Positions 1-64,000 of a stretch of 64,000 nucleotides of DNA are shown one piece after another. Source of the DNA: Aurantiacibacter spongiae (GTDB taxonomy: Bacteria; Pseudomonadota; Alphaproteobacteria; Sphingomonadales; Sphingomonadaceae); the NCBI RefSeq assembly GCF_003815535.1, contig NZ_RPFZ01000001.1:2294001-2358000 (forward strand), in the 5' to 3' direction. Numbering within the stretch: the stretch's first letter is position 1; each line of letters starts with the position of its first letter. Both the position numbers and the translations under genes were made by a program. Under the pieces are notes generated by a model. That model worked only from the letters and a program-made list of their open reading frames with translations. It was not told the origin of the DNA and ran no database searches.

Positions 1-254
1 AGCTCGCGCAGCGGTGCATTGTCGATGGCCTTGTCGTGCTGGATGCGCGCCGGGCGGAAATCGGGATTGTCCTGCCCGACCAGCCGCTCGACCGTATCCA
101 TGCGCTCGTCGAGGCGCTTGGCGAGGTTGTAGAGTTCCTCCAGCAACGCCTCGTCGTCGGTCGTGATGCTGGCAGAGGTCTTCCACTTCGTGATGTAGTG
201 GAAGATGATCCAGGGAATGGCGATGAAGCACGCGGCTAACAGGAATTCTTCCAT
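1..254 (-). CDS. pspB: Phage shock protein B (PspB), cut by the left edge
   Basis: The reading frame starts at the ATG at 252-254 and runs off the left edge, so the C-terminus is missing. It begins MEEFLLAACFIAIPWIIFHY, a single N-terminal membrane segment, and continues into a charged helix with residues LAKRLDERMDTVERL, the usual PspB coiled coil. PspB is an inner-membrane partner of PspC that senses envelope stress and releases PspF from PspA. The start lies 3 bases beyond the pspA stop, so both belong to one operon read leftwards from the sigma-54 promoter at 1270-1285. Family assignment is from sequence pattern and context. Confidence 0.88.
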   Translation of the reverse strand, partial: MEEFLLAACFIAIPWIIFHYITKWKTSASITTDDEALLEELYNLAKRLDERMDTVERLVGQDNPDFRPARIQHDKAIDNAPLRE

Positions 255-257
255 CGT

Positions 258-941
258 CTATTCTCCCTTCTCGCCGTCGCCCTTGCCGAGCGCGCGCTTC
301 ATTTCCTCGAGCTCGTCCTCGACCTTGTCGTTGCCTTCCAGCGCCGCGAATTCGTCGGCCAGGGTCTGCCGGTTCGATTCCATCCCCAGGGCATCGGCGC
401 GCCCTTCCGCGTAATCGACGCGGCGTTCGAGCTGGTCGAAGCGGGTCAGCGCCTCGTCCACGCGCTCGTTGGTCATCAGGCTGCGCAGCTTCACGCGATT
501 TTCTGCGCTTTCCAGCCGTGCGGCGATCTGGCTCTGGCGGCTGCGGGCCTCGTGCAGGCGGTGCTGCAGCTTGGCGATGTCCTGTTCGTAGGCGCGCAGC
601 GCGTCGTCGAGCACCTCGATCTCCTGCTTGAGCTGGTCGGCCATGTCGCCGGCCTTGCGCTTCTCGACCAGCGCCGCGCGGGCGAGGTCTTCGCGATCCT
701 TGGACAGGGCCAGCTGCGCCTTCTCGCCCCAGTCGGCCTGGAGCCGGTCGAGCTTCACCGTGTGGCGGTGCATTTCCTTCTGGTCGGCGATCGTGCGCGC
801 GGCACTGGCGCGTACCTCGACCAGCGTTTCCTCCATTTCCATGATGATCATGCGGATCATCTTGGCCGGATCGTCGGCCTGATCGAGCAGTTCGTTGAAA
901 TTGGCCGCGAAGATGTCGCGGGCGCGGTTGAATATTCCCAT
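258..941 (-). CDS. pspA: Phage shock protein A (PspA/Vipp1/IM30 family)
   Basis: A 227-residue protein beginning MGIFNRARDIFAANFNELLD, the conserved amphipathic helix of PspA, followed by a long coiled coil (roughly residues 25-210). PspA binds stressed inner membrane and otherwise inhibits the activator PspF. The start at 941 is chosen because a clear AAGGAG Shine-Dalgarno lies about 9 bases upstream and the motif matches the family N-terminus and length. The frame stays open upstream to an ATG at 1091, so a 50-residue longer form is formally possible. pspB follows after 3 bases. The divergent pspF and sigma-54 promoter support the assignment. Confidence 0.95.
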   Translation of the reverse strand: MGIFNRARDIFAANFNELLDQADDPAKMIRMIIMEMEETLVEVRASAARTIADQKEMHRHTVKLDRLQADWGEKAQLALSKDREDLARAALVEKRKAGDMADQLKQEIEVLDDALRAYEQDIAKLQHRLHEARSRQSQIAARLESAENRVKLRSLMTNERVDEALTRFDQLERRVDYAEGRADALGMESNRQTLADEFAALEGNDKVEDELEEMKRALGKGDGEKGE

Positions 942-1091
942 CAATGGGGCTCCTTGGTTGAACGCGCGGCCGGAAGAGGCGGTCGGGGTGGGGCTGGTGC
1001 GCAGCCGTTCGATCTCGCGATCGATGCGCGCGCCGTCGCTGGCCTTGCCGCCGCCGATCGGCATCAGCGGATTGCGCGGTTCGTTGGTCAT
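942..1091 (-). other. Open in-frame extension upstream of pspA
   Basis: From an ATG at 1091 the frame reads MTNEPRNPLMPIGGGKASDG and continues without a stop into pspA. The ATG overlaps the TGA of the upstream 50-residue ORF as ATGA, the usual geometry of translational coupling. The first part is rich in Gly, Pro and Ser and resembles no PspA domain. A strong internal Shine-Dalgarno before 941 argues that normal PspA starts there. This stretch may therefore be a longer PspA isoform, or only an untranslated spacer that happens to stay open. Confidence 0.4.
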
Positions 1092-1240
1092 GCCAGCTCC
1101 ACCATCTCGACGCCGGCGAGCACCGTCGTGCCGGCCTGATCCGGCTGGATACCGGCAAACACGGCGAAGGTCACCATTGCGGCGATGCTCACCAGGGCGG
1201 CATGGCCCAGCGGAGAGGAGAAGAAGCGGCTGTCGAACAT
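1088..1240 (-). CDS. Small membrane peptide, first gene of the psp operon
   Basis: A 50-residue ORF starting at 1240 (MFDSRFFSSPLGHAALVSIA) with one predicted transmembrane segment at about residues 12-32 and a short acidic tail. An AGGAAAA ribosome site lies 6-12 bases upstream. Its start is about 20 bases from the predicted sigma-54 transcription start, so it would be the first cistron of the psp operon. Its TGA overlaps the next ATG. I do not recognise a family. Position and topology suggest an envelope-stress role, by inference only. Confidence 0.6.
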   Translation of the reverse strand: MFDSRFFSSPLGHAALVSIAAMVTFAVFAGIQPDQAGTTVLAGVEMVELA

Positions 1241-1269
1241 TGTCGGATTTTCCTTTCTGTCCGAAGCGT

Positions 1270-1285
1270 TGCAAACTGCGTGCCA
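1270..1285 (-). promoter_or_regulatory. Sigma-54 (-24/-12) promoter of the psp operon
   Basis: Read on the minus strand this is TGGCACGCAGTTTGCA, an exact match to the RpoN consensus TGGCACG-N4-TTGCA with GG and GC 12 bases apart. It predicts transcription starting near 1258, just before the 50-residue ORF. The neighbouring PspF-type enhancer-binding protein requires exactly this promoter class. Confidence 0.93.
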
Positions 1286-1333
1286 GTTGCGAATATCGGG
1301 AGAAAGACGCGCATTTTCCGCCACTTCCGCGAA

Positions 1334-1355
1334 TGGCAATTGGTTCCAGTTGCCA
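1334..1355. promoter_or_regulatory. Probable PspF upstream activating site
   Basis: A near-perfect 22-bp palindrome with arms TGGCAA and TTGCCA around inner TGG/CCA. Its centre is about 86 bp upstream of the predicted psp start, a normal enhancer distance, and 32-53 bp before the pspF ATG. It could therefore serve both activation of psp and PspF autoregulation. The assignment is by position and symmetry. Confidence 0.65.
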
Positions 1356-1386
1356 AGACTTGGGAAATCTCGCTAATATCCGGGGA

Positions 1387-2418
1387 ATGGAGCGTGAAAC
1401 CCAGTTCATCGGCCAGTCCGGTGCCTTTCTCGATGCGGTCGAGCGGGCCAGCCGTGCGGCGACGCTGTCCAGGCCCGTGCTGGTAATCGGGGAACGCGGG
1501 ACCGGTAAAGAACTGATCGCCGAACGACTTCACCGCCTGTCCAACCGCTGGGGGGAACCGCTCGTCACCATGAATTGCGCGGCGCTCCCCGAAACGCTGA
1601 TCGAGGCGGAACTGTTCGGGCACGAACAGGGCGCGTTCACCGGCGCCACCAGGGCCAGGGAAGGGCGGTTCGAGGAGGCGGACAAGGGCACGCTGTTTCT
1701 CGACGAGCTGGGCACGCTCAGCATGGGGGCGCAGGAACGGCTGCTGCGCGCGGTCGAATACGGCGAGGTTACGCGCATCGGATCCTCGCGCCCGGTGCGG
1801 GTCGATGTCCGCATCGTCGCCGCCACCAACGAGGATCTGCCCGCCCGCGCGCACGACGGCACCTTCCGTCCCGACCTGCTCGACCGGTTGAGCTTCGAGG
1901 TCATCACCCTGCCGCCCCTGCGCGTGCGCGAGGGCGATATCGAGGTGCTGGCCGCGCATTTCGCCCGGCGCATGGCGGCGGAACTGGGATGGGAGGAATG
2001 GCCCGGCTTCGCCGATCACGTGTCCGACGCGCTGGAGAACCATCCGTGGCCCGGCAACGTGCGCGAACTGCGCAACGTGGTGGAGCGCGCCGTCTATCGC
2101 TGGGGCGACTGGTCGCAGCCCATCGCAGAGGTGGTGTTCGACCCGTTCGAATCGCCGTGGACGCCGATCGAGGAGCGCGGCGGCGGCCGCCGGTCCGACG
2201 ACGCCGGTCCAGCGCCGCAATCCGCCCCGTCCGGCCCGCGCTACGACCAGGTGGACGATCTGCGCGCCGCGGTGGACGGTCACGAGCGCGCCATCGTCGA
2301 GCACGCGCTCGGCGCGAACCGCTGGAACCAGCGGCAGACGGCCAAGGCGCTTGGCGTGACCTACGACCAGCTCCGGCACTGCATCAAGAAGCACGGCCTG
2401 ATGGAAGACAAGGACTAG
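1387..2418 (+). CDS. pspF: Phage shock operon transcriptional activator PspF
   Basis: A 343-residue sigma-54-dependent AAA+ activator with no receiver or sensor domain, as in PspF. Visible in order: Walker A GERGTGKE near residue 38, the sigma-54-contact loop GAFTGA near residue 80, Walker B LFLDELG near residue 103, the arginine-finger region, and a C-terminal Fis-type helix-turn-helix (NQRQTAKALGVTYDQLRHCI). It activates psp from a remote site and is normally held inactive by PspA. The gene diverges from pspA. The start MERETQFIGQS matches PspF homologues. A Gly/Ser/Pro linker of about 40 residues separates the AAA+ and DNA-binding parts. Confidence 0.93.
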   Translation: MERETQFIGQSGAFLDAVERASRAATLSRPVLVIGERGTGKELIAERLHRLSNRWGEPLVTMNCAALPETLIEAELFGHEQGAFTGATRAREGRFEEADKGTLFLDELGTLSMGAQERLLRAVEYGEVTRIGSSRPVRVDVRIVAATNEDLPARAHDGTFRPDLLDRLSFEVITLPPLRVREGDIEVLAAHFARRMAAELGWEEWPGFADHVSDALENHPWPGNVRELRNVVERAVYRWGDWSQPIAEVVFDPFESPWTPIEERGGGRRSDDAGPAPQSAPSGPRYDQVDDLRAAVDGHERAIVEHALGANRWNQRQTAKALGVTYDQLRHCIKKHGLMEDKD

Positions 2419-2581
2419 CGCCGAATTTCCCGGCCCTGTGAAAACTCGCGTGTTGCTTTTGCCGGCCGGGCGGCCTACATGGCTCTTCATCCCGACATTG
2501 TCGCAGACGAAGTGGGGCTGGCGCCGGAAGGGGCCGGCACGAACCGCCTTGTCCGCCCTTGTCATCCCTGACGGAGACCCG

Positions 2582-3142
2582 ATGGCCGATATCGCGCGCC
2601 TCGAAGACATGATCGAACCCGAAGCCGAGGCGCTCGGCTTCGAACTCGTGCGTGTGAAGATGACCGGTTCGCAGGGCGAGCGCACCTTGCAGATCATGGC
2701 GGAGGATCCGGAAACCGGCCAGCTCGTCGTCGAGCAATGCGCCGCCCTTTCCCGCCGCGTGTCGGAGAAGCTGGACGCGCTGGAGGCCGAAGGCACCGTG
2801 CTGGTCGAGGGCGCCTACAATCTCGAGGTCAGCAGCCCCGGCATCGATCGTCCGCTCACCCGGGCGAAGGACTACGCCGACTGGGCCGGCCATGAGGCCA
2901 GGCTGTCGCTGTCCGAGAAGGTCCACGGCCACCGCACGCTGACGGGACAGCTGGCGGGGATCGAGGGCGATACCGTCACGATAGAGGATAACCGCGCCGG
3001 CACGATTGCCGTGCCGCTGGGGGCAATTCATTCCGGCCAGCTGATCCTGACCGACAAGCTGATCGCCGCCACCCGCCCGCTGGACATCTCCGGTGTGGAA
3101 GACATCGAAGAGACATCTGAGGAAGAAGAGGCACAAGACTGA
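2582..3142 (+). CDS. rimP: Ribosome maturation factor RimP
   Basis: A 186-residue protein with the RimP N-domain (LGFELVRVKMTGSQGERTLQ), the conserved LEVSSPGIDRPLTR motif near residue 83, and an SH3-like C-domain ending in an acidic tail. RimP assists 30S subunit assembly. The start MADIARLEDMIEPEAEALGF at 2582 matches family N-termini, although the frame is open upstream. The stop overlaps the nusA start by one base (TGATG), the classical rimP-nusA order. Confidence 0.96.
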   Translation: MADIARLEDMIEPEAEALGFELVRVKMTGSQGERTLQIMAEDPETGQLVVEQCAALSRRVSEKLDALEAEGTVLVEGAYNLEVSSPGIDRPLTRAKDYADWAGHEARLSLSEKVHGHRTLTGQLAGIEGDTVTIEDNRAGTIAVPLGAIHSGQLILTDKLIAATRPLDISGVEDIEETSEEEEAQD

Positions 3143-4815
3143 TGGCCAGTCCCATTTCCGCCAACAAGGCAGAGCTGCTCGCGATCGCCAACGCCGTCGC
3201 GTCGGAGAAGATGATCGACAAGGACATCGTCGTCGAGGCGATGGAAGAGGCGATCCAGAAGGCCGCGCGCGCGCGTTTCGGGCAGGAGAACGACATCCGC
3301 GCCAAGCTCGATCCGCAGACCGGCGACCTGCGCCTGTGGCGCGTGGTCGAGGTGGTCGAGGAGGTCGAGGACTACTTCAAGCAGGTCGACGTGGCCCAGG
3401 CGCAGAAGCTGGAAGAGGGCGCCAAGGTCGGCGACTTCATCGTCGATCCGCTGCCCGCGATGGACGATCTCGGCCGCATCGACGCGCAGAGCGCCAAGCA
3501 GGTCATCTTCCAGAAGGTCCGCGATGCGGAGCGCGAGCGCCAGTTCGAGGAATTCAAGGACCGCGCCGGAGAGATCATCACCGGCGTCATCAAGTCGGTC
3601 GAGTTCGGCCACGTCATCGTCAATCTCGGCCGGGCCGAGGGCGTCATCCGCCGCGACCAGCAGATCCCGCGCGAGGCTGCCCGCGTGGGCGAGCGGGTGC
3701 GCGCGCTCATCAGCAAGGTCGAGCGCAACAATCGCGGCCCGCAGATCTTCCTGAGCCGCGCCGCGCCCGATTTCATGCGCAAGCTGTTCGCGCAGGAAGT
3801 GCCCGAGATCTACGACGGCATCATCGAGATCAAGGCCGCGGCCCGCGATCCGGGCAGCCGGGCCAAGATCGGCGTCATCAGCCACGATTCCTCCATCGAT
3901 CCGGTCGGCGCCTGCGTCGGCATGAAGGGCAGCCGCGTGCAGGCGGTGGTGCAGGAATTGCAGGGCGAGAAGATCGACATCATCCCGTGGTCGGAAGATA
4001 CCGCCACCTTCGTCGTCAACGCTCTCCAGCCCGCCACCGTCAGCCGCGTGGTGCTGGACGAGGAGGAAAGCCGCATCGAGGTGGTCGTGCCCGACGATCA
4101 GCTTTCGCTCGCCATCGGCCGGCGCGGCCAGAACGTGCGCCTCGCCAGCCAGCTGACCGACAGCCAGATCGACATCATGACCGAGGAGGAAGCCTCGGAG
4201 AAGCGCAGCAAGGAATTCGCCGAGCGTTCCAACATGTTCGAGGAGGAACTGGACGTCGACGAGACGCTGTCGCAGCTGCTGGTGGCCGAAGGCTTCGTGG
4301 AGCTGGAGGAGGTCGCCTATGTCGAGCTGGACGAGCTCGCCGCGATCGAGGGTTTCGACGAGGAACTGGCCGAGGAACTGCAGAGCCGCGCCAAGGAAGC
4401 GCTCGAACGCCAGGAGGCCGCGCACCGCGAGGCGCGCCGCGAGCTGGGCGTGGAGGACGACCTTGCCGACCTGCCGCACCTGACCGAGGAAATGCTGGTC
4501 GTGCTCGGTAGGGCGGGGATCAAGGATCTCGACGATCTGGCCGATCTCGCCACCGACGAACTGATCGCCAGGAAGCGCGAGGCGCCGCGCCGCCGCCAGC
4601 CGCCCGCCGGCGCCGACGGCCCGCCCGTCCGGCGTCCGCAGCGCGAGCAGGACAAGGGCGGCGTGCTGGGCGCGTTCGGGCTGACCGAGGAACAGGGCAA
4701 CGAGATCATCATGGCCGCCCGCGCACACTGGTTCGAGGACGAGGAAGAGGCCGCTGAGGCGACCGTAGCCGCGCCCGCAGCAGAGGAGGCCGCCGATGCG
4801 GAATCCTCGCAATGA
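3142..4815 (+). CDS. nusA: Transcription termination/antitermination factor NusA
   Basis: A 557-residue NusA. In order: an N-terminal RNA-polymerase-binding domain (residues 1-130), an S1 domain (EIITGVIKSVEFGHVIVNLG, about 145-200), two KH domains (CVGMKGSRVQAV and LAIGRRGQNVRLASQL, about 230-350), and acidic C-terminal repeats containing helix-hairpin-helix-like segments. NusA modulates pausing, termination and rRNA antitermination. It overlaps rimP by one base and the following ylxR by 20 bases, so the block is likely one transcript. Confidence 0.97.
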   Translation: MASPISANKAELLAIANAVASEKMIDKDIVVEAMEEAIQKAARARFGQENDIRAKLDPQTGDLRLWRVVEVVEEVEDYFKQVDVAQAQKLEEGAKVGDFIVDPLPAMDDLGRIDAQSAKQVIFQKVRDAERERQFEEFKDRAGEIITGVIKSVEFGHVIVNLGRAEGVIRRDQQIPREAARVGERVRALISKVERNNRGPQIFLSRAAPDFMRKLFAQEVPEIYDGIIEIKAAARDPGSRAKIGVISHDSSIDPVGACVGMKGSRVQAVVQELQGEKIDIIPWSEDTATFVVNALQPATVSRVVLDEEESRIEVVVPDDQLSLAIGRRGQNVRLASQLTDSQIDIMTEEEASEKRSKEFAERSNMFEEELDVDETLSQLLVAEGFVELEEVAYVELDELAAIEGFDEELAEELQSRAKEALERQEAAHREARRELGVEDDLADLPHLTEEMLVVLGRAGIKDLDDLADLATDELIARKREAPRRRQPPAGADGPPVRRPQREQDKGGVLGAFGLTEEQGNEIIMAARAHWFEDEEEAAEATVAAPAAEEAADAESSQ

Positions 4816-5530
4816 TCCGCTAGGTTCTCCCGCACCACAGGACGCCAGCGCCCGCCCCGGCCAGGATGACGGGGGCGGGAGCGAACGGCGCTGCGTGCTG
4901 ACCGGCAGCCATGCCGCGCGCGACGCGCTGATCCGGCTGGCCGGCTCCCCGCCCGACGCGGACGGCGCTGTCCATATCCTGCCCGATGCCCACGCCAGGG
5001 CGCCGGGGCGGGGCGCATGGATCGGGGTCGATCGCCCGGCGCTGGAAAGGGCGATGGCGGACGGCCGGCTGCGGGGCGCGCTGGCGCGCGCGTTCCGGAC
5101 CGGCAGGCTGGCCATTCCCGACGACCTGCCCGCGCGGATCGAAGCCGCGCTGACCCGCGCATTTTTGGATCGGCTGGGACTCGAAATGCGCACCGGGCGT
5201 CTTATCTTGGGCTCCGACCGGATTGCGAAAGAGGCCCGCATGGGCAAGGTTGCCGCGCTCTACCATGCCGCCGATGCGAGCGAGGACGGGGCGCGCAAGC
5301 TGGATCAGGCCTGGCGCATGGGCAGCGACGCGGAAGGCAGCGGATTGCGCGGAACGCGGCTGCCACTGGACCGGGACGCCCTGTCTGTGGCATTGGGCCG
5401 CGACAATGTCGTCCATCTGGCGCTTGCCGACACCAGATCGGCGCAGCGGGTCGAGATACCGCTGGGGCGTCTGCAGACCTTTCTGGCGGCCGGACCCCCG
5501 GCCGATACGAGCGAAGACCGGGTGGCGTAA
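4796..5530 (+). CDS. RNA-binding YlxR/DUF448 protein with L7Ae-like C-domain
   Basis: A 244-residue protein. The N-half has the YlxR signature (RRCVLTGSHAARDALIRLA, and a GRGAW segment near residue 70). The C-half (LILGSDRIAKEARMGKVAAL) has the pattern of an L7Ae/Gadd45-type RNA-binding domain, a fusion common in alphaproteobacteria. It lies between nusA and infB, the usual place, and starts inside the 3' end of nusA. The role is probably RNA binding during ribosome assembly or transcription. The usual RG[AT]C-type YlxR cysteine motif appears reduced to one visible cysteine. Confidence 0.85.
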   Translation: MRNPRNDPLGSPAPQDASARPGQDDGGGSERRCVLTGSHAARDALIRLAGSPPDADGAVHILPDAHARAPGRGAWIGVDRPALERAMADGRLRGALARAFRTGRLAIPDDLPARIEAALTRAFLDRLGLEMRTGRLILGSDRIAKEARMGKVAALYHAADASEDGARKLDQAWRMGSDAEGSGLRGTRLPLDRDALSVALGRDNVVHLALADTRSAQRVEIPLGRLQTFLAAGPPADTSEDRVA

Positions 5531-5588
5531 GGGCCGCGACCCGGCTGCTTTCGCGACGAAGTGAAATTTGAAGGACCGAACGAAGCGT

Positions 5589-8156
<2,568 letters not shown>

Positions 8157-8162
8157 CGAGCG

Positions 8163-8188
8163 CGCCCCTTCCGCCTGCGGGAGGGGCG
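8163..8188 (+). terminator. GC-rich stem-loop after infB
   Basis: CGCCCCTTCCGC and GCGGGAGGGGCG form a 12-bp stem with one G-T wobble, 7 bases after the infB stop. There is no T-run, so it may be a transcript-stabilising or attenuating hairpin rather than a full terminator. Confidence 0.45.
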
Positions 8189-8194
8189 TGAGGC

Positions 8195-8635
8195 GTGGCC
8201 GGACAGCACCTCTCGCCATCCTGGCCCAGCGCGCGGACGATGGGCGCGCAGTTCGTCTCCCACGACGAGGCGAGCGGGACGGTGGAAATGGCCTTCACCC
8301 CGCCAGACGGCTTCGCCAACATGCGCGGCAGCGTGCAGGGCGGGCTGCTGGCCGGTCCGATGGACGAGGCGATGGGCGCCGCCGTCTACCTCGCCACCGG
8401 GGGCAAGCTGCAACTGACCCTCGACATCAATCTCTCGCTCCTGCGGCCCGTCGCGATGGAACGGTTCACGGTGAAGGCGCGCGCGGTCCGGTCGGGGCGC
8501 AAGGTGACGTTCGTGGAAGCCGAACTGTTCGATCACGAGGGCAAGCTGTCCGCCCGCGCGACCGCGACCACGCTGGTGACGGGGTGGCCGGGCGAGAGCC
8601 AGGGTGGAGCCGGGGACAAGGGGCGGGGCGCATGA
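8195..8635 (+). CDS. PaaI-family hotdog-fold thioesterase
   Basis: A 146-residue protein with the hotdog thioesterase pattern: GFANMRGSVQGGLLAGPMDEAMG near residue 45-67 corresponds to the HGG-type active-site region, and LTLDINLSLLRPV to the following strand. It probably hydrolyses an acyl-CoA, substrate unknown. The start is GTG at 8195. The stop overlaps the next gene as ATGA, so the two are probably co-translated. The usual catalytic histidine of HGG is replaced by Gln (QGG), which is seen in some PaaI relatives but leaves activity uncertain. Confidence 0.75.
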   Translation: MAGQHLSPSWPSARTMGAQFVSHDEASGTVEMAFTPPDGFANMRGSVQGGLLAGPMDEAMGAAVYLATGGKLQLTLDINLSLLRPVAMERFTVKARAVRSGRKVTFVEAELFDHEGKLSARATATTLVTGWPGESQGGAGDKGRGA

Positions 8636-9171
8636 CCCGCCGCGTCGCCCTGCTCGGGTCCATCAATGTCGGCGGCAACCGCGTCGCGATGGCCGATCTG
8701 AAGGCCGCCTTCGCCGCTGACGGCTTCGCCGGCATCGCCACCGTCGCGGCAAGCGGCAACGTCGTGTTCGAGGCGGGGGAGGAGCCGGACGCCGCCCTCG
8801 CGAGCCGGATCGCCGATCTGGTGAAGGACAACACCGGCATCGACACCTTCGCCGCCGTCCGCACGCGCGAGGAGCTGGCCCGCGCCCTATCGGACAGTCC
8901 CTTCGCCGCCGGCGGGGCGGACAACATGGTGCATGTCATGTTCCTCGAAGCCCAGCCCGACGCCGCCGCTTTCGCAAGGCTGGCGGCCGACCACGCCGGC
9001 CGCGGCCCGGAAAGGCTCGCCCCCGGCGACCGCGCGCTGCATATGGACTACGTGGATGGCGTCGCCGGTTCGAAACTCACCAGGGATTTCATCGAGCGCC
9101 GCCTCGGCTGCCGGGGCACGGCGCGCAACGTCCGCTCGATCCGCCGCATCATGGAGGCCATGGAACGCTGA
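8632..9171 (+). CDS. DUF1697 family protein
   Basis: A 179-residue protein starting [20 protein letters not shown], the characteristic DUF1697 opening (hALLRGINVGG pattern), followed by [13 protein letters not shown] and the C-terminal [14 protein letters not shown] and TARNVRSI segments. Its function is unknown in the family. It overlaps the thioesterase by 4 bases and rbfA by one base, so it sits inside the translation-gene transcript without an obvious link to it. Confidence 0.85.
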
Positions 9172-9563
9172 TGCCCCGCCATTCGCAGCCCGAAGACCAG
9201 TCCGTCCGCCTGCTGAAGGTGGGGGAGCGCGTGCGCCATATCCTCTCCGAACTGCTTGCGCGCGGGGAGGCGCATGACGAGGTGCTGCGCGCGCATACCA
9301 TCGCCGTGACCGAGGTGCGCATGTCGCCCGACCTCAGGAACGCCAAAGTCTACGTCAAACCGCTGCTGGGCGAGGACGAGGGGCCGGTGCTGAAGGCGCT
9401 CAGGACCAACACCGCCTTCTTCCAGCGCGAGGTCGCCCAGCGCCTGGGCCTGAAATACGCGCCGAAACTGCAATTCCGCGCCGACGAGAGCTTCGACGAG
9501 GCGAGCCGGATCGAGCAATTGCTGGACGATCCGAAGGTGCGGCGCGATCTCGACGGGGAATAA
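9171..9563 (+). CDS. rbfA: Ribosome-binding factor A
   Basis: A 130-residue RbfA with the KH-like core: [37 protein letters not shown] near residues 45-63, and [20 protein letters not shown] near residue 92. RbfA binds helix 1 of 16S rRNA during 30S maturation and cold adaptation. It starts on the last base of the preceding stop codon. Position downstream of infB is conserved in bacteria. Confidence 0.95.
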
Positions 9564-9614
9564 CCGCCGCCCGTGAAATTGCCGCCGCGACGAATGCGGC
9601 TAGGGTGGGGGCCG

Positions 9615-10196
9615 ATGGCCAAGCTCTATTTCTACTATGCCAGCATGAATGCGGGCAAATCGACCACGCTGCTGCAGGCCGATTTCAACTACCGCGAGCG
9701 CGGCATGGCAACGATGCTGTGGACCGCCGCCATCGACACGCGCGCCGAAGCGCCCATCGCCAGCCGCATCGGGCTTGAGGCGGAGGCCAACCGCTACACG
9801 CCGGGTACGAACCTGTGGCGGCAGGTGATGGATCGTCACGGCGCGCAGTCGCTCGCCTGCGTGCTGGTGGACGAGGCGCAGTTCCTCACCGCCACGCAGG
9901 TCTGGCAATGCGCGCGGCTGGCGGACGAGGCCGACATTCCCGTGCTGTGCTACGGCCTCAGGACCGATTTTCGCGGCGACCTCTTCCCCGGCTCCGCCGT
10001 CCTGCTGGGCATCGCGGACGCACTGATCGAGCTGAAGGCGGTATGCCACTGCGGGCGCAAGGCCACGATGAACCTGCGCGTCGACGCCAGCGGCAAGGCG
10101 GTCGGCGAAGGCGCCCAGACCGAGATCGGCGGCAACGAACGCTACGTCGCGCTATGCCGCCGCCATTTCAGCGAGGCGCTGGGGATGTGGGGGTGA
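9615..10196 (+). CDS. tdk: Thymidine kinase
   Basis: A 193-residue type II thymidine kinase. It has a P-loop (YASMNAGKSTTL, residues 8-19), the DEAQF motif near residue 84, the lasso region, and zinc-binding cysteines in CHCGRKATMN and LCRRHF at the C-terminus. It phosphorylates thymidine for salvage dTTP synthesis in the cytoplasm. It starts at 9615, preceded by GTGGGGG. Length and motifs are full. Confidence 0.95.
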   Translation: MAKLYFYYASMNAGKSTTLLQADFNYRERGMATMLWTAAIDTRAEAPIASRIGLEAEANRYTPGTNLWRQVMDRHGAQSLACVLVDEAQFLTATQVWQCARLADEADIPVLCYGLRTDFRGDLFPGSAVLLGIADALIELKAVCHCGRKATMNLRVDASGKAVGEGAQTEIGGNERYVALCRRHFSEALGMWG

Positions 10197-10231
10197 TGGG
10201 TGAAGGCGACCTTCTGCCTCTCCCCGACCCG

Positions 10232-10254
10232 CTCATCCTGAACTTGTCGAAGGA
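10232..10254. repeat. Short intergenic palindromic-type repeat (CTGAACTTGTCGAAGG)
   Basis: The string CTGAACTTGTCGAAGGA in the 168-bp gap after tdk matches a short repeat that I know to be scattered between genes in many alphaproteobacterial, especially sphingomonad, genomes. Only one copy is in this window, so the repeat nature rests on prior knowledge. Nothing else is apparent in this gap. Confidence 0.4.
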
Positions 10255-10364
10255 TTGCCCTTGTTTACGGCAGTCGCATTTCGGCGAGAGGCTCGGAATG
10301 CGGAGATGATTTGCTGGGACAGAGGGCTGGATACCTGACGTTCCGCTGACGACCCTAATTGCGG

Positions 10365-11006
10365 TCATGCGCCAGCGGTTTGTCCGCGCCCAAAAGCCGC
10401 AGCCTCCAGACGCTCGATAAGTCTAAAACCGACATATTCGTTTTTTTTGAAGAGAGGACGAAAATCCCGAGCCCATTTTGGGCGCGAACCAGAAGCTAGT
10501 TCTGAGCGGTAATAGACATTCCAGTAGCTCGTCACGCGGCGCTTCGTCGTCTGCCAATAGCCTGAATTCTGAGCTATATAACTCCCCAGCGTTTGAGCAT
10601 TCTCGGGCGTTAATGCTGCCGCGATGTCATCGAGAATTTGGACGATATACTCTCCAATGAGAGCGACTATGAAGGGTGCGCCCCAAGGTTCTAAGTCATT
10701 GAGTAGGTCACGGGCAGCGCGCTGGCGCTGGAACCCATCGTTACTGCGGGTTTGCAAAGCCCGCGCAAATCTCCACGCGTCGTTTGTTCGATCTAGTGGT
10801 GGAAGTTCGGAGGCGAAGTGCAAGCGCGCGGGGATTAAGACAGATTGGTCCTCAACCCTCACTGCAAACCGTTCCGTCCATTGACGTGCAGTAAGAAGAT
10901 GTGCTGCTGCCTCACTGCCTCGGACGGAATTGGGACGGTGTCTCGATGGAAATGCCTCAGCGAGAAGCGGTCCATCGATTTGAGTCAGCATCTCTCGTTC
11001 AGTCAC
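10365..11006 (-). CDS. Hypothetical protein
   Basis: A 213-residue ORF starting with GTG at 11006 (MTEREMLTQIDGPLLAEAF), or ATG at 10991. No family is recognised. It is predicted soluble and mostly helical, with a central segment FIVALIGEYIVQILDDIAAAL and a basic C-terminal part (WARDFRPLFKKNEYVGFRLI). Its base composition is clearly lower in GC than its neighbours, and it sits alone between tdk and an oppositely organised gene, suggesting horizontal gain. A lone, intact cargo gene is the most that can be said. Confidence 0.6.
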   Translation of the reverse strand: MTEREMLTQIDGPLLAEAFPSRHRPNSVRGSEAAAHLLTARQWTERFAVRVEDQSVLIPARLHFASELPPLDRTNDAWRFARALQTRSNDGFQRQRAARDLLNDLEPWGAPFIVALIGEYIVQILDDIAAALTPENAQTLGSYIAQNSGYWQTTKRRVTSYWNVYYRSELASGSRPKWARDFRPLFKKNEYVGFRLIERLEAAAFGRGQTAGA

Positions 11007-11141
11007 AGAACCAGCTTACATCGGTTGTGATCGTCCGCAATTGGCTTTCGTCGCTGCATAGCAGACAGTCCGTTTTCCACCCCGTTTCCGGACGTCCGAT
11101 CCAGTATTGCCAGTCTCCAGAACCTGACGTCCCGCCATCCC

Positions 11142-11648
11142 TCAAAACACCCCCATCGCCAGTCCCGCCGCCAGCGTCGCGCCGATCTCTCGCGCCCGCG
11201 ACAGTTCCGCTTCCGCAATCGTCTTGTCCGCCAGTATCTCTTCCCTCGTCTGCGCCGCGACGTTGACGATGATCGTGTCCGCCACCCGCTTCAGGCGCCA
11301 GCCGGTGCAGATGCGTTCGAGTTGCTGCTTCGCGTTCGCGCCGTCCGATCCGGCGCAGATCATCGCGGCGTAGGGGCGGCCCTCGATCTGCCCCAGCACC
11401 TCGTAATAGGTGCGATCGAAAAACGCTTTCATCACGCCCGCTATGGCGGCAAGGTTCTCGGGACAGGCGAAGATGTATCCGTCCGCCCTCAGCAGGTCTT
11501 CGGCCCGCGCCTCCTGCGCCGGCAGGCAGCGAATGGCGAGGTCGCCGGCGTCCTGCGCCGCCTTCGCCGCCGCCGCGCGCGCCGCCTCGGCCAGCTGGCG
11601 ACTGCCGCCGGTGCGCGAATACCAGACGATGAGGAGGGCGGGGCTCAT
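11142..11648 (-). CDS. Flavodoxin-like NAD(P)H-dependent FMN protein
   Basis: A 168-residue flavodoxin-fold protein. LLIVWYSRTGGSRQLAEAA (residues 5-23) is the phosphate-binding loop for FMN, and CPENLAAIAGVMKAFFDRTY near residue 62 is the conserved second loop of the NAD(P)H:quinone or flavodoxin/nitric-oxide synthase family. It is likely a cytoplasmic FMN redox protein; the partner is unknown. The gene stands alone, with 135 bp of undefined sequence (11007-11141) after it. Confidence 0.8.
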   Translation of the reverse strand: MSPALLIVWYSRTGGSRQLAEAARAAAAKAAQDAGDLAIRCLPAQEARAEDLLRADGYIFACPENLAAIAGVMKAFFDRTYYEVLGQIEGRPYAAMICAGSDGANAKQQLERICTGWRLKRVADTIIVNVAAQTREEILADKTIAEAELSRAREIGATLAAGLAMGVF

Positions 11649-11754
11649 GTCCGCAGTCTAGGCGTTGCGCCCTTTCCTACAAGGTCGGCGCGCCTCATGG
11701 TCGCGGCGGCTCTTTCAAACCGTCAGTCCCCCGTCCGATTTTTCCCATCGCGCA

Positions 11755-11840
11755 GGTGTCAACTTCGCGATTGCCCGCAATAATGCTTGCCGAACAAGGC
11801 GATGCGCCCGATCGGCCAGGCTGACACGGTGTCAACTTCG
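11755..11840. repeat. Pair of 13-bp direct repeats GGTGTCAACTTCG
   Basis: Two perfect copies, 11755-11767 and 11828-11840, start 73 bp apart in the 192-bp gap before the flavodoxin gene and after the AbgT gene stop. The second abuts the transporter stop codon. They may be residual duplicated sequence or binding sites. Nothing else is recognisable in this gap. Confidence 0.35.
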
Positions 11841-13463
11841 TCACCCGCCGTTCGCTGCGGCGGGAACCTCTGCGAACACGCTCGCGCCCGGTCCCGGCAG
11901 CAGGTCGAGCACCACCCAGCCCACGGTCAGCGCCATGCCGGCCACCAGGATGCCGGCGCAGTACGGCAGCATGGTCGCGGTCAGGCTGCCGAGGCCGTAA
12001 TCCTTGACCCAGCGCTGGCAGAACACCAGCACCAGCGGGAAATAGGGCAGGAGCGGCGTGACGATGTTGGTCGCGCTGTCGCCCACGCGATAGGCCGCGG
12101 TGGTCATTTCCGGCGAGATGCCCAGCAGCATCAGCATCGGCACCACGACCGGCCCCAGCACCGCCCACTTGGCGCTCGCCGAACCGATGACGATGTTGAG
12201 CAACGCGCCGAATATGAGCACGGCTGCCAGCATCGCCCAGGCGGGCAGGCCGCTGGCGCGCAGCGCGTCCGCCCCGTCCACCGCCAGCACGATCCCCATG
12301 TTGGACCAGCCGAACATCACCACGAAATGCGCGGCGACGAAGACCAGTACCATGTAATAGGCCATGTCCTTCATCGCTCCCGCCATCATCTCCACCAGGT
12401 CGCGGTGATCGGCGATGGTGCCCGCCGCCTTGCCGTAGGCCCATCCGGGCAGCAGGAAGACGAGCAGGAAGAACGGCAGCAGGCTCCGGTAGAAGGGGGT
12501 CAGCCGCCCCTCCGGCGGGGCCGCGGCATCGATCAGCGGCGCACCGGGGAGCAGGGTCAGCGCGGCCCACACCGCCACGAGCGCCAGCACGGCCAGGCCG
12601 GCGCGGCGCAGCCCCCGGCGCTGGCGGTCCGCCGGCGGTTCGGGCGCCGTATCGTCGGTGAGGGCATCGGCGGCGTCGGCGGGCGCGGCGGCGGGCGAGT
12701 ATGGGCCCAGCTTCGGCTCCACGATGCGGTCGGTCACGTACCAGATCACCGGCATGTAGCAGACGGTCATCGCGGCGATGAAATACCAGTTTCCGGCGAT
12801 GTTGGCGGTCCAGCCGGCGAACACGGTCCTGACGCTCGCCTCGGTGATGCCCAGCAGCAGCGCGTCGAGCTGCCCGGGCAGGAGGTTGGCGGAAAAGCCG
12901 CCCGACACGCCGGCGAAGCTCGCCACGATACCTGTCAGCGGATGGCGCCCGGCGGCGTGGTAGATGATTCCCGCCAGCGGGATCAGCACCACGAAGGCGG
13001 CATCGGCGGCGTGATTGCCCAGCATCGAGACGAGCGCCACCGCCGGCGTCAGCAGCGGGCGGGGCACGCGCGCCATGCTCGCCTGCATGGCGGTGGCGAA
13101 CAGGCCGGAACGCTCCGCCACGCCCGCGCCGAGCATCACGGTAAGGACGTAGCCCAGCGGCGGGAAATGGGTGAAGGTCTCGGGCACCTCGGTCAGCAGG
13201 CGGCGGATGTTCGCGGCGCTTAGCAGGCTTTCCACCGCGATCACCCGGTGGGCGCCGGTTGCGGGGTCGATCTCCACCGGATGCGCTGCGGACCAGCCGC
13301 TCGCCGCGGCGATCACGCTGATCAGGACGAGGGCGAGGATGAACCAGAGGAACAGGAAGACAGGGTCGGGCAGGCGGTTGCCGGTCCGCTCCACCCAGCC
13401 GAGAAAGCCGGTCTGTTCCGGAACGCCGCCAGCCGCCGATGTCGCCCCTGCTTGTGCCGCCAT
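11841..13463 (-). CDS. AbgT-family transporter
   Basis: A 540-residue multi-pass inner-membrane protein with about 11-13 hydrophobic segments. Family signatures include LPDPVFLFLWFILALVLIS near residue 30, FPPLGYVLTVMLGAGVAERS, a conserved NHAADAAFVVLIPLAG near residue 150, and YRVGDSATNIVTPLLPYFPL near the C-terminus. AbgT proteins carry p-aminobenzoyl-glutamate or export sulfonamide-type antimetabolites. The start at 13463 is chosen for a GAGGGGAT ribosome site and family N-terminus. It diverges from the M50 protease gene. Confidence 0.9.
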   Translation of the reverse strand: MAAQAGATSAAGGVPEQTGFLGWVERTGNRLPDPVFLFLWFILALVLISVIAAASGWSAAHPVEIDPATGAHRVIAVESLLSAANIRRLLTEVPETFTHFPPLGYVLTVMLGAGVAERSGLFATAMQASMARVPRPLLTPAVALVSMLGNHAADAAFVVLIPLAGIIYHAAGRHPLTGIVASFAGVSGGFSANLLPGQLDALLLGITEASVRTVFAGWTANIAGNWYFIAAMTVCYMPVIWYVTDRIVEPKLGPYSPAAAPADAADALTDDTAPEPPADRQRRGLRRAGLAVLALVAVWAALTLLPGAPLIDAAAPPEGRLTPFYRSLLPFFLLVFLLPGWAYGKAAGTIADHRDLVEMMAGAMKDMAYYMVLVFVAAHFVVMFGWSNMGIVLAVDGADALRASGLPAWAMLAAVLIFGALLNIVIGSASAKWAVLGPVVVPMLMLLGISPEMTTAAYRVGDSATNIVTPLLPYFPLVLVFCQRWVKDYGLGSLTATMLPYCAGILVAGMALTVGWVVLDLLPGPGASVFAEVPAAANGG

Positions 13464-13554
13464 GCCGATCCCCTCGCTGCCTGTCCGCAGGCCGCAGCAT
13501 GGCCGCAAGCATCGCTCTTTACCAGTGCCCGCGCGCACCCCATCTAGGGCGGCC

Positions 13555-14241
13555 ATGACCGAAACGCTGCTGCTCGCCCTGATCCTGGTCCCCTGCCTGG
13601 TGGTGGCCATCGTCTTTCACGAGGTTGCCCACGGCTGGGCCGCGCTGGCACTGGGCGATCCCACCGCGAAGGAGAAGCGCCGCCTGTCACTGAACCCGGT
13701 GCGCCACGTCGATCCGGTCGGCACGCTGGTGGTGCCGGGCGCGCTGGCGCTGTTCGGCGGCCCGATCTTCGGCTGGGCCAAGCCGGTACCGGTGCGACAG
13801 GACCGGCTCGACAACCCGCGCTTCGGCATGATGGCGGTCGCCGCCGCCGGCCCTGCGACCAATCTCGCGCTGGCGCTTGCCGGAGCGACGCTGGCGGGGC
13901 TCGTCGCCGGGTTTGCCTTTCCTGGCGAGCCGCCCGCGATCGTGATGACGGCCATGGGCTATTTCGTGCTCATCAACGTCTTCCTGGCGCTGTTCAACCT
14001 GCTCCCGATCCCGCCTTTCGACGGCTCGCACATCGTCGGCGGACTGCTTCCCCGGCGCTACGCCCGCCACTGGCAGCGGGCGCAGGCGATGGGCATGGCG
14101 CTCATTTTCGTGCTGATCGCGTTGACCTGGGCCTTTCCCGGCAGCGGCGTGGTGGAGAGCGTCGTGCTTCCCCCGGTCCTGTGGATGCAGAACCTCTATT
14201 TCACCTACGCCGACGCGGTCGCGCAGCTGGTGGCGGGATGA
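13555..14241 (+). CDS. Site-2 protease family (M50) membrane metalloprotease
   Basis: A 228-residue integral membrane protein. The zinc motif HEVAH is at residues 22-26 in a transmembrane helix, the second metal ligand motif LLPIPPFDGSH is near residue 149, and about five hydrophobic segments are present. It is a short M50 protein without PDZ domains, of the type found next to trpS, scpA or truB. The substrate is unknown. Its stop overlaps the truB start as ATGA, so it heads the truB-rpsO transcript. Confidence 0.88.
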   Translation: MTETLLLALILVPCLVVAIVFHEVAHGWAALALGDPTAKEKRRLSLNPVRHVDPVGTLVVPGALALFGGPIFGWAKPVPVRQDRLDNPRFGMMAVAAAGPATNLALALAGATLAGLVAGFAFPGEPPAIVMTAMGYFVLINVFLALFNLLPIPPFDGSHIVGGLLPRRYARHWQRAQAMGMALIFVLIALTWAFPGSGVVESVVLPPVLWMQNLYFTYADAVAQLVAG

Positions 14242-15224
14242 GCGATGATCGCGCCAAACCCCACGGCTGGCTGATCCTCGACAAGCCGCCGGGCCTCGGC
14301 TCGACGCAAGCGGTCGGCGCGGTGAAGCGCAATCTGCGCGAAGGCGGCTATCCGAAGGTCAAGGTGGGCCACGGCGGCACGCTCGATCCGCTGGCCGAAG
14401 GGGTGCTGCCGATCGCACTGGGAGAGGCGACTAAGCTGTCGGGCCGGATGCTGGACAGCGACAAGACATATGAATTCAGCGTGCAATTTGGGGAGGAGAC
14501 CGACACTCTGGACGCCGAAGGTGAAGTCGTCGCCCGCTCTGACAATCGCCCGCCGCGCGCCGCCATTGCCGCAGTCTGCGAGCATTTCACCGGCAAGATA
14601 GAGCAGGTGCCGCCCCGATATTCCGCGCTGAAGGTGGATGGCAGGCGCGCCTACGACCTTGCCCGGTCGGGAGAGGAGGTGGATCTGGAAAAGCGGGCGA
14701 TCACCGTCCATTCGCTCGATCTGCTTGGCGGCGGGGCGGACGAGCGCGTTTCCTCCACCTTCGCCACGACGCTGGGGCGACCGGACCCGTATGACCCCCA
14801 GGCTCCGCTCGAACTGGCCGAGACTGCAACGTTTGTCGCCCGCGTCAGCAAGGGCACCTATATCCGATCGCTGGCACGGGACATCGCGCACGCTCTTGGA
14901 ACGGTGGGCCATGTCACCTACCTCAGACGCACGAAGGCCGGCCCGTTCGACGAGCAACGGGCGATTTCGCTGGACTTGCTGAATGAAATCGGCAAGGGCG
15001 CGCCACTTCGAGACATCATCCTGCCGCTGGAGGCGGGGCTGGACGGTATCCCGGCCCTCACCCTCGACCCGGAGAGCGAGCAGGCGGTCCGCCAGGGCCG
15101 TGTCGTTTCCGGATTGCCCCATGCCGACGGGCTCTGGTTCGCGACGTCGGAACGCGATGTTCCGGTGGCGCTCATCCAGCTGACCGGCGGCGCGACGAAG
15201 ATCGTCAGGGGCTTCAACGTCTGA
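14238..15224 (+). CDS. truB: tRNA pseudouridine(55) synthase TruB
   Basis: A 328-residue TruB. GWLILDKPPGLGSTQAV is the N-terminal motif, and HGGTLDPLAEGVLPIALGEA near residue 43 holds the catalytic Asp. KTYEFSVQFG and SKGTYIRSLARDIA are also present. It makes pseudouridine at position 55 in the tRNA T-loop. It overlaps the M50 gene by 4 bases and precedes rpsO, a conserved order. Confidence 0.96.
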   Translation: MSDDRAKPHGWLILDKPPGLGSTQAVGAVKRNLREGGYPKVKVGHGGTLDPLAEGVLPIALGEATKLSGRMLDSDKTYEFSVQFGEETDTLDAEGEVVARSDNRPPRAAIAAVCEHFTGKIEQVPPRYSALKVDGRRAYDLARSGEEVDLEKRAITVHSLDLLGGGADERVSSTFATTLGRPDPYDPQAPLELAETATFVARVSKGTYIRSLARDIAHALGTVGHVTYLRRTKAGPFDEQRAISLDLLNEIGKGAPLRDIILPLEAGLDGIPALTLDPESEQAVRQGRVVSGLPHADGLWFATSERDVPVALIQLTGGATKIVRGFNV

Positions 15225-15250
15225 AAGGATACCGCGAAAGGTGAATGCGC

Positions 15251-15520
15251 ATGTCGGTTACCGCCGAGAAGAAACAGGAAATCATCAAGGATAACGCCAC
15301 CGCGAAGGGCGATACCGGCTCCCCCGAGGTGCAGGTCGCCATCCTGACCGAGCGTATCCGCAACCTGACCGAGCATTTCAAGGACCACCACAAGGACAAC
15401 CATTCGCGTCGTGGCCTGCTCAAGATGGTCAACAAGCGTCGCAGCCTGCTGGCCTATCTCAAGAAGACGGACCTGCAGCGCTACAACGCGCTGATCCAGA
15501 AGCTGGGTCTTCGCAAATAA
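15251..15520 (+). CDS. rpsO: 30S ribosomal protein S15
   Basis: An 89-residue S15 of normal length ([20 protein letters not shown], with the conserved [16 protein letters not shown] and [17 protein letters not shown]). It binds 16S rRNA helix 22. The ATG at 15251 is chosen over an upstream in-frame codon because it matches S15 N-termini and follows GAAAGGTG. Confidence 0.97.
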
Positions 15521-15533
15521 CGAGTTTCGCAGG

Positions 15534-15563
15534 AAGGCGGCTCTTTCTCGAAAGGGTCGCCTT
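15534..15563 (+). terminator. Hairpin after rpsO
   Basis: AAGGCGGCTCTTTC pairs with GAAAGGGTCGCCTT (two G-T or mismatch positions), 13 bases after the rpsO stop. It has no long T-run. The rest of the 183-bp gap to pnp (15564-15703) is GC-rich leader with a smaller GGGGC/GCCCC hairpin at 15605-15624 and a duplicated GGCCCCGCG. In other bacteria the rpsO-pnp leader is an RNase III autoregulation site. Confidence 0.55.
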
Positions 15564-15703
15564 TCTCGCATCTGGGGCGCGGTGGCATCCGGCTGCCGGC
15601 CTTTGGGGCATACGCAAACGCCCCGCACCGGACCGGGACGGACTACCCGGCACAAAGAGGCCCCGCGCGGCAATGTGGCCCCGCGGGTTCAGAAGGAAAA
15701 TCA

Positions 15704-18022
15704 ATGTTCGACACAAAAACCGTATCGATAGAGTGGGGCGGAAAGACCCTCACCCTCGAAACCGGCCGCATCGCCCGTCAGGCTGACGGTGCCGTGCTGG
15801 CAACCTATGGCGAAACCGTGGTGCTGTGCGCCGTGACCGCCGCGCGCAGTGTGAAGGAAGGCCAGGACTTCTTCCCGCTCACCGTCCATTACCAGGAAAA
15901 ATTCTCCGCCGCGGGCCGTATCCCGGGCGGCTTCTTCAAGCGCGAAGGCCGCGCCACGGAGAAGGAAACGCTGACCTCCCGCCTGATCGACCGCCCGGTG
16001 CGGCCGCTTTTCCCGGAAGGGTTCTACAACGAGATCAACGTGATCGCGCAGGTGCTGTCCTATGACGGCGAGACCGAGCCCGATATCGTCGCGATGATCG
16101 CCGCCTCCGCCGCGCTGACCATTTCCGGCGTGCCGTTCATGGGTCCGATTGGCGCCGCGCGCGTCGGTTTCCGGGGCGGCGAATACGAACTCAACCCCTC
16201 GCTTTCCAGCGCGCTCGATGAGGAAGGCCGCCTCGACCTGGTCGTCGCCGCCACGCAGGACGCGGTGATGATGGTGGAGTCCGAGGCGAAGGAACTGACC
16301 GAGGAAGAAATGCTCGGCGCAGTGATGTTCGCGCACGAGGAAAGCCGCAAGGTCATCGGTGCGATCATCGACCTCGCCGAGCAGGCCGCCAAGGAACCGT
16401 GGGAACTCGACAAGGTGGAGGACAAGTCCGCCAAGCTCGAGGAACTGCGCGGCGTCATCGGCGACGACCTCGCCGCCGCCTACAAGATCACCGACAAGGG
16501 TGAGCGGCAGGATGCGGTCAATGCCGCGCGCACCAGGGCGCGCGAACACTACGCCGAACTGGAGCAGAGCGATACGGCCGAGTACATGGGCCGCCTGAAG
16601 CTGGTGAAGAAGCTGGAGAGCGACATCGTGCGCAAGGCCATCCTGAAGGACGGTCAGCGCATCGACGGTCGCAAGACCGACGAGGTTCGCCCGATCGAGG
16701 CGATGGTCGGCCTGCTGCCCCGCACGCACGGTTCCGCGCTGTTCACCCGCGGCGAGACGCAGGCGATCTGCACCACGACGCTCGGCACCAAGGACGCCGA
16801 GCAGATGATCGACGGGCTGGAAGGCCTGTCCTACAACCACTTCATGCTGCACTACAACTTCCCGCCATACTCGGTGGGCGAGGTTGGCCGCTTCGGCTTC
16901 ACCAGCCGCCGCGAAACGGGCCACGGCAAGCTGGCCTGGCGCGCGCTGCACCCGGTGCTGCCGAGCCATGAGGACTTCCCCTATACCATCCGTATCCTGT
17001 CCGACATCACGGAGAGCAACGGCTCGTCCTCGATGGCGACGGTGTGCGGCGGGTGCCTGTCGATGATGGATGCCGGCGTGCCCGTGGCCCGTCCCGTCAG
17101 CGGCATCGCGATGGGCCTGATCCTGGAAGGTGACGACTTCACCGTGCTGTCCGACATCCTGGGTGACGAGGATCACCTGGGCGACATGGACTTCAAGGTG
17201 GCCGGCTCCGAACAGGGCATCACCAGCCTGCAGATGGACATCAAGGTTGCCGGCATCACCAAGGAGATCATGCAGACCGCGCTGGAGCAGGCAAAGGCCG
17301 GCCGTGCGCACATCCTCGGCGAGATGCAGAAGGCGCTGGGTTCGGCGCGCGGCGAGGTGTCCAAGCACGCTCCGCGCATTGAGACCATGCAGATCGACAA
17401 GTCGAAGATCCGCGACGTCATCGGCACCGGCGGCAAGGTCATCCGCGAGATCGTTGCCGAAACCGGTGCCAAGGTCGACATCGACGACGAGGGCGTCATC
17501 AAGATCTCGTCCTCCAACGCCGACGAAATCGAGGCCGCGAAGAAGTGGATCGAGGGCATCGTCGAGGAGGCCGAGGTCGGCAAGATCTATACCGGCAAGG
17601 TCGTCAACATCGTCGATTTCGGTGCGTTCGTGAACTTCATGGGCGGCAAGGACGGTCTGGTCCACGTCTCCGAAATGAAGAACGAGCGGGTCGAGAAGCC
17701 GACCGACGTTGTTTCCGAAGGCCAGGAAGTGAAGGTCAAGGTGCTCGAGATCGACAATCGCGGCAAGGTTCGCCTGTCGATGCGGGTCGTCGATCAGGAA
17801 ACCGGCGAGGAACTGGAGGACACCCGTCCTCCGCGCGAACCGCGCGGTGATCGCGGCGGCCGGGGTGGCGGCGATCGTCGCGGGCCGCGTGGCGGCGGCG
17901 GTCGTGGCGGTGATCGCGGCGGACGCGGCGGTGGCCGTGGCCGGGACCGCGATGGCGGCAACGACCGTGGCGGAGACGGCGGCGGTGACGACCACATGCC
18001 CGCCTTCCTGAAGGACGATTGA
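15704..18022 (+). CDS. pnp: Polyribonucleotide nucleotidyltransferase (PNPase)
   Basis: A 772-residue PNPase. It has two RNase PH domains (residues 1-220 and about 310-540) joined by a helical domain, a KH domain ([17 protein letters not shown] near residue 565), and an S1 domain ([20 protein letters not shown] near residue 627). A long glycine/arginine RGG-type tail follows (about residues 707-760). It degrades RNA 3'-5' by phosphorolysis in the degradosome. The tail is longer than in enterobacterial PNPase. The gene follows rpsO as usual. Confidence 0.97.
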
Positions 18023-18062
18023 GACCAGGCAGGGGCCGGTTCGCCGGTCCCGCCTCGCACGA

Positions 18063-18100
18063 AAAGGGCCGCGGCCGGCATGTGCCAGCCGCGGCCCTTT
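18063..18100. terminator. Bidirectional terminator between pnp and the alcohol dehydrogenase gene
   Basis: AAAGGGCCGCGGC and GCCGCGGCCCTTT form a perfect 13-bp stem with a 12-base loop. The flanking A and T bases serve both convergent genes. It lies 41 bases after the pnp stop and 19 bases from the stop of the opposing gene. Confidence 0.85.
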
Positions 18101-18118
18101 CGTGTTCGATTGCGGTTC

Positions 18119-19234
18119 TCAGCCGGTGACGACGCCGCGCACCGGATCGTCCACCTTGATCGCTTCCTTCTCCGCCTTCAGGTCGTTCTTGAGCGTTGCC
18201 ATGTCGATGACGTGCCGGAACTTCACGTCTTCCTTCTTCATGCGCTTGAACGCCTTCTGGATATCGCGCATCTCGATCAGCTCGGTGACGGGGCGGATAT
18301 CGTGTTCGGCGCACATCTCCAGAACCTCGCGCGTATCGGCGATCCCGCCGATCAGCGATCCGGCGACGCCAACGTGGTTGAACACCATCGTGGCGGTGTC
18401 GAGATCGTCGAAGCCGAGGAAATTGCCGACCACCGCGATCGTGCCCTTCTCCTTCACCAGCGCGATATAGGGGTTGAGGTCGTGCTTGTAGGGTATGGTG
18501 TTGACGATGAGGTCCATGGACTTGGCGTGCTTTTCCAGCGCGTCCTTGTCCTTCATCACGATCACCTCGTCGGCGCCGAGCACCTCAGCGGCGGGCTTCT
18601 TGCCCTTGCTGGTGGTGAGCGCGATGACCTTTGCCCCCATCGCCTTGCCGATCTGGATCGCCATATGTCCCAGGCCGCCGATCCCGGCAACGCCAAGCAC
18701 CTGCCCTTCCTTCAGGCCGAAATATTTCATCGGCTGGTAAGTGGTGATGCCCGCGCACAGGATCGGGGCCGCGTCGCGCGGATCGATCTTGTCGGGGATG
18801 GCCAGCACGAATTCCTCGCGCACGATGATCGCGGTGGAATAGCCGCCATAGGTATTGGTCCCATCGGGCTTCTTCGGACCGTTATAGGTCAGCGTGACGC
18901 TGCGCGGACCGGTGCAGTATTGTTCTTCGCCCATTCTGCACTGCTCGCATTCCTGACACGAATTGACCATGCAGCCGACACCTACGGTATCGCCGACGGA
19001 GAACTTCGACACCCCTTCTCCGACATGCGTCACGGTGCCGACGATCTCGTGACCGGGGATGCATGGCCAGACCGTATTACCCCAGTCGTCGTTCACCTGG
19101 TGCAGATCCGAATGGCATACACCGCAGTGGGTTATGTCGATGGCAACCTCGCCGGCGCGCGGATTCTGGCGGTCGAAAATCATGGGGACCAGATCCTTGC
19201 CGGCCTTCTTCGCGCCGAAACCGATGACTTGCAT
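18119..19234 (-). CDS. Zinc-dependent alcohol dehydrogenase (cinnamyl-alcohol/YahK-like)
   Basis: A 371-residue medium-chain dehydrogenase. Catalytic zinc ligands are in THCGVCHSDLH (near residue 36) and GHEIVG. The structural zinc site is the four-cysteine segment CQECEQCRMGEEQYC. The cofactor loop is GIGGLGHMAIQIGKAMG near residue 178. It belongs to the NADP-linked cinnamyl-alcohol/YahK-type branch, reducing aldehydes. The start at 19234 has an AGGAGAATT ribosome site. It is monocistronic, convergent with pnp and divergent from the following gene. Confidence 0.9.
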   Translation of the reverse strand: MQVIGFGAKKAGKDLVPMIFDRQNPRAGEVAIDITHCGVCHSDLHQVNDDWGNTVWPCIPGHEIVGTVTHVGEGVSKFSVGDTVGVGCMVNSCQECEQCRMGEEQYCTGPRSVTLTYNGPKKPDGTNTYGGYSTAIIVREEFVLAIPDKIDPRDAAPILCAGITTYQPMKYFGLKEGQVLGVAGIGGLGHMAIQIGKAMGAKVIALTTSKGKKPAAEVLGADEVIVMKDKDALEKHAKSMDLIVNTIPYKHDLNPYIALVKEKGTIAVVGNFLGFDDLDTATMVFNHVGVAGSLIGGIADTREVLEMCAEHDIRPVTELIEMRDIQKAFKRMKKEDVKFRHVIDMATLKNDLKAEKEAIKVDDPVRGVVTG

Positions 19235-19341
19235 GGGGGAATTCTCCTGTCTTTCTTGCTTAGACAAGGGATGAACCGGCACGGCGGTTCCGCGTCGATT
19301 GGCGCTGGCGGGGCCGGGTGGTAATGGCGTAGGGAGAAGCG

Positions 19342-20022
19342 ATGCTTCCCCGCGTTCCCCTTGCAACTGCTATCGTCGAAGGCGGAGAGACGCTGGAACT
19401 CGTCAGCCACGGGCGCGACTTCATCATCATGCTCGGCCGCAACGAACTGATGAGCAGCCGGATGCAGTATTCCGAAGAACAACTGGCCGACCTGACGCTG
19501 GACCGATTGGGGCGAGAGAACGCGCGCGTGCTGATTGGCGGTTACGGCATGGGCTTCACCCTGCGCGCGGCGCTTGCCCGCCTCGGCGATGGGGGGCAGG
19601 TCGTGGTCGCGGAGATCGTGCCCGACATCCTCGACTGGGCGAGAGGGCCGATGGCGCATCTGACGGGCGATAGCCTTAGTGACAGGCGCTTGACGGTGAA
19701 GCTGGGCGACGTTGCCGCATTGATTGACGATGCGGCGGATGGCACCGCCGCGCCATACGATGCGATCCTGCTCGACGTCGATAATGGCCCCGATGCCATC
19801 GTCCGACCGGAAAATACGCGGCTCTACGCCTTTCCCGGGCTGCGATCGGCCAAGGCTGCCCTGAAGCCGGAAGGCATAATGGCAATCTGGTCTGCCGCGC
19901 CCGACCCGCGGTTTGCCAGGCGGCTGGAAAAGGCGGGGTTCGCAGTGGAAGAGCGCATCGTGCGCGCCCGCCCGAACAACAAGGGGCCGCGCCATACCAT
20001 CTGGTTTGCGCGCCGGCCCTGA
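19342..20022 (+). CDS. Spermidine synthase-like SAM-dependent methyltransferase
   Basis: A 226-residue protein with the spermidine-synthase/methyltransferase Rossmann core: RVLIGGYGMGFTLRAAL near residue 55, VVAEIVPDILDWAR, and YDAILLDVDNGPDAIV near residue 133. It is shorter than true SpeE and lacks a clear aminopropyltransferase substrate loop, so a general methyltransferase-like role is as likely. The start MLPRVPLATAIVEGGETLEL follows GGAGAAGCG. Confidence 0.75.
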   Translation: MLPRVPLATAIVEGGETLELVSHGRDFIIMLGRNELMSSRMQYSEEQLADLTLDRLGRENARVLIGGYGMGFTLRAALARLGDGGQVVVAEIVPDILDWARGPMAHLTGDSLSDRRLTVKLGDVAALIDDAADGTAAPYDAILLDVDNGPDAIVRPENTRLYAFPGLRSAKAALKPEGIMAIWSAAPDPRFARRLEKAGFAVEERIVRARPNNKGPRHTIWFARRP

Positions 20023-20034
20023 ACCTTGTCCGTT

Positions 20035-20553
20035 TCAGCCGCGATGAACGCGCATCGGGCCGAGAAAGTCCTGCTTCCCGATCTTGAGTCCCAGATGGCG
20101 CAGCAGCGCGTAGGCGGCGGTGGCGTGGAAATACAGGTTCGGCTGAGAGAAACTGAGCAGAAAGTTATCGGCGGTGAAGGGAAGGTCGACGCCCTTGCTC
20201 GGCATCCTGAAATGCATCTCCTGACCGATGAAGCTTTCGATTTCTCCCTGCGATAGCGCTTTCAGCGTATTCTCTGCCGCACCAAGTTTCAGACGCATGG
20301 TTTCCAGCTCCTGCGGAGGCTCTTCCATGTCAGGCTGAAATTCGCCCTTGCGGACACCCTCGATCGCCCCGACGGAATGCACCACCATGCTCTTGATCTG
20401 GTAGGCGAATGGCAACATGTCGTCCGCCAGTCGGGCCTGGGCGATCTCCTCCTCCGACAGGTCGCAGGCCTTCGCCTTCTCGATCCAGCCCTGTCCGGCA
20501 GCGAGCATCTGGATCATCGAGGGAATGGTGGCCTGGTAGAGCGAGAAGGTCAT
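20035..20553 (-). CDS. DUF1993 family protein
   Basis: A 172-residue DUF1993 (DinB-like four-helix) protein: MTFSLYQATIPSMIQMLAAG at the N-terminus, MLPFAYQIKSMVVHSVGAIEGVRKG in the middle, and NLYFHATAAYALLRHLGLKIGKQDF at the C-terminus, all typical. Function is unknown in the family. Its start at 20553 has an AGGAACCC upstream. The stop is 12 bases from the stop of the opposing methyltransferase. Confidence 0.88.
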   Translation of the reverse strand: MTFSLYQATIPSMIQMLAAGQGWIEKAKACDLSEEEIAQARLADDMLPFAYQIKSMVVHSVGAIEGVRKGEFQPDMEEPPQELETMRLKLGAAENTLKALSQGEIESFIGQEMHFRMPSKGVDLPFTADNFLLSFSQPNLYFHATAAYALLRHLGLKIGKQDFLGPMRVHRG

Positions 20554-20735
20554 GGGAAGTGGGTTCCTCTTGTCAGTTGCAGGGGCGCCCTGCGCTCCCT
20601 TGCGTTCCGCAATTGCCACCTGCGCGGGCCGGGCGCAAGCGCCGGTCGGGATGACCACGGCCAGCCGGTTTCGACACAAAAGGCCCGCCCCTTGCGAAAA
20701 GGGGCGGACCTTCATTGCCTCGTGATCGCGCAGGT

Positions 20736-21443
20736 CTAGCGCACGCGCGGCCCGCCAAAGGGCAGGGGCGGAGGGGGACGGCGCGCGCCGCGGGGCAGCT
20801 GCGCCTGGTAGGCCCGCCCGCAATGTTCGACGCAATAGGGGAAGCCGGGATTCACCTTGTCCCCGCAGAAATGGAAGTCCGGTTCACCCGGGTGCCCCAT
20901 CGGCCAGCGACAGACGCGGTCGTTGAGATCGAGAAGGCTGGTCTTGTCGGCGATCTCCGGGCTGGGCTTGGCCGGGACGAGCCGCCGCGGCGGGGCGGGC
21001 GGAATCGGCGGCTGCTGATCGCCCGGTCCCTGTCGCAGGAAACCGCCGGGGCCGTAGGATACGATCTTGGGCAGGTCAGGCCGCTTTTCTGGATTGGGCT
21101 GAACATTGCCGTCCTGCGTTTTCGCGGCAGCCGGCTTGGCCGCGGTGCCCTCGGACGTGTCCGCGGCCTGTTGCGACGCAGGGGCCGCCGCGGCACCGCG
21201 CGGCTTCGCCTTGGGAGCGGCGGGCTTGGGCGAGGGCGCGGGGGCCGCGCTCTTCTTCTTGCCGTCAGCCTTCTTCTCGTTGGCCTTCACGGGGCTCGGC
21301 CGCGCCTTGAGGCCGAGGCGGTGCGCCTTGCCGATCACCGCATTGCGCGACACGCCGCCCAGTTCGTCGGCAATCTGACTGGCGGTCGATCCGCCTTCCC
21401 ACATCTTGGTCAGCGTCGCGATGCGTTCTTCGGTCCAGCTCAT
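20736..21443 (-). CDS. gcrA: GcrA cell-cycle regulator
   Basis: A 235-residue GcrA. The N-terminal DNA-binding domain (MSWTEERIATLTKMWEGGST, then ELGGVSRNAVIGKAHRLGL) is followed by a long Ala/Pro/Lys linker and a conserved C-terminal domain (CRWPMGHPGEPDFHFCG, then YCVEHCGRAYQ) that contacts sigma-70. GcrA activates GANTC-methylated promoters in alphaproteobacteria. The Cys-rich C-terminal domain is intact. The divergent ABC permease gene starts 67 bases away. Confidence 0.95.
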   Translation of the reverse strand: MSWTEERIATLTKMWEGGSTASQIADELGGVSRNAVIGKAHRLGLKARPSPVKANEKKADGKKKSAAPAPSPKPAAPKAKPRGAAAAPASQQAADTSEGTAAKPAAAKTQDGNVQPNPEKRPDLPKIVSYGPGGFLRQGPGDQQPPIPPAPPRRLVPAKPSPEIADKTSLLDLNDRVCRWPMGHPGEPDFHFCGDKVNPGFPYCVEHCGRAYQAQLPRGARRPPPPLPFGGPRVR

Positions 21444-21510
21444 AAATGTCTCAGTCCAGTTGTCGTGTCTTCGCTTGCCAGCCCGCCTGTCGGCGGATAG
21501 TCGCGGCCCC

Positions 21511-22425
21511 ATGCCCGAGCAAAGCCCGACTGACCAGCGCGGATCCGGCGCGAACGCCGATTCCCACGCCATGGACCTGATGGGGCACGGCGCGAACGCC
21601 GGACGCCGCTTCGCGCCCAAGGGGGAGCCGCAGATTACCGGCTTCAACCGGATCGGGCTGTGGAGCCTCTATATTAAGGAGATACGCCGGTTTCTCAAGG
21701 TCCAGACGCAGACGGTCTGGGCGCCAGCGGTGACGACGTTGCTGTTCCTGGTCATCTTTACCGTCGCGCTGGGCCGTTCGGGGCGCGAGGTGCTGGGTTA
21801 CGATTTCGGCACCTTCGTCGCGCCGGGCCTCATCATGATGGGCATGATGCAGAACGCCTTCGCCAATTCCAGCTTCTCGCTACTCGCCGGCAAGTTGCAG
21901 GGGACGATCATCGACCTGCTGATGCCGCCTTTGTCGGAAGCCGAGTTGATGATCGCCATCGTCGGTGCCGCGATGACCCGCGCGGTCATGGTAGGCGCAG
22001 CGGTAGCCTTTGCGATGTGGCTCTATCCTGACGTCCACCTCCATGCCGCGCACCCCTGGGCTATCGTCTGGTTCGGCCTGATGGGTGCGGCGATGCTGTC
22101 GATATTCGGCTTGCTGGCCAGTATCTGGGCGGAGAAGTTCGATCACAACGCCGCCATCACCAACTTCATCGTCGCGCCGCTCTCGCTGTTGTCCGGGACG
22201 TTCTACGTTATCAGCAATCTCGCTCCGTTGTTCCAGACGATAAGCCGGGCCAACCCGTTCTTCTACATGATTTCAGGCTTCCGCTACGGCTTCCTCGGGG
22301 TGAGCGACATCGGCAACGACAACGCGCACGTCGTCGGCGCCGCGATCGGTGTGGGCGTGCTCAACCTGGTATTGGGATATGTCACTTACCGCGTGCTGAA
22401 GAGCGGCTGGAAGATCAAGAGCTAG
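21511..22425 (+). CDS. ABC-2 type transport permease
   Basis: A 304-residue membrane protein with six hydrophobic segments in the ABC-2 pattern: VTTLLFLVIFTVALGR, FVAPGLIMMGMMQNAFANSS near residue 110, LSIFGLLASIWAEKFDH, and NPFFYMISGFRYGFLGVSD near residue 250. It is the permease of an exporter (polysaccharide or drug type), but no ATP-binding gene is next to it. The ATG at 21511 (MPEQSPTDQRGSGANADSHA) gives an unusually long polar N-terminus of about 45 residues; an internal start is possible. Confidence 0.85.
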   Translation: MPEQSPTDQRGSGANADSHAMDLMGHGANAGRRFAPKGEPQITGFNRIGLWSLYIKEIRRFLKVQTQTVWAPAVTTLLFLVIFTVALGRSGREVLGYDFGTFVAPGLIMMGMMQNAFANSSFSLLAGKLQGTIIDLLMPPLSEAELMIAIVGAAMTRAVMVGAAVAFAMWLYPDVHLHAAHPWAIVWFGLMGAAMLSIFGLLASIWAEKFDHNAAITNFIVAPLSLLSGTFYVISNLAPLFQTISRANPFFYMISGFRYGFLGVSDIGNDNAHVVGAAIGVGVLNLVLGYVTYRVLKSGWKIKS

Positions 22426-22450
22426 GCGACGATGGCCTGCCGTCCCGGCG

Positions 22451-22831
22451 TCAGTGCGTCAGACTGCGCCTGAGACGATAGCGACCGCCACGAAATTCCT
22501 CGAACAGTTGATCGACCTGCGGATGGTCGATCGGTTCGCCATCGTCGTCCATCAGCAGGTTCTGCTGACTGACATAGGCGACGTAAGAACTTTCCTCGTT
22601 CTCGGCGAGCAGATGGTAGAAAGGCTGGTTGCGACGCGGACGCTGACCTTCGGGAATCTGTTCGTACCACTCATCCGAATTGGCGTAGACCGGGTCGATG
22701 TCGAAGATCACGCCGCGAAAGTCGTGGTTGCGATGCCGCACAACGTCGCCGATGGCAAAGCGCGCACGCGAACGGCGTGGCACCTTGATGGTGCGACCGG
22801 CAGTGGCGGAATAGAATTGCGAACGGTCCAT
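22451..22831 (-). CDS. hspQ: Heat shock protein HspQ
   Basis: A 126-residue HspQ/YccV-like protein. FAIGDVVRHRNHDFRGVIFD and the family motifs EWYEQIPEGQRPRRNQPFYH and YVAYVSQQNLL are all present. HspQ is a small hemimethylated-DNA-binding or protease-adaptor protein. It is convergent with the ABC permease (25 bases between stops). Confidence 0.93.
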   Translation of the reverse strand: MDRSQFYSATAGRTIKVPRRSRARFAIGDVVRHRNHDFRGVIFDIDPVYANSDEWYEQIPEGQRPRRNQPFYHLLAENEESSYVAYVSQQNLLMDDDGEPIDHPQVDQLFEEFRGGRYRLRRSLTH

Positions 22832-22992
22832 ACGCGCCGAATATATGCCCCTTTGACGCGGGAACAAGCGGTCCGCAAACTCTCGTCCCCGCTTTTCGCG
22901 TCGAGTGTGGCCGCAGGGGCTTGGCAAGCCGCGCCCCTTTCGCTAACCGCCGCGCTTCCCAAGCGACCGCGGGTTGACGATGCCTGTCTTGC

Positions 22993-23083
22993 GGAGAGGT
23001 GCCGGAGTGGTCGAACGGGGCGGTCTCGAAAACCGTTGAGCCCTTCTGGGGTTCCGAGGGTTCGAATCCCTCCCTCTCCGCCA
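22993..23083 (+). tRNA. tRNA-Ser (anticodon CGA)
   Basis: A 91-base tRNA with encoded CCA. Acceptor GGAGAGG (22993-22999) pairs with CCTCTCC before the discriminator G. The anticodon loop CTCGAAA is flanked by CGGT/ACCG, giving anticodon CGA, which reads UCG serine codons. The long variable arm is that of a class II tRNA, and the T-loop GGTTCGAATCC is clear. Its 3' 17 bases are the integration site of the adjacent element, so the tRNA remains intact. Confidence 0.96.
23067..23083. repeat. att core, tRNA side
   Basis: TCCCTCCCTCTCCGCCA, the last 17 bases of tRNA-Ser, is identical to 40541-40557. It is the crossover region of tyrosine-recombinase insertion. The bases on either side differ between the two copies, so the identity is exactly 17 bp. 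Confidence 0.9.
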
Positions 23084-23142
23084 ATCATTCCCAAGTGCCG
23101 CAGTTTTGCTGAAATCCCAGCATTTCAGAGGTTTTTAACGCT

Positions 23143-23168
23143 TCTGCTGCTACATTTCCTGCTACACA
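23143..23168. repeat. Probable integrase arm-type site, left end
   Basis: It contains TGCTACA-TTTCC-TGCTACA, an internal direct repeat with 12-bp period. The whole 26-bp string recurs at 40453-40478 with one change (T to G). It lies 60 bp inside the left att core, the position expected for integrase arm sites. A CTGAAAT/ATTTCAG inverted repeat at 23109-23128 lies between the core and this site. Confidence 0.65.
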
Positions 23169-23196
23169 ATGTGCCGTTGCAGGGGGTGGCTTTCCT

Positions 23197-24816
23197 ATGA
23201 AGGCGGTCAAAGGCTACCGCTACCTGTTTAGGCGCGGGGATCAGTTATATTTTCGCCGCAGGGTGCCATTGAGTGCACGGGCTGCGTTCGATAATCGCAA
23301 AGAAGTCCAGAAGTCGCTGGGCACCGGCACCATCACCGAAGCTCGGCATCTTCTGGCGATCGAGGTGGCCACTTTCGACAAGATGATTGCGGATGCTGCC
23401 GGAAAGCCTGTGGCAGATGCACTGCGGCAAATCGCTTCCGGCAAGCAGCCTAGCCGGGTCGAGATAGAGGAGACGGTTCGCCAATGGCTTGCTGAACGTG
23501 TCGAGCGGGCCGCAGCCAGCGAATTGGTCTCAATCCATCACGATGATGCACAACGCCTATGGCAAGGGCTTCAGGCACAAGTCGAGAACGTGAGGCAGGG
23601 GATTGGTCTCGGAGCAGACGAACCGGCTATCACAACCGTCTGGCTTGCAGAAAGCATTTGCGAGGCAGCAGGCTGGGAGATCGAGCAAGGTTCGAGCCAA
23701 TGGCAGCAACTTCTCCGGTTGTTGGGCCGGGGGCAGATAGAGGCCAATGACTGGCTCGCTGCTGACCTGAATGGCGATGCACGGACTATTCAGGACACCC
23801 GGTTCGCGCCTGAACAATATCGGCTCGACGAGCAGCGGTTGGCAGAGCGCCGTGCGCGCGCCCCGGTCCCGATCACTGAAATGCTAGAAGGTTACCTGAA
23901 AGAACATGAGCCTACACCGGCCACCGAGAAAGTGTGGCGACGGCATATTGGGCGTTTCATCGAGTTCCTTGGACATAACGATGCCACGCGGGTCACGCTC
24001 GCCAATGTGGTGGCGTGGAAGTTCAGCTTGCTTGAGCAGCCTTCCGAGGGAGGCAAGGCCAAGAGTGCCCGAACCGTTCGCGACAGCTATCTCCCTGCCG
24101 TCCGCTCTGTGTTCAAATGGGCGGCGGGAAACGGCAAAATAGCTCACAACCCTGTAGCGGGTGTCGTGATGGCCGGGAAGCGCAAGCCGCCCATCAGGGA
24201 TAAGGGGCTTACGGATGATGAGGCGCATTTAATACTGGCCGCCACCCTGACGCTGCCCCCGGATCGTCTAAGTCCGGAGCGCAAGTTCGCCCGGCGTTGG
24301 GTTCCTTGGCTTTGCGCCTACACGGGGGCGCGAGTAAACGAGATGACCCAACTTCGGGCAGAAGATGTAAAGAGAGATGGCCGCATCTGGACGATATATA
24401 TCACTCCCGAAGCGGGCGGGGTAAAGGACGGCAACCCCCGGACGGTGCCGCTTCATCCGCACATTCTCGATCAGGGTTTCCTTCGGGCGATCTCGGGGAA
24501 AGTCGGCCCGTTGTTCTACGATCCATCCCTTCATCGCGGAGGCAGCCGCAGTCATCCGCAATACAAAAAGGTGGGTGAATATCTGGCGCGCTGGGTGCGG
24601 GAGGTTGGTGTTTCTGATCCCGGTGTGTGGCCCAACCATGGATGGCGACATCGGTTCAAGACGCAGGCTCGCATCGTAGGAATGGACCCCGAAACCCGCG
24701 ACGCCATTCAGGGTCACGTGCCTAGGACGGAGGGGGAAGCCTACGGTGGCACGCCAGCGGAGGTATCATGGCGAGAGATCAAGAAATTGCCCCGTTATAG
24801 GATAGAAGGTGTCTGA
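23197..24816 (+). CDS. int: Tyrosine-type site-specific integrase
   Basis: A 539-residue integrase. The N-terminal part YLFRRGDQLYFRRRVPLSAR is the DUF6538-type start typical of proteobacterial island integrases. A SAM-like core-binding domain follows (about residues 225-325). The catalytic domain shows GARVNEMTQL with the first Arg near residue 376, NHGWRHRFKTQ (HxxR near residue 485), GHVP, and the nucleophile Tyr in GEAYGG near residue 515. It catalyses integration into the adjacent tRNA gene. It is complete and probably active. Confidence 0.95.
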   Translation: MKAVKGYRYLFRRGDQLYFRRRVPLSARAAFDNRKEVQKSLGTGTITEARHLLAIEVATFDKMIADAAGKPVADALRQIASGKQPSRVEIEETVRQWLAERVERAAASELVSIHHDDAQRLWQGLQAQVENVRQGIGLGADEPAITTVWLAESICEAAGWEIEQGSSQWQQLLRLLGRGQIEANDWLAADLNGDARTIQDTRFAPEQYRLDEQRLAERRARAPVPITEMLEGYLKEHEPTPATEKVWRRHIGRFIEFLGHNDATRVTLANVVAWKFSLLEQPSEGGKAKSARTVRDSYLPAVRSVFKWAAGNGKIAHNPVAGVVMAGKRKPPIRDKGLTDDEAHLILAATLTLPPDRLSPERKFARRWVPWLCAYTGARVNEMTQLRAEDVKRDGRIWTIYITPEAGGVKDGNPRTVPLHPHILDQGFLRAISGKVGPLFYDPSLHRGGSRSHPQYKKVGEYLARWVREVGVSDPGVWPNHGWRHRFKTQARIVGMDPETRDAIQGHVPRTEGEAYGGTPAEVSWREIKKLPRYRIEGV

Positions 24817-24894
24817 TCGGCGGCAGCTTGCCAAGCTCGCGCAACCAATGGTCTCCTGCGGTTTTCGCTGTAAACCGTTTCGCGCGCCAGCTTC

Positions 24895-25365
24895 CTATAC
24901 AGGCAGTCCGAAATATCGTCGCAGAGACTGATGCGTGATTGGTGATACCGCATATTTCCCATCCGGATCATCCATCCCGGACCAGTTGTTCCAAGCGAGG
25001 AAGTAGGCGTTCCTGTCGCCGGTCAGCGCGCGGGTTCGTCGTGTGGTGGCTGACTGGAACTTGCGGATGTCGATCCCAAGCTCGGTTAGTTGGTGCGCGT
25101 TGACCACGGGTCCGTGCTCGGCGATGACACGAGCGCCTGCCCGCACCTCGTCCGATGCCCGCTCCATCCACCTGCCGATGTATTTGTGAGTGATGTCCTC
25201 TAGGTTCGCCACATGGACGCCCTCGAACTCATCGCGCCAGTCCGGAGCAGGGACAAGAGCCGAAACCGGAAGGCTGCCCACCTCATCTACGAAGCGCCGG
25301 AGTATTTCGTCGCGGGTGGATTGGCTGAACCGTGCGAGGTCATCCGCAGTGAGCACGATATTCAT
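24895..25365 (-). CDS. Hypothetical protein beside the integrase
   Basis: A 156-residue ORF, MNIVLTADDLARFSQSTRDE at the start and SPITHQSLRRYFGLPV at the end. It is charged, soluble and probably helical, with a region TELGIDIRKFQSATTRRTRA that could form a winged or helix-turn-helix surface. I recognise no family. It is transcribed towards the integrase and divergently from hsdM, sharing the 188-bp region that holds the GTGCAAC palindrome. It may be a regulator of the restriction operon, by position only. Confidence 0.6.
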   Translation of the reverse strand: MNIVLTADDLARFSQSTRDEILRRFVDEVGSLPVSALVPAPDWRDEFEGVHVANLEDITHKYIGRWMERASDEVRAGARVIAEHGPVVNAHQLTELGIDIRKFQSATTRRTRALTGDRNAYFLAWNNWSGMDDPDGKYAVSPITHQSLRRYFGLPV

Positions 25366-25438
25366 TGAACAGGGCCTTCGCTGGTCGAGGACTACCTGAT
25401 CCGGATAGAACTATTGCTTGAAGGTCAGGTAAATGCGC

Positions 25439-25454
25439 GTGCAACCCGTTGCAC
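25439..25454. promoter_or_regulatory. Perfect 16-bp palindrome between the hypothetical gene and hsdM
   Basis: GTGCAACCCGTTGCAC has two perfect 7-bp arms around CC. It is 99 bp before the hsdM ATG and 73 bp before the divergent start, in the only intergenic space of the restriction operon. It is likely an operator for one or both genes; the binding protein is not identified. Confidence 0.55.
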
Positions 25455-25553
25455 GGCTACGACCACATTGATTGTCAATTCTTCCCCGCATAGGGTGAGC
25501 CCATTCAATCTTGGCACTCGATCAATGGGTTCGCCGGGGCGCTCGGGGGATCA

Positions 25554-27053
25554 ATGGCGAAGCTGACGCAACAAGAACTTGAACGGCATCTATGGGGCGC
25601 GGCTGACATCCTGCGCGGCACGGTCGATGCCGGTGACTACAAGCAATATATCTTCGGCCTGCTGTTCTATAAGCGCCTGTGCGACGTGTGGGACGAGGAG
25701 TTCGAGGCGCTGCTTGCCGAGACGGGCGACAGGCAGGAAGCAGCCGACCCGGACGAACACCGTTTCCACGTCCCCGCAGAGCATCGCTGGGATGCGGTGC
25801 GCCAGCAATCGACACAGATCGGCCAGCGGCTCAACAACGCGCTGGCAGCCATCGAAGATGCCAATCTGCGACTACGCGGCGTTTTTGGATCGGTGGACTT
25901 CGCCAATCAGGATCGTTTCTCCGACGCTTTGCTGGAAAAGCTGCTCGCCCATTTCGAGGAATACCGGCTGCGCAACGCCGATGTGCCTGCCGACATGCTG
26001 GGCGATGCCTATCTCTATCTCATCAAGCAGTTTGCCGAAGGCGCGGGCAAGAAGGGCGGCGAGTTCTACACTCCGCGCTCCATTGTCCGGCTCATGGTCG
26101 AAATCGTCGAGCCGCGCCCCGGCATGTCGATCTACGATCCCACCTGCGGCTCGGCTGGCATGTTGCTCGAAGCGGTGCAGTATCTGAAGGACCGGGGCGA
26201 GGATGCGCGCAGCCTATCGCTCTACGGGCAGGAAAAGAACTTCGCCACCTGGGGCATCGCCGAGATCAACCTGTTCCTGCACGATGTGAACGACGCCTTC
26301 ATCGCCAAGGGCGATACGATCCTCTCGCCCAAGCGATACGATCCCAAGGCGGGCGAGTTCGTGGAAGGGGTGGGGGCCTATGACCGGGTGCTCGCCAATC
26401 CGCCGTTTTCGGAAAAGCAGTGGGGGCATGAGGTCTGGAAGAACGGCGACCCGTTCGGGCGCGATACCTATGGCTGCCCGCCCAAGGGCTATGGCGATCT
26501 CGCCTTCGTCCAGCACATGCTTGCCAGCCTGAAGGATGACGGGATGCTGGCGGTGGTGGTGCCGCACGGCGTCCTGTTCCGTGGCGGGGCCGAAGGGCGG
26601 ATCAGGGAGGCCATGCTGGCCGCAGACGTGATCGAGGCGGTCGTGGGCCTTGCGCCCAACCTTTTCTACGGAGCGGGCATACCTGCGGCTCTGCTGGTGT
26701 GCCGGGCCAAAAAGCATGCCGAGCGCAAGGGCAAGGTGCTGATCGTCAACGGCGATGCGACCTACCAGCCGGGCAAGGCACAGAACTTCCTGTCCGACGA
26801 GCATGTGCGCACGCTGGCCGAGGCCGTGCATGGCTTCGTCGATGTCGAGAAGCTGGCGCGGGTGGTTCCGGTGGAGGAGATTGCCGCCAACGGCCACAAC
26901 CTCAACATCAGCCGCTATGTGCAGACCCACGCGGATGCCGAGGAGGTCGATGTCGCGGCAGAAGTGGCTAAGCTGCAAGACCTGATCGCCAAGCGCGACG
27001 AGGCGGAAGCCGTGATGTTTATGCACCTGCGGAGGCTCGGCTATGTCGAGTAA
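25554..27053 (+). CDS. hsdM: Type I restriction-modification DNA methyltransferase, HsdM
   Basis: A 499-residue N6-adenine methylase. It has the HsdM N-terminal helical domain (LWGAADILRGTVDAGDYKQY), the SAM-binding site SIYDPTCGSAGMLLEAVQ near residue 195, the catalytic NPPF in RVLANPPFSEKQWG near residue 281, and the C-terminal domain contacting HsdS. It methylates adenines of the host recognition sequence. GGGGGATCA precedes the ATG. It overlaps hsdS by 11 bases. Confidence 0.96.
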   Translation: MAKLTQQELERHLWGAADILRGTVDAGDYKQYIFGLLFYKRLCDVWDEEFEALLAETGDRQEAADPDEHRFHVPAEHRWDAVRQQSTQIGQRLNNALAAIEDANLRLRGVFGSVDFANQDRFSDALLEKLLAHFEEYRLRNADVPADMLGDAYLYLIKQFAEGAGKKGGEFYTPRSIVRLMVEIVEPRPGMSIYDPTCGSAGMLLEAVQYLKDRGEDARSLSLYGQEKNFATWGIAEINLFLHDVNDAFIAKGDTILSPKRYDPKAGEFVEGVGAYDRVLANPPFSEKQWGHEVWKNGDPFGRDTYGCPPKGYGDLAFVQHMLASLKDDGMLAVVVPHGVLFRGGAEGRIREAMLAADVIEAVVGLAPNLFYGAGIPAALLVCRAKKHAERKGKVLIVNGDATYQPGKAQNFLSDEHVRTLAEAVHGFVDVEKLARVVPVEEIAANGHNLNISRYVQTHADAEEVDVAAEVAKLQDLIAKRDEAEAVMFMHLRRLGYVE

Positions 27054-28221
27054 CATGGCCGAACTGATCCGGGATACAGATGCGATGCCGGAAGGGTGGC
27101 GCACTGCGCCATTCAGTGCGTTGGCTGACTACGTGAATGGCCGGGCTTTCAAGCCAGAGGATTGGGGAACGGAGGGCTTGCCGATCATTCGGATCGCACA
27201 GATCACCAACCCCGACGCCGAGACCAACTTCTTTGATGGTGCGGTCGATCCGCGTAACCTGATCGACGACGATGACCTGATCTTCTCATGGTCAGCCACG
27301 CTGGCTGTAATGCGGTGGCGCAAGGGGCCAGCGGTCCTCAATCAGCACTTGTTCAAAGTAACGCCCGCTGAGGGTATCGACCGTGACTGGCTCCAGTTTC
27401 GACTTGATGCTTCGATACCCGATCTTGCCGATGAGGCACACGGCACCACAATGAAGCATATCCGAAAGGGGACGCTTTCGTCGCAAAGCACGATTGTCCC
27501 CCCCCTCGACGAGCAGCGGCGGATCGCCGAGGTGCTGCGGTCGGTGGATGAGGCGATTGCTGCGGCGGATGGCGTCATTTCCCAGTTGCAAGAGACACGG
27601 GGCCTTCGACTTGAAGCACTGATGGCTCTGCCGGGAACGTATCGCCGGATTGATGAGGTCTGCCGATTAAGCGGCGGCAACGGTTTCCCAATCAAGCATC
27701 AAGGCAAAGCAGCAGGCCAATACCCATTCGCTAAGGTCTCCGACATGAACCGGCCCGGCAATGAGGTGCAGATGCGCAACGCAGAGAACTATGTTGATGA
27801 AGCCGACCTCCGAACGCTGAAAGCAAAGACATTTCCGGTTGGCACAACCTTCTTCCCGAAGGTCGGAGCCACGCTGCTGACAAACAAGCGTCGGATTGCC
27901 GCTGTCGAGATGCTGGTGGACAACAATGTAATGGGCGCGGTCGCCACAGATATTGACCCTTGGTTTCTCTATTACGCCTTCTGCACCATCGACATGGCAG
28001 ATTACGTCCAGCCGGGTGCTGTCCCTTCCGTGAACCAGCGCACAATCGGCCAGATCATGATCCCAGTGCCGGATAGGGCGGCACAGGAGGAGTTTGTGGA
28101 AACCATGCGTGACTTGGACGCTGCTATCGAAATGCAGTCGGATGCACTGGCGCAACTGACGGCAACGAAACAATCCCTGATGGCCGACCTTCTCTCTGGT
28201 CGCGTGCGAGTTCCTGCATGA
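27043..28221 (+). CDS. hsdS: Type I restriction-modification specificity subunit, HsdS
   Basis: A 392-residue HsdS with two target-recognition domains: the first in residues 17-150 (GWRTAPFSALADYVNGRAFK), the second in residues 205-340. Each is followed by a conserved helical spacer (LDEQRRIAEVLRSVDEAIAA, and the degenerate EEFVETMRDLDAAIEMQ). It sets the bipartite DNA target. An upstream GGAGGCT favours the start at 27043; an in-frame ATG at 27055 is also possible. It overlaps hsdR by 4 bases. Confidence 0.94.
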   Translation: MSSNMAELIRDTDAMPEGWRTAPFSALADYVNGRAFKPEDWGTEGLPIIRIAQITNPDAETNFFDGAVDPRNLIDDDDLIFSWSATLAVMRWRKGPAVLNQHLFKVTPAEGIDRDWLQFRLDASIPDLADEAHGTTMKHIRKGTLSSQSTIVPPLDEQRRIAEVLRSVDEAIAAADGVISQLQETRGLRLEALMALPGTYRRIDEVCRLSGGNGFPIKHQGKAAGQYPFAKVSDMNRPGNEVQMRNAENYVDEADLRTLKAKTFPVGTTFFPKVGATLLTNKRRIAAVEMLVDNNVMGAVATDIDPWFLYYAFCTIDMADYVQPGAVPSVNQRTIGQIMIPVPDRAAQEEFVETMRDLDAAIEMQSDALAQLTATKQSLMADLLSGRVRVPA

Positions 28222-31200
28222 GCGAATACCGCCTCGCCGAGAAGCCCGCGCTCGATGCGCTGGCCACGATGGGTTGGCAGTTGCTGTCCCCGACGCAGGC
28301 GTTGGCGAAGCGCGAGGAGGAGAACCGCGTAATCCTCAAGCCGGTGCTGATGGAGGCGCTCCGCAGGCTTAATGGCATTGGCGTGGAGGATGCCGAGGCG
28401 ATCTACAACGATCTCGCCACCCTGTCCGACAATGAGGAATGGCAAAAGAAGCTGCGCGGCAGTTATTCGCGCCGCCTGTCCGGCGAGAACCGCGATAGCA
28501 CCGTGGTGCTGATCGACTTTAAGAACCCCAGCCGTAACAGCTTCCACGTCACCAACCAGTTCCGCGTCGCCGCGCAGCGGCCTCGCGTGCCGGACATCGT
28601 GCTGTTCGTGAACGGCATCCCGCTGGTAGTGATCGAGGCCAAGTCTCCGCTGAAGGGCACGGCCACCGGCGACGAGGCGCATGAGCAAATCCGCCAGTAT
28701 GAGCGGGACATCCCCCGGCTGTTTCACTCCAACGCTTACAACATCCTCACCGATGGGATGAAAACCGAATACGGGGCAACCGGCGCACCCGCGCAGTTCT
28801 ACGGCCCGTGGAACGACGCATGGCCGCGCGTCCGCGAGGACTTCGCCGATGCGCTGGCGAAAGACCTATGGTGCCTATGCGAGCCAAGCCGCCTGCTCGA
28901 TCTGCTCGCGCACTTCATCGTGTTCGAGACCGATCCGGAGACGGGCCGCAAGATCAAGAAGGTTTGCCGCTATCAGCAGTTCCGCGCGGTCAACAAGGCG
29001 GTGCAACGGGTTGCAGCGGGAGAGCACCGGAAGGGCCTCGTCTGGCACACGCAGGGCAGCGGCAAGAGCCTCACCATGGTGTTCCTTGCCCTGAAGCTGA
29101 AAACGCACCTAACGCTCGATGCGCCGACGCTGGCCAACCCCAACATTCTCGTGCTCACCGACCGGATCGACCTCGACGATCAGATTTCCAAGACCTTCGT
29201 CGCCTGCGGTCTACCCAACCCGTCACAATGCGGATCGGTGGCGGCGCTGCGCGAGGCAGTGAATAAGGGCGGCAACGGGCAAATCCTGCTCTCGACGATT
29301 TTCAAGTTCGCCGGATCGAAGGAACCCATCCCGAACTCGGCCAACTGGATCGTGCTGGTAGACGAGTGCCACCGCACGCAGGAGAAGGACTTGGGCGCGT
29401 TTCTGCAAGCGACGCTGCCGGATGCCCATTTCTACGGTTTCACCGGCACGCCGATCAAATCGGACGACAAGAACACCTTCCAGCGGTTCTCGGTCGCTGA
29501 CGAGCGATACCTCGACAAATATGGCATCGACGACGCCGTGCGCGACGGTGCCACGGTGCCAATCCTTTACGAAGGCCGGAAAACCGATTGGGCGATCAAC
29601 GAGGCGGAAATAGACATCCTATTCGACCGCTGGTTCGTCGATCTGCCCGATGACAAGCGCGAGGAACTGAAGGCCAAGGGCCTGACGCTCGCCACCATCG
29701 CCAAGCACCCGGAACGGGTCCGCCTGATCGCGATGGACATTTGGGAGCACTTCAAGGCGGTCTGCCAGCCTGATGGATACAAGGCGCAGATCGTGGCCGT
29801 GGATCGTGAGGCTGTGGTGCTCTACCGCGCCGCGCTCTCCACTGTCATCGCCGCCGATCTGGTGCGCGACAGGATGGAGGCCGGGGAAGCAGAGGAGCGG
29901 GCCAATGCCATGATCGCCTGCGTCTATTCCAAAAGCCAAGAGGATAACAAACCGAGCGAGAACGCGGACGTTGCCAAGCTGCGCGGCGCGCTAGAGGAGC
30001 ATTACCTCGACGACGAGGCCGAGAAGGAAGTGAAGAAACGCTTCAAGGTGCGCGGGGCCGATCCGCAGTTCCTGATCGTGTGCGACAAGCTGCTGACTGG
30101 CTTCGACGCCCCGGTCGAGCATGTCATGTATCTCGACAAGCCGCTGAAGGAGCACAACCTTCTCCAAGCCATTGCCCGGACCAATCGCACCCATGCGTTC
30201 ACGGGCGAGGATGGCGGAACCATCGAAAAGCCGAATGGCCGGATCGTCGATTACATCGGCGTGACCAACAATCTCGACGAGGCGCTGAAGTCCTACCGTT
30301 CGGAAGATGTCGAGAACGCGATGCGAGACATCGCCATACTGCGCAATGACCTGAAGGAAGCGCACGCCCGTTACCGCGCGCAGAAGCGGGCGATGAAGCT
30401 CGACGGGCTCGATGAGAAGGCCGCTGCCTACACCGCCGCAAAGCTCGCTGCCGAAGGCGATGAGGACGACTGGTTCGACCTTCAGCGCCTGACCCGCACC
30501 TTCATCAAAGCCTATGCGGACCTTTCGCCTGATCCGGCAATCCTGGACTTCACCGCCGAAGTGAAATGGGCAGCCGCCTTCCTGCGCTTGGCAACGCAGG
30601 CTATCTCGAAGGACGAGAGCCTCGATCACCGCAGCTATTCCGGCAAGATCAGGGAAATGCTTGAGCAGCACGTCCATGCGACGGGTCTCTCGACAACGAT
30701 CAAGCTGCGCAACATCACCGATCCCGAGTTCGCCGACGACTTCGATACCGCCGACATGAGCGACGACGATTTGCAGGAAGCCTTCGTGCGCAAATCCGCC
30801 GAACTTCGCCGTGTCACCCGCGAACTGCTAGACAAGAACCCGGCGCAATACGGTCGCTTCTCCGAGCGCGTGATCGAGATCATTCGCCGGTTCGAGGAAG
30901 GTCAGCTTGCCGCCGCTGATGGCCTGCGAGACTTCGAGAACCTGACCGGCGACATTCAGGCAGAGAAGGGCGCGCACTCTGATCTCGGCATGGATGAGCA
31001 CACCTTTTCAATTCTGCGCATCATCGAAGCCATTGTGCCGGACGCCGATGCGCGCGCAATGCAGGATGCCGCCATAGGGATCGGGGCAATTTACGCGGAT
31101 GCTGCGGCGACCCAGCCCGCCTTCACGCACATGGAGGATTACCTGCGCAGTCTGCGCCAACAAACCCGGCGTATCCTCACCGAGCGCGGCATCGGTGAGA

Positions 31201-31262
31201 CGAAGCTCATCCGCGAAAAGGTGGAGGTTTTCGCTGTTCACACCTTTGGAGGCGATGCCTGA
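28218..31262 (+). CDS. hsdR: Type I restriction endonuclease subunit R, HsdR
   Basis: A 1014-residue HsdR. The N-terminal PD-(D/E)XK nuclease includes PRVPDIVLFVNGIPLVVIEA (residues about 122-141, with the Asp and ExK). The SF2 motor shows Walker A HTQGSGKSLTM near residue 276, DECHRTQ (DEXH-type box) near residue 384 and FTGTPI. A C-terminal helical domain follows. It translocates and cuts unmodified DNA with HsdM2S. The full length and all motifs are intact. Confidence 0.96.
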   Translation: MSEYRLAEKPALDALATMGWQLLSPTQALAKREEENRVILKPVLMEALRRLNGIGVEDAEAIYNDLATLSDNEEWQKKLRGSYSRRLSGENRDSTVVLIDFKNPSRNSFHVTNQFRVAAQRPRVPDIVLFVNGIPLVVIEAKSPLKGTATGDEAHEQIRQYERDIPRLFHSNAYNILTDGMKTEYGATGAPAQFYGPWNDAWPRVREDFADALAKDLWCLCEPSRLLDLLAHFIVFETDPETGRKIKKVCRYQQFRAVNKAVQRVAAGEHRKGLVWHTQGSGKSLTMVFLALKLKTHLTLDAPTLANPNILVLTDRIDLDDQISKTFVACGLPNPSQCGSVAALREAVNKGGNGQILLSTIFKFAGSKEPIPNSANWIVLVDECHRTQEKDLGAFLQATLPDAHFYGFTGTPIKSDDKNTFQRFSVADERYLDKYGIDDAVRDGATVPILYEGRKTDWAINEAEIDILFDRWFVDLPDDKREELKAKGLTLATIAKHPERVRLIAMDIWEHFKAVCQPDGYKAQIVAVDREAVVLYRAALSTVIAADLVRDRMEAGEAEERANAMIACVYSKSQEDNKPSENADVAKLRGALEEHYLDDEAEKEVKKRFKVRGADPQFLIVCDKLLTGFDAPVEHVMYLDKPLKEHNLLQAIARTNRTHAFTGEDGGTIEKPNGRIVDYIGVTNNLDEALKSYRSEDVENAMRDIAILRNDLKEAHARYRAQKRAMKLDGLDEKAAAYTAAKLAAEGDEDDWFDLQRLTRTFIKAYADLSPDPAILDFTAEVKWAAAFLRLATQAISKDESLDHRSYSGKIREMLEQHVHATGLSTTIKLRNITDPEFADDFDTADMSDDDLQEAFVRKSAELRRVTRELLDKNPAQYGRFSERVIEIIRRFEEGQLAAADGLRDFENLTGDIQAEKGAHSDLGMDEHTFSILRIIEAIVPDADARAMQDAAIGIGAIYADAAATQPAFTHMEDYLRSLRQQTRRILTERGIGETKLIREKVEVFAVHTFGGDA

Positions 31263-32002
31263 TGCCGACCGTCCAGATAGGTAAGAAGGCCATACCTTAC
31301 GAGCTTCGCCACTCCGCCACGGCGTCCGAACGCCGCATCACTGTGACACCCGGCCACGTCGAGGTATTAGCACCGGCGACTGACGACGAATTGGAGGTTG
31401 CTCAATTCATCGACCGGAAGCGCCAGTGGCTATTCGACACCGTGCGGGACATGGAGCGGATCACCGCTAATCGCCACGCGGTGCCCCGGTTCGCAACAGG
31501 CTCTAAGATACCGTATCGAGGGCGAAAGATGCCGTTGACCGTGCGGCGAACCGATGCCGAGCGATGCGCCGTTACCTATCGGAATGGCTTTGTCGTCGAT
31601 CTGCCACATTGGGCAGGATCATACCCCGACAGCCTCGTCGCCAGCGAGTTGCAGCACTGGCTAAAACAGCGTGCCCGCCGCGATGTGAGGGAAATCGCCG
31701 CCGTTTATGGAAAGCGGTTCGGCCTCATCCCCCGGTCGATCCGCGTCGCCGACTTTGTCAATGGCTGGGGATCATGCGGGCCGGAAGGCAATATCTTTAT
31801 CAACTGGCACCTGATCTTTGCGCCACGAAAGGTGCTGGAATATGTCGTGGCGCATGAACTCGCGCATCTGCGCGTTCGGTCTCACGGGCTGGAGTTCTGG
31901 ACACTGCTAGGCAAACTGATCCCTGACTTCGGGCAATCGCGAACTTGGTTGGATCGCCATCAATCCACGCTGTCCGCCAACTTCCTCGTGGGAGGTGCAT
32001 GA
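31262..32002 (+). CDS. YgjP-like (M48-type) metallopeptidase linked to type I R-M
   Basis: A 246-residue protein with the zinc motif HELAHLRVRSHGLEFW (HExxH near residue 197, third ligand His downstream), preceded by GWGSCGPEGNIFINWHLIFA. This is the YgjP/DUF45 pattern. The role is unproven; genes of this family are frequently next to hsdR. It starts on the last base of the hsdR stop (TGATG), so it is co-translated with the R-M system. A 101-base gap with lower GC follows. Confidence 0.9.
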   Translation: MPTVQIGKKAIPYELRHSATASERRITVTPGHVEVLAPATDDELEVAQFIDRKRQWLFDTVRDMERITANRHAVPRFATGSKIPYRGRKMPLTVRRTDAERCAVTYRNGFVVDLPHWAGSYPDSLVASELQHWLKQRARRDVREIAAVYGKRFGLIPRSIRVADFVNGWGSCGPEGNIFINWHLIFAPRKVLEYVVAHELAHLRVRSHGLEFWTLLGKLIPDFGQSRTWLDRHQSTLSANFLVGGA

Positions 32003-32103
32003 TGGGCGTTCGCTATCCCACTAGCCAAGACGTGCCGGGCAGCCTCTGGCTTGGATGAGAACGAAGATTGATATTGATTGGTATTCGATTGCCAAATACT
32101 GAC

Positions 32104-33303
32104 ATGTCAAGGGGGAAGAATGTGTTAGCTGTCAGTTACATGGGAACCAAGCGCCACTTGGCTCCAGTTGTGGCCGATTTGGTCGACGACAGTCAATCAG
32201 GGCCACTTCTCGATCTCTTCTCCGGCATGTGTTCGGTCGGTCAGGCTGTCGCCCCGGCTCGGCAAGTATGGTCAAATGACCTTCAGCGGTTTGCCTATCT
32301 TGTGGCGACATGCCAGTTTTGCGGTCGATCTGATGCACCAGATCGAAAGTGGGCCGAAGATCAACTCGTGACCCATTATTCCTTGCACAAGCAAAGGTTA
32401 GCAACCGCGCTGTCCAGAGAGATCGATGTCGAGCTTGAGGCACTGAGTGAGCAGAGTATTGAACGCCTCAGTAAGTTGTTCGAGGATGGCATTTTTCAGG
32501 CAAATCGGATTAGCCATGGAGAAGGGAGTAGGCATCAACTTTTCATAGATCGGTATTCGGGCACTTATTTTGGCATTTCTCAATCCGTAGAGATCGATGC
32601 TATTAGGTATGCTATTGATCATCTGGATGGGGAATGTGCCGAAAAGGATTGGCTGCTTGTCGCATTATGCAGTGCAATGGCCCGGTGTGCCAACACTACA
32701 GGGCACTTTGCTCAGGCATTAAATCCAAAGCAAAGCAACATCGGCAAGGTGCTGGGGCAGCGCATGAGGTCAGTTTGGGATGAGTTCTTGTCCGCGTTTG
32801 ATAGGCTGGAAGCAATAGGAGAGCCTGATTGGAGAGCAGGAAACCGGGCCTTCCAAACCGAGGCGGCATCTCTACTGGCAGAGCTAATCCCACATGCCGA
32901 AGTTGGAGTGGTATATGCCGATCCGCCTTATACGGCAGATCAGTATTCTCGGTATTACCATCTTTATGAAACGGCAATTCTCTATGACTATCCCGCAGCT
33001 AGGGGGCGCGGCTTGTATAGAGACAATCGACCAGTTTCTCAGTTTTCTCATGCGTCGAAAGTGCGGGCGAGCATCGAGCAGCTAATTGCTCGCACATCGC
33101 GTCTCAAGGCAGACCTTATTCTCAGTTACCCTGCCGATGGTTTGCTGCCCAGTTCACGGTCTCAAATCGGGGAAATGATCAAGGAGCACTTTGGTCGTCC
33201 ACCAGAAGTGTTCCCTATCTTCCACAATCATTCGACCATGGGTGCATCGAAGGGCGATGCAAAGAGGCAGGTTACTGAATTACTCTATCGAGCGCGGAGC
33301 TAG
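32104..33303 (+). CDS. D12-class N6-adenine DNA methyltransferase
   Basis: About 399 residues from the ATG at 32104. The D12 signature SYMGTKRHLAPVV near residue 12 and LLDLFSGMCSVGQAV form the SAM site, and the catalytic DPPY occurs in VVYADPPYTADQYSRYYHLY near residue 280. It is larger than Dam (about 280 residues) because of a helical target-recognition insert at residues 65-230. An upstream in-frame ATG at 32068 could extend it by 12 residues. It is the first of three closely spaced low-GC genes (2-bp gap to the next), with no cognate restriction nuclease recognised beyond them. Confidence 0.88.
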   Translation: MSRGKNVLAVSYMGTKRHLAPVVADLVDDSQSGPLLDLFSGMCSVGQAVAPARQVWSNDLQRFAYLVATCQFCGRSDAPDRKWAEDQLVTHYSLHKQRLATALSREIDVELEALSEQSIERLSKLFEDGIFQANRISHGEGSRHQLFIDRYSGTYFGISQSVEIDAIRYAIDHLDGECAEKDWLLVALCSAMARCANTTGHFAQALNPKQSNIGKVLGQRMRSVWDEFLSAFDRLEAIGEPDWRAGNRAFQTEAASLLAELIPHAEVGVVYADPPYTADQYSRYYHLYETAILYDYPAARGRGLYRDNRPVSQFSHASKVRASIEQLIARTSRLKADLILSYPADGLLPSSRSQIGEMIKEHFGRPPEVFPIFHNHSTMGASKGDAKRQVTELLYRARS

Positions 33304-33305
33304 GC

Positions 33306-34268
33306 ATGGCCCAGAGTGACGGAAAGTCGCTAAAAATGATTGCGCCGGGTGACATTAGTCCAAACCCGGAAAATCCGAGGCTCATCTTCCGGCAGGAAGA
33401 AATGGAGAGCCTAATGCTCTCTATTGACCAGTATGGCATACAGGTGCCGATCACGGTTTATTTAGACGGCGGACGATACTATCTGCTAGACGGTGAGCGT
33501 CGCTGGCGATGCGCAGGAAAGCTGGGCCTGAGGGCCATTCCAGCCATCGTTCAGGCAAAGCCTACCGAGCTTCAGAACCTCGTGCTCATGTATAACATCC
33601 ATGCGCTTCGAGAGCAGTGGGACTATTACACAATAGCATCGAAGCTAGAGAGGGTGATCGATCTCTTTTTTGCCGAGAACGGTGAATATCCGAACGAAGT
33701 GACACTGTCTGAGATGACAGGATTGACCAGAGGCGCAATTCGTCGCTGCCAACTACTCATCAATCTGCCGGATCGATTTAAAGACTTGCTTTTGGGTGAG
33801 TTGGAAAAGCCAAAGCTCCAGCAGAAGCTATCTGAAGACTTCTTCATTGAAATGGAGAGGTCATTGAAAACTGTCGTGAAGCGCGTGCCAGAATATGAAA
33901 GCCGTCTTGACGAAATTCGAGATGGGCTCCTTGCGAAGTTCCAGAGAGGAACAATCAGTGCTGTTACTGATTTTCGGCAGTTGTCCAAGATTGCAACTGC
34001 CCTTGACAATTTGGATGTCAAGCGGGGCCAGACCCGAAAAATAATTGGTGAGATATTCGATCCAAACAACAATCTATCGATACGCGAGGCATACGAAAGA
34101 TCGGTTGCGTTTGAATATGAAGAGAGAAAGTATTTCCGATACGTCGAGGACATAGAGGGCTTCATTATCGAGGTTCTTGAGGAGGAAAGGGCCGACGATC
34201 TTGACGATGATTTGGTTGAAAGCCTGAAAAAGCTGCATGGAACCCTGAGCAGACTGCTGGCGGGGTGA
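33306..34268 (+). CDS. ParB N-domain-like protein
   Basis: A 320-residue protein. The ParB/Srx-type N-domain runs about residues 10-90 (IAPGDISPNPENPR, then YYLLDGERRWRCAGKLGLRA, the GERRWRA-type box). A helix-turn-helix segment follows (EVTLSEMTGLTRGAIRRCQL near 137-157), and the rest is helical and acidic at the C-terminus. In chromosomal ParB this fold binds CTP and parS, but no ParA or parS is seen here. Placement between an adenine methylase and a HEPN-like gene suggests a DNA-bound switch or nuclease in a defence module, by inference. Confidence 0.8.
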   Translation: MAQSDGKSLKMIAPGDISPNPENPRLIFRQEEMESLMLSIDQYGIQVPITVYLDGGRYYLLDGERRWRCAGKLGLRAIPAIVQAKPTELQNLVLMYNIHALREQWDYYTIASKLERVIDLFFAENGEYPNEVTLSEMTGLTRGAIRRCQLLINLPDRFKDLLLGELEKPKLQQKLSEDFFIEMERSLKTVVKRVPEYESRLDEIRDGLLAKFQRGTISAVTDFRQLSKIATALDNLDVKRGQTRKIIGEIFDPNNNLSIREAYERSVAFEYEERKYFRYVEDIEGFIIEVLEEERADDLDDDLVESLKKLHGTLSRLLAG

Positions 34269-34272
34269 AACC

Positions 34273-35106
34273 ATGAGCGACGGTATCACTACAGCAACGG
34301 ACTTTCTTACGGACGCAATCAAATCCTACTTGCAGACGAACTATGCCAATCCTCCAATCAAGGTCGGAACAGAGATTGACAAGAACCTACGTTGGGTTCC
34401 GACGCTCAATTGCGCCGTGAACAAGCATCTGATGCTCATCGAGGTGTCCGAGAAAGTCTACCCTGCAATTTTTCGGATGCGACATGCTGATATGGCAGAG
34501 GTTCAGAAGCCAATAGCCGTCTATTGCGTATGCCCTGAGGAGGCATACTTGAATGACCAAAAGGATGCCAACGATCTCATCCGGCACGGATTTGGACTGT
34601 TCACAGTCAACGCAGAGGGGGAGGTAGTCAAAAAATCTGCCGCAATTCCCATTGTTCAGCATATTACGGACAGTGATTACAATGCTGACGTGAAAGGACT
34701 GACGCCCAAAGTTCGGCGGGAAGTCCAATCCTCGTTTGAGGTTTATAAAGGAGACAGCCCTGCGGGTGTCGCAAGCATCACTGAATTGGTGGAAGGGATG
34801 GTGATGAAGGCAGCCAAGGAGGCTGTAAGAAAGGGGTGGATGACCAAAAAAGATGCTAATTCGACCCTCGCAAACGTAATAATCAAGATGCGTTCGCTTG
34901 CTCAGTTCGGGAAGGCGGAGATTAAGCTCAGTGGTGCCGGGGCCTTCGTTTCTCGGATAAGAAACGCCGCACATCATTATCCCAAATCCCAGAAGCAAGC
35001 ACATCAGAAGTATCGTGATTGCCGACACAGCTTCCTAGATGGCATTAGGGTTTTGAAGGATTTGCAGGAAGGCTTTAAGGCAGTTGGGCTAACTGGCTCG
35101 CTTTGA
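34273..35106 (+). CDS. Uncharacterised protein with C-terminal HEPN-type RNase motif
   Basis: A 277-residue protein of unknown family. The N-half (residues 1-130) looks alpha/beta with strands such as HLMLIEVSE and KPIAVYCVCPEEAYL. The C-half is helical and contains FVSRIRNAAHHYPKSQKQ, in which R230-x4-H235 with Asn after Arg fits the RNxxxH active site of HEPN ribonucleases. HEPN proteins are common toxins in abortive-infection systems. It starts 4 bases after the ParB-like gene and ends the trio. The HEPN reading rests on one motif and predicted helices. Confidence 0.6.
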   Translation: MSDGITTATDFLTDAIKSYLQTNYANPPIKVGTEIDKNLRWVPTLNCAVNKHLMLIEVSEKVYPAIFRMRHADMAEVQKPIAVYCVCPEEAYLNDQKDANDLIRHGFGLFTVNAEGEVVKKSAAIPIVQHITDSDYNADVKGLTPKVRREVQSSFEVYKGDSPAGVASITELVEGMVMKAAKEAVRKGWMTKKDANSTLANVIIKMRSLAQFGKAEIKLSGAGAFVSRIRNAAHHYPKSQKQAHQKYRDCRHSFLDGIRVLKDLQEGFKAVGLTGSL

Positions 35107-35108
35107 TG

Positions 35109-35130
35109 CCACATGGCCCTGCCCATGTGG
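35109..35130 (+). terminator. Stem-loop after the methylase/ParB/HEPN trio
   Basis: CCACATGG and CCATGTGG form a perfect 8-bp stem two bases after the stop codon. There is no T-run. It may end or protect the trio transcript. The rest of the 225-bp gap to 35331 shows no other feature. Confidence 0.5.
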
Positions 35131-35331
35131 GACATTCACCGGCCAATGGGGATTTGTGTCACTGAAGTCGTTTCCGCATCAGTGGGACACCTTCTCGCAG
35201 CTTCTAGAGCCTAGCGGAACGCCGCATCGGCATTTGCCATGCCGTTCAATAACCAGATTTTCAGACAAGGGTGCGATCACTCCGCGCAACTCTATGGTGC
35301 AAAACGAAGAATTATTGGGGGCGTGACCTAA

Positions 35332-36318
35332 ATGAACAGCAAAGCAATGAGTTTCGTGGGCGCTGGCTTGCTGATTGTGGGATTGTTCCTGCCTATCGCA
35401 ACGCTGCCGTTCTTGGGCAACGTGACCCTCATGAGCAACGGCTTCAATATCGTCGCCATCGGGTTGCTGATCTTGGGGCTACTTAGCGGCTTTCTGGCTT
35501 GGGCAGAACGGCGCGATACGCTCATTTGGACAGGCGGTGCTGCCCTCCTCACCGTCATCTACATGTTCGGACGGATGCAATGGGCGATGACGCAAATGCG
35601 CACTGGCATGGCCGAAGAACTGGAAGGCAACCCTTTTGCGGGCCTCGCGCAAACAGCGATGGCGTCGGTGGGCTTGCAGTGGGGTTGGCTTATCCTTGCC
35701 GCAGGACCGGCTCTGCTGGTCTATGTAGCCGTTCAGGATCGGAAAGCGGACGGCTCCTCGATGTTTTCGGCTGGTGACAATGTCGAACGGATCGCCGCTG
35801 GCATTTCGGTGCTCGCCCTCCTTATAGCACCAGTGCAGGACGCATGGGGATATTTCACGGCACCAGACGCGGAGGAGACTGCGACTGCAAACTCCGTATT
35901 GTCGTCACCCGTCACCCAATCAGAAACGAGTTCGGGCCCCACTGCTGAAGAAGCGAACTACATCAGCGACAGCCTGCGCCTCTACGAGTTCGAGGCGAAA
36001 TACTACGATAGCATGTTGGATGGCCGGACGCCGGGCGTGGACTTCAAAATCAAGAACGAGGGTGATCGCACCATCAACAGCCTTACCGTCAAGGTCGTGT
36101 TCTACGACGCCGACGATCAGCCCATTGCCGAAGAACTCTATTACCCGGTCAACGTGGGCGGGTTCAGCATGGGTAATGAGGACAGGCCGCTTCGCCCGAA
36201 CTACATCTGGCAACAGGAAAGTGATCGTTTCTACACGGCTAAAAACGTGCCTAGCGAATGGAGTGAAGGCAACGCCCGCGCTACCATCACAGACATTGAG
36301 TTCGATCCGGCAGGTTGA
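35332..36318 (+). CDS. Membrane protein with extracytoplasmic FxLYD-like domain
   Basis: A 328-residue protein. There are four to five hydrophobic segments in residues 1-175 (FVGAGLLIVGLFLPIATLPF, then GLLILGLLSGFLAW, LLTVIYMFGRMQ, WGWLILAAGPALLVYVAV). A Ser/Thr/Glu-rich linker follows, then a beta-rich domain (GVDFKIKNEGDRTINSLTVK, then VVFYDADDQPIAEELYY) of the FxLYD/DUF type that recurs in secreted proteins. Function is unknown. The gene stands alone in the island and is complete. The following 192-bp gap holds ATTTTTTGTCAA at 36437-36448. Confidence 0.7.
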   Translation: MNSKAMSFVGAGLLIVGLFLPIATLPFLGNVTLMSNGFNIVAIGLLILGLLSGFLAWAERRDTLIWTGGAALLTVIYMFGRMQWAMTQMRTGMAEELEGNPFAGLAQTAMASVGLQWGWLILAAGPALLVYVAVQDRKADGSSMFSAGDNVERIAAGISVLALLIAPVQDAWGYFTAPDAEETATANSVLSSPVTQSETSSGPTAEEANYISDSLRLYEFEAKYYDSMLDGRTPGVDFKIKNEGDRTINSLTVKVVFYDADDQPIAEELYYPVNVGGFSMGNEDRPLRPNYIWQQESDRFYTAKNVPSEWSEGNARATITDIEFDPAG

Positions 36319-36510
36319 GCCCGACACCCTTAGCAGCAGCGGCGTGCATCATCGTCCGCGCATCACGCGGCGCATCTCTACCTTCCTTTGACACGCGGGA
36401 TGTTTCACGCCCTCGTTGGGCGAGACCAATGTCGAGATTTTTTGTCAATAAATCCGTGACTTAGACGCGATTTGATGCCAACATTTCTTAGGAAATGCGA
36501 GGCTTGTCAG

Positions 36511-37077
36511 ATGCTTATTGGTTACAAACGGTCATCGACGACCGAGCAGGTCGCGGGATACGAAGCGCAAGAGCAGCAGTTGCTTGCAACGGGTTGCACT
36601 CGCATTTTCGGGGAGATGACATCCTCGATTGCGCAGCGCGATGAGCTTGAGGCGGCATTGGAGTTCGTCCGCGAGGGCGATGCGCTCGTAGTCTGCAAAA
36701 TCGACAGGCTGGCGCGATCAACGACAGACTTGCTCGGCATCGTCGCCAAGTTGGAAACCAAAGGCGTTGCACTGCGCATCCTCGATTTCGGCGGTAGTGA
36801 GGTAGACACAAAATCTCCAACAGGCCGGATGCTTCTGACGATGTTCGCTGCCGTAGCGGAATGGGAGTTGGCGACGATGAGGTCTCGCCAGCGCATCGGG
36901 ATCGACAAGGCCAAGCAGGAAGGTCGCTACAAAGGCAGGGCACCCACTGCACGCCGGAAGGCATCGCAGGTGTCAGAACTTCGTCAGTCCGGGCTTGGTG
37001 CGACCGAGATCGCCACCCGGCTCGGAATAAGCAGGGCAAGCGTCTATCGTGTTCTGGCTGACGGGGCGGAAGCATGA
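36511..37077 (+). CDS. Serine recombinase (resolvase/invertase family)
   Basis: A 188-residue small serine recombinase. The catalytic Ser is in GYKRSSTTEQ (residues 4-13), the resolvase core includes GDALVVCKIDRLARSTTDL near residue 65 and EWELATMRSRQRIGIDKAKQ, and a C-terminal Hin-type helix-turn-helix (ATEIATRLGISRASVYRVL) is present. It catalyses site-specific inversion or resolution. The ATG at 36511 matches family N-termini. It is coupled by ATGA to the next small ORF. No paired recombination site was recognised. Confidence 0.92.
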   Translation: MLIGYKRSSTTEQVAGYEAQEQQLLATGCTRIFGEMTSSIAQRDELEAALEFVREGDALVVCKIDRLARSTTDLLGIVAKLETKGVALRILDFGGSEVDTKSPTGRMLLTMFAAVAEWELATMRSRQRIGIDKAKQEGRYKGRAPTARRKASQVSELRQSGLGATEIATRLGISRASVYRVLADGAEA

Positions 37078-37277
37078 AGTGGGACAATCCCCGGCAAGTG
37101 TTCGCCGATGTCACGGCGGCTCTTGAGGATGTTCACGATATTGCAGTGCAAGGCCAGTCATCTGATCTGACCATAGACATGGTTGCTCCGCTCGCCGGGC
37201 ACATCCGGCAGGGTCTTGCCCGTATCGAGACCCTGATGCGCCGATTGCCCGGCGCTGGCATCTCCGGCCAGCGTTGA
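37074..37277 (+). CDS. Small protein coupled to the serine recombinase
   Basis: A 67-residue soluble, helical ORF (MKWDNPRQVFADVTAALEDV, then LAGHIRQGLARIETLMRRLP). It starts inside the recombinase stop (ATGA) and ends next to the following gene start. Its family is unknown. Tight overlap on both sides supports translation. Confidence 0.6.
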   Translation: MKWDNPRQVFADVTAALEDVHDIAVQGQSSDLTIDMVAPLAGHIRQGLARIETLMRRLPGAGISGQR

Positions 37278-37282
37278 AGGGT

Positions 37283-37852
37283 ATGGCGAGCTTTGATCCC
37301 GAGCGGCTGTTGGCCGCACTCCCCTCGCTGCCATTGCGTCCGCCCGGCCCGAAAGCACCGAGGAGCTTCCTGAAGTGGCGCTGGCCACCGATATTGCCCT
37401 ATATGGGCTTCACGCCCGTAGAGCGAGTTCAGCACTGGCAGATTGCCCGATGGCTCATCGCCGCAGGTTGCATCACTGTGCCGACGCATTGCGCGATTTG
37501 CGCCAGCACTGATAAGGTTGGGTTCCATAGCGAGAACTACTATTCTGTCCTGTGCTCGCCCGCGCTGTGCGGCCTTTGCCATCAGCGACTGCATCGCCGG
37601 TTCTCACGTCCGGCTGCATGGAGAGACCTGATGCAGGCGCACGTCCGCACTGGCGACGAGTGGTTCGCCCTGATCCCGGCAATCGACTATGATCTAGCTG
37701 GTTACCTTCGCGCTACACGGGGGGAGCAACTGCGCGACATGCGCGCCGATCCGGCCTTGTTCGCCTGCTACGGGATTGCCGACAAGCTGCCCCGAAACCT
37801 GCATGGCATCGAGAGTGCGGAACGAGAGGATCGGCAAGGCCGATTGCTCTGA
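37283..37852 (+). CDS. HNH-like zinc-binding protein
   Basis: A 189-residue protein from the ATG at 37283 (GAAGG upstream); a TTG at 37274 overlapping the previous stop is an alternative. Cysteines form CAICAS and CGLCHQRLHRRF around a central HSENYYSVLC, which fits the CxxC...H...CxxCH layout of treble-clef HNH nucleases. The RPAAWRDLMQAHVRTGDEW segment after it is helical. It may be a nuclease of the recombinase or reverse-transcriptase module. The activity is inferred only from the metal-site pattern. Confidence 0.6.
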   Translation: MASFDPERLLAALPSLPLRPPGPKAPRSFLKWRWPPILPYMGFTPVERVQHWQIARWLIAAGCITVPTHCAICASTDKVGFHSENYYSVLCSPALCGLCHQRLHRRFSRPAAWRDLMQAHVRTGDEWFALIPAIDYDLAGYLRATRGEQLRDMRADPALFACYGIADKLPRNLHGIESAEREDRQGRLL

Positions 37853-37862
37853 TTATTCAGAG
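37847..37862 (+). terminator. Small hairpin at the end of the HNH-like gene
   Basis: CTCTGA and TCAGAG form a perfect 6-bp stem with a TTAT loop overlapping the stop codon. It may end the recombinase transcript. AT-rich sequence follows, with the 16-bp palindrome and then the structured region before the reverse transcriptase. Confidence 0.4.
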
Positions 37863-37911
37863 AGCATCTAATAGACAACTTTCGTTACTATGCCTCTATA
37901 TCCCACATTTT

Positions 37912-37927
37912 TTGTCAACATTGACAA
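37912..37927. promoter_or_regulatory. 16-bp palindrome TTGTCAA-CA-TTGACAA upstream of the reverse transcriptase
   Basis: It has two perfect 7-bp arms, preceded by a T-run, about 150 bp before the reverse-transcriptase ATG. The 12-mer ATTTTTTGTCAA that contains the left arm also occurs at 36437-36448, about 62 bp before the serine recombinase. This suggests a common repressor, possibly the XRE regulator at 39445-39678. Confidence 0.55.
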
Positions 37928-37984
37928 TGAAAGTAGATATTATGAAATGTTTGACTAATGGCGGCTTAATTACTAAATAGATCA

Positions 37985-38080
37985 CGCCAAGATTGATCCC
38001 TTGGCGGGCACGTGTGGTATTGGCTGGCGTCTAGGCGCGCTCGAAGCAGCCAATACCCACGTGCATTATTCGAGCGCGCC
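37985..38080 (+). ncRNA. Structured region (three inverted repeats) directly before the reverse transcriptase
   Basis: In 96 bases there are three stems. CGCCAAG/CTTGGCG spans 37985-38006. Arm A (38009-38026, CACGTG-T-GGTATTGGCTG) pairs with 38047-38063 (17 bp, one bulged T). Arm B (38034-38045, GGCGCGCTCGAA) pairs perfectly with 38069-38080. A and B interlock, so they can only form as alternatives or as a strained pseudoknot. The last arm abuts the ATG at 38081, and no Shine-Dalgarno is visible. It may be the template or structural RNA of the reverse transcriptase, or a control switch. It is not shown to be transcribed. Confidence 0.55.
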
Positions 38081-39475
38081 ATGACACCATACCGACCCCT
38101 TCGCACCTATGGCCTTGTGCCTCTCAATCATCCCCCGACGGATGAATGGGAGCCCGCGCGTGTCCCTATCCGCAGAGCCAAGAAGGCAACAGCAAAGCTA
38201 CTTCGCCGGATCGAGCGGGCGCGGGATGCTGGGGACAGAAGGCAAGTCAGATACCTGACGGATCGCTATCTGCGCTCCTACTCGGTCAAGCTGGCAGCGA
38301 CGGCGAAGGTCAACACAATCCTGAAAGGAGGTGAACGAGCAAAGTCTAAGGAACTGATTGCAACCGCAAGAACGATTGATCCGTTCCGGCCTGCCGGGGA
38401 GCAAGCCCACGTTGTGCCGATCAAGAAGGACAACGGTAGCACCCGGTTGCTGACACTGTTCGGACTGAAGCGGTCAACAGAACAGCGGATGGTGCAACAG
38501 TTGCTTTGCCGATTGCACAGGCCAGACCCGAGGCAACATGCCATGCAAGAAGGCGAGGACGGTCGCAACGAAGCAGCGAAAGCGGTCCTCAACGCAGTGG
38601 ACGGAGATGCCCGCTGGTTCATCGGCCTCGATATTACCGACTACTACCCTTCGATTGACACAAGGAGATTGCACAACCTCATACCACTACCTCGTCGCAT
38701 CATCGACAACGTCATCTGCCCTCCGGCAATGGATGACGTTCGTGTGCGTTATAATGGTCTTGTTGATGTTCTACGATTGGCGGAGGCTTCCCAATCCGGG
38801 GTAAGTCAAGGCTCGCGCACCTCACCCATAGTGGCTGACATCGTCATCAAGCATATCCTCGATGGGCTTCATTGCCCGGCGACGGTTATCAACTATGCTG
38901 ACGACTTCGGCGTTATGGCTCGCACAAAGCGAGAGGTGACGACGATTGCACAATCCTTGGTCCGTGCGCTTGCGCACAGTCCGGCAGGGTGCCTCCAACT
39001 TCGTAACAAGGTTCACGGGACCGCGCGACGCGTTGCTGATGGCTTCGAGTTCCTGGGCTACCATTTCAGGTCAAGGCGCGGCACCGTCATTTGCCAGCCC
39101 GCAGACAAGAACCTCATCAAGTTCAACACCAAGACCTGCGCCTACATCCTTGAAGCCGAGGCGGGACACGCGAAGGCACTCCTGCGCTTTCGACGATATA
39201 TGAAATCATGGTGGTCATCGTTTCCACTAGTCCGGGCTCATCTGGACGGGAACGACATGTTCTTCGCCCGCCATCATGTCCGAGAGCTTGTGCGTCGTAG
39301 GTATCGGCGCACCATGCCCTTAGCTGAAATAGCATTGGAGATGGATGGCGAGAACTTCGCGCCACTTCCGCCGCACACTGAAATCATGCGGATCGCGCAG
39401 ACCATTCGGGAGCGCCGAAACAGCCGGATAGGAAAACGCCCAACCTATCGGACAGATGTCCCTTGGTGGGAATAG
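38081..39475 (+). CDS. Reverse transcriptase (group unassigned)
   Basis: A 464-residue protein with a canonical RT palm: LDITDYYPSID at residues 183-193, QGSRTSPIVADI at 243-254, the catalytic YADD at 272-275, GFEFLGYHF at 321-329, and a helical thumb-like C-domain. A basic N-terminal extension (residues 30-95) precedes it. The start follows the structured region directly. There is no maturase or endonuclease domain, so it is not an intact group II intron protein. The isolated RT with adjacent RNA structure in an island fits a retron or defence-RT lineage, unconfirmed. Confidence 0.85.
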   Translation: MTPYRPLRTYGLVPLNHPPTDEWEPARVPIRRAKKATAKLLRRIERARDAGDRRQVRYLTDRYLRSYSVKLAATAKVNTILKGGERAKSKELIATARTIDPFRPAGEQAHVVPIKKDNGSTRLLTLFGLKRSTEQRMVQQLLCRLHRPDPRQHAMQEGEDGRNEAAKAVLNAVDGDARWFIGLDITDYYPSIDTRRLHNLIPLPRRIIDNVICPPAMDDVRVRYNGLVDVLRLAEASQSGVSQGSRTSPIVADIVIKHILDGLHCPATVINYADDFGVMARTKREVTTIAQSLVRALAHSPAGCLQLRNKVHGTARRVADGFEFLGYHFRSRRGTVICQPADKNLIKFNTKTCAYILEAEAGHAKALLRFRRYMKSWWSSFPLVRAHLDGNDMFFARHHVRELVRRRYRRTMPLAEIALEMDGENFAPLPPHTEIMRIAQTIRERRNSRIGKRPTYRTDVPWWE

Positions 39476-39678
39476 TCGAGAAGCTGGCCGGGCGTGACTT
39501 CGAGTGCGCGTGCTAAGCGGTCCACTACTCTAATCGTCGGGTTCCGTCCGCCAGATCGTTCGAGCGCCGAGAGATACGTCCGATGGATGTCGGCGCGGTG
39601 CGCCAGTTCTTCCTGCGACATGTCCTTCGCGCGGCGGATGCGGCGCACGTTCGCCCCGAAATGCTTGCAGATGTCCAT
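39445..39678 (-). CDS. XRE-family helix-turn-helix regulator
   Basis: A 77-residue protein that is almost entirely a Cro/C1-type domain (FGANVRRIRRAKDMSQEELA, then HRTYLSALERSGGRNPTIRV). It lies antisense to the end of the reverse-transcriptase gene, overlapping it by 31 bases. It may repress the reverse transcriptase or recombinase through the TTGTCAA palindrome, by inference. No obvious toxin partner is present. The next 207 bp (39679-39885) hold no other gene. Confidence 0.88.
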   Translation of the reverse strand: MDICKHFGANVRRIRRAKDMSQEELAHRADIHRTYLSALERSGGRNPTIRVVDRLARALEVTPGQLLDYSHQGTSVR

Positions 39679-39885
39679 AGGCCATCACAGGCCATCAAGC
39701 CCCGATTTCCGCCACATTCCATAGAGTGCAATGTGAATACTATCGGTAACACTTCGTCAGTTTCTGTGTGCTAGACGTTGTTCATGGGCTGCACGACTTA
39801 ACGTCGATCCATCTGCACGGAAATCAAATAGCCTTCTTCGGGAGGCTGTAACCGATAGCCCAGCGACGAAAGGATGAGTAGGCTG

Positions 39886-40260
39886 ATGAAATTGAAGGCG
39901 ATCTTCTATGTCGCTGTAACTGTCGGCGTGGCTGCCTATGTTTATCAAACCTATGTCGGCCCCGATCAGATTGCGGCAGCGCAATCCAGAGTGGCGGCGG
40001 AACTGAAAGACCCTTCGTCGGCCCAATTCAGGAACGTGGAGCAGGTAGGGGACAGGGTCTGTGGCGAGGTAAACGCACGCAACTCCTTCGGCGGGTATGC
40101 TGGATTTCAGCAATTCTATGTGAAGGGCGATGAGGTGTTGCTGGCAACTACCGGCAATGACCCGGATGCGATGCTCCAACGGGCAAGAGTTTCATCGAGG
40201 TGCATTGAACATCTAATGCCCGACGCTGATCCTGAAGCGACGGCAGCCTTGGCGAACTGA
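39886..40260 (+). CDS. Small exported or membrane-anchored protein
   Basis: A 124-residue protein with an N-terminal hydrophobic segment (MKLKAIFYVAVTVGVAAYVY) and an extracytoplasmic part containing LKDPSSAQFRNVEQVGDRVC and GEVNARNSFGGYAGFQQFYV. This last pattern recurs in small secreted proteins of proteobacteria, with no known function. AAAGGA lies 10 bases upstream. An ATG at 39874 would add 4 residues. Confidence 0.65.
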   Translation: MKLKAIFYVAVTVGVAAYVYQTYVGPDQIAAAQSRVAAELKDPSSAQFRNVEQVGDRVCGEVNARNSFGGYAGFQQFYVKGDEVLLATTGNDPDAMLQRARVSSRCIEHLMPDADPEATAALAN

Positions 40261-40452
40261 TTGCAGTCCATGCTCTCGCAACTTGATGCCCATAGCGTAG
40301 ATAAGGGAGTAACACGGTGCAACGCGCTTCGACCGAAGTTCGCTCCCGAGAGTTCGAGGCCATTATCTTCAATTTGAGATCGGGGGCGAAGCGTCTTTGG
40401 GGCGACCGGCGAGAGACGGCTCACCATAATCGCGATTGACGTTATCAAATAA

Positions 40453-40478
40453 TCTGCTGCTACATTTCCGGCTACACA
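40453..40478. repeat. Probable integrase arm-type site, right end
   Basis: It matches 23143-23168 at 25 of 26 bases (TGCTACATTTCC then GGCTACACA). It lies 63 bp inside the right att core, in the same orientation as the left copy. A 10-bp palindrome AATCGCGATT precedes it at 40428-40437, and AAAAACC/GGTTTTT inverted arms lie at 40509-40524. Confidence 0.6.
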
Positions 40479-40540
40479 TGCGCTATCAGGTATGGCAGCA
40501 ATGCCCTGAAAAACCGGGGTTTTTGATATGTGGCGCTTTC

Positions 40541-40557
40541 TCCCTCCCTCTCCGCCA
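40541..40557. repeat. att core, distal side of the element
   Basis: TCCCTCCCTCTCCGCCA is identical to the tRNA-Ser 3' end at 23067-23083. It marks where the host chromosome resumes. Between here and the Gfo/Idh start the 152 bp (40558-40709) hold a CCCGG/CCGGG hairpin that may be the original tRNA terminator, and the LacI-type operator. Confidence 0.9.
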
Positions 40558-40619
40558 CCCGGCCATATCCCTTTTCCGGGCTCCGGGCGGGCGAGACTTT
40601 TGTCCCCGACGCCGTTTGC

Positions 40620-40633
40620 TGATAGCGCTACCA
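40620..40633. promoter_or_regulatory. LacI-type operator before the glycosidase operon
   Basis: TGATAGCGCTACCA, with an AGCGCT core and near-perfect symmetry, lies 77 bp before the Gfo/Idh start. It matches the two sites at 61311-61324 and 61629-61644. It is probably bound by the LacI-family regulator at 61761. Confidence 0.75.
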
Positions 40634-40709
40634 TGGAAGTGCGAATCGGACACCGAACCTCCTTCGAGAAGGTCGGGCCAGACGCGATGGAAGCGGAGGG
40701 GGGAACGAG

Positions 40710-41831
40710 ATGGGCAGGACCGATCGGCGTGCGGTGTTGCAGGGCATGGGTTCGCTCGCCGCACTCGGACTTGGCGGGTCCGCCGGGTGGGCGCGGGACA
40801 GGGCGCGGCAGACCGGGCGAAAGCTAGGCTACGCGGTGGTCGGGCTCGGCTATTACGCAACGCAGCAAATCATGCCGCAATTCAGGAATTGCGAGTTCGC
40901 CAAGCTGACTGCCCTGGTAAGCGGAACGCCCGAGAAGCTTGCGCGCTACGGCGCGGAATATGACATTCCCCGCACCCACCGGTACGACTACCAGAGCTAC
41001 GACCGGATGAGCGCGAACCCCGACATCGACATCGTCTATGTCGTCCTGCCGAACGCGATGCATGCCGAATACACGGTGCGCGCGGCGCAGGCCGGCAAGC
41101 ATGTCCTGTGCGAAAAACCGATGGCGACCAGCTCGGCCGAATGTCGGATGATGATCGCGGCATGCCGCGAAGCCGGGAAGAAGCTCATGATCGGATATCG
41201 CAGCCGGTTCGAGCCGTACAACCGGCTGGCCATCGATCTCGCCCGTTCGGGTCATGTCGGGCCTTCGCGGGTGATCACTGCGCAACACGGTTTTCCGATA
41301 TCGCCCGACCAATGGCGGCTCGATCGCGACATGGCGGGCGGCGGATCGCTGATGGATATCGGTATCTACAGCCTCAATGCCGCACGCTACCTGACGGGGG
41401 AGGAGCCGACATATATCAGCGCGGTGGAATCGACGGATCGTTCCGACCCGCGATTCCGGGAGGTGGAAGACAGGATCGACTGGGAAATGCTCTTCCCCTC
41501 GGGCGTGCTCGCCAGCTGCGTATCATCCTACAGCAGTCCCCACAACGCCTACCGCGTGACGGGCACCCAGGGCTGGATCGACCTCGAACCGGCGACGCAG
41601 TATTCGGGACAGGCCATGCGCGTCAGCAAGGGCGGAACGATAGAGCCGCGCAGTCCGGTCGAGCCGGGGAAAAACCAGTTCGTCGGGCAGCTCGATCACC
41701 TAGCGGAGTGCGTCGTTACGGAGCGGGAGCCGATCGTCCCGGGGGAAGAGGGGCTGCGCGACCTGGTAGCGATCGAGGCGATCTACCGATCGGCGCGGGA
41801 GGGGCGCCGCGTGGCGGTAGCTGCCGTATGA
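40710..41831 (+). CDS. Tat-exported Gfo/Idh/MocA oxidoreductase (glucose-fructose oxidoreductase-like)
   Basis: A 373-residue protein. A Tat signal (RTDRRAVLQGMGSLAALGLG) precedes a Rossmann fold (KLGYAVVGLGYYATQQIMP near residue 38) with the conserved VLCEKPMA near residue 133 and a GFO/IDH C-domain. Periplasmic relatives (Zymomonas GFOR, Caulobacter aldose-aldose oxidoreductase) keep NADP bound and oxidise aldoses to lactones while reducing a second sugar. It heads the operon and overlaps the GH3 gene by 4 bases. A GGAGGGGGGAAC ribosome site precedes it. Substrate is not fixed by sequence. Confidence 0.88.
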   Translation: MGRTDRRAVLQGMGSLAALGLGGSAGWARDRARQTGRKLGYAVVGLGYYATQQIMPQFRNCEFAKLTALVSGTPEKLARYGAEYDIPRTHRYDYQSYDRMSANPDIDIVYVVLPNAMHAEYTVRAAQAGKHVLCEKPMATSSAECRMMIAACREAGKKLMIGYRSRFEPYNRLAIDLARSGHVGPSRVITAQHGFPISPDQWRLDRDMAGGGSLMDIGIYSLNAARYLTGEEPTYISAVESTDRSDPRFREVEDRIDWEMLFPSGVLASCVSSYSSPHNAYRVTGTQGWIDLEPATQYSGQAMRVSKGGTIEPRSPVEPGKNQFVGQLDHLAECVVTEREPIVPGEEGLRDLVAIEAIYRSAREGRRVAVAAV

Positions 41832-44125
41832 ACGCGCCGATCCATCGCCGTGCCTTCCTCGCCGCGGGCGCCCTGCTGGCGGCGAGCACCCGGTTTCCGG
41901 GGCTTGCCCGGGCCCGGACGGTTCCGCCGGCGGAAGACGCCGAGCGCATCGAGGCCCTTCTCGGGCAGATGACCCTGACCGAAAAGCTCGGTCAGATGAC
42001 ACAGCTTGCCGGCGGGCGTCAGAAGGCGCTCAATTCGCGTATCGACGCTTCCGCCCTTGCGCGCGTTCGCGAGGGGCGTGTCGGATCCTATCTCCACGTC
42101 GCGGGGGCCGAACCGCTGGCGCGGTTGCAACGGGTTGCGGTCGAGGAATCGCGGCTCGGGATACCGCTCCTGTTCGCGATGGACGTGGTTCATGGCTACC
42201 GCACGATCATGCCGGTGCCGCTCGCGCTTGCCGCCAGCTTCGATCCGGAAATCGCCGGCCGTGCCGCCCGCGTCGCGGCCACGGAGGCTTCGGTCAGCGG
42301 ACTGCACTGGACCTTCGCACCGATGATCGACGTCGCGCGCGACGCCCGATGGGGCCGCGTCGTGGAGGGTGCGGGCGAAGACCCGTATCTCGGTTCCCGC
42401 ATGGCCGAAGCGCAGGTAGGTGGCTTCCAGACCGGCGACCTTTCGAACGAAGACGCGGTGATGGCCTGCGCCAAGCATTTCGGCGCTTACGGGGCCGGGG
42501 CCGGGGGGCGCGACTACGACCGCGCCGATATTTCCGAAGCGACGTTGCACGAGGTCTATCTTCCGCCTTTCCGGGCGGCGGCAGAGGCGGGCGCGGGCAG
42601 CTTCATGACGGCGTTCAACGAACTCAACGGCGTGCCCACCACCGGCAATGCCGACCTCGTTCGCGCGCTGCTTCGCGACCGGTGGAACTACCAGGGTGTC
42701 GTGGTCAGCGACTGGAACGCGATCCTCGAACTGGTCGCGCATGGTGCCGCGAGCGACCCGGTGGAAGCCGCCGCGCTCGCGCTGCGCGCCGGTGTCGACA
42801 TGGACATGACAAGCAATACCTACGCCGACCATCTGCAAGCGGCCATCGCGGCCGATCCGGCCTTGCTGCCGCTGGTCGACGAGGCGGTGACTCGCATCCT
42901 GCACGCCAAGGCGCGGCTGGGTCTGTTCGACGATCCATACCGCTTCGGTGACGCCGCGCGCGAGCGCACCGTACTGGGTTCGGCGCAGCATCGACTGGTG
43001 GCCCGCGAGGCGGCCCGGCGCTCGATCGTTCTGCTGCGAAATGACGGCGGCGTGCTACCCCTGCGGCGGGATGCGCGGATCGCGTTGATCGGAGCGCTCG
43101 CGGACGACGCGTCCTCGACCATCGGATCGTGGCGCGCGCGCGGGGAAATGGAGGATTCGGTCACTCTTCGCGCGGCGCTCGAACCGATGAACGTGACCTA
43201 CGCGCCAGGCGTTTCACTGCGCGAAAACGACACGAGCGGCATCCCCGCCGCCGTCGCGGCGGCCGAGGACGCGGATGTCGTGCTGCTCGCGATCGGGGAG
43301 GATTTCGATTTCTCCGGCGAGGCGCGCAGCCGTTCCGACATCGGTCTGCCCGGTGCCCAGAGCCGACTGGTCGATGCGATCCGCGCGACCGGCAAGCCCA
43401 TTGTCGCAATTCTCATGAACGGACGCCCGCTGGCGCTCGAGACGACACTGGAGGGGATTCCCGCGGTGCTCGAAACCTGGTTTCTGGGTAACGAAAGCGG
43501 CCCCGCCATCGCCGACATAGTGTTCGGGGCGGTATCTCCTGCCGGACGACTTCCGATGGGTATGCCGCGCGTTACCGGACAGGTTCCGCAATATTACGCG
43601 CATCCGCCGACGGGACGCCCGGCCAATCCCGACCTTTCGGTCGACAGCGCGCGCTACCGCGATGTCGGTATCGGGCCCCTGTTCCCGTTCGGACATGGAC
43701 TGTCCTATTCGCACTTCACCTATTCGGCGCTGGAAATCGATGGGCATACCGGTGGCCGCTTCCCCCGTTGGACCGTTCGCGCGACCGTAGCGAACAGCGG
43801 AACGCGCGATGCCGAGGAGGTGATCCAGCTCTACATCCACGCCCCCGTCCGCGGGATGGCGCGGCCGGTAAAGGAATTGCGGGGCTTCGCGCGGCTCTCG
43901 ATTCCCGCCGGCGAAGCGCGCCGGATAAGCTTCGCGCTCACGCCCGAACAGTTCGCCTACTGGCACGACGGGTGGCGAATTGCGCCCGGCGGGGTGGAGG
44001 TGATGGTCGGATCGTCGTCGGACGATATCCGGTTGCGCGGCCAACTCGACAATCCCGTGGACCGGGCGCTCGGCGCTGGCGAAATGGCCGGCGCTGCCCC
44101 GGCGACGTCCGTTTCCGTCGGATGA
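41828..44125 (+). CDS. GH3 beta-glucosidase, Tat-exported
   Basis: A 765-residue GH3 of BglX type. A Tat-like signal (HRRAFLAAGALLAASTRFPG) precedes the (beta/alpha)8 domain with MTLTEKLGQMTQL, FAMDVVHGYRT, and the nucleophile Asp in VVVSDWNAI near residue 295. The sandwich domain (YDRADIS... then IVLLRNDGGVLPL) and a fibronectin-III-like C-domain (FPFGHGLSYSHFTY) complete it. It releases terminal beta-linked glucose. It overlaps the genes on both sides by 4 bases. Confidence 0.92.
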   Translation: MNAPIHRRAFLAAGALLAASTRFPGLARARTVPPAEDAERIEALLGQMTLTEKLGQMTQLAGGRQKALNSRIDASALARVREGRVGSYLHVAGAEPLARLQRVAVEESRLGIPLLFAMDVVHGYRTIMPVPLALAASFDPEIAGRAARVAATEASVSGLHWTFAPMIDVARDARWGRVVEGAGEDPYLGSRMAEAQVGGFQTGDLSNEDAVMACAKHFGAYGAGAGGRDYDRADISEATLHEVYLPPFRAAAEAGAGSFMTAFNELNGVPTTGNADLVRALLRDRWNYQGVVVSDWNAILELVAHGAASDPVEAAALALRAGVDMDMTSNTYADHLQAAIAADPALLPLVDEAVTRILHAKARLGLFDDPYRFGDAARERTVLGSAQHRLVAREAARRSIVLLRNDGGVLPLRRDARIALIGALADDASSTIGSWRARGEMEDSVTLRAALEPMNVTYAPGVSLRENDTSGIPAAVAAAEDADVVLLAIGEDFDFSGEARSRSDIGLPGAQSRLVDAIRATGKPIVAILMNGRPLALETTLEGIPAVLETWFLGNESGPAIADIVFGAVSPAGRLPMGMPRVTGQVPQYYAHPPTGRPANPDLSVDSARYRDVGIGPLFPFGHGLSYSHFTYSALEIDGHTGGRFPRWTVRATVANSGTRDAEEVIQLYIHAPVRGMARPVKELRGFARLSIPAGEARRISFALTPEQFAYWHDGWRIAPGGVEVMVGSSSDDIRLRGQLDNPVDRALGAGEMAGAAPATSVSVG

Positions 44126-45468
44126 TGTCCGAACCCTGGGCCAGCCTGTCTGTCGTGGCGGTCAGCATCGTCGTGCTTATTGCGATGGTTCTGCGCTGGA
44201 AGGTGCCGGCCTTCATCGCGCTGCTTGTCGTCGCGCTCGGCACCGGGATCGCTTTCGGCGCGCCGCCTGCCGACGTGATCGCGGCCGTGCGCAAGGGTAC
44301 CGGTGAGGCGCTCGGGTTCGTGGCGGTGGTAATCGGGCTGGGCGCTATGCTGGGCGGATTGCTCGAGGCTAGCGGCGGGATCGGGGTGCTCGCCAACCGG
44401 CTGCTCGACGCCTTCGGAGAGCGTCGGGCGCCCTGGGCATTGGTGGTGATCGGCACGCTCGTCGGCATACCGTTGTTCTTTGACGTCGGGTTCATCGTGC
44501 TTGCTCCGCTGGTCGTCACCCTGTCGCTGCGAGCGAGGCGGCGCGTGATGTATTTCGCGCTCCCGCTACTCGCCGGGCTGCTGACGATGCATGCCCTGCT
44601 GCCGCCGCATCCCGGACCTGTCGCCGTGGCTGAACTGATCGGCACCGATTACGGCCTGCTCGCCCTCTATGGTCTTGCTTGCGGTATTCCCGCCGCTGTT
44701 ATCGCCGGGCCGGTCTTTGCGGTCCTGGCGCACGGACAGAGCGGCTTCGGCGAGGGCGGTCCGCCGCCGCGCTTCGACGAGAACGCACCCGCAATCGCCG
44801 CGATCGGGTTCGTCCCGGCGCTAGGCGGAATGCTGATTCCGCTGTCGCTTATCCTGCTGGCGGCGCTGGCGGGGGGCGTACTTCCACAGGGGCCGTCACG
44901 CAGCTTCCTCGAATTCATCGGCCACCCCTTCACAGCGTTGATACTCGCTTGCGCTTTCGTAGGGCTGTGGTTGCGCCTGCGGCTCGATGCCCCGCTGCAG
45001 ACCATTTCGGACGTGATGACCCGCGCACTGGCCCCGGCCGGGCTCATGGTGCTCGTCGTCGGTGCGGGTGCGGCCTACAAGGAAGTGCTGATCCAGTCCG
45101 GTGCCGGAGAGCAGATCACGGCCGCCGTATCGGCGTTTGCGCTGGCGGTGCCGGTGTTCGCCTTCCTGCTCGCGGCATTCGTCCGCGTTGCGCAGGGGTC
45201 GGCGACGGTCGCCATGGTTACCGCCGCCGGGCTCGCCGCGCCCCTGATCGCGCAGGCAGGCCTTTCCCCTGGCCAGGTCGCCCTCGTCACCGTGTCGATA
45301 GGCGCAGGCGCGTCTGTCGCCAGCCATGTCAACGACACCGGCTTCTGGCTCGTCAAACAATATCTCGGCCTTACCGAAACCCAGACGTTCCGCAGCTGGA
45401 CGCTGAGCGCGACGATCGCGGGTTTCGTCATGTTCGCAATCGCCATGCTGCTCTGGAGTTTTACATGA
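44122..45468 (+). CDS. GntP-family gluconate:proton symporter
   Basis: A 448-residue protein with about 12 transmembrane segments. Family features include RKGTGEALGFVAVVIGLGAM near residue 58, MHALLPPHPGPVAVAEL near residue 155, RVAQGSATVAMVTAAGL, and GAGASVASHVNDTGFWLVKQ near residue 394, all GntP/CitMHS-type. It probably imports gluconate or another aldonate. Its ATG overlaps the GH3 stop (ATGA); a second ATG 3 bases on is equally possible. Between an oxidoreductase and a lactonase it fits uptake of the oxidation product. Confidence 0.9.
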   Translation: MMSEPWASLSVVAVSIVVLIAMVLRWKVPAFIALLVVALGTGIAFGAPPADVIAAVRKGTGEALGFVAVVIGLGAMLGGLLEASGGIGVLANRLLDAFGERRAPWALVVIGTLVGIPLFFDVGFIVLAPLVVTLSLRARRRVMYFALPLLAGLLTMHALLPPHPGPVAVAELIGTDYGLLALYGLACGIPAAVIAGPVFAVLAHGQSGFGEGGPPPRFDENAPAIAAIGFVPALGGMLIPLSLILLAALAGGVLPQGPSRSFLEFIGHPFTALILACAFVGLWLRLRLDAPLQTISDVMTRALAPAGLMVLVVGAGAAYKEVLIQSGAGEQITAAVSAFALAVPVFAFLLAAFVRVAQGSATVAMVTAAGLAAPLIAQAGLSPGQVALVTVSIGAGASVASHVNDTGFWLVKQYLGLTETQTFRSWTLSATIAGFVMFAIAMLLWSFT

Positions 45469-46484
45469 TCGGACGCCGTACTTTTCTCGGTTCGCTTGCA
45501 CTCGCGCCCCTTGCCGGCTGTGTTCACCCCGGTTCAGCGCCGCGCTATCCGCGCGTGGGCGGCATCGAACGCCTCGATGCACGCCTCGACGCGATCGTGG
45601 ATGCGGACGCGCCGGTGGAGCAGCTCGCCACCGGCTACACCTGGGCCGAAGGTCCGGTATGGGTGAGCGACGGCGGTTTCCTGCTGTTTACCGATCCGGG
45701 CAACAACGTCATCCATCGCTGGACGCCCGGCATCGGCGCGGCGCCCTTCCTCACCCCGTCGGGACTGGCCGGTCCGATCCCGGCGGGCGTTCGGGAGGCC
45801 GGCGCCAACGGTCTTCGCATCGACGATCGGGGGCGGTTGGTAATGGCCGACAGCGGCACGCGCACGATCGCGCGGATGGATCTAGCCACGCGCGAGAAAG
45901 TGGTGCTGGCCGCCACCTACGAAGGGCAGCGGTTCAACAGTCCGAACGACCTGACGCTTTCGCGCAGCGGGGCGATCTATTTCACCGATCCTCCCTATGG
46001 CTTTTCGCAAGCCGACGAATCCCCGCTGCGCGAGGTGCCGTTCAACGGCCTTTACCGGATCGCGCCCGGCGGCGATGTCGCGTTGCTCGACGGTAGCCAC
46101 CGACGCCCGAACGGCGTCGCGCTGTCGCCGGACGAGCGCACGCTTTACCTCGCGCTGTCGGACGAGGAGCGACCCCAGGTTCTCGCCTACGATCTCGACG
46201 CGAACGGAATGCCGACCGGATCGCGCCTGTTCCTCGACATGCAGTCCGGACTTGCTGCCGGGCTGCCGGGTCTGCCCGACGGAGTGAAGGTCGATCGCAC
46301 CGGAAATGTCTTTGCTACCGGACCGGGCGGGGTTCACGTGACGACGCCCCGCGGCGAGGTGCTCGGCATCATCGCGACCGGAAAGGCGGTCGCCAATTGC
46401 GCTTTTGGGGGTAGTGACGGACGCACGCTGTTCCTCACCTCGCACGACATGCTCGCGCGCGTGCGTTTGAAAGCGCGGGGATGA
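45465..46484 (+). CDS. SMP-30/gluconolactonase, Tat lipoprotein
   Basis: A 339-residue six-bladed propeller lactonase. A Tat signal with lipobox (MIGRRTFLGSLALAPLAGC) is followed by YTWAEGPVWVSDGGFLLFTD, the metal-site segments RFNSPNDLTLSRSGAIYFTD and RRPNGVALSPDERTLYLA, and LPDGVKVDRTGNVFATGPGG. It opens aldonolactones to aldonates. Overlap with gntP by 4 bases supports a single pathway: oxidation, lactone hydrolysis, uptake. It is predicted to be anchored on the periplasmic side. Confidence 0.9.
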   Translation: MIGRRTFLGSLALAPLAGCVHPGSAPRYPRVGGIERLDARLDAIVDADAPVEQLATGYTWAEGPVWVSDGGFLLFTDPGNNVIHRWTPGIGAAPFLTPSGLAGPIPAGVREAGANGLRIDDRGRLVMADSGTRTIARMDLATREKVVLAATYEGQRFNSPNDLTLSRSGAIYFTDPPYGFSQADESPLREVPFNGLYRIAPGGDVALLDGSHRRPNGVALSPDERTLYLALSDEERPQVLAYDLDANGMPTGSRLFLDMQSGLAAGLPGLPDGVKVDRTGNVFATGPGGVHVTTPRGEVLGIIATGKAVANCAFGGSDGRTLFLTSHDMLARVRLKARG

Positions 46485-46589
46485 GGCGGGAAGGTGCGTC
46501 TGCTCCCGCCCTCTCATGCGAACGAGCTTTGCGACGCCCCTTTCCGGCAGGACGGCAGGCGTCGCAAGACTGCGTTGAAGCCCGCGCGA

Positions 46590-48209
46590 ATGCTCCGGGT
46601 GATGGCCTGCGCCGTTCTCGCATGCCTGATCGCGATCCCGGCGGCGTCGCAATCCCCGGCCCCGCATTTCGAGCAGGGCCGCGCGCACACGGGTCTGATC
46701 GTGGATGGCAGACCCTACCTCGCCCTGGCCGTGCAGGCGAACAATTCGTCCAACTATCCTGCCATGCTCGATGCGGTCTGGCCGATGATGGAACGCCTGC
46801 ACGCCAACACGTTGCTGATGCCCGTGGCGTGGGAACAGATCGAGCCGGCCGAGGGTGAGTTTGATCTCAGTTTCCTCGACACGCTGATCGAAGAGGCGCG
46901 GACACGTGACAAACGCCTCGTCCTGCTATGGTATGGCGCCTTCAAGAATACCGCACCTGGCTACGCGCCCGTCTGGGTCAAGCGGGACGGCGAAAGGTTT
47001 CCCCGCATGCGAACGGCGGACGGGACCGCTCACTACGCGCTTTCGCCGCACGGCGCGGCGACGCGGGAGGGCGATGCCCGGGCCTTTGCCGCCGTGATGC
47101 GCCGCCTCGCCAAGATAGATTCGCAGCATACCGTCATCATGGTGCAGGTCGAGAACGAGACGGGCAGCTACGGTCTGGCGCGCGATCACGCCCCTGGCCC
47201 CGACGGGCTGTTCGCCCGGCCGATCCCGGCGGAGCTGGCGCGGGGCATGGGTATCGCCCGCGCCCCGTGGGCGGAAGCTTTCGGCCCGCGGGCCGAACAG
47301 TTCTTCATGAGCTGGCACATGGCCCGCTACGTCGAGGCGGTCGCCAGCGCCGGTCTCGCAGAATGGGATTTGCCGGTGATGGTCAACGCCGCGCTCGGCG
47401 ACGCGTTCACCGCCGAAGCTGGTGATGTCGGGCCGAGTGGCGGTCCGAACTGGAACGCGCTGCCGATCTGGAGGATCGCTGCCCCCTCGATCGACGCCTA
47501 CGGTCCCGATATCTACACGCGCGATGCGGACGCGGTGATGGCATTTCTCGGAAGGTTCGGGGCGGACGGCGCGCCCCTCGTGGTGCCCGAGACGGGAAAT
47601 GCAGCAGAGTATGCGCGCTTCTTCTGGCCTGCGCTGGGCCGCGGGACCGTGCTCTACAGCCCGTTCGGCATGGACCGGGCCAGCCCCCCCAACTACCCGT
47701 TGGGGGCGAAGGTACTCGACGAGGCCACGCTCGATTCGTTTGCTGCGCCGTATGCGCTGCTTGCCCCGGTCGCGCGCCACTGGGCGCGGTTGGCTATGGA
47801 CCATGCCACCTGGGGTACGGCGCGCGGGAACGATGCCGCCGATCAGTCGCATTCGATGGGTCGTTGGCGCATCACCGCGCAATATGCCCGGTGGCCCTTC
47901 GGAGAGGATAACTGGACATGGATCGCGCGCGACCCGCACCCGCTCGCCGATGTACCGACCGGCGGTGCTGTGGCGATGCAGCTTGAACCAGATACGTTTT
48001 TGATCGCGGGCCGCAACGTCCGCCTGCGGATCGCGCTGACCGATCCGTCGGAGGGAGAGAAGGCGCAGTTGATCGAAGCGCAGGAGGGCACATTCGTCAA
48101 GGGCGAATCGGTCATGCGCCGGCGCTGGAACGGCGATCAGGTGGATTACGGGTTCAATTTCGGGCAGCAGCCTGTCTGGCTCCGCGTGCAAATGGGGACT
48201 TACCGATGA
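46590..48209 (+). CDS. GH35-type (DUF5597) beta-galactosidase, exported
   Basis: A 539-residue protein from the ATG at 46590, which gives a clean signal peptide (MLRVMACAVLACLIAIPAAS). A GTG at 46494 in the same frame is an alternative. The TIM barrel has an acid/base Glu in IMVQVENETGSYG near residue 188 and a probable nucleophile Glu in VVPETGN near residue 334. The C-part is a beta domain of DUF5597 type. This form is known from the xyloglucan galactosidase Bgl35A of Cellvibrio, cited by resemblance. It overlaps the GH31 gene by 4 bases. Confidence 0.82.
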   Translation: MLRVMACAVLACLIAIPAASQSPAPHFEQGRAHTGLIVDGRPYLALAVQANNSSNYPAMLDAVWPMMERLHANTLLMPVAWEQIEPAEGEFDLSFLDTLIEEARTRDKRLVLLWYGAFKNTAPGYAPVWVKRDGERFPRMRTADGTAHYALSPHGAATREGDARAFAAVMRRLAKIDSQHTVIMVQVENETGSYGLARDHAPGPDGLFARPIPAELARGMGIARAPWAEAFGPRAEQFFMSWHMARYVEAVASAGLAEWDLPVMVNAALGDAFTAEAGDVGPSGGPNWNALPIWRIAAPSIDAYGPDIYTRDADAVMAFLGRFGADGAPLVVPETGNAAEYARFFWPALGRGTVLYSPFGMDRASPPNYPLGAKVLDEATLDSFAAPYALLAPVARHWARLAMDHATWGTARGNDAADQSHSMGRWRITAQYARWPFGEDNWTWIARDPHPLADVPTGGAVAMQLEPDTFLIAGRNVRLRIALTDPSEGEKAQLIEAQEGTFVKGESVMRRRWNGDQVDYGFNFGQQPVWLRVQMGTYR

Positions 48210-51064
48210 GATTGGCACTTGCCGCCACCGCCAGCCTTCTGGCGTTCACGACCCCGGTACTGGCTGGCGAGGTCCGGCAGGTCGATCACGGCATGATCGT
48301 GATGACCGATGCTGGCGATGAAGTGCGCGTGCTCGCCTTTGCCGACGGCAGCTTCCGGGTGACGGTCGCGCGCGACGTTGATGAGGCGGTGAACAGCCTC
48401 ATGGTGATCGCGCAAGCCGATGGCACGCCCCGGTTCCGGGCGGACGAGGGGTGGGCCAAACTCTCCTCCGCGCAGGGCACGGCGATGGTCCAGCTGACCG
48501 ACGGGCGGCTGGTGGTCTATGGGCAAGATGGCGAATTGCTGCTGGACGAGAATGCGTCGGCTCGCAGCATCGTACCGGTCGAACTGGAGGGGCAGGAATG
48601 GTTCGCCACCCGCGTCCAGTTCAATCGCGGCACGGACGAAGGGCTCTACGGGCTCGGCCAGCACCAGAACCGGCAGATGAACTACAACGGCGAGGATGTG
48701 GAGCTTGCCCAGCACAACATGGCGATCGCCGTGCCATATCTCGTTTCGACACGCGGCTACGGCCTGTTGTGGGACAACAACTCGATCACCCACGTGGGCG
48801 ATCCACGGCCCTACGAGAAGCTGACACTGCCGCCCGTGGTGATGTCCGATCGGGGCTTCGCCGGCGTGCAGGGGGGCTGGGAAGCCGACTATTACCTCGG
48901 CGACGAACTGGTGCTCTCGCGCCGGGAAGCGGCCATCGATTACCAGTATCTCGAAGATCAGGCCCGCTGGCCGAATGCGGCGACGGCGGCGGTCGAGGCG
49001 GCGACCATGGGACAGAACACCGCCGGCAATTCGGTTGAACGCCAGCGCGTCGTGTGGACGGGCACCTTCACTCCCGAGGTAAGCGGCACGCACAAGTTCC
49101 GCCTCTATTCGAGCAGCTACGTGACCGTCCGCGCTGATGAGGAGGAGGTTCTGACGCGCTGGCGGCAGAACTGGAACCCCTGGTATCACAATTTCGAACT
49201 CGACCTGACGGCGGGCAAGCCTGTCGAACTGCAAGTCGACTGGGAGCCGAACCAGGGTTATATTGCCCTCGAACACGCCGATCCGTTGCCCGAAGCCGAT
49301 CGCCATTCGGTCAGCTTCGCCAGCGAGGCGGGCAAGACCATCGACTATTACATCGTCCCCGCGCCGACGATGGACGCCGCCATTGCCGGCTACCGTCGCC
49401 TGACCGGCAGGGCACCGATGATGCCCGAATGGGCCTACGGCTTCTGGCAGTCGCGGCAACGCTACGAGACCCAGGCCGAACTCCTCGCTGTCCTTCGCGC
49501 CTATCGCGAAGCCGACATTCCGATCGACACCATCGTGCAGGACTGGTTCTACTGGCCAGAGGACAGGTGGGGCTGTCACTGCTTTGACGAGGACCGCTTT
49601 CCCGATCCCGCCGCGATGGTGCGGACTGTGCACGACGAGGACGCGCGGATCATGATTTCGGTCTGGCCGAAATTCTATCCCGCGACCGCGCATGGACAGG
49701 AACTTGCTGCGAGCGGCTATCTCTATCCGCGACCGCTCGAGGCGGGGCAGCTCGACTGGGTCGGTCCGGGCTATGCCAACACGTTCTACGATCCTTACAC
49801 GCGTGATGCGCGTAGCATCTACTGGCGGCAGATCCGGGAAACCTTGCTGCCCCTTGGCTTCGATGCCTGGTGGATGGACGCGACCGAGCCCGACTGGCAT
49901 TCCAACCTTTCGGTCGAGCAGCGCAAGTACCAGATGACCAGCCCCGCCACGGGCGTTCCGGGCGCGGCGATCTTCAATTCCTATCCCCTGCCACACGCCG
50001 AAGGTGTGGCCCGGGGCCTGCGCGAGGCGCAGCCGGACAGGCGGCCCTTCATCCTCACGCGCAGTGGTTTCGGCGGAGTACAGCGCGCCTCGGCCGCCCT
50101 GTGGTCGGGCGATGTCGCGGCGCGGTGGGACGATCTGCGCGACCAGATCAGCGCTGGCCTCAATCTCAGCGTAGCGGGCGTGCCCAACTGGACCCACGAT
50201 ATCGGCGGTTTCGCTGTGGAAGACCGTTACAGCCGGGAGGATCCCGACCATCTTCCCGAATGGCGCGAGCTTTATACCCGCTGGTTCCAGTTCGGCGCGT
50301 TCAGCCCGCTGTTTCGCAGTCACGGCGAATACCCGCAACGCGAAACGCCCATCATCGCGGCTGAAGATCCGGCGATGATGGAAAGCCTGACCTACTATCA
50401 TCGCCTGCGCTATAGGCTGCTGCCATATATCTATACCGTCGCGGCGGGCACGTATTTCGATGACGGCACGATTATCAGACCGCTGGTGATGGATTTCGAA
50501 GCCGATCATGCGGTTTGGGATATCGACGACGAGTATCTTTTCGGCCCCGCTTTGCTCGTCGCCCCGGTCACAGAGTTCAGGGCGCGCGCGCGCGATGTCT
50601 ACCTGCCGGCAGGGGCCGCGTGGATCGACGCGAACACGGGTGAGCGTCGGGCGGGCGGGCAGACGATCTCCGCCGCCGCCCCGCGCGAGCGGATGCCATT
50701 GTTCGTGCGCGCCGGATCCATCGTGCCAGCCGGTCCCCTCGTCCAGTCGACCGGTGAGGATACCGGAGGCAACCTGACCGTGCATGTCTTTGCAGGGAGC
50801 GATGCAAGCTTCACCCTGTACGAGGACGAGGGAACGGACATGGGTTATGAAGACGGGGAATTCTCGCGCATCCCGCTGATCTGGGACGAGGCCGCGCAAA
50901 CGTTGCGGATCGGCGCACGCCGCGGCAGCTACCCCGGCATGCCTGCGCGGCGCCGTATTGGCGTGGTTGTCCATGACGGCGAAGGAAACGGGCCCGTCTT
51001 CGCCGCGAACGCGGTCCGGACGATCGTTTACGACGGAAGCGCGGTCGAGCTGCCGATCCGGTGA
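48206..51064 (+). CDS. GH31 alpha-xylosidase with PA14 insert, exported
   Basis: A 952-residue GH31 with a Sec signal (MRLALAATASLLAFTTPVLA). An N-terminal beta domain is followed by a PA14-like insert (about residues 230-380, WTGTFTPEVSGTHKFRLYSS). The catalytic barrel has nucleophile Asp in AWWMDATEPDW near residue 558 and acid/base Asp in SGDVAARWDD near residue 636. A DUF5110-type C-terminus (FTLYEDEGTDMGYEDGEF) closes it. PA14-bearing GH31 enzymes such as Xyl31A remove alpha-xylose from xyloglucan oligosaccharides. Full length. Confidence 0.9.
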   Translation: MRLALAATASLLAFTTPVLAGEVRQVDHGMIVMTDAGDEVRVLAFADGSFRVTVARDVDEAVNSLMVIAQADGTPRFRADEGWAKLSSAQGTAMVQLTDGRLVVYGQDGELLLDENASARSIVPVELEGQEWFATRVQFNRGTDEGLYGLGQHQNRQMNYNGEDVELAQHNMAIAVPYLVSTRGYGLLWDNNSITHVGDPRPYEKLTLPPVVMSDRGFAGVQGGWEADYYLGDELVLSRREAAIDYQYLEDQARWPNAATAAVEAATMGQNTAGNSVERQRVVWTGTFTPEVSGTHKFRLYSSSYVTVRADEEEVLTRWRQNWNPWYHNFELDLTAGKPVELQVDWEPNQGYIALEHADPLPEADRHSVSFASEAGKTIDYYIVPAPTMDAAIAGYRRLTGRAPMMPEWAYGFWQSRQRYETQAELLAVLRAYREADIPIDTIVQDWFYWPEDRWGCHCFDEDRFPDPAAMVRTVHDEDARIMISVWPKFYPATAHGQELAASGYLYPRPLEAGQLDWVGPGYANTFYDPYTRDARSIYWRQIRETLLPLGFDAWWMDATEPDWHSNLSVEQRKYQMTSPATGVPGAAIFNSYPLPHAEGVARGLREAQPDRRPFILTRSGFGGVQRASAALWSGDVAARWDDLRDQISAGLNLSVAGVPNWTHDIGGFAVEDRYSREDPDHLPEWRELYTRWFQFGAFSPLFRSHGEYPQRETPIIAAEDPAMMESLTYYHRLRYRLLPYIYTVAAGTYFDDGTIIRPLVMDFEADHAVWDIDDEYLFGPALLVAPVTEFRARARDVYLPAGAAWIDANTGERRAGGQTISAAAPRERMPLFVRAGSIVPAGPLVQSTGEDTGGNLTVHVFAGSDASFTLYEDEGTDMGYEDGEFSRIPLIWDEAAQTLRIGARRGSYPGMPARRRIGVVVHDGEGNGPVFAANAVRTIVYDGSAVELPIR

Positions 51065-51109
51065 GACGTCCGCTCGCCGTATGGTCCGGAAGACCCTAGG
51101 ATCGAAGCC

Positions 51110-51895
51110 ATGCAAGCTGTGCTCGCCGTCTTGTCCGCCCCCCTGATCCTGTCGGCAGGAACGCAATCGGTCGCGCCGCCGGAGGGTGTTCCCGGGCCGG
51201 ACATCGTCGTCGTCGGACGACCGCCGCGCTGCGAACCCTTGGTCAGCGATCCGCTGGACCAGGTGACGGCGCGGGCGCCGCGCGACCAGTGGTATTTCAC
51301 CGTGCCCGATGGCGAGGGGGGGTATCGTTTCATCGAGGGGGGAACCGATCCCGACGCGCCACCTCCGCCCGGCGAGTTCACTTCGCCGGGCAGCTGGCGG
51401 CGTGCGGGCCGGGGAATGGGATCCTTCACCTTCCGGCAGCCGGACGACGGAACGCCACTGTGCATCGGCAAGAAGCGACATAGCCCGGCCGGCGAGGTGC
51501 AACTCCAACAGCAGCTTCCACCGGACGACTACCGCTGCAAATCCGTGCGCTTAACGATGTTCGCCGCCGCGCGCGACGCGAGGGCGTTGATCTGGCTGAA
51601 CGGATACGGTCGACCCGAGATGATCGAGTTCGGCGGGGATCGGGAATGGACACCGATCAGCATAGAATGGAGTCCCGTTTCCTACAGAGCATCGTGGCTC
51701 GGGTTCGGCGTGATTTTGCGGAGCGGCGATGTCTGGATGTACGATGCCGAACTGACCGTCATCGATGCCGACGAGCTTTCGGATGACCAATTGCGGAACG
51801 AAGCGCAGTGCCGCGAAGATTGGGAACGCCGCCGGCAGCGCGAAATCTGGCAGCCGGGCGTCGTCGCCGCGGACGACAGGAACAACGGAACCTAG
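51110..51895 (+). CDS. Hypothetical exported protein
   Basis: A 261-residue protein with an N-terminal signal-like segment (MQAVLAVLSAPLILSAGTQS). The body is beta-rich (QWYFTVPDGEGGYRFIEGGT, then PISIEWSPVSYRASWLGFGV) with four cysteines and a charged C-terminus (REDWERRRQREIWQPG). I recognise no family. It lies 45 bases after the GH31 gene in the same direction, so it may belong to the operon. Function unknown. Confidence 0.6.
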   Translation: MQAVLAVLSAPLILSAGTQSVAPPEGVPGPDIVVVGRPPRCEPLVSDPLDQVTARAPRDQWYFTVPDGEGGYRFIEGGTDPDAPPPPGEFTSPGSWRRAGRGMGSFTFRQPDDGTPLCIGKKRHSPAGEVQLQQQLPPDDYRCKSVRLTMFAAARDARALIWLNGYGRPEMIEFGGDREWTPISIEWSPVSYRASWLGFGVILRSGDVWMYDAELTVIDADELSDDQLRNEAQCREDWERRRQREIWQPGVVAADDRNNGT

Positions 51896-51969
51896 CCGGT
51901 GGACGTTGCATCGAAAGCCGCCGCAGCATGGTTCGGGCCTTTAATTCCCTGCCCTGGGATTTTCCCGGA

Positions 51970-52962
51970 ATGAAGCGGCGAGATCTCCTCGCAGGCGCGG
52001 CGGCTCTTGCTGCCGGGGGGGCGCTTGCCGGGTGCCGGTCGCGGCTCGCCGGGACATTCCTTGCCGCTGATGCGCAGCCGGCCGACTACCCGACTTCGCA
52101 GGCGGTCGAATGGATGGGCCGCTATCTCGAACAGCGGACCGGCGGCCGTTTGTCGATCAAGCTGTATGCCGGTGCCCAACTGGGTTCGGAAACCGAAACG
52201 CTGGAGATTGCCGGTTTCGGCGGGCTCGACATTGTCCGGGTCAATCTCGCCCCGCTCAACTCGATCGCGCCGCTGACCATTGCCGCATCGCTGCCCTTCC
52301 TCTTCCGCTCGGCCGATCATCTTCACCGGGCGCTCGATGGCGAGGTGGGGGACGAAATTCTCGCCTCGATGAGGCCCCACGGCCTGATCGGCCTGGCTTT
52401 CTACGATTCGGGCGCGCGCAGCTTCTACAACACGCTGCGCCCGATCCGTACGCCAGCCGACATGCGGGCCATGAAGATCCGGGTGCCGGGGTCCGACCTC
52501 TATGTCGCGATGGTCAATGCACTGGGCGCGAACGCGGTGCCGATCGCCTATGGCGAGGTGTATCAGGGGCTCGCGCAGGGGGTCATCGACGGGGCGGAAA
52601 ACAACTGGCCCAGTTTCGAGAGCGCGCGCCACTTCGAGGTTGCCCCCTATTACAGCCTGACCCGGCATCTGCTAACGCCGGAGATGCTGGCGATGAGCGT
52701 CACGGCCTGGGACAGGCTTACGGGCAGCGACCGGGCGCTGGTACGCGAGGCCGCGCAAGCTTCCGTGCCGGTCATGCGACAGTTGTGGAACGCGCGCGTC
52801 GAAAAGGCGCGCTCCACCGTGCTGGCGGCCGGCGTGGCAGTCAACGAGGTCGACATCGCTCCGTTCTCGGCCCTCATGCGACCTGTTTGGGATACCTTCG
52901 TCAGTACGCCGGAACAGGCCTCCCTCGTACGCCGCATCGTGGCGATGGGAGATGATGCATGA
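51970..52962 (+). CDS. TRAP transporter substrate-binding protein (DctP-type), Tat lipoprotein
   Basis: A 330-residue DctP-family protein. The N-terminus MKRRDLLAGAAALAAGGALA, then GC, combines a Tat motif and a lipobox. The mature part has YLEQRTGGRLSIKLYAGAQL near residue 50 and RTPADMRAMKIRVPGSDLYV near residue 161, with the conserved Arg that pairs with a carboxylate, then GVIDGAENNWPSFESARHFE. The substrate is thus an organic or sugar acid. It overlaps dctQ by 4 bases. Confidence 0.9.
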   Translation: MKRRDLLAGAAALAAGGALAGCRSRLAGTFLAADAQPADYPTSQAVEWMGRYLEQRTGGRLSIKLYAGAQLGSETETLEIAGFGGLDIVRVNLAPLNSIAPLTIAASLPFLFRSADHLHRALDGEVGDEILASMRPHGLIGLAFYDSGARSFYNTLRPIRTPADMRAMKIRVPGSDLYVAMVNALGANAVPIAYGEVYQGLAQGVIDGAENNWPSFESARHFEVAPYYSLTRHLLTPEMLAMSVTAWDRLTGSDRALVREAAQASVPVMRQLWNARVEKARSTVLAAGVAVNEVDIAPFSALMRPVWDTFVSTPEQASLVRRIVAMGDDA

Positions 52963-53408
52963 CGGCTTGGCTTTCCCGGTGGCTGGTGCGTCTCGGCGCT
53001 ATCGGTCTCGTCGCCATGACGGCCATCGTGGCGTGGCAGGTATTCGGGCGCTTCGTGCTGTCGGCCAGCCCTTCATGGACGGAACAGGCGGCGCTCATGC
53101 TGATGATCTGGTACGTGATGTTCGCCTCGGCCGCCGGCATACACGAGCGATTTCACATCCGCATTGCCCTGCTCGAGGAACTGCTCGGGGATCGCGCCGG
53201 ACCGGTGCGGCGTATCGTGTCGCTGATTGTCGCCGCACTCGGTCTGGTCCTGGCGATCTACGGCGTGCAACTGTGCATCAGCGTTCGCGGCAACGTCATT
53301 CCCTCGCTGGGGCTGAGCCGCGCCGTCGCCTATTTCCCCCTGCCGGTTTCCGGGGCGTTGATGACGTGGTTCGCGCTTGAACAGACGCTCGGCAGGGAGA
53401 AGGACTGA
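52959..53408 (+). CDS. TRAP transporter small membrane subunit (DctQ-type)
   Basis: A 149-residue protein with four transmembrane segments, including MTAIVAWQVFGRFVLSASPS and the family motif WTEQAALMLMIWYVMFASAA near residue 45. DctQ pairs with DctM to import acids bound by DctP. Its start overlaps dctP and its stop overlaps dctM by one base. Confidence 0.93.
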   Translation: MTAWLSRWLVRLGAIGLVAMTAIVAWQVFGRFVLSASPSWTEQAALMLMIWYVMFASAAGIHERFHIRIALLEELLGDRAGPVRRIVSLIVAALGLVLAIYGVQLCISVRGNVIPSLGLSRAVAYFPLPVSGALMTWFALEQTLGREKD

Positions 53409-54691
53409 TGGAGCTGGCGGTCCTGTTCGGGGCTTTACTCCTTCTGCTGGCGCTGGGTGTACCGGTGGCGCTCTGCCTGTTCGGAGCTTCGCTCCTGTGC
53501 TTTCTCGCCATCGGCCTTCCCCCGGTCCTGGCCGTGCAACGCACCGCATCCGGCATCAACGTGTTCGCGCTGATGGCCATCCCCTTCTTCATCTTCGCCG
53601 GCGATCTGATGTACCGGGCCGGCATCGCCGAGCGGCTGGTGCGCGTGGCGGACGCCACTTTCGCGCGGGTCCGGGGCGGGCTGGGGCTGGTCGACGTCGG
53701 CGCATCGATGATGTTCGGCGCGGTTTCGGGATCAGCCATCGCCAGTGCATCGGCAATCGGATCGTCGATGGCCCCGCTGATGAGGGAAAAGGGCTATCCC
53801 GGCGAATACGCCATGAACGTGACGGTGACCGCCGCCATCGTCGGCCTGCTTATCCCGCCCTCTCACAACATGATCATCTACGCAGCGGCGTCGGGCATCG
53901 GTGTCTCCATCGGCGACCTGTTCGTGGCCGGCATCGTGCCGGGCGTGGTGACGGGGCTGATGCTGATGGGCACCGCATGGGTCGTCGCCAGAAAGCTCGG
54001 GCTGCCGCGCGGCACGTTCCCGGGTTGGAGGGCTTTCGCCAGTGCGGCCATCTATGCCGTGCCCGGGATCATGACCGCCGTCATCATCATGGGCGGCATC
54101 CTCAGCGGGATATTCACCGCGACAGAAAGTTCCGCCGTTGCCGTCGTCTACACGATCCTGGTTGGCGCTCTGGTCTATCGCACGCTTGGCTGGCGGGAGT
54201 TCTGGCAGGCGGCCGAACGGTCCGTCCGAACGGCAGCGATGGTGCTGTTCATCATCGCCGCAGCGACCTCGTTCGGCTACGCGCTCGCATTGCTGGAGGT
54301 GCCGGCCGAACTGGGCGAGCTCATCGGACGGATGACCGATGATCCGGTCCTCACGCTGCTGGTCATAAACATCATGCTGCTCGTGCTGGGCACCTTCATG
54401 GACATGGCCCCCCTGATCGTGATCACCACGCCGATCTTTCTGCCTGTAGCGATGGATGTGGGGGTCGATCCGGTCCATTTCGGCGTCGTGATGATGCTCA
54501 ATCTCGGTATCGGCCTCATTACCCCTCCGGTGGGCGCGGTGCTGTTCGCGGGCGCGGCTATCGGCGGAGTGTCGGTCGGACGGATGATCCGCACGATCTG
54601 GCCGTTCTACCTGACGTTGCTCGTCGCGCTCATCCTCATCACCTATGTTCCGGCCCTGTCGCTCGGACTGGTTCACGCCTGGAACGGCTGA
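53408..54691 (+). CDS. TRAP transporter large membrane subunit (DctM-type)
   Basis: A 427-residue protein with about 11-12 transmembrane segments. Family motifs: RTASGINVFALMAIPFFIFA near residue 48, GASMMFGAVSGSAIASASAI near residue 98, PPSHNMIIYAAASG near residue 152, and LGIGLITPPVGAVLFAGAAI near residue 364. It is the sodium- or proton-driven permease. Neighbouring glycosidase, oxidoreductase and lactonase genes suggest aldonates or uronates as cargo. It ends 29 bases from the convergent halogenase stop. Confidence 0.94.
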   Translation: MELAVLFGALLLLLALGVPVALCLFGASLLCFLAIGLPPVLAVQRTASGINVFALMAIPFFIFAGDLMYRAGIAERLVRVADATFARVRGGLGLVDVGASMMFGAVSGSAIASASAIGSSMAPLMREKGYPGEYAMNVTVTAAIVGLLIPPSHNMIIYAAASGIGVSIGDLFVAGIVPGVVTGLMLMGTAWVVARKLGLPRGTFPGWRAFASAAIYAVPGIMTAVIIMGGILSGIFTATESSAVAVVYTILVGALVYRTLGWREFWQAAERSVRTAAMVLFIIAAATSFGYALALLEVPAELGELIGRMTDDPVLTLLVINIMLLVLGTFMDMAPLIVITTPIFLPVAMDVGVDPVHFGVVMMLNLGIGLITPPVGAVLFAGAAIGGVSVGRMIRTIWPFYLTLLVALILITYVPALSLGLVHAWNG

Positions 54692-54720
54692 AACGGCTGC
54701 CTTCGGAAATTCCCGGACGC

Positions 54721-56214
54721 TCAACCTGCCGGGTATCGCGAGAGGAAATCACCATGGTCGGGAAGCTGTGATGTCGCGGAGCGGATGTTGCCCGACAGAC
54801 CGGCAAGCGACTTCGCAAGCGTTTCCCTTTCCATCATGCGGGCAAAGGCATGGTGGGATGAAGGCACGATACCCTGACCGAGCATGACCTGAACCCAGGA
54901 ATCGATCCGGAACAGTTCATCAGGTTCCTGCCAGGCGATCGCACCCTCCGCAAAGGCCTCGATGCGGGCGGTGAGCGTATCGGGAATTTCCATGTCGGCC
55001 GCTTCGCGCCAGAACGGTTCCTGGCGCCGGTTGAGATGATAATGCAATACGATGAAATCCCGGATATGCTCCATCTCGCGCCGACCGACAACGTTGAAGC
55101 GCGATTGTCCGGCGGCGGTCATCCCGTCGAACGGGAATAGCTGCAGCAGTCGGATCGCGGCGGTCATGATGAGATGGATACTCGTCGATTCGAGTGGCTC
55201 GACGAAGCCGCCGGTAAGACCGATCGCGATGCAGTTGCGTTCCCACATCGTGCGACGCATTCCGGTGCGAAACCGGATAAGCCTGGGTTCGGTCACGTAC
55301 GCCCCGTCGGTCCGTTCGCGAAGCAGGGACTGCGCCTCGCACTCCGAAAGTCGTTCACTGGCGTAGACCAGGCCGTTGCCGACCCTGTTCTGCAACGGAA
55401 TGCGCCATTGCCACCCGGCCCGGTGGGCGCGCGCTCTCGTGTAGGGAGGGGGAGGGCCGACGGGTTCGGTCTGCACGGCAAGCGCGCGGTCGCAGCCGAG
55501 CCAGTGCGTCCAGTCTGCGAAAGGAACCTCCAGCGTTTCCCCGATCAGGAGAGCGCGAAACCCGGTGCAATCGACGAACAGATCGCCTTCGATCGCCTCG
55601 CCGTCTTCCATCTCGAGGGCTGCTATATCGCCGGTTTCCCCGTCGCGGCGCACCCGGGCGATCCGCCCCTCGCGGCGCAGGACGCCGTTGGCTTCGGCGT
55701 GCTGGCGAAGGAAACCGCCATACGACGTCGCATCGAGATGGTAGGCGTAGTTGAGGCCCGACCCTGCTCCGCAGGCGAATTTGCCCGAAAGCGCGGCATG
55801 GTGTTCGAGGCAATAGGCGCCGTATTCCTCGGCCAGTTCGAGTTCGCGGGCGCGCAACCAGATATGATGAAAATCGGCCAGCCAGTTCGATCGACCCGAA
55901 GTGCCGAAGGAATGGAAATAGCTTTCCCCCTCGCGCAGCCAGTCCTGGAACTTGATGCCGAGCTTGAAGCTGGCATTCGTGGCTTGGACGAAAGTCTTTT
56001 CGTCGATCCCCAGCAATTCGTGAAACCGGCGCGCCGTCGGAATAGTGGACTCGCCCACTCCGACCGTACCGATCTGGTCGGATTCGACGACGGTGATCGT
56101 CAGCAACCGTCCGAGCGCCTTTACCAGCGCCGCGGCGACCGTCCACCCGGCCGTTCCGCCTCCGGCGACGACGACTCTGCTGATCCGCGGCCCGCTGTCT
56201 CCCGCCTCGCTCAC
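54721..56214 (-). CDS. Tryptophan halogenase-family flavoprotein
   Basis: A 497-residue FAD-dependent halogenase-like protein. It has the FAD motif VVVAGGGTAGWTVAAALVK near residue 10, SFKLGIKFQDW near residue 79 with the conserved Lys, and the diagnostic WQWRIP near residue 280. Start is GTG at 56214, overlapping the stop of the previous gene as GTGA. In TonB-receptor loci of sphingomonads and Caulobacter these proteins accompany SapC and cupin proteins. True halogenation is untested there, and a related glycan- or receptor-linked oxidation is possible. Confidence 0.88.
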   Translation of the reverse strand: MSEAGDSGPRISRVVVAGGGTAGWTVAAALVKALGRLLTITVVESDQIGTVGVGESTIPTARRFHELLGIDEKTFVQATNASFKLGIKFQDWLREGESYFHSFGTSGRSNWLADFHHIWLRARELELAEEYGAYCLEHHAALSGKFACGAGSGLNYAYHLDATSYGGFLRQHAEANGVLRREGRIARVRRDGETGDIAALEMEDGEAIEGDLFVDCTGFRALLIGETLEVPFADWTHWLGCDRALAVQTEPVGPPPPYTRARAHRAGWQWRIPLQNRVGNGLVYASERLSECEAQSLLRERTDGAYVTEPRLIRFRTGMRRTMWERNCIAIGLTGGFVEPLESTSIHLIMTAAIRLLQLFPFDGMTAAGQSRFNVVGRREMEHIRDFIVLHYHLNRRQEPFWREAADMEIPDTLTARIEAFAEGAIAWQEPDELFRIDSWVQVMLGQGIVPSSHHAFARMMERETLAKSLAGLSGNIRSATSQLPDHGDFLSRYPAG

Positions 56215-57233
56215 CGGTTCATCCGATGCAGGATCCGCGCCCGCAACCGGCGCGCCGCCATCTCGTCCAGGGGGCCGAGCAAGCCGCGCGCTTCCGGAGG
56301 CAGGTGTTCTGCGGCCCGCCGGGCATCGCCGAAGACGTAATAGTCGAACACCGCCTGCCAGGCGCGCTTCTCGGTTTCTGGCCGGTCGCGCAGGCTGAGT
56401 ATGGCGTGAAGCACGGTGGTTTCGGGCGTATCGACGAAGGTGGGCACCGGGTTCCACCAGTAGTTCATCATCACGTTGAACGGATCGAGAGCCTCCACCC
56501 GGTGCCACCACAGGGCCGGATAGAACAGCACGTCGCCCGGTTTCAGTTCGGCCACCTGCGATACGGCCAGCGCCTCGCGAAAACCGGGATGGGCGGCATG
56601 ATCGGGTTCGTCGAAATCCACCATGCTGACGACCTGGCCTGCGGGGGTCAGGTCGAGCGGTCCCGGATAGAGATTGGCGATCTGGTCGGGGGGAAACAGA
56701 GTGAAGCGCCGCCGCCCGACGGTGCAGCACGCCAGATTGTTGGAGGTATCGTAATGCGCCGGCACGACCGTACGGTTTCCGATCCAGATGCTCTTGATCG
56801 GCTCCCGGTGGCGAAAGTCCGGATGCTCGAGGTCGAGACCGTTCTCCGTGGCAAGCCCGGGAACGAAGCGCTCGATATCGGCCGATCCAACGTAAAGCGC
56901 CTCGCCATCGCCCGTTTCCAGCATGTCGGCCAGCGTCTGCCCCAGATCGCCTCGAGAGGTCGTGAAGTTCAAGGCTGTGCCGCCGGCGGCGTAATGCAAC
57001 CGTCCCCCGCTCTCGGACGGGATGTGGAACACCGTGACCGGAGCATCGGATGCGTATCGCTGGAGATAATGCGCCGCTTCCCTCGCGCCGGCCCGGCCGG
57101 CCCGGGTCAATGGCCAGTCTGCCGCCACTTCGGCGAGCACTACCGGCCGCTGGGCTTCGATCAGCTCGCCAAACGGTATGGCGGCGGGGTCGATCCCCTC
57201 CATCCGCGCCACCGGTGTTCCCTCCGACGTCAC
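56211..57233 (-). CDS. Cupin-like (JmjC-type) dioxygenase
   Basis: A 340-residue cupin-8/JmjC-like protein starting with GTG at 57233. The metal pair is in VPAHYDTSNNLACC (HxD near residue 160), followed by VGRRRFTLFPPDQIANLYPG and the distal His in FYPALWWHRVEALDPFNVM near residue 250. It probably uses Fe(II)/2-oxoglutarate to hydroxylate an unknown protein or small molecule. It overlaps sapC and the halogenase gene by 4 bases each, so the three are translated together. Confidence 0.85.
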   Translation of the reverse strand: MTSEGTPVARMEGIDPAAIPFGELIEAQRPVVLAEVAADWPLTRAGRAGAREAAHYLQRYASDAPVTVFHIPSESGGRLHYAAGGTALNFTTSRGDLGQTLADMLETGDGEALYVGSADIERFVPGLATENGLDLEHPDFRHREPIKSIWIGNRTVVPAHYDTSNNLACCTVGRRRFTLFPPDQIANLYPGPLDLTPAGQVVSMVDFDEPDHAAHPGFREALAVSQVAELKPGDVLFYPALWWHRVEALDPFNVMMNYWWNPVPTFVDTPETTVLHAILSLRDRPETEKRAWQAVFDYYVFGDARRAAEHLPPEARGLLGPLDEMAARRLRARILHRMNR

Positions 57234-57940
57234 GCAGAGACTCCGGCGGCAAGATCGGCAAGCCGCTGCATGGTGCCGAGAGAGGCAGCGGCCATAAAGG
57301 CGGATTGCAGGAAACCCGCGCGGTTCAGTGCGCCCAGATCACTGTCGCTGAGCGAGGCGAGCCGTTTGGCGTCGATGATCTGCACATCGGGAACGGCGTA
57401 GGTCGCATCTTCGGACACCCGGGCCTCGAGGTTGACGCGGTTGAGCAAGCCGGCGGCGTGGAATGCTTCAATCATGGGATCGAACAGATCGTTGCCGACA
57501 TAGATGACGCGCAGCGCTTCCAGCGCGCGTTCGAGCGCCGGAGCATTGCCGCCCTGCGCCAGAAACAGCGGATCACCCCGCTCGCTCGAGGCTTGCGAGT
57601 GCGCCGGATCGACGAGGATGACCGGATCGTCCGAGGGCGACTCCCCTTGCGCGATGGCGAGCGGACCGCGTTGCAGCACGGCGGGGATGTAGTGGCCCTC
57701 CGCCCAGCCGCCGTCCTCCGTCACGAACAGGTTCTGGCCAGCTGCCAGACCCAGCAGCGCGACCGGCCGAAGGGGGCCATCGGCGCTTTCACGAAAAACG
57801 ATCGGATAGTGGCGCTGTACGCTCTGAAATTCGTTGGGGAACACCAGAACCTGACTGAGCATGTCGCCGCCGCCTCGTCCCCATCGCATGTGGAGACGAA
57901 GATCGTGATGATCGACATTGTTCAGCAGTTCGGCAGACAA
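57230..57940 (-). CDS. SapC-family protein
   Basis: About 236 residues from a TTG at 57940 (GGAAAAAGA upstream), which restores the family N-terminus SAELLNNVDHHDLRL. It continues with LVFPNEFQSVQRHYPIVFRE and the C-terminal VQIIDAKRLASLSDSDLGAL. SapC proteins are named after a surface-layer gene, but in this setting their function is unclear. An internal ATG at about 57890 would drop the conserved first strand. It is first in the SapC-cupin-halogenase operon behind the receptor gene. Confidence 0.8.
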   Translation of the reverse strand: MSAELLNNVDHHDLRLHMRWGRGGGDMLSQVLVFPNEFQSVQRHYPIVFRESADGPLRPVALLGLAAGQNLFVTEDGGWAEGHYIPAVLQRGPLAIAQGESPSDDPVILVDPAHSQASSERGDPLFLAQGGNAPALERALEALRVIYVGNDLFDPMIEAFHAAGLLNRVNLEARVSEDATYAVPDVQIIDAKRLASLSDSDLGALNRAGFLQSAFMAAASLGTMQRLADLAAGVSA

Positions 57941-58014
57941 GGCGGTCTTTTTCCGGTGATTGCGATGCGTACGGGCAAGGTTCTGACCTATCCGGAAGCC
58001 TGTCTCAATTGCAA

Positions 58015-58046
58015 ATCGGGCCGCCGCAGCCGTGCGGCGGCCCGAT
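58015..58046 (-). terminator. Strong hairpin between the TonB receptor gene and sapC
   Basis: ATCGGGCCGCCGC and GCGGCGGCCCGAT form a perfect 13-bp stem with a 6-base loop. On the minus strand it is followed by TTTGC. It probably terminates or attenuates receptor transcription before sapC. A smaller GGCCAA/TTGGCC stem at 58053-58071 overlaps the receptor stop. Confidence 0.75.
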
Positions 58047-58070
58047 CCATCAGGCCAAGGGAGGTTTGGC

Positions 58071-61000
58071 CTAAAAGCGGAACCGTACTCCGCCCAGGAT
58101 ACGCGGCTTGAGTTCCTGCGCGAACCAGATCTGCTTCTCGTCGCGCCCGTAGGATCGCACCGGTTCGCTGAGGATGTTGATGGCATCCAGCGAAAGCGAG
58201 ACGTTGTCGGTCAGGTCGTAGGTGAGGCTGGCGTCGAGCGTTCCGAACGGTTCGAAGAACACCGGACTGCGCCCGGCACCCCGGTTGACCGCGGCGAGGA
58301 ACTTGTCGCGCCAGTTGTAGGATACGCGTGCCGACAGCGGCCCCTGTTCGTAGATTCCGGTGACGTTGAAGCTGTCGGCCAGCCCGACCAGGGCATAGAC
58401 GTTGGTCCCCGGATCGGAGAGGATGTCGACATTAACGTCGCCATAGACCTTGGTAAACGATCCCGAAACGCCGAAGCCCGTCGTTCCGAAGAAGTACTGG
58501 CCCTGCAACTCGAAGCCGTGAATGTTGCCTTCCCGGTTGTTGATCGGTGTCTGTACCTGGAAGTCGAACAGCGGGTCGGCGCCGTTGGCGATGACATCGC
58601 GATCCGCCAGAACGGTATCGACGAACGCCTGGTCGAGCTGACCGTTGGCGTTGAGGTTGGCCTGGAACTCGGCCGAGGCCGCCGCCAGGTCGCCTTCGTA
58701 CTTGTCGATCAAGGCGGTGAGGGTAAACAGGCTCACATCGCTCAGTTCCACGCCGAGACGGTCGATTTCCGCCAGCGCGTCGCCGGACCGTGTTCCGGCC
58801 TGACCGGAGCTCGGATCGCGCAGGCCGAACAGGTTCAGGTCTTCCTGCCCGACGCCGACGAAGTTCTTGACCTTCTTGTAGAAGAAGGCTGCCGACACGT
58901 AGCTCGTCGGAGCGAAGTACCATTCCAGCGAGGCATCGAAATTGTCCGCGACCAGCGGCAGCAGGTTCGGGTTGCCCTGGTTGCCACCCGGCACACCGCC
59001 GAGTGCCGTCGGGCGATTGGGGGCGCCGGCGGCTTGCGAAGCGAACAGGTTTCCGTAGTCGGCCCGGGCGATCGTCTTGCTGTAGGATATGCGCGCGACC
59101 AGGTCATCGGCCGGCTCTATCCGGAAATCGATCGAGGGTAGCAGGTTGCTGTATTCGCCGTCTCGGGTGATCTCGGTAACGGTGTCGCCGATCACGATGC
59201 TGAAATCGTTGTCGGAATCCCATTCGATCCGGTCGGGCTGCGCGACCCGGGAATAGGCTTCGACGTTGGTGTTCTCGAAGCGGATGCCCGCAACAAGGCC
59301 GGCCGGACGACCCATGAAGTCACCATCCCAGGTAAGCTGGGCGTAGAGTGCGAAAATCCGCTCGCTGACCTCGTCGTAATCGTTTCCGGTCACATTGATG
59401 GGGTTGCCCCGATCCTCGTAATAGGGCGCGAAGATGTTGTAGAGATCCACTGCGTTGCCGCGGAAGGCCGTCTGCGCGTTGGTCACGTTGTAGTGATCGA
59501 ACTGGCATTCGAGGCAGAATTCCTCGACCAGGTCGCCCGCCAGTTGCTGTACGTCGCCGACATTGCCGATGCCCCAGTCGCCCAGCGTCTGCTGGGTCTG
59601 GATACGGGCGCTGGTCATGTTGGAATCGATGTAGCTCATGCCGATGTCGAAGCGGCTGTTCCCGGCGAACTCCCAGCCGAGATTGCCGCTGACCTGATCG
59701 ACGCGCTGGCGCTGGCTGGCGGCGTTGGTGCGCTGCACCTGCGTACCCAGATCGCCGAGGTCGAGAACACCGTTGTTGTTTCCGCGGTCGTCCGCGGTTC
59801 CGAGGATGCCATCGGTGCCGGCACCACTATCGTCGAAGACCCACATCTGCTGCGGGACTTCGCCCGAATAATCCACCGAATGCGCGTCCACCACCGGGGC
59901 TCCGATCGAAACCAGCGTCGAGCTGGCTCCGTTCGATGCGTCCGGGCGGGACTTCGAGATCGAGTGGTTGCCATCGAGCGAGACGATGAAGTTCGGTGCC
60001 GCTTCCCACTCGGCGTTCAGGCCGTAGGAATACAGGTCCGTCTTGGTGGCACGGTACTGCTGTTCGAAACCGATGTCCTTGGTGCCGTATCCCGCACCTT
60101 CGCTGATGAAGACGGCGGTCGGAACGGTATCGGAATTGTCGAAGGTGATGGTATCGAAGGGGCGGTTGAACCAGTTGCCTTGGTCGCTGCGCGCCTCGCT
60201 GACCGCATTGCTCGCGAACAGGGCGTCCGCCGTGAAGGTCAGCGTCTCGAGCGGCTGGTACTGGGCAGAACCCGACAGGTTGATCCGCTCGCGCTCATAT
60301 TCCGAATAGTGATAGCGGCTGTCGTTGAGAACCGCCACGAGCGCGTCCGGATCGCTGGGGGCGCCATTGACCTCGGTCGTGCTTCCCCGGCCCGGGAAGG
60401 CGGAGAACGGCGCGATATTCCAGTCGTTGGAGGTCGCGCTGGCAGCCGTGCTGTTGCGCTTCTGGTAGGCACCGAACAGCGAAACGCCGAACATGTCCTC
60501 CGGATCGGTCCAGGTTACGATGCCCGAAAATTCCGGATCGATCCGGAAATCCTCGTTGCTGAGGTCGTATAGCCCCTTGGCCGCGACACTGCCGCGAAGG
60601 CCGTAACCCGCGGCGTCGAGCGGGCGCTGGGTGACGATGTTGATCGTCGCGCCGATGCCGCCGGACGGAACGAAGGCGCGGCCGGTCTTGTAGACTTCAA
60701 GGCGCTGCACGCCTTCGGAGGCGAGGTTGTTGAAGTCGAACGAACGGCTCGTCGCCCGATTGAAATCGACCGATTGGTCGCCGCCCGCCGCGTTGACGAA
60801 GGAAGTGGCAAGCTGCCGTCCGTTGACGGTCACGAGGTTGAACTGCGGACCGAAGCCGCGCACGGTGACTTGCGAGCCTTCGCCGTTGACGCGGTTGATG
60901 GACACGCCCGGAATGCGCTGCAGCGATTCTGCCAGGTTGGTATCAGGAAACTTGCCGATGTCCTCGGCCGAGATCGCATCGACGACGCCGCTCGATTCGC

Positions 61001-61241
61001 GCTTGATGTCCATGGCCCGCTCGAGGCTGGCTCGGATACCGGTAACGATGATCGCGTTGCCCTCATCGTCCGGATCGGCGTTCTCGGGAATGGGTTCGCG
61101 ATCCTGCTGGGCGCTTTCGTCCTGCGCATGCGCCGGAGCGGCAATCCAAGCGAGCGAAAGCAGCGACGCACCCGCCAGCAGACGTGCAGGTCTAAAAGCG
61201 GCGTTAAGCGAAAATCGGCGAATGGATTGGTCCACGGCCAT
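58071..61241 (-). CDS. TonB-dependent outer-membrane receptor
   Basis: A 1056-residue receptor. It has a signal peptide (about residues 1-39, ending APAHAQ), a TonB box-like IIVTGIRASLERAMD near residue 63, a plug domain (GKFPDTNLAESLQRIPGVSI near residue 95), and a 22-strand barrel ending in GGVRFRF with terminal Phe. It is the IroE-less, carbohydrate-type receptor (TIGR01782-like) typical of Caulobacter and sphingomonads, importing oligosaccharides. Its promoter carries a LacI-type operator, and the SapC operon lies downstream. Confidence 0.94.
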   Translation of the reverse strand: MAVDQSIRRFSLNAAFRPARLLAGASLLSLAWIAAPAHAQDESAQQDREPIPENADPDDEGNAIIVTGIRASLERAMDIKRESSGVVDAISAEDIGKFPDTNLAESLQRIPGVSINRVNGEGSQVTVRGFGPQFNLVTVNGRQLATSFVNAAGGDQSVDFNRATSRSFDFNNLASEGVQRLEVYKTGRAFVPSGGIGATINIVTQRPLDAAGYGLRGSVAAKGLYDLSNEDFRIDPEFSGIVTWTDPEDMFGVSLFGAYQKRNSTAASATSNDWNIAPFSAFPGRGSTTEVNGAPSDPDALVAVLNDSRYHYSEYERERINLSGSAQYQPLETLTFTADALFASNAVSEARSDQGNWFNRPFDTITFDNSDTVPTAVFISEGAGYGTKDIGFEQQYRATKTDLYSYGLNAEWEAAPNFIVSLDGNHSISKSRPDASNGASSTLVSIGAPVVDAHSVDYSGEVPQQMWVFDDSGAGTDGILGTADDRGNNNGVLDLGDLGTQVQRTNAASQRQRVDQVSGNLGWEFAGNSRFDIGMSYIDSNMTSARIQTQQTLGDWGIGNVGDVQQLAGDLVEEFCLECQFDHYNVTNAQTAFRGNAVDLYNIFAPYYEDRGNPINVTGNDYDEVSERIFALYAQLTWDGDFMGRPAGLVAGIRFENTNVEAYSRVAQPDRIEWDSDNDFSIVIGDTVTEITRDGEYSNLLPSIDFRIEPADDLVARISYSKTIARADYGNLFASQAAGAPNRPTALGGVPGGNQGNPNLLPLVADNFDASLEWYFAPTSYVSAAFFYKKVKNFVGVGQEDLNLFGLRDPSSGQAGTRSGDALAEIDRLGVELSDVSLFTLTALIDKYEGDLAAASAEFQANLNANGQLDQAFVDTVLADRDVIANGADPLFDFQVQTPINNREGNIHGFELQGQYFFGTTGFGVSGSFTKVYGDVNVDILSDPGTNVYALVGLADSFNVTGIYEQGPLSARVSYNWRDKFLAAVNRGAGRSPVFFEPFGTLDASLTYDLTDNVSLSLDAINILSEPVRSYGRDEKQIWFAQELKPRILGGVRFRF

Positions 61242-61310
61242 CAGTCCTTCTCCCTATCCTCCGGCTGCCTTTGCGACATACCGTTCCGCACTCCGTAATT
61301 ATAATGCTTA

Positions 61311-61324
61311 TGGTAGCGCTAACA
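61311..61324. promoter_or_regulatory. LacI-type operator at the receptor promoter
   Basis: TGGTAGCGCTAACA (minus strand TGTTAGCGCTACCA) has an AGCGCT core and near-perfect symmetry. On the minus strand it starts 6 bases after a TATAAT -10 box, so it would cover the transcription start and repress it when bound. It is 70 bp from the receptor ATG. Confidence 0.8.
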
Positions 61325-61330
61325 CAGCCT

Positions 61331-61336
61331 ATTATA
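61331..61336 (-). promoter_or_regulatory. -10 box (TATAAT) of the receptor gene
   Basis: An exact TATAAT on the minus strand. A TTGACG lies upstream at a short 14-base spacing, so the -35 assignment is uncertain. The operator at 61311-61324 lies directly downstream. Confidence 0.6.
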
Positions 61337-61628
61337 CCAATTGTCGCCGTCGTCAAGACGTGTCCTTGTTCCGTTGTCGGAATGCAGTAGTATTTCCGCA
61401 AAAGAACGACGAGTTGCGCCAGCCCCGCGACGAAATGCATTACAAGAACGGTCCCACGGTTCGAATGGTCAGAGAGCGCCGAAATCCTTGCTTAGCATAT
61501 GTATAAGCGCGCGCTCGGTAATAGTATGATCATCGACCGGAAAGAGACATCGGCCGTGCTGCACCATCGGGGCGGAGGGTTTCTCTGGAAGTTCGGATGT
61601 GGACCGAATCGTGCCTTTCGGTGCCTGC

Positions 61629-61644
61629 AAGTTAGCGCTATCAG
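61629..61644. promoter_or_regulatory. LacI-type operator before the lacI-family gene
   Basis: It contains GTTAGCGCTATC, with the same AGCGCT core as the other two sites, 117-132 bp before the regulator's ATG. It suggests autoregulation. The rest of 61242-61760 holds the receptor promoter and no convincing gene. Confidence 0.65.
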
Positions 61645-61760
61645 CATCCTCGGTAGAAACGTCGACCTGTAACCCGGGTGTCGTGCCCACCGGCCTGCGT
61701 GCCCTGAGATCGGCTGGCAAAAATCGCAGGAGCCCGATAGGCAGCAGTGATGGATGCGCG

Positions 61761-62771
61761 ATGGTAACGATCCGGCAAGTCGCCAAGGAAGCCGGCGTAT
61801 CCGTAGCCACTGCCTCGCGCGCTCTGAACGGCATGGAAAACGTCACGCGGTCCACGCGCGAGAAGATCGAGGCGGCCGCCGCGCGTTTGAATTATGTCCC
61901 ACATAGCGGGGCGCGCAATCTGACTAGGCGCCGAACCGACACGATCGGGGTCATCCTGCCGGACCTTTTCGGCGAATTCTTCTCGGAACTCATCCGCGGG
62001 ATCGACAGGGCCGTCCATGCTGAGGGCAAGACGCTGCTGCTCGGCAACATGCACGGTAGCCAGCAGGAAACGACGCAGGCCATCAGGGCCATGCGCGGCC
62101 GTGTTGACGGGCTTGTCATCATGCCGCCCAATTCCGTAGCGGAGACACTCCACACAGAACCGCTCGGCGCCTTCCCGATGGTCGTCCTCAACGCCGTTCC
62201 GGGGGGCGGGGAGCTGCCCTCCGTCAGCGTCGACAGCAGGGCGGGGGCGGAAATGGTCGTCCAGCACCTGATAGAGCGGGGCGCGCGCAGGATAGTCCAT
62301 ATCTCCGGCCCTGCGACCAATCACGACGCGATAGAGCGCGAGACGGCGTTCCGGAACGTCGTCTGCAGGGAACTGGACAATGCCGATCCGATCGTGCTGA
62401 CGGGCGATTTCTGCGAGGGTTCGGGCGAAGCGGCTATTTCCCGCCTTCTCGAATCCGGCGAACGGTTCGATGCGGTGTTCGCCGGGAACGACGTGATGGC
62501 CGTGGAGGCGATGGCGAGCTTGCGCGATGCCGGCTACGCTATCGGCAGCGAGATGCTCGTCGCGGGCTTCGACGACATTCCGCTCAGCCGCTACGTTTCG
62601 CCTGGCCTGACGACCGTTCACTCGGAAATACCGCGGCTCGGAGAACTGGCGGCCCACAAGCTGCTCGCCCTGATAGAAGGATCGCTTGCCAGCGAAGGGC
62701 AGGCCACGGTGATCCGCCCGAGACTCGCCATCCGCGGATCGACCGCCGGCCTGGCGCCGCCGCGCAGCTAG
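61761..62771 (+). CDS. LacI-family transcriptional regulator
   Basis: A 336-residue regulator. The helix-turn-helix is TIRQVAKEAGVSVATASRAL (residues 3-22) with the hinge RSTREKIEAAAARLNYVPHS. The periplasmic-binding-like effector domain includes TIGVILPDLFGEFFSELIRG and FAGNDVMAVEAMASLRDAGY. Its operators with AGCGCT cores lie before itself, the TonB receptor and the Gfo-GH operon. The ligand is probably a sugar of the imported glycan. It ends 4 bases inside the convergent glycosidase gene. Confidence 0.92.
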   Translation: MVTIRQVAKEAGVSVATASRALNGMENVTRSTREKIEAAAARLNYVPHSGARNLTRRRTDTIGVILPDLFGEFFSELIRGIDRAVHAEGKTLLLGNMHGSQQETTQAIRAMRGRVDGLVIMPPNSVAETLHTEPLGAFPMVVLNAVPGGGELPSVSVDSRAGAEMVVQHLIERGARRIVHISGPATNHDAIERETAFRNVVCRELDNADPIVLTGDFCEGSGEAAISRLLESGERFDAVFAGNDVMAVEAMASLRDAGYAIGSEMLVAGFDDIPLSRYVSPGLTTVHSEIPRLGELAAHKLLALIEGSLASEGQATVIRPRLAIRGSTAGLAPPRS

Positions 62772-64000
62772 GGCGCCGGCTCGTCCAGCCAGCCGCCGGA
62801 GAAGCCGGCGCGCTTCAACCCTTCTCGGACATGCGGATGTCGGCGCATCGTCGCCCAAACCAGCCCGCTGCGGTGGTTTTCCATCATTGCCAGGATCGGT
62901 CCTTGGTCGATCCCCAGATGGTCGCCCGCCACCCAGCCCGACGCCGGATCGACCGTCCCGGACGGCGAACCGGCTTCGACGAAGGTGAAGCTCGGATTGA
63001 ACGCGTCGCGAAATCCGTACTCGTCGTAGAGACGATCGCCGTAGCGCTGCTTCATCGTCATGAGCGCGGCGATGGTCTCGCGCGGGGCGAAGGGGATGGA
63101 ACCGCCCGCGGCGGTCGGCACGATCGTGCCGTCGTCGACGACCCGGAAGGCGGAGACGCCCCGCGCGCGGTAGGTAAAGAACTCGCGCGGTCTTCCGTTG
63201 ACCATGTACTCGCCGGTCGAATGGGCCGGTCCGTCCGAAGCGGTCCAGCCCCAGACCGCGTCGTCATATCCGACCCAGCGATTGGGGTTGTCGGCGCCAT
63301 AGGCTCGCTGAGCCAGCGTAGCCCGGCGGCTGTTTTCGAAATAGTCGATATTTTTTTCCCGCATGAAGTCGTCGCGGATGCCGCGGAAATCGATCCAGAC
63401 GTGGCTGTACTGATGGCCGAACAGCGGTTCGAACTGCAGGTAATCATATCCGTAATAGGTGGCCCACTGGTTCTCCAGCGTGTCGGCCCAGCCCTCGTTC
63501 CACGCCTCTTTCCCGACCGGGTGGGTAGGGGAGGCAAGCGCCAGGATATAGACCAGCATCCCTTCGTTGTAGCCGACCCAGTCGTGTGGTTCCCATCCGC
63601 GTTCCGGGCGCCAGCCCATCGTAATTCCTTGCGAATTTGCGAGATTGTCCGCCTGCGTGCCGGTTGCAGGGCGCTGTGCCCAATCCCACTCAACCCGCCG
63701 GTAGATGCGCTCCGCCAGATCGCGGATTTGCGCCTCGACCGGATCGTCGCGGTCGTAATAGCCCTGCGCGAACAGCGCCCCGCCCAGGAACAGCGTCGTA
63801 TCGACGGTCGAAAGCTCGGTTTCGCCGAAGCGAGTTCCATCCTCGTAGCGCAGGAAGTGGTAGAAGAAACCGCGATAGCCGGTGATTCCCCGGCGCCCCG
63901 GACCCTGCGGCGCATTCCAGTAGAAGGCGAGGCAGTCGCGCGTACGACGGGCCGCTTCGTCCCGGCTGACATACCCCCGGTGCGCTCCGATGCCGTAAGC
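62768..64000 (-). CDS. Glycoamylase-like (GH144-type) glycoside hydrolase, cut by the right edge
   Basis: At least 410 residues; the N-terminus lies beyond 64000, since the frame stays open to the edge. Visible are GYRGFFYHFLRYEDGTRFG, LSTVDTTLFLGGALFAQGYY, DWVGYNEGMLVYILALASPT and QYSHVWIDFRGIRDDF, all features of the PF10091 (alpha/alpha)6 family that includes GH144 endo-beta-1,2-glucanases. Assignment to beta-1,2-glucan is by family only. An internal ATG at 63619 is not a true start because conserved sequence extends upstream of it. Confidence 0.85.
   Translation of the reverse strand, partial: AYGIGAHRGYVSRDEAARRTRDCLAFYWNAPQGPGRRGITGYRGFFYHFLRYEDGTRFGETELSTVDTTLFLGGALFAQGYYDRDDPVEAQIRDLAERIYRRVEWDWAQRPATGTQADNLANSQGITMGWRPERGWEPHDWVGYNEGMLVYILALASPTHPVGKEAWNEGWADTLENQWATYYGYDYLQFEPLFGHQYSHVWIDFRGIRDDFMREKNIDYFENSRRATLAQRAYGADNPNRWVGYDDAVWGWTASDGPAHSTGEYMVNGRPREFFTYRARGVSAFRVVDDGTIVPTAAGGSIPFAPRETIAALMTMKQRYGDRLYDEYGFRDAFNPSFTFVEAGSPSGTVDPASGWVAGDHLGIDQGPILAMMENHRSGLVWATMRRHPHVREGLKRAGFSGGWLDEPAP

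Follow-up and report, generated by a model that had tools for sequence, protein, structure and literature searches.

In the 2.86 Mb genome of Aurantiacibacter spongiae, a mobile island carries a reverse transcriptase (RT) gene that is immediately preceded by two long inverted repeats which interlock, and this interlocked pair is unusual beyond the background of the genome. The RT, judged by its sequence relationships, fits no described class well. The explanation that we tentatively prefer, at somewhat less than an even chance, is that the repeats belong to a cis-acting, bistable leader which would gate translation of this orphan, island-borne RT, and that leader and RT travel together as one module. 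RTs of unknown class with an adjoining RNA have been the source of most of the recently discovered ways in which bacteria synthesise DNA. The present case joins a poorly classifiable RT to an interlocked leader of an unusual kind, and related islands retain an RT with the altered active site YADN that meets an HNH-like gene tail-to-tail and is accompanied by a serine recombinase. If the leader were a partner RNA, or if the three-gene cassette were a single system, a new RT function would be implied; if the leader were a translation switch, it would illustrate how such RTs stay silent.

The window, by which we mean the whole 64-kb stretch of DNA that was analysed (genome positions 2294001–2358000), contains the integrative island as a 17.5 kb segment running from the 3' end of a tRNA-Ser gene to a 17-bp copy of that end. 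The left end, attL (23067–23083, plus strand), comprises the last 17 bp of the tRNA gene, called at 22993–23083, and a direct-repeat search located the matching right end, attR, at 40541–40557 (plus strand); a second 17-bp repeat lies just within the island ends, at 23143 and 40453. The island has a G+C content of 57% as against 65–66% in its flanks. Its tyrosine integrase (23197–24816, plus strand) was recognised by reading of the sequence and, as a phmmer query, matches ORFs at the loci of relatives, a distant one of which carries the Pfam domain Phage_integrase. Next come type I restriction-modification genes on the plus strand (25554–31262; hsdM 25554–27053, hsdS 27043–28221 and hsdR 28218–31262), of which hsdS and hsdR correspond to the PADLOC models Specificity_I and REase_I and hsdM was identified by reading alone; their presence bears out an earlier note on this DNA, which had placed the RT in an element with other defence genes. 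The remaining cargo consists of a D12 methyltransferase, a ParB-like gene, two unknown genes, encoding a 277-aa protein and a 328-aa membrane protein, the serine recombinase (RES), the HNH-like gene, the RT and an XRE-type repressor. The D12 methyltransferase, the ParB-like protein and the 277-aa unknown follow one another in a row at 32068–35106 and may constitute a separate defence module.

The membrane protein gene (35332–36318, plus strand) adjoins the recombinase and its DNA is matched at a related locus, L015, at 77% identity over 981 bp. RES is a small serine recombinase (36511–37077, plus strand) with Pfam matches to Resolvase (1.4e-33) and HTH_7; its ORF is open from a TTG at 36472 and the start was set by comparison with relatives. 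The HNH-like protein (37274–37852, plus strand) gave zero matches in a Pfam scan and is characterised by the conserved columns of its family, C-x2-C ... H ... C-x2-C-H ... H. The RT gene (38081–39475, plus strand) encodes 464 aa with a YADD active site and yields the genome's single RVT_1 match (43.5 bits, cut-off 29.6). Its 3' end is overlapped by 31 bp by the gene for the XRE/Cro-type repressor on the minus strand (39445–39678; Pfam HTH_3, 5.6e-15). The interval between the HNH-like gene and the RT is at most 228 nt, and the structured portion occupies 96 nt.

This structured portion starts with a 7-bp hairpin (37985–38006, plus strand; arms 37985–37991 and 38000–38006) which on the minus strand is terminator-like. 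Inverted repeat A follows (38008–38064, plus strand), in which 38008–38014 and 38016–38026 pair with 38047–38057 and 38058–38064 to give 7 + 11 = 18 bp with a bulged T at 38015. Inverted repeat B (38034–38080, plus strand) is a perfect 12-bp repeat with arms at 38034–38045 and 38069–38080; it is interlocked with A in the arm order A-B-A'-B' and can be extended past the ATG to 21 nt at 86%. The final arm ends at 38080, one base before the ATG at 38081, and no Shine-Dalgarno motif is visible before this start codon. The hairpin, the interlocking order, the contact of the last arm with the ATG and the lack of a visible ribosome site had all been described in the earlier note and were found again at these positions; its measurement of the repeats held for the single bulge and for the perfect 12 bp of B, but repeat A counts 18 bp and not 17. 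The RT frame is open 5' of the ATG up to a TGA at 37994 and includes a GTG at 38012 within arm A. The G+C content is 31% in the first part of the leader and 61.5% in the repeat part.

A single repeat of this length is not rare, since five perfect inverted repeats of at least 11 bp with a span of at most 70 occur in the window, the A core and B being two of them, and 17 were counted over 400 kb of this genome. Interlocked pairs in which both members reach at least 9 bp are scarcer: the window contains one, the present pair of 11 + 12 bp, and 400 kb of the same genome contain four, none with both arms of at least 11 bp. That the repeats are a product of chance, or a decaying remnant without function, is an idea that can draw on the frequency of single long repeats here and on the finding of nothing similar near relatives, but both long repeats interlock, they abut the start codon exactly and no comparable pair occurs in the 400 kb, and we consider it improbable.

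The region 37980–38100 is predicted to be strongly folded on both strands, with z-scores of -3.9 for the plus strand and -4.8 for the minus strand, and none of 200 shuffles gave an equal value. When folded separately, A has a predicted energy of -35.7 kcal/mol and B of -25.7 kcal/mol. Constrained folds of transcripts of increasing length gave -47.5 for A versus -41.6 kcal/mol for B when the transcript ended at 38080, -47.5 versus -47.0 kcal/mol at 38090, -48.4 versus -51.3 kcal/mol at 38100, with B ahead by 2.9, and -83.2 versus -91.3 kcal/mol at 38200, with B ahead by 8.1. The energy model predicts, therefore, a bistable leader in which A comes first and B becomes the more stable once the transcript reaches 38091–38100, the gap between the states being small (0.5–8 kcal/mol). 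In the predicted B state, the AUG lies inside an extended stem. An H-type pseudoknot geometry would need a 4-nt loop to cross an 18-bp helix; a full pseudoknot of A and B is consequently implausible and alternative hairpins provide the better reading, as the earlier note had proposed, and A and B do compete in the constrained folding.

Folding of the minus strand could also be taken to suggest an antisense RNA which would cross the RT start, terminate at the 38006–37985 hairpin, with its T-rich tail, and repress the RT. However, four terminator-like sites were found against 2.0 expected, that hairpin among them, and no minus-strand promoter was detected within 37700–39900, so that we regard this as very unlikely, the least probable of the readings weighed here.

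For the preferred reading of a translation-gating leader, the following course of events is envisaged. An AT-rich promoter/operator stretch (37853–37984) would precede the bistable RNA, and hairpin A would form during early transcription; when the first codons have been transcribed the longer B hairpin would gain in stability and hide the AUG, and RT synthesis would, as a result, be low. RT would be made when the A state is kept or when B is opened, whether by the RT itself, by another factor or by upstream translation. We infer that the RT most probably serves in defence, or else in some other function of the island that draws on DNA synthesis. This reading is supported by the interlocking of the repeats beyond background, the computed energies of the two folds, the location of the AUG in the predicted B stem, the lack of a Shine-Dalgarno motif, the G+C values of the two leader parts relative to the island and the exchange relative to locus L013 considered below, as well as by the intact RT motifs, a 12-mer common to the regions upstream of RES and RT, palindromic before the RT, and the adjoining XRE repressor gene. 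It is weakened by the failure to find a homologous leader, by the lack of an outstanding promoter, by the exchange being seen in one comparison, by the small energy gap and by the likewise strong fold predicted for the minus strand.

The shared 12-mer, ATTTTTTGTCAA, occurs in identical copies at 36437–36448 (plus strand), before RES, and at 37907–37918, before the RT; these are the two matches in the window with at most one mismatch, where 0.06 would be expected, and 400 kb of the own genome contain none. The second copy is included in a palindrome at 37905–37934, built around TTGTCAA-CA-TTGACAA and detected by repeat and motif searches, which is a candidate operator or recombinase site. For the shared 12-mer itself, a common operator and a recombinase site are both possible. 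An 11-mer, ATTTTTTGTCAA minus its first A, lies 188 bp upstream of the RT at L015 and is present also at L034, L043 and L080, in varied places and orientations, and many RES loci are without it. A promoter scan gave two sites against 1.5 expected by chance, and none stands out. These motifs bear on the possibility that the inverted repeats act as DNA, as a place where a regulator binds or recombination occurs, with the serine recombinase or the XRE repressor as the protein involved. Both genes are close by, the palindrome with its RES-upstream 12-mer lies just before the repeats, and at some loci of related islands the 11-mer lies close to the ends of the RES-HNH pair; but the shared 12-mer falls outside A and B, there is no second A/B copy in the genome or in 196 other related genomes, and the RT was never found in both orientations at one locus, all of which makes this explanation unlikely, if less so than a chance origin.

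A comparison with locus L013 bears on how the leader and RT came to occupy their present position. The DNA of the window and of L013 match at 75% over 36632–37803, covering RES and HNH, and then at 68% over 39474–39675, in the XRE gene; the match breaks off close to where the HNH-like gene ends and restarts at the RT stop codon. Between the matching flanks lie, in the window, the plus-strand leader and RT and, in L013, an Excalibur-type gene, assigned from a Pfam match on the L078 copy, together with an oppositely oriented YADN RT. The simplest reading of this one locus pair, which involves a distant genome, would be that leader and RT entered as a unit into a slot formerly holding another RT, and sequence comparison shows this island slot to be occupied by other unusual RTs in related bacteria. 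Inversion of the RT by the recombinase was also considered as a cause of the orientation difference, the RT being codirectional with HNH here and convergent with it in seven relatives, and was rejected; no inverted repeats of at least 11 bp flank the RT, and in the tree the window RT falls on a different branch from the convergent ones.

Searches for the leader elsewhere were negative. Interlocked repeats were found within 700 bp upstream of none of 12 distant RT relatives (21–32% identity), the leader DNA was detected neither in 196 other related genomes nor elsewhere in the own genome, plasmids gave only one match, at E 0.2 and in the AT-rich part, and the core of arm A, used as a pattern, was absent from viral contigs. 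Rfam produced no match at gathering in the 64 kb apart from tRNA, and in 37840–38300, searched up to E 5, the best match was to an unrelated microRNA model (E 3.3). A conserved RT/RNA system, for which the earlier note had suggested comparing this region between homologues, thus finds no support in the 12 relatives or the 196 genomes. Sliding folds over 700 nt upstream of the window RT place the signal directly before the start, with the lowest z-score, -3.8, at -100; upstream of the 12 relatives some low values occur further up, for example -5.5 at -260 for L078 and -3.9 at -340 for L041. The strong fold predicted for L078, about 160–260 bases upstream of its RT, lies within the Excalibur-type gene.

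These results also bear on the possibility that the leader serves the RT as a partner RNA, acting as template, primer or scaffold as in DRT2, DRT9 and DRT10, with the A and B folds belonging to that RNA. We judge this to be the strongest competitor of the translation-gating leader, clearly behind it in probability and well ahead of the others. The position directly upstream of the RT, the strong structure and the movement of the module with the RT would all be consistent with it, and the published RNAs of DRT2, DRT9 and DRT10 likewise lie upstream, that of DRT2 being about 280 nt long and that of DRT9 188 nt (PMC12489045), and the 137-nt RNA of DRT10 being located upstream of its SLATT gene (PMC12632851). 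On the other hand, at most 228 nt are available here, 96 nt of them structured, the leader is absent from the relatives (0/12), the RT scores against the UG17 and UG4 models (46.5 and 49.5 bits) lie below those of four group II controls, and there is neither a SLATT gene among the Pfam-scanned neighbours nor an Rfam match near gathering.

Relatives of the RT were sought in 397 family, 396 order, 40 genus, 367 class and 169 other-genus genomes, draws that overlap, and were found, at 25–32% identity and excluding the own genome, in 4/396 order, 2/40 genus, 2/367 class and 5/169 other-genus genomes. They represent 11 distinct loci besides the own one, and a twelfth (L041) was reached via the HNH search. 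A close relative was absent from all searches; the RT protein found no relative in viral contigs or genome contigs, only group II-type RTs at 21–29% in plasmids and one weak match in phages. The HNH family was found in 15 of the 397 genomes of the family, one of them the own genome, where it is a second copy. That copy (L034, genome positions 923000–936000) forms part of a second RES-HNH pair, followed by a 456-aa protein without a Pfam match and a tyrosine integrase-like gene. Among 17 HNH loci examined, viral L016 included, RES was recognised by profile in 12 and an RT adjoins the HNH gene in one (L041); at L044 and L046 an RT lies some 5–6 kb from it. The latter two (L044:185–1315 and L046:164–1330) are YCDN RTs which form a separate 100/100 branch and occupy the same stretches as RES-HNH pairs.

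RES-HNH lies beside the RT in six of the 11 RT-found loci (L013, L014, L015, L078, L079 and L080), and L041 brings the number to seven. In all seven, HNH and RT converge, their stop codons being separated by -4 to +20 bp, YADN is invariant where the window RT has YADD, and L-G (SLG) replaces Q-G. The serine recombinase, HNH-like gene and convergent YADN RT can accordingly be described, from gene order and motifs, as a recurring three-gene cassette. The earlier description of the RT as isolated has to be abandoned, since a serine recombinase gene and an HNH-like gene, a pair that recurs with other RTs, come before it. A serine recombinase (profile, E up to 1e-5) is present within 3 kb in 10 of 13 RT loci, comprising the window and 12 relatives, one of which was found through its HNH gene, so that RTs near recombinases are the rule in these loci; the exceptions are L012, L073 and L074, and a tyrosine integrase ORF occurs near the RT in L012, as a fragment, and in L073. 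Two small elements (L010:7310–9489 and L011:8737–11036) show the order integrase, short helix-turn-helix gene, RT and serine recombinase, and at L010 the stop of the helix-turn-helix gene overlaps the RT start. The literature searched, mainly openly accessible papers, yielded no recognisable description of YADN RTs or of an RT accompanied by a serine recombinase and an HNH gene, which is a weak negative. A broader proposal would be that serine recombinase, HNH-like nuclease and RT make up a system which recurs in islands and whose RT slot passes between distant RT lineages, and that the window RT brings a structured, bistable partner RNA (37985–38080) which is read into a DNA product for defence or element movement; we rate this as unlikely, on a par with the DNA-site explanation.

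Among known systems, the group II intron RTs/maturases share with the window RT the palm motifs, which are intact and include YADD, and a weak RVT_N match (22.4 bits, below the Pfam cut-off of 28.1). The window RT differs in reaching only 67.2 bits with the NCBIfam group II model TIGR04416 (cut-off 300), in having no Pfam match to the maturase domain GIIM and in lacking any intron RNA around the ORF by Rfam, which recorded only tRNA matches in the 64 kb. A tree of 22 RTs unites the seven group II RTs in a group with 100/100 support that excludes the window RT, and the seven YADN RTs in another; the window RT has a long branch and a weak placement (77/84). The check by phylogeny suggested in the earlier note, namely whether the RT groups with intron proteins, therefore separated it from the seven intron proteins included, so that a degraded intron protein is not the preferred reading. 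AlphaFold, run on the single RT sequence, gave a mean pLDDT of 35.7, too low to be of use.

DRT10 (UG17) and other Class 2 defence RTs with an upstream ncRNA are similar in combining an RT with a structured upstream stretch, in their location in a mobile island and in a weak UG17 match. The best PADLOC models for the RT were generic RT (60.5 bits), CRISPR-type RT-Cas1 (49.9), UG4 (49.5) and UG17 (46.5). Four group II RT controls score higher, with 67.7–94.5 bits for UG17, 61.8–86.8 for UG4 and 160–193 for the generic model, and the UG4 and UG17 matches do not, for this reason, place the RT among the defence RTs; DRT10 membership, at first promising from the UG17 score, was rejected on the same grounds. 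The window differs further in that no SLATT gene was matched among eight island proteins scanned with Pfam, and in its leader of 96–228 nt, which is not conserved. Apart from the RT's own matches to RT models, no cas genes were found among nine proteins scanned with PADLOC, and a search of 36300–41000 for the template and variable repeats of a diversity-generating retroelement yielded only one 21-nt repeat pair at 76%.

Retrons resemble the window in having a structured region with inverted repeats before the RT. Retron RTs carry the motifs NAxxH and VTG, neither of which is present in the 464 aa of the window RT, and PADLOC retron models gave at most 15 bits on the proteins scanned, except for RT subtype models with up to 18.9. 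The earlier note was right that the usual msr-msd layout does not fit, as the repeats interlock instead of enclosing an RNA in the manner of flanking a1/a2 repeats, the two motifs are missing and Rfam gave no msr-type match, a test that a retron RNA absent from Rfam would escape.

The active site of the group II-like RT G2L4 is YIDD, where the window RT has YADD. G2L4 (PDB 9d4s) is comparable in being a stand-alone RT related to intron RTs, and the sequence match is very weak (E 0.0078). Finally, the RES-HNH-RT cassette of seven other genomes shares with the window a serine recombinase followed by an HNH-like gene, with an RT beside the latter, and at L013 this RT sits in the same slot; the cassette RTs are convergent and YADN, whereas the window RT is codirectional with HNH, has YADD and lies on a separate branch.
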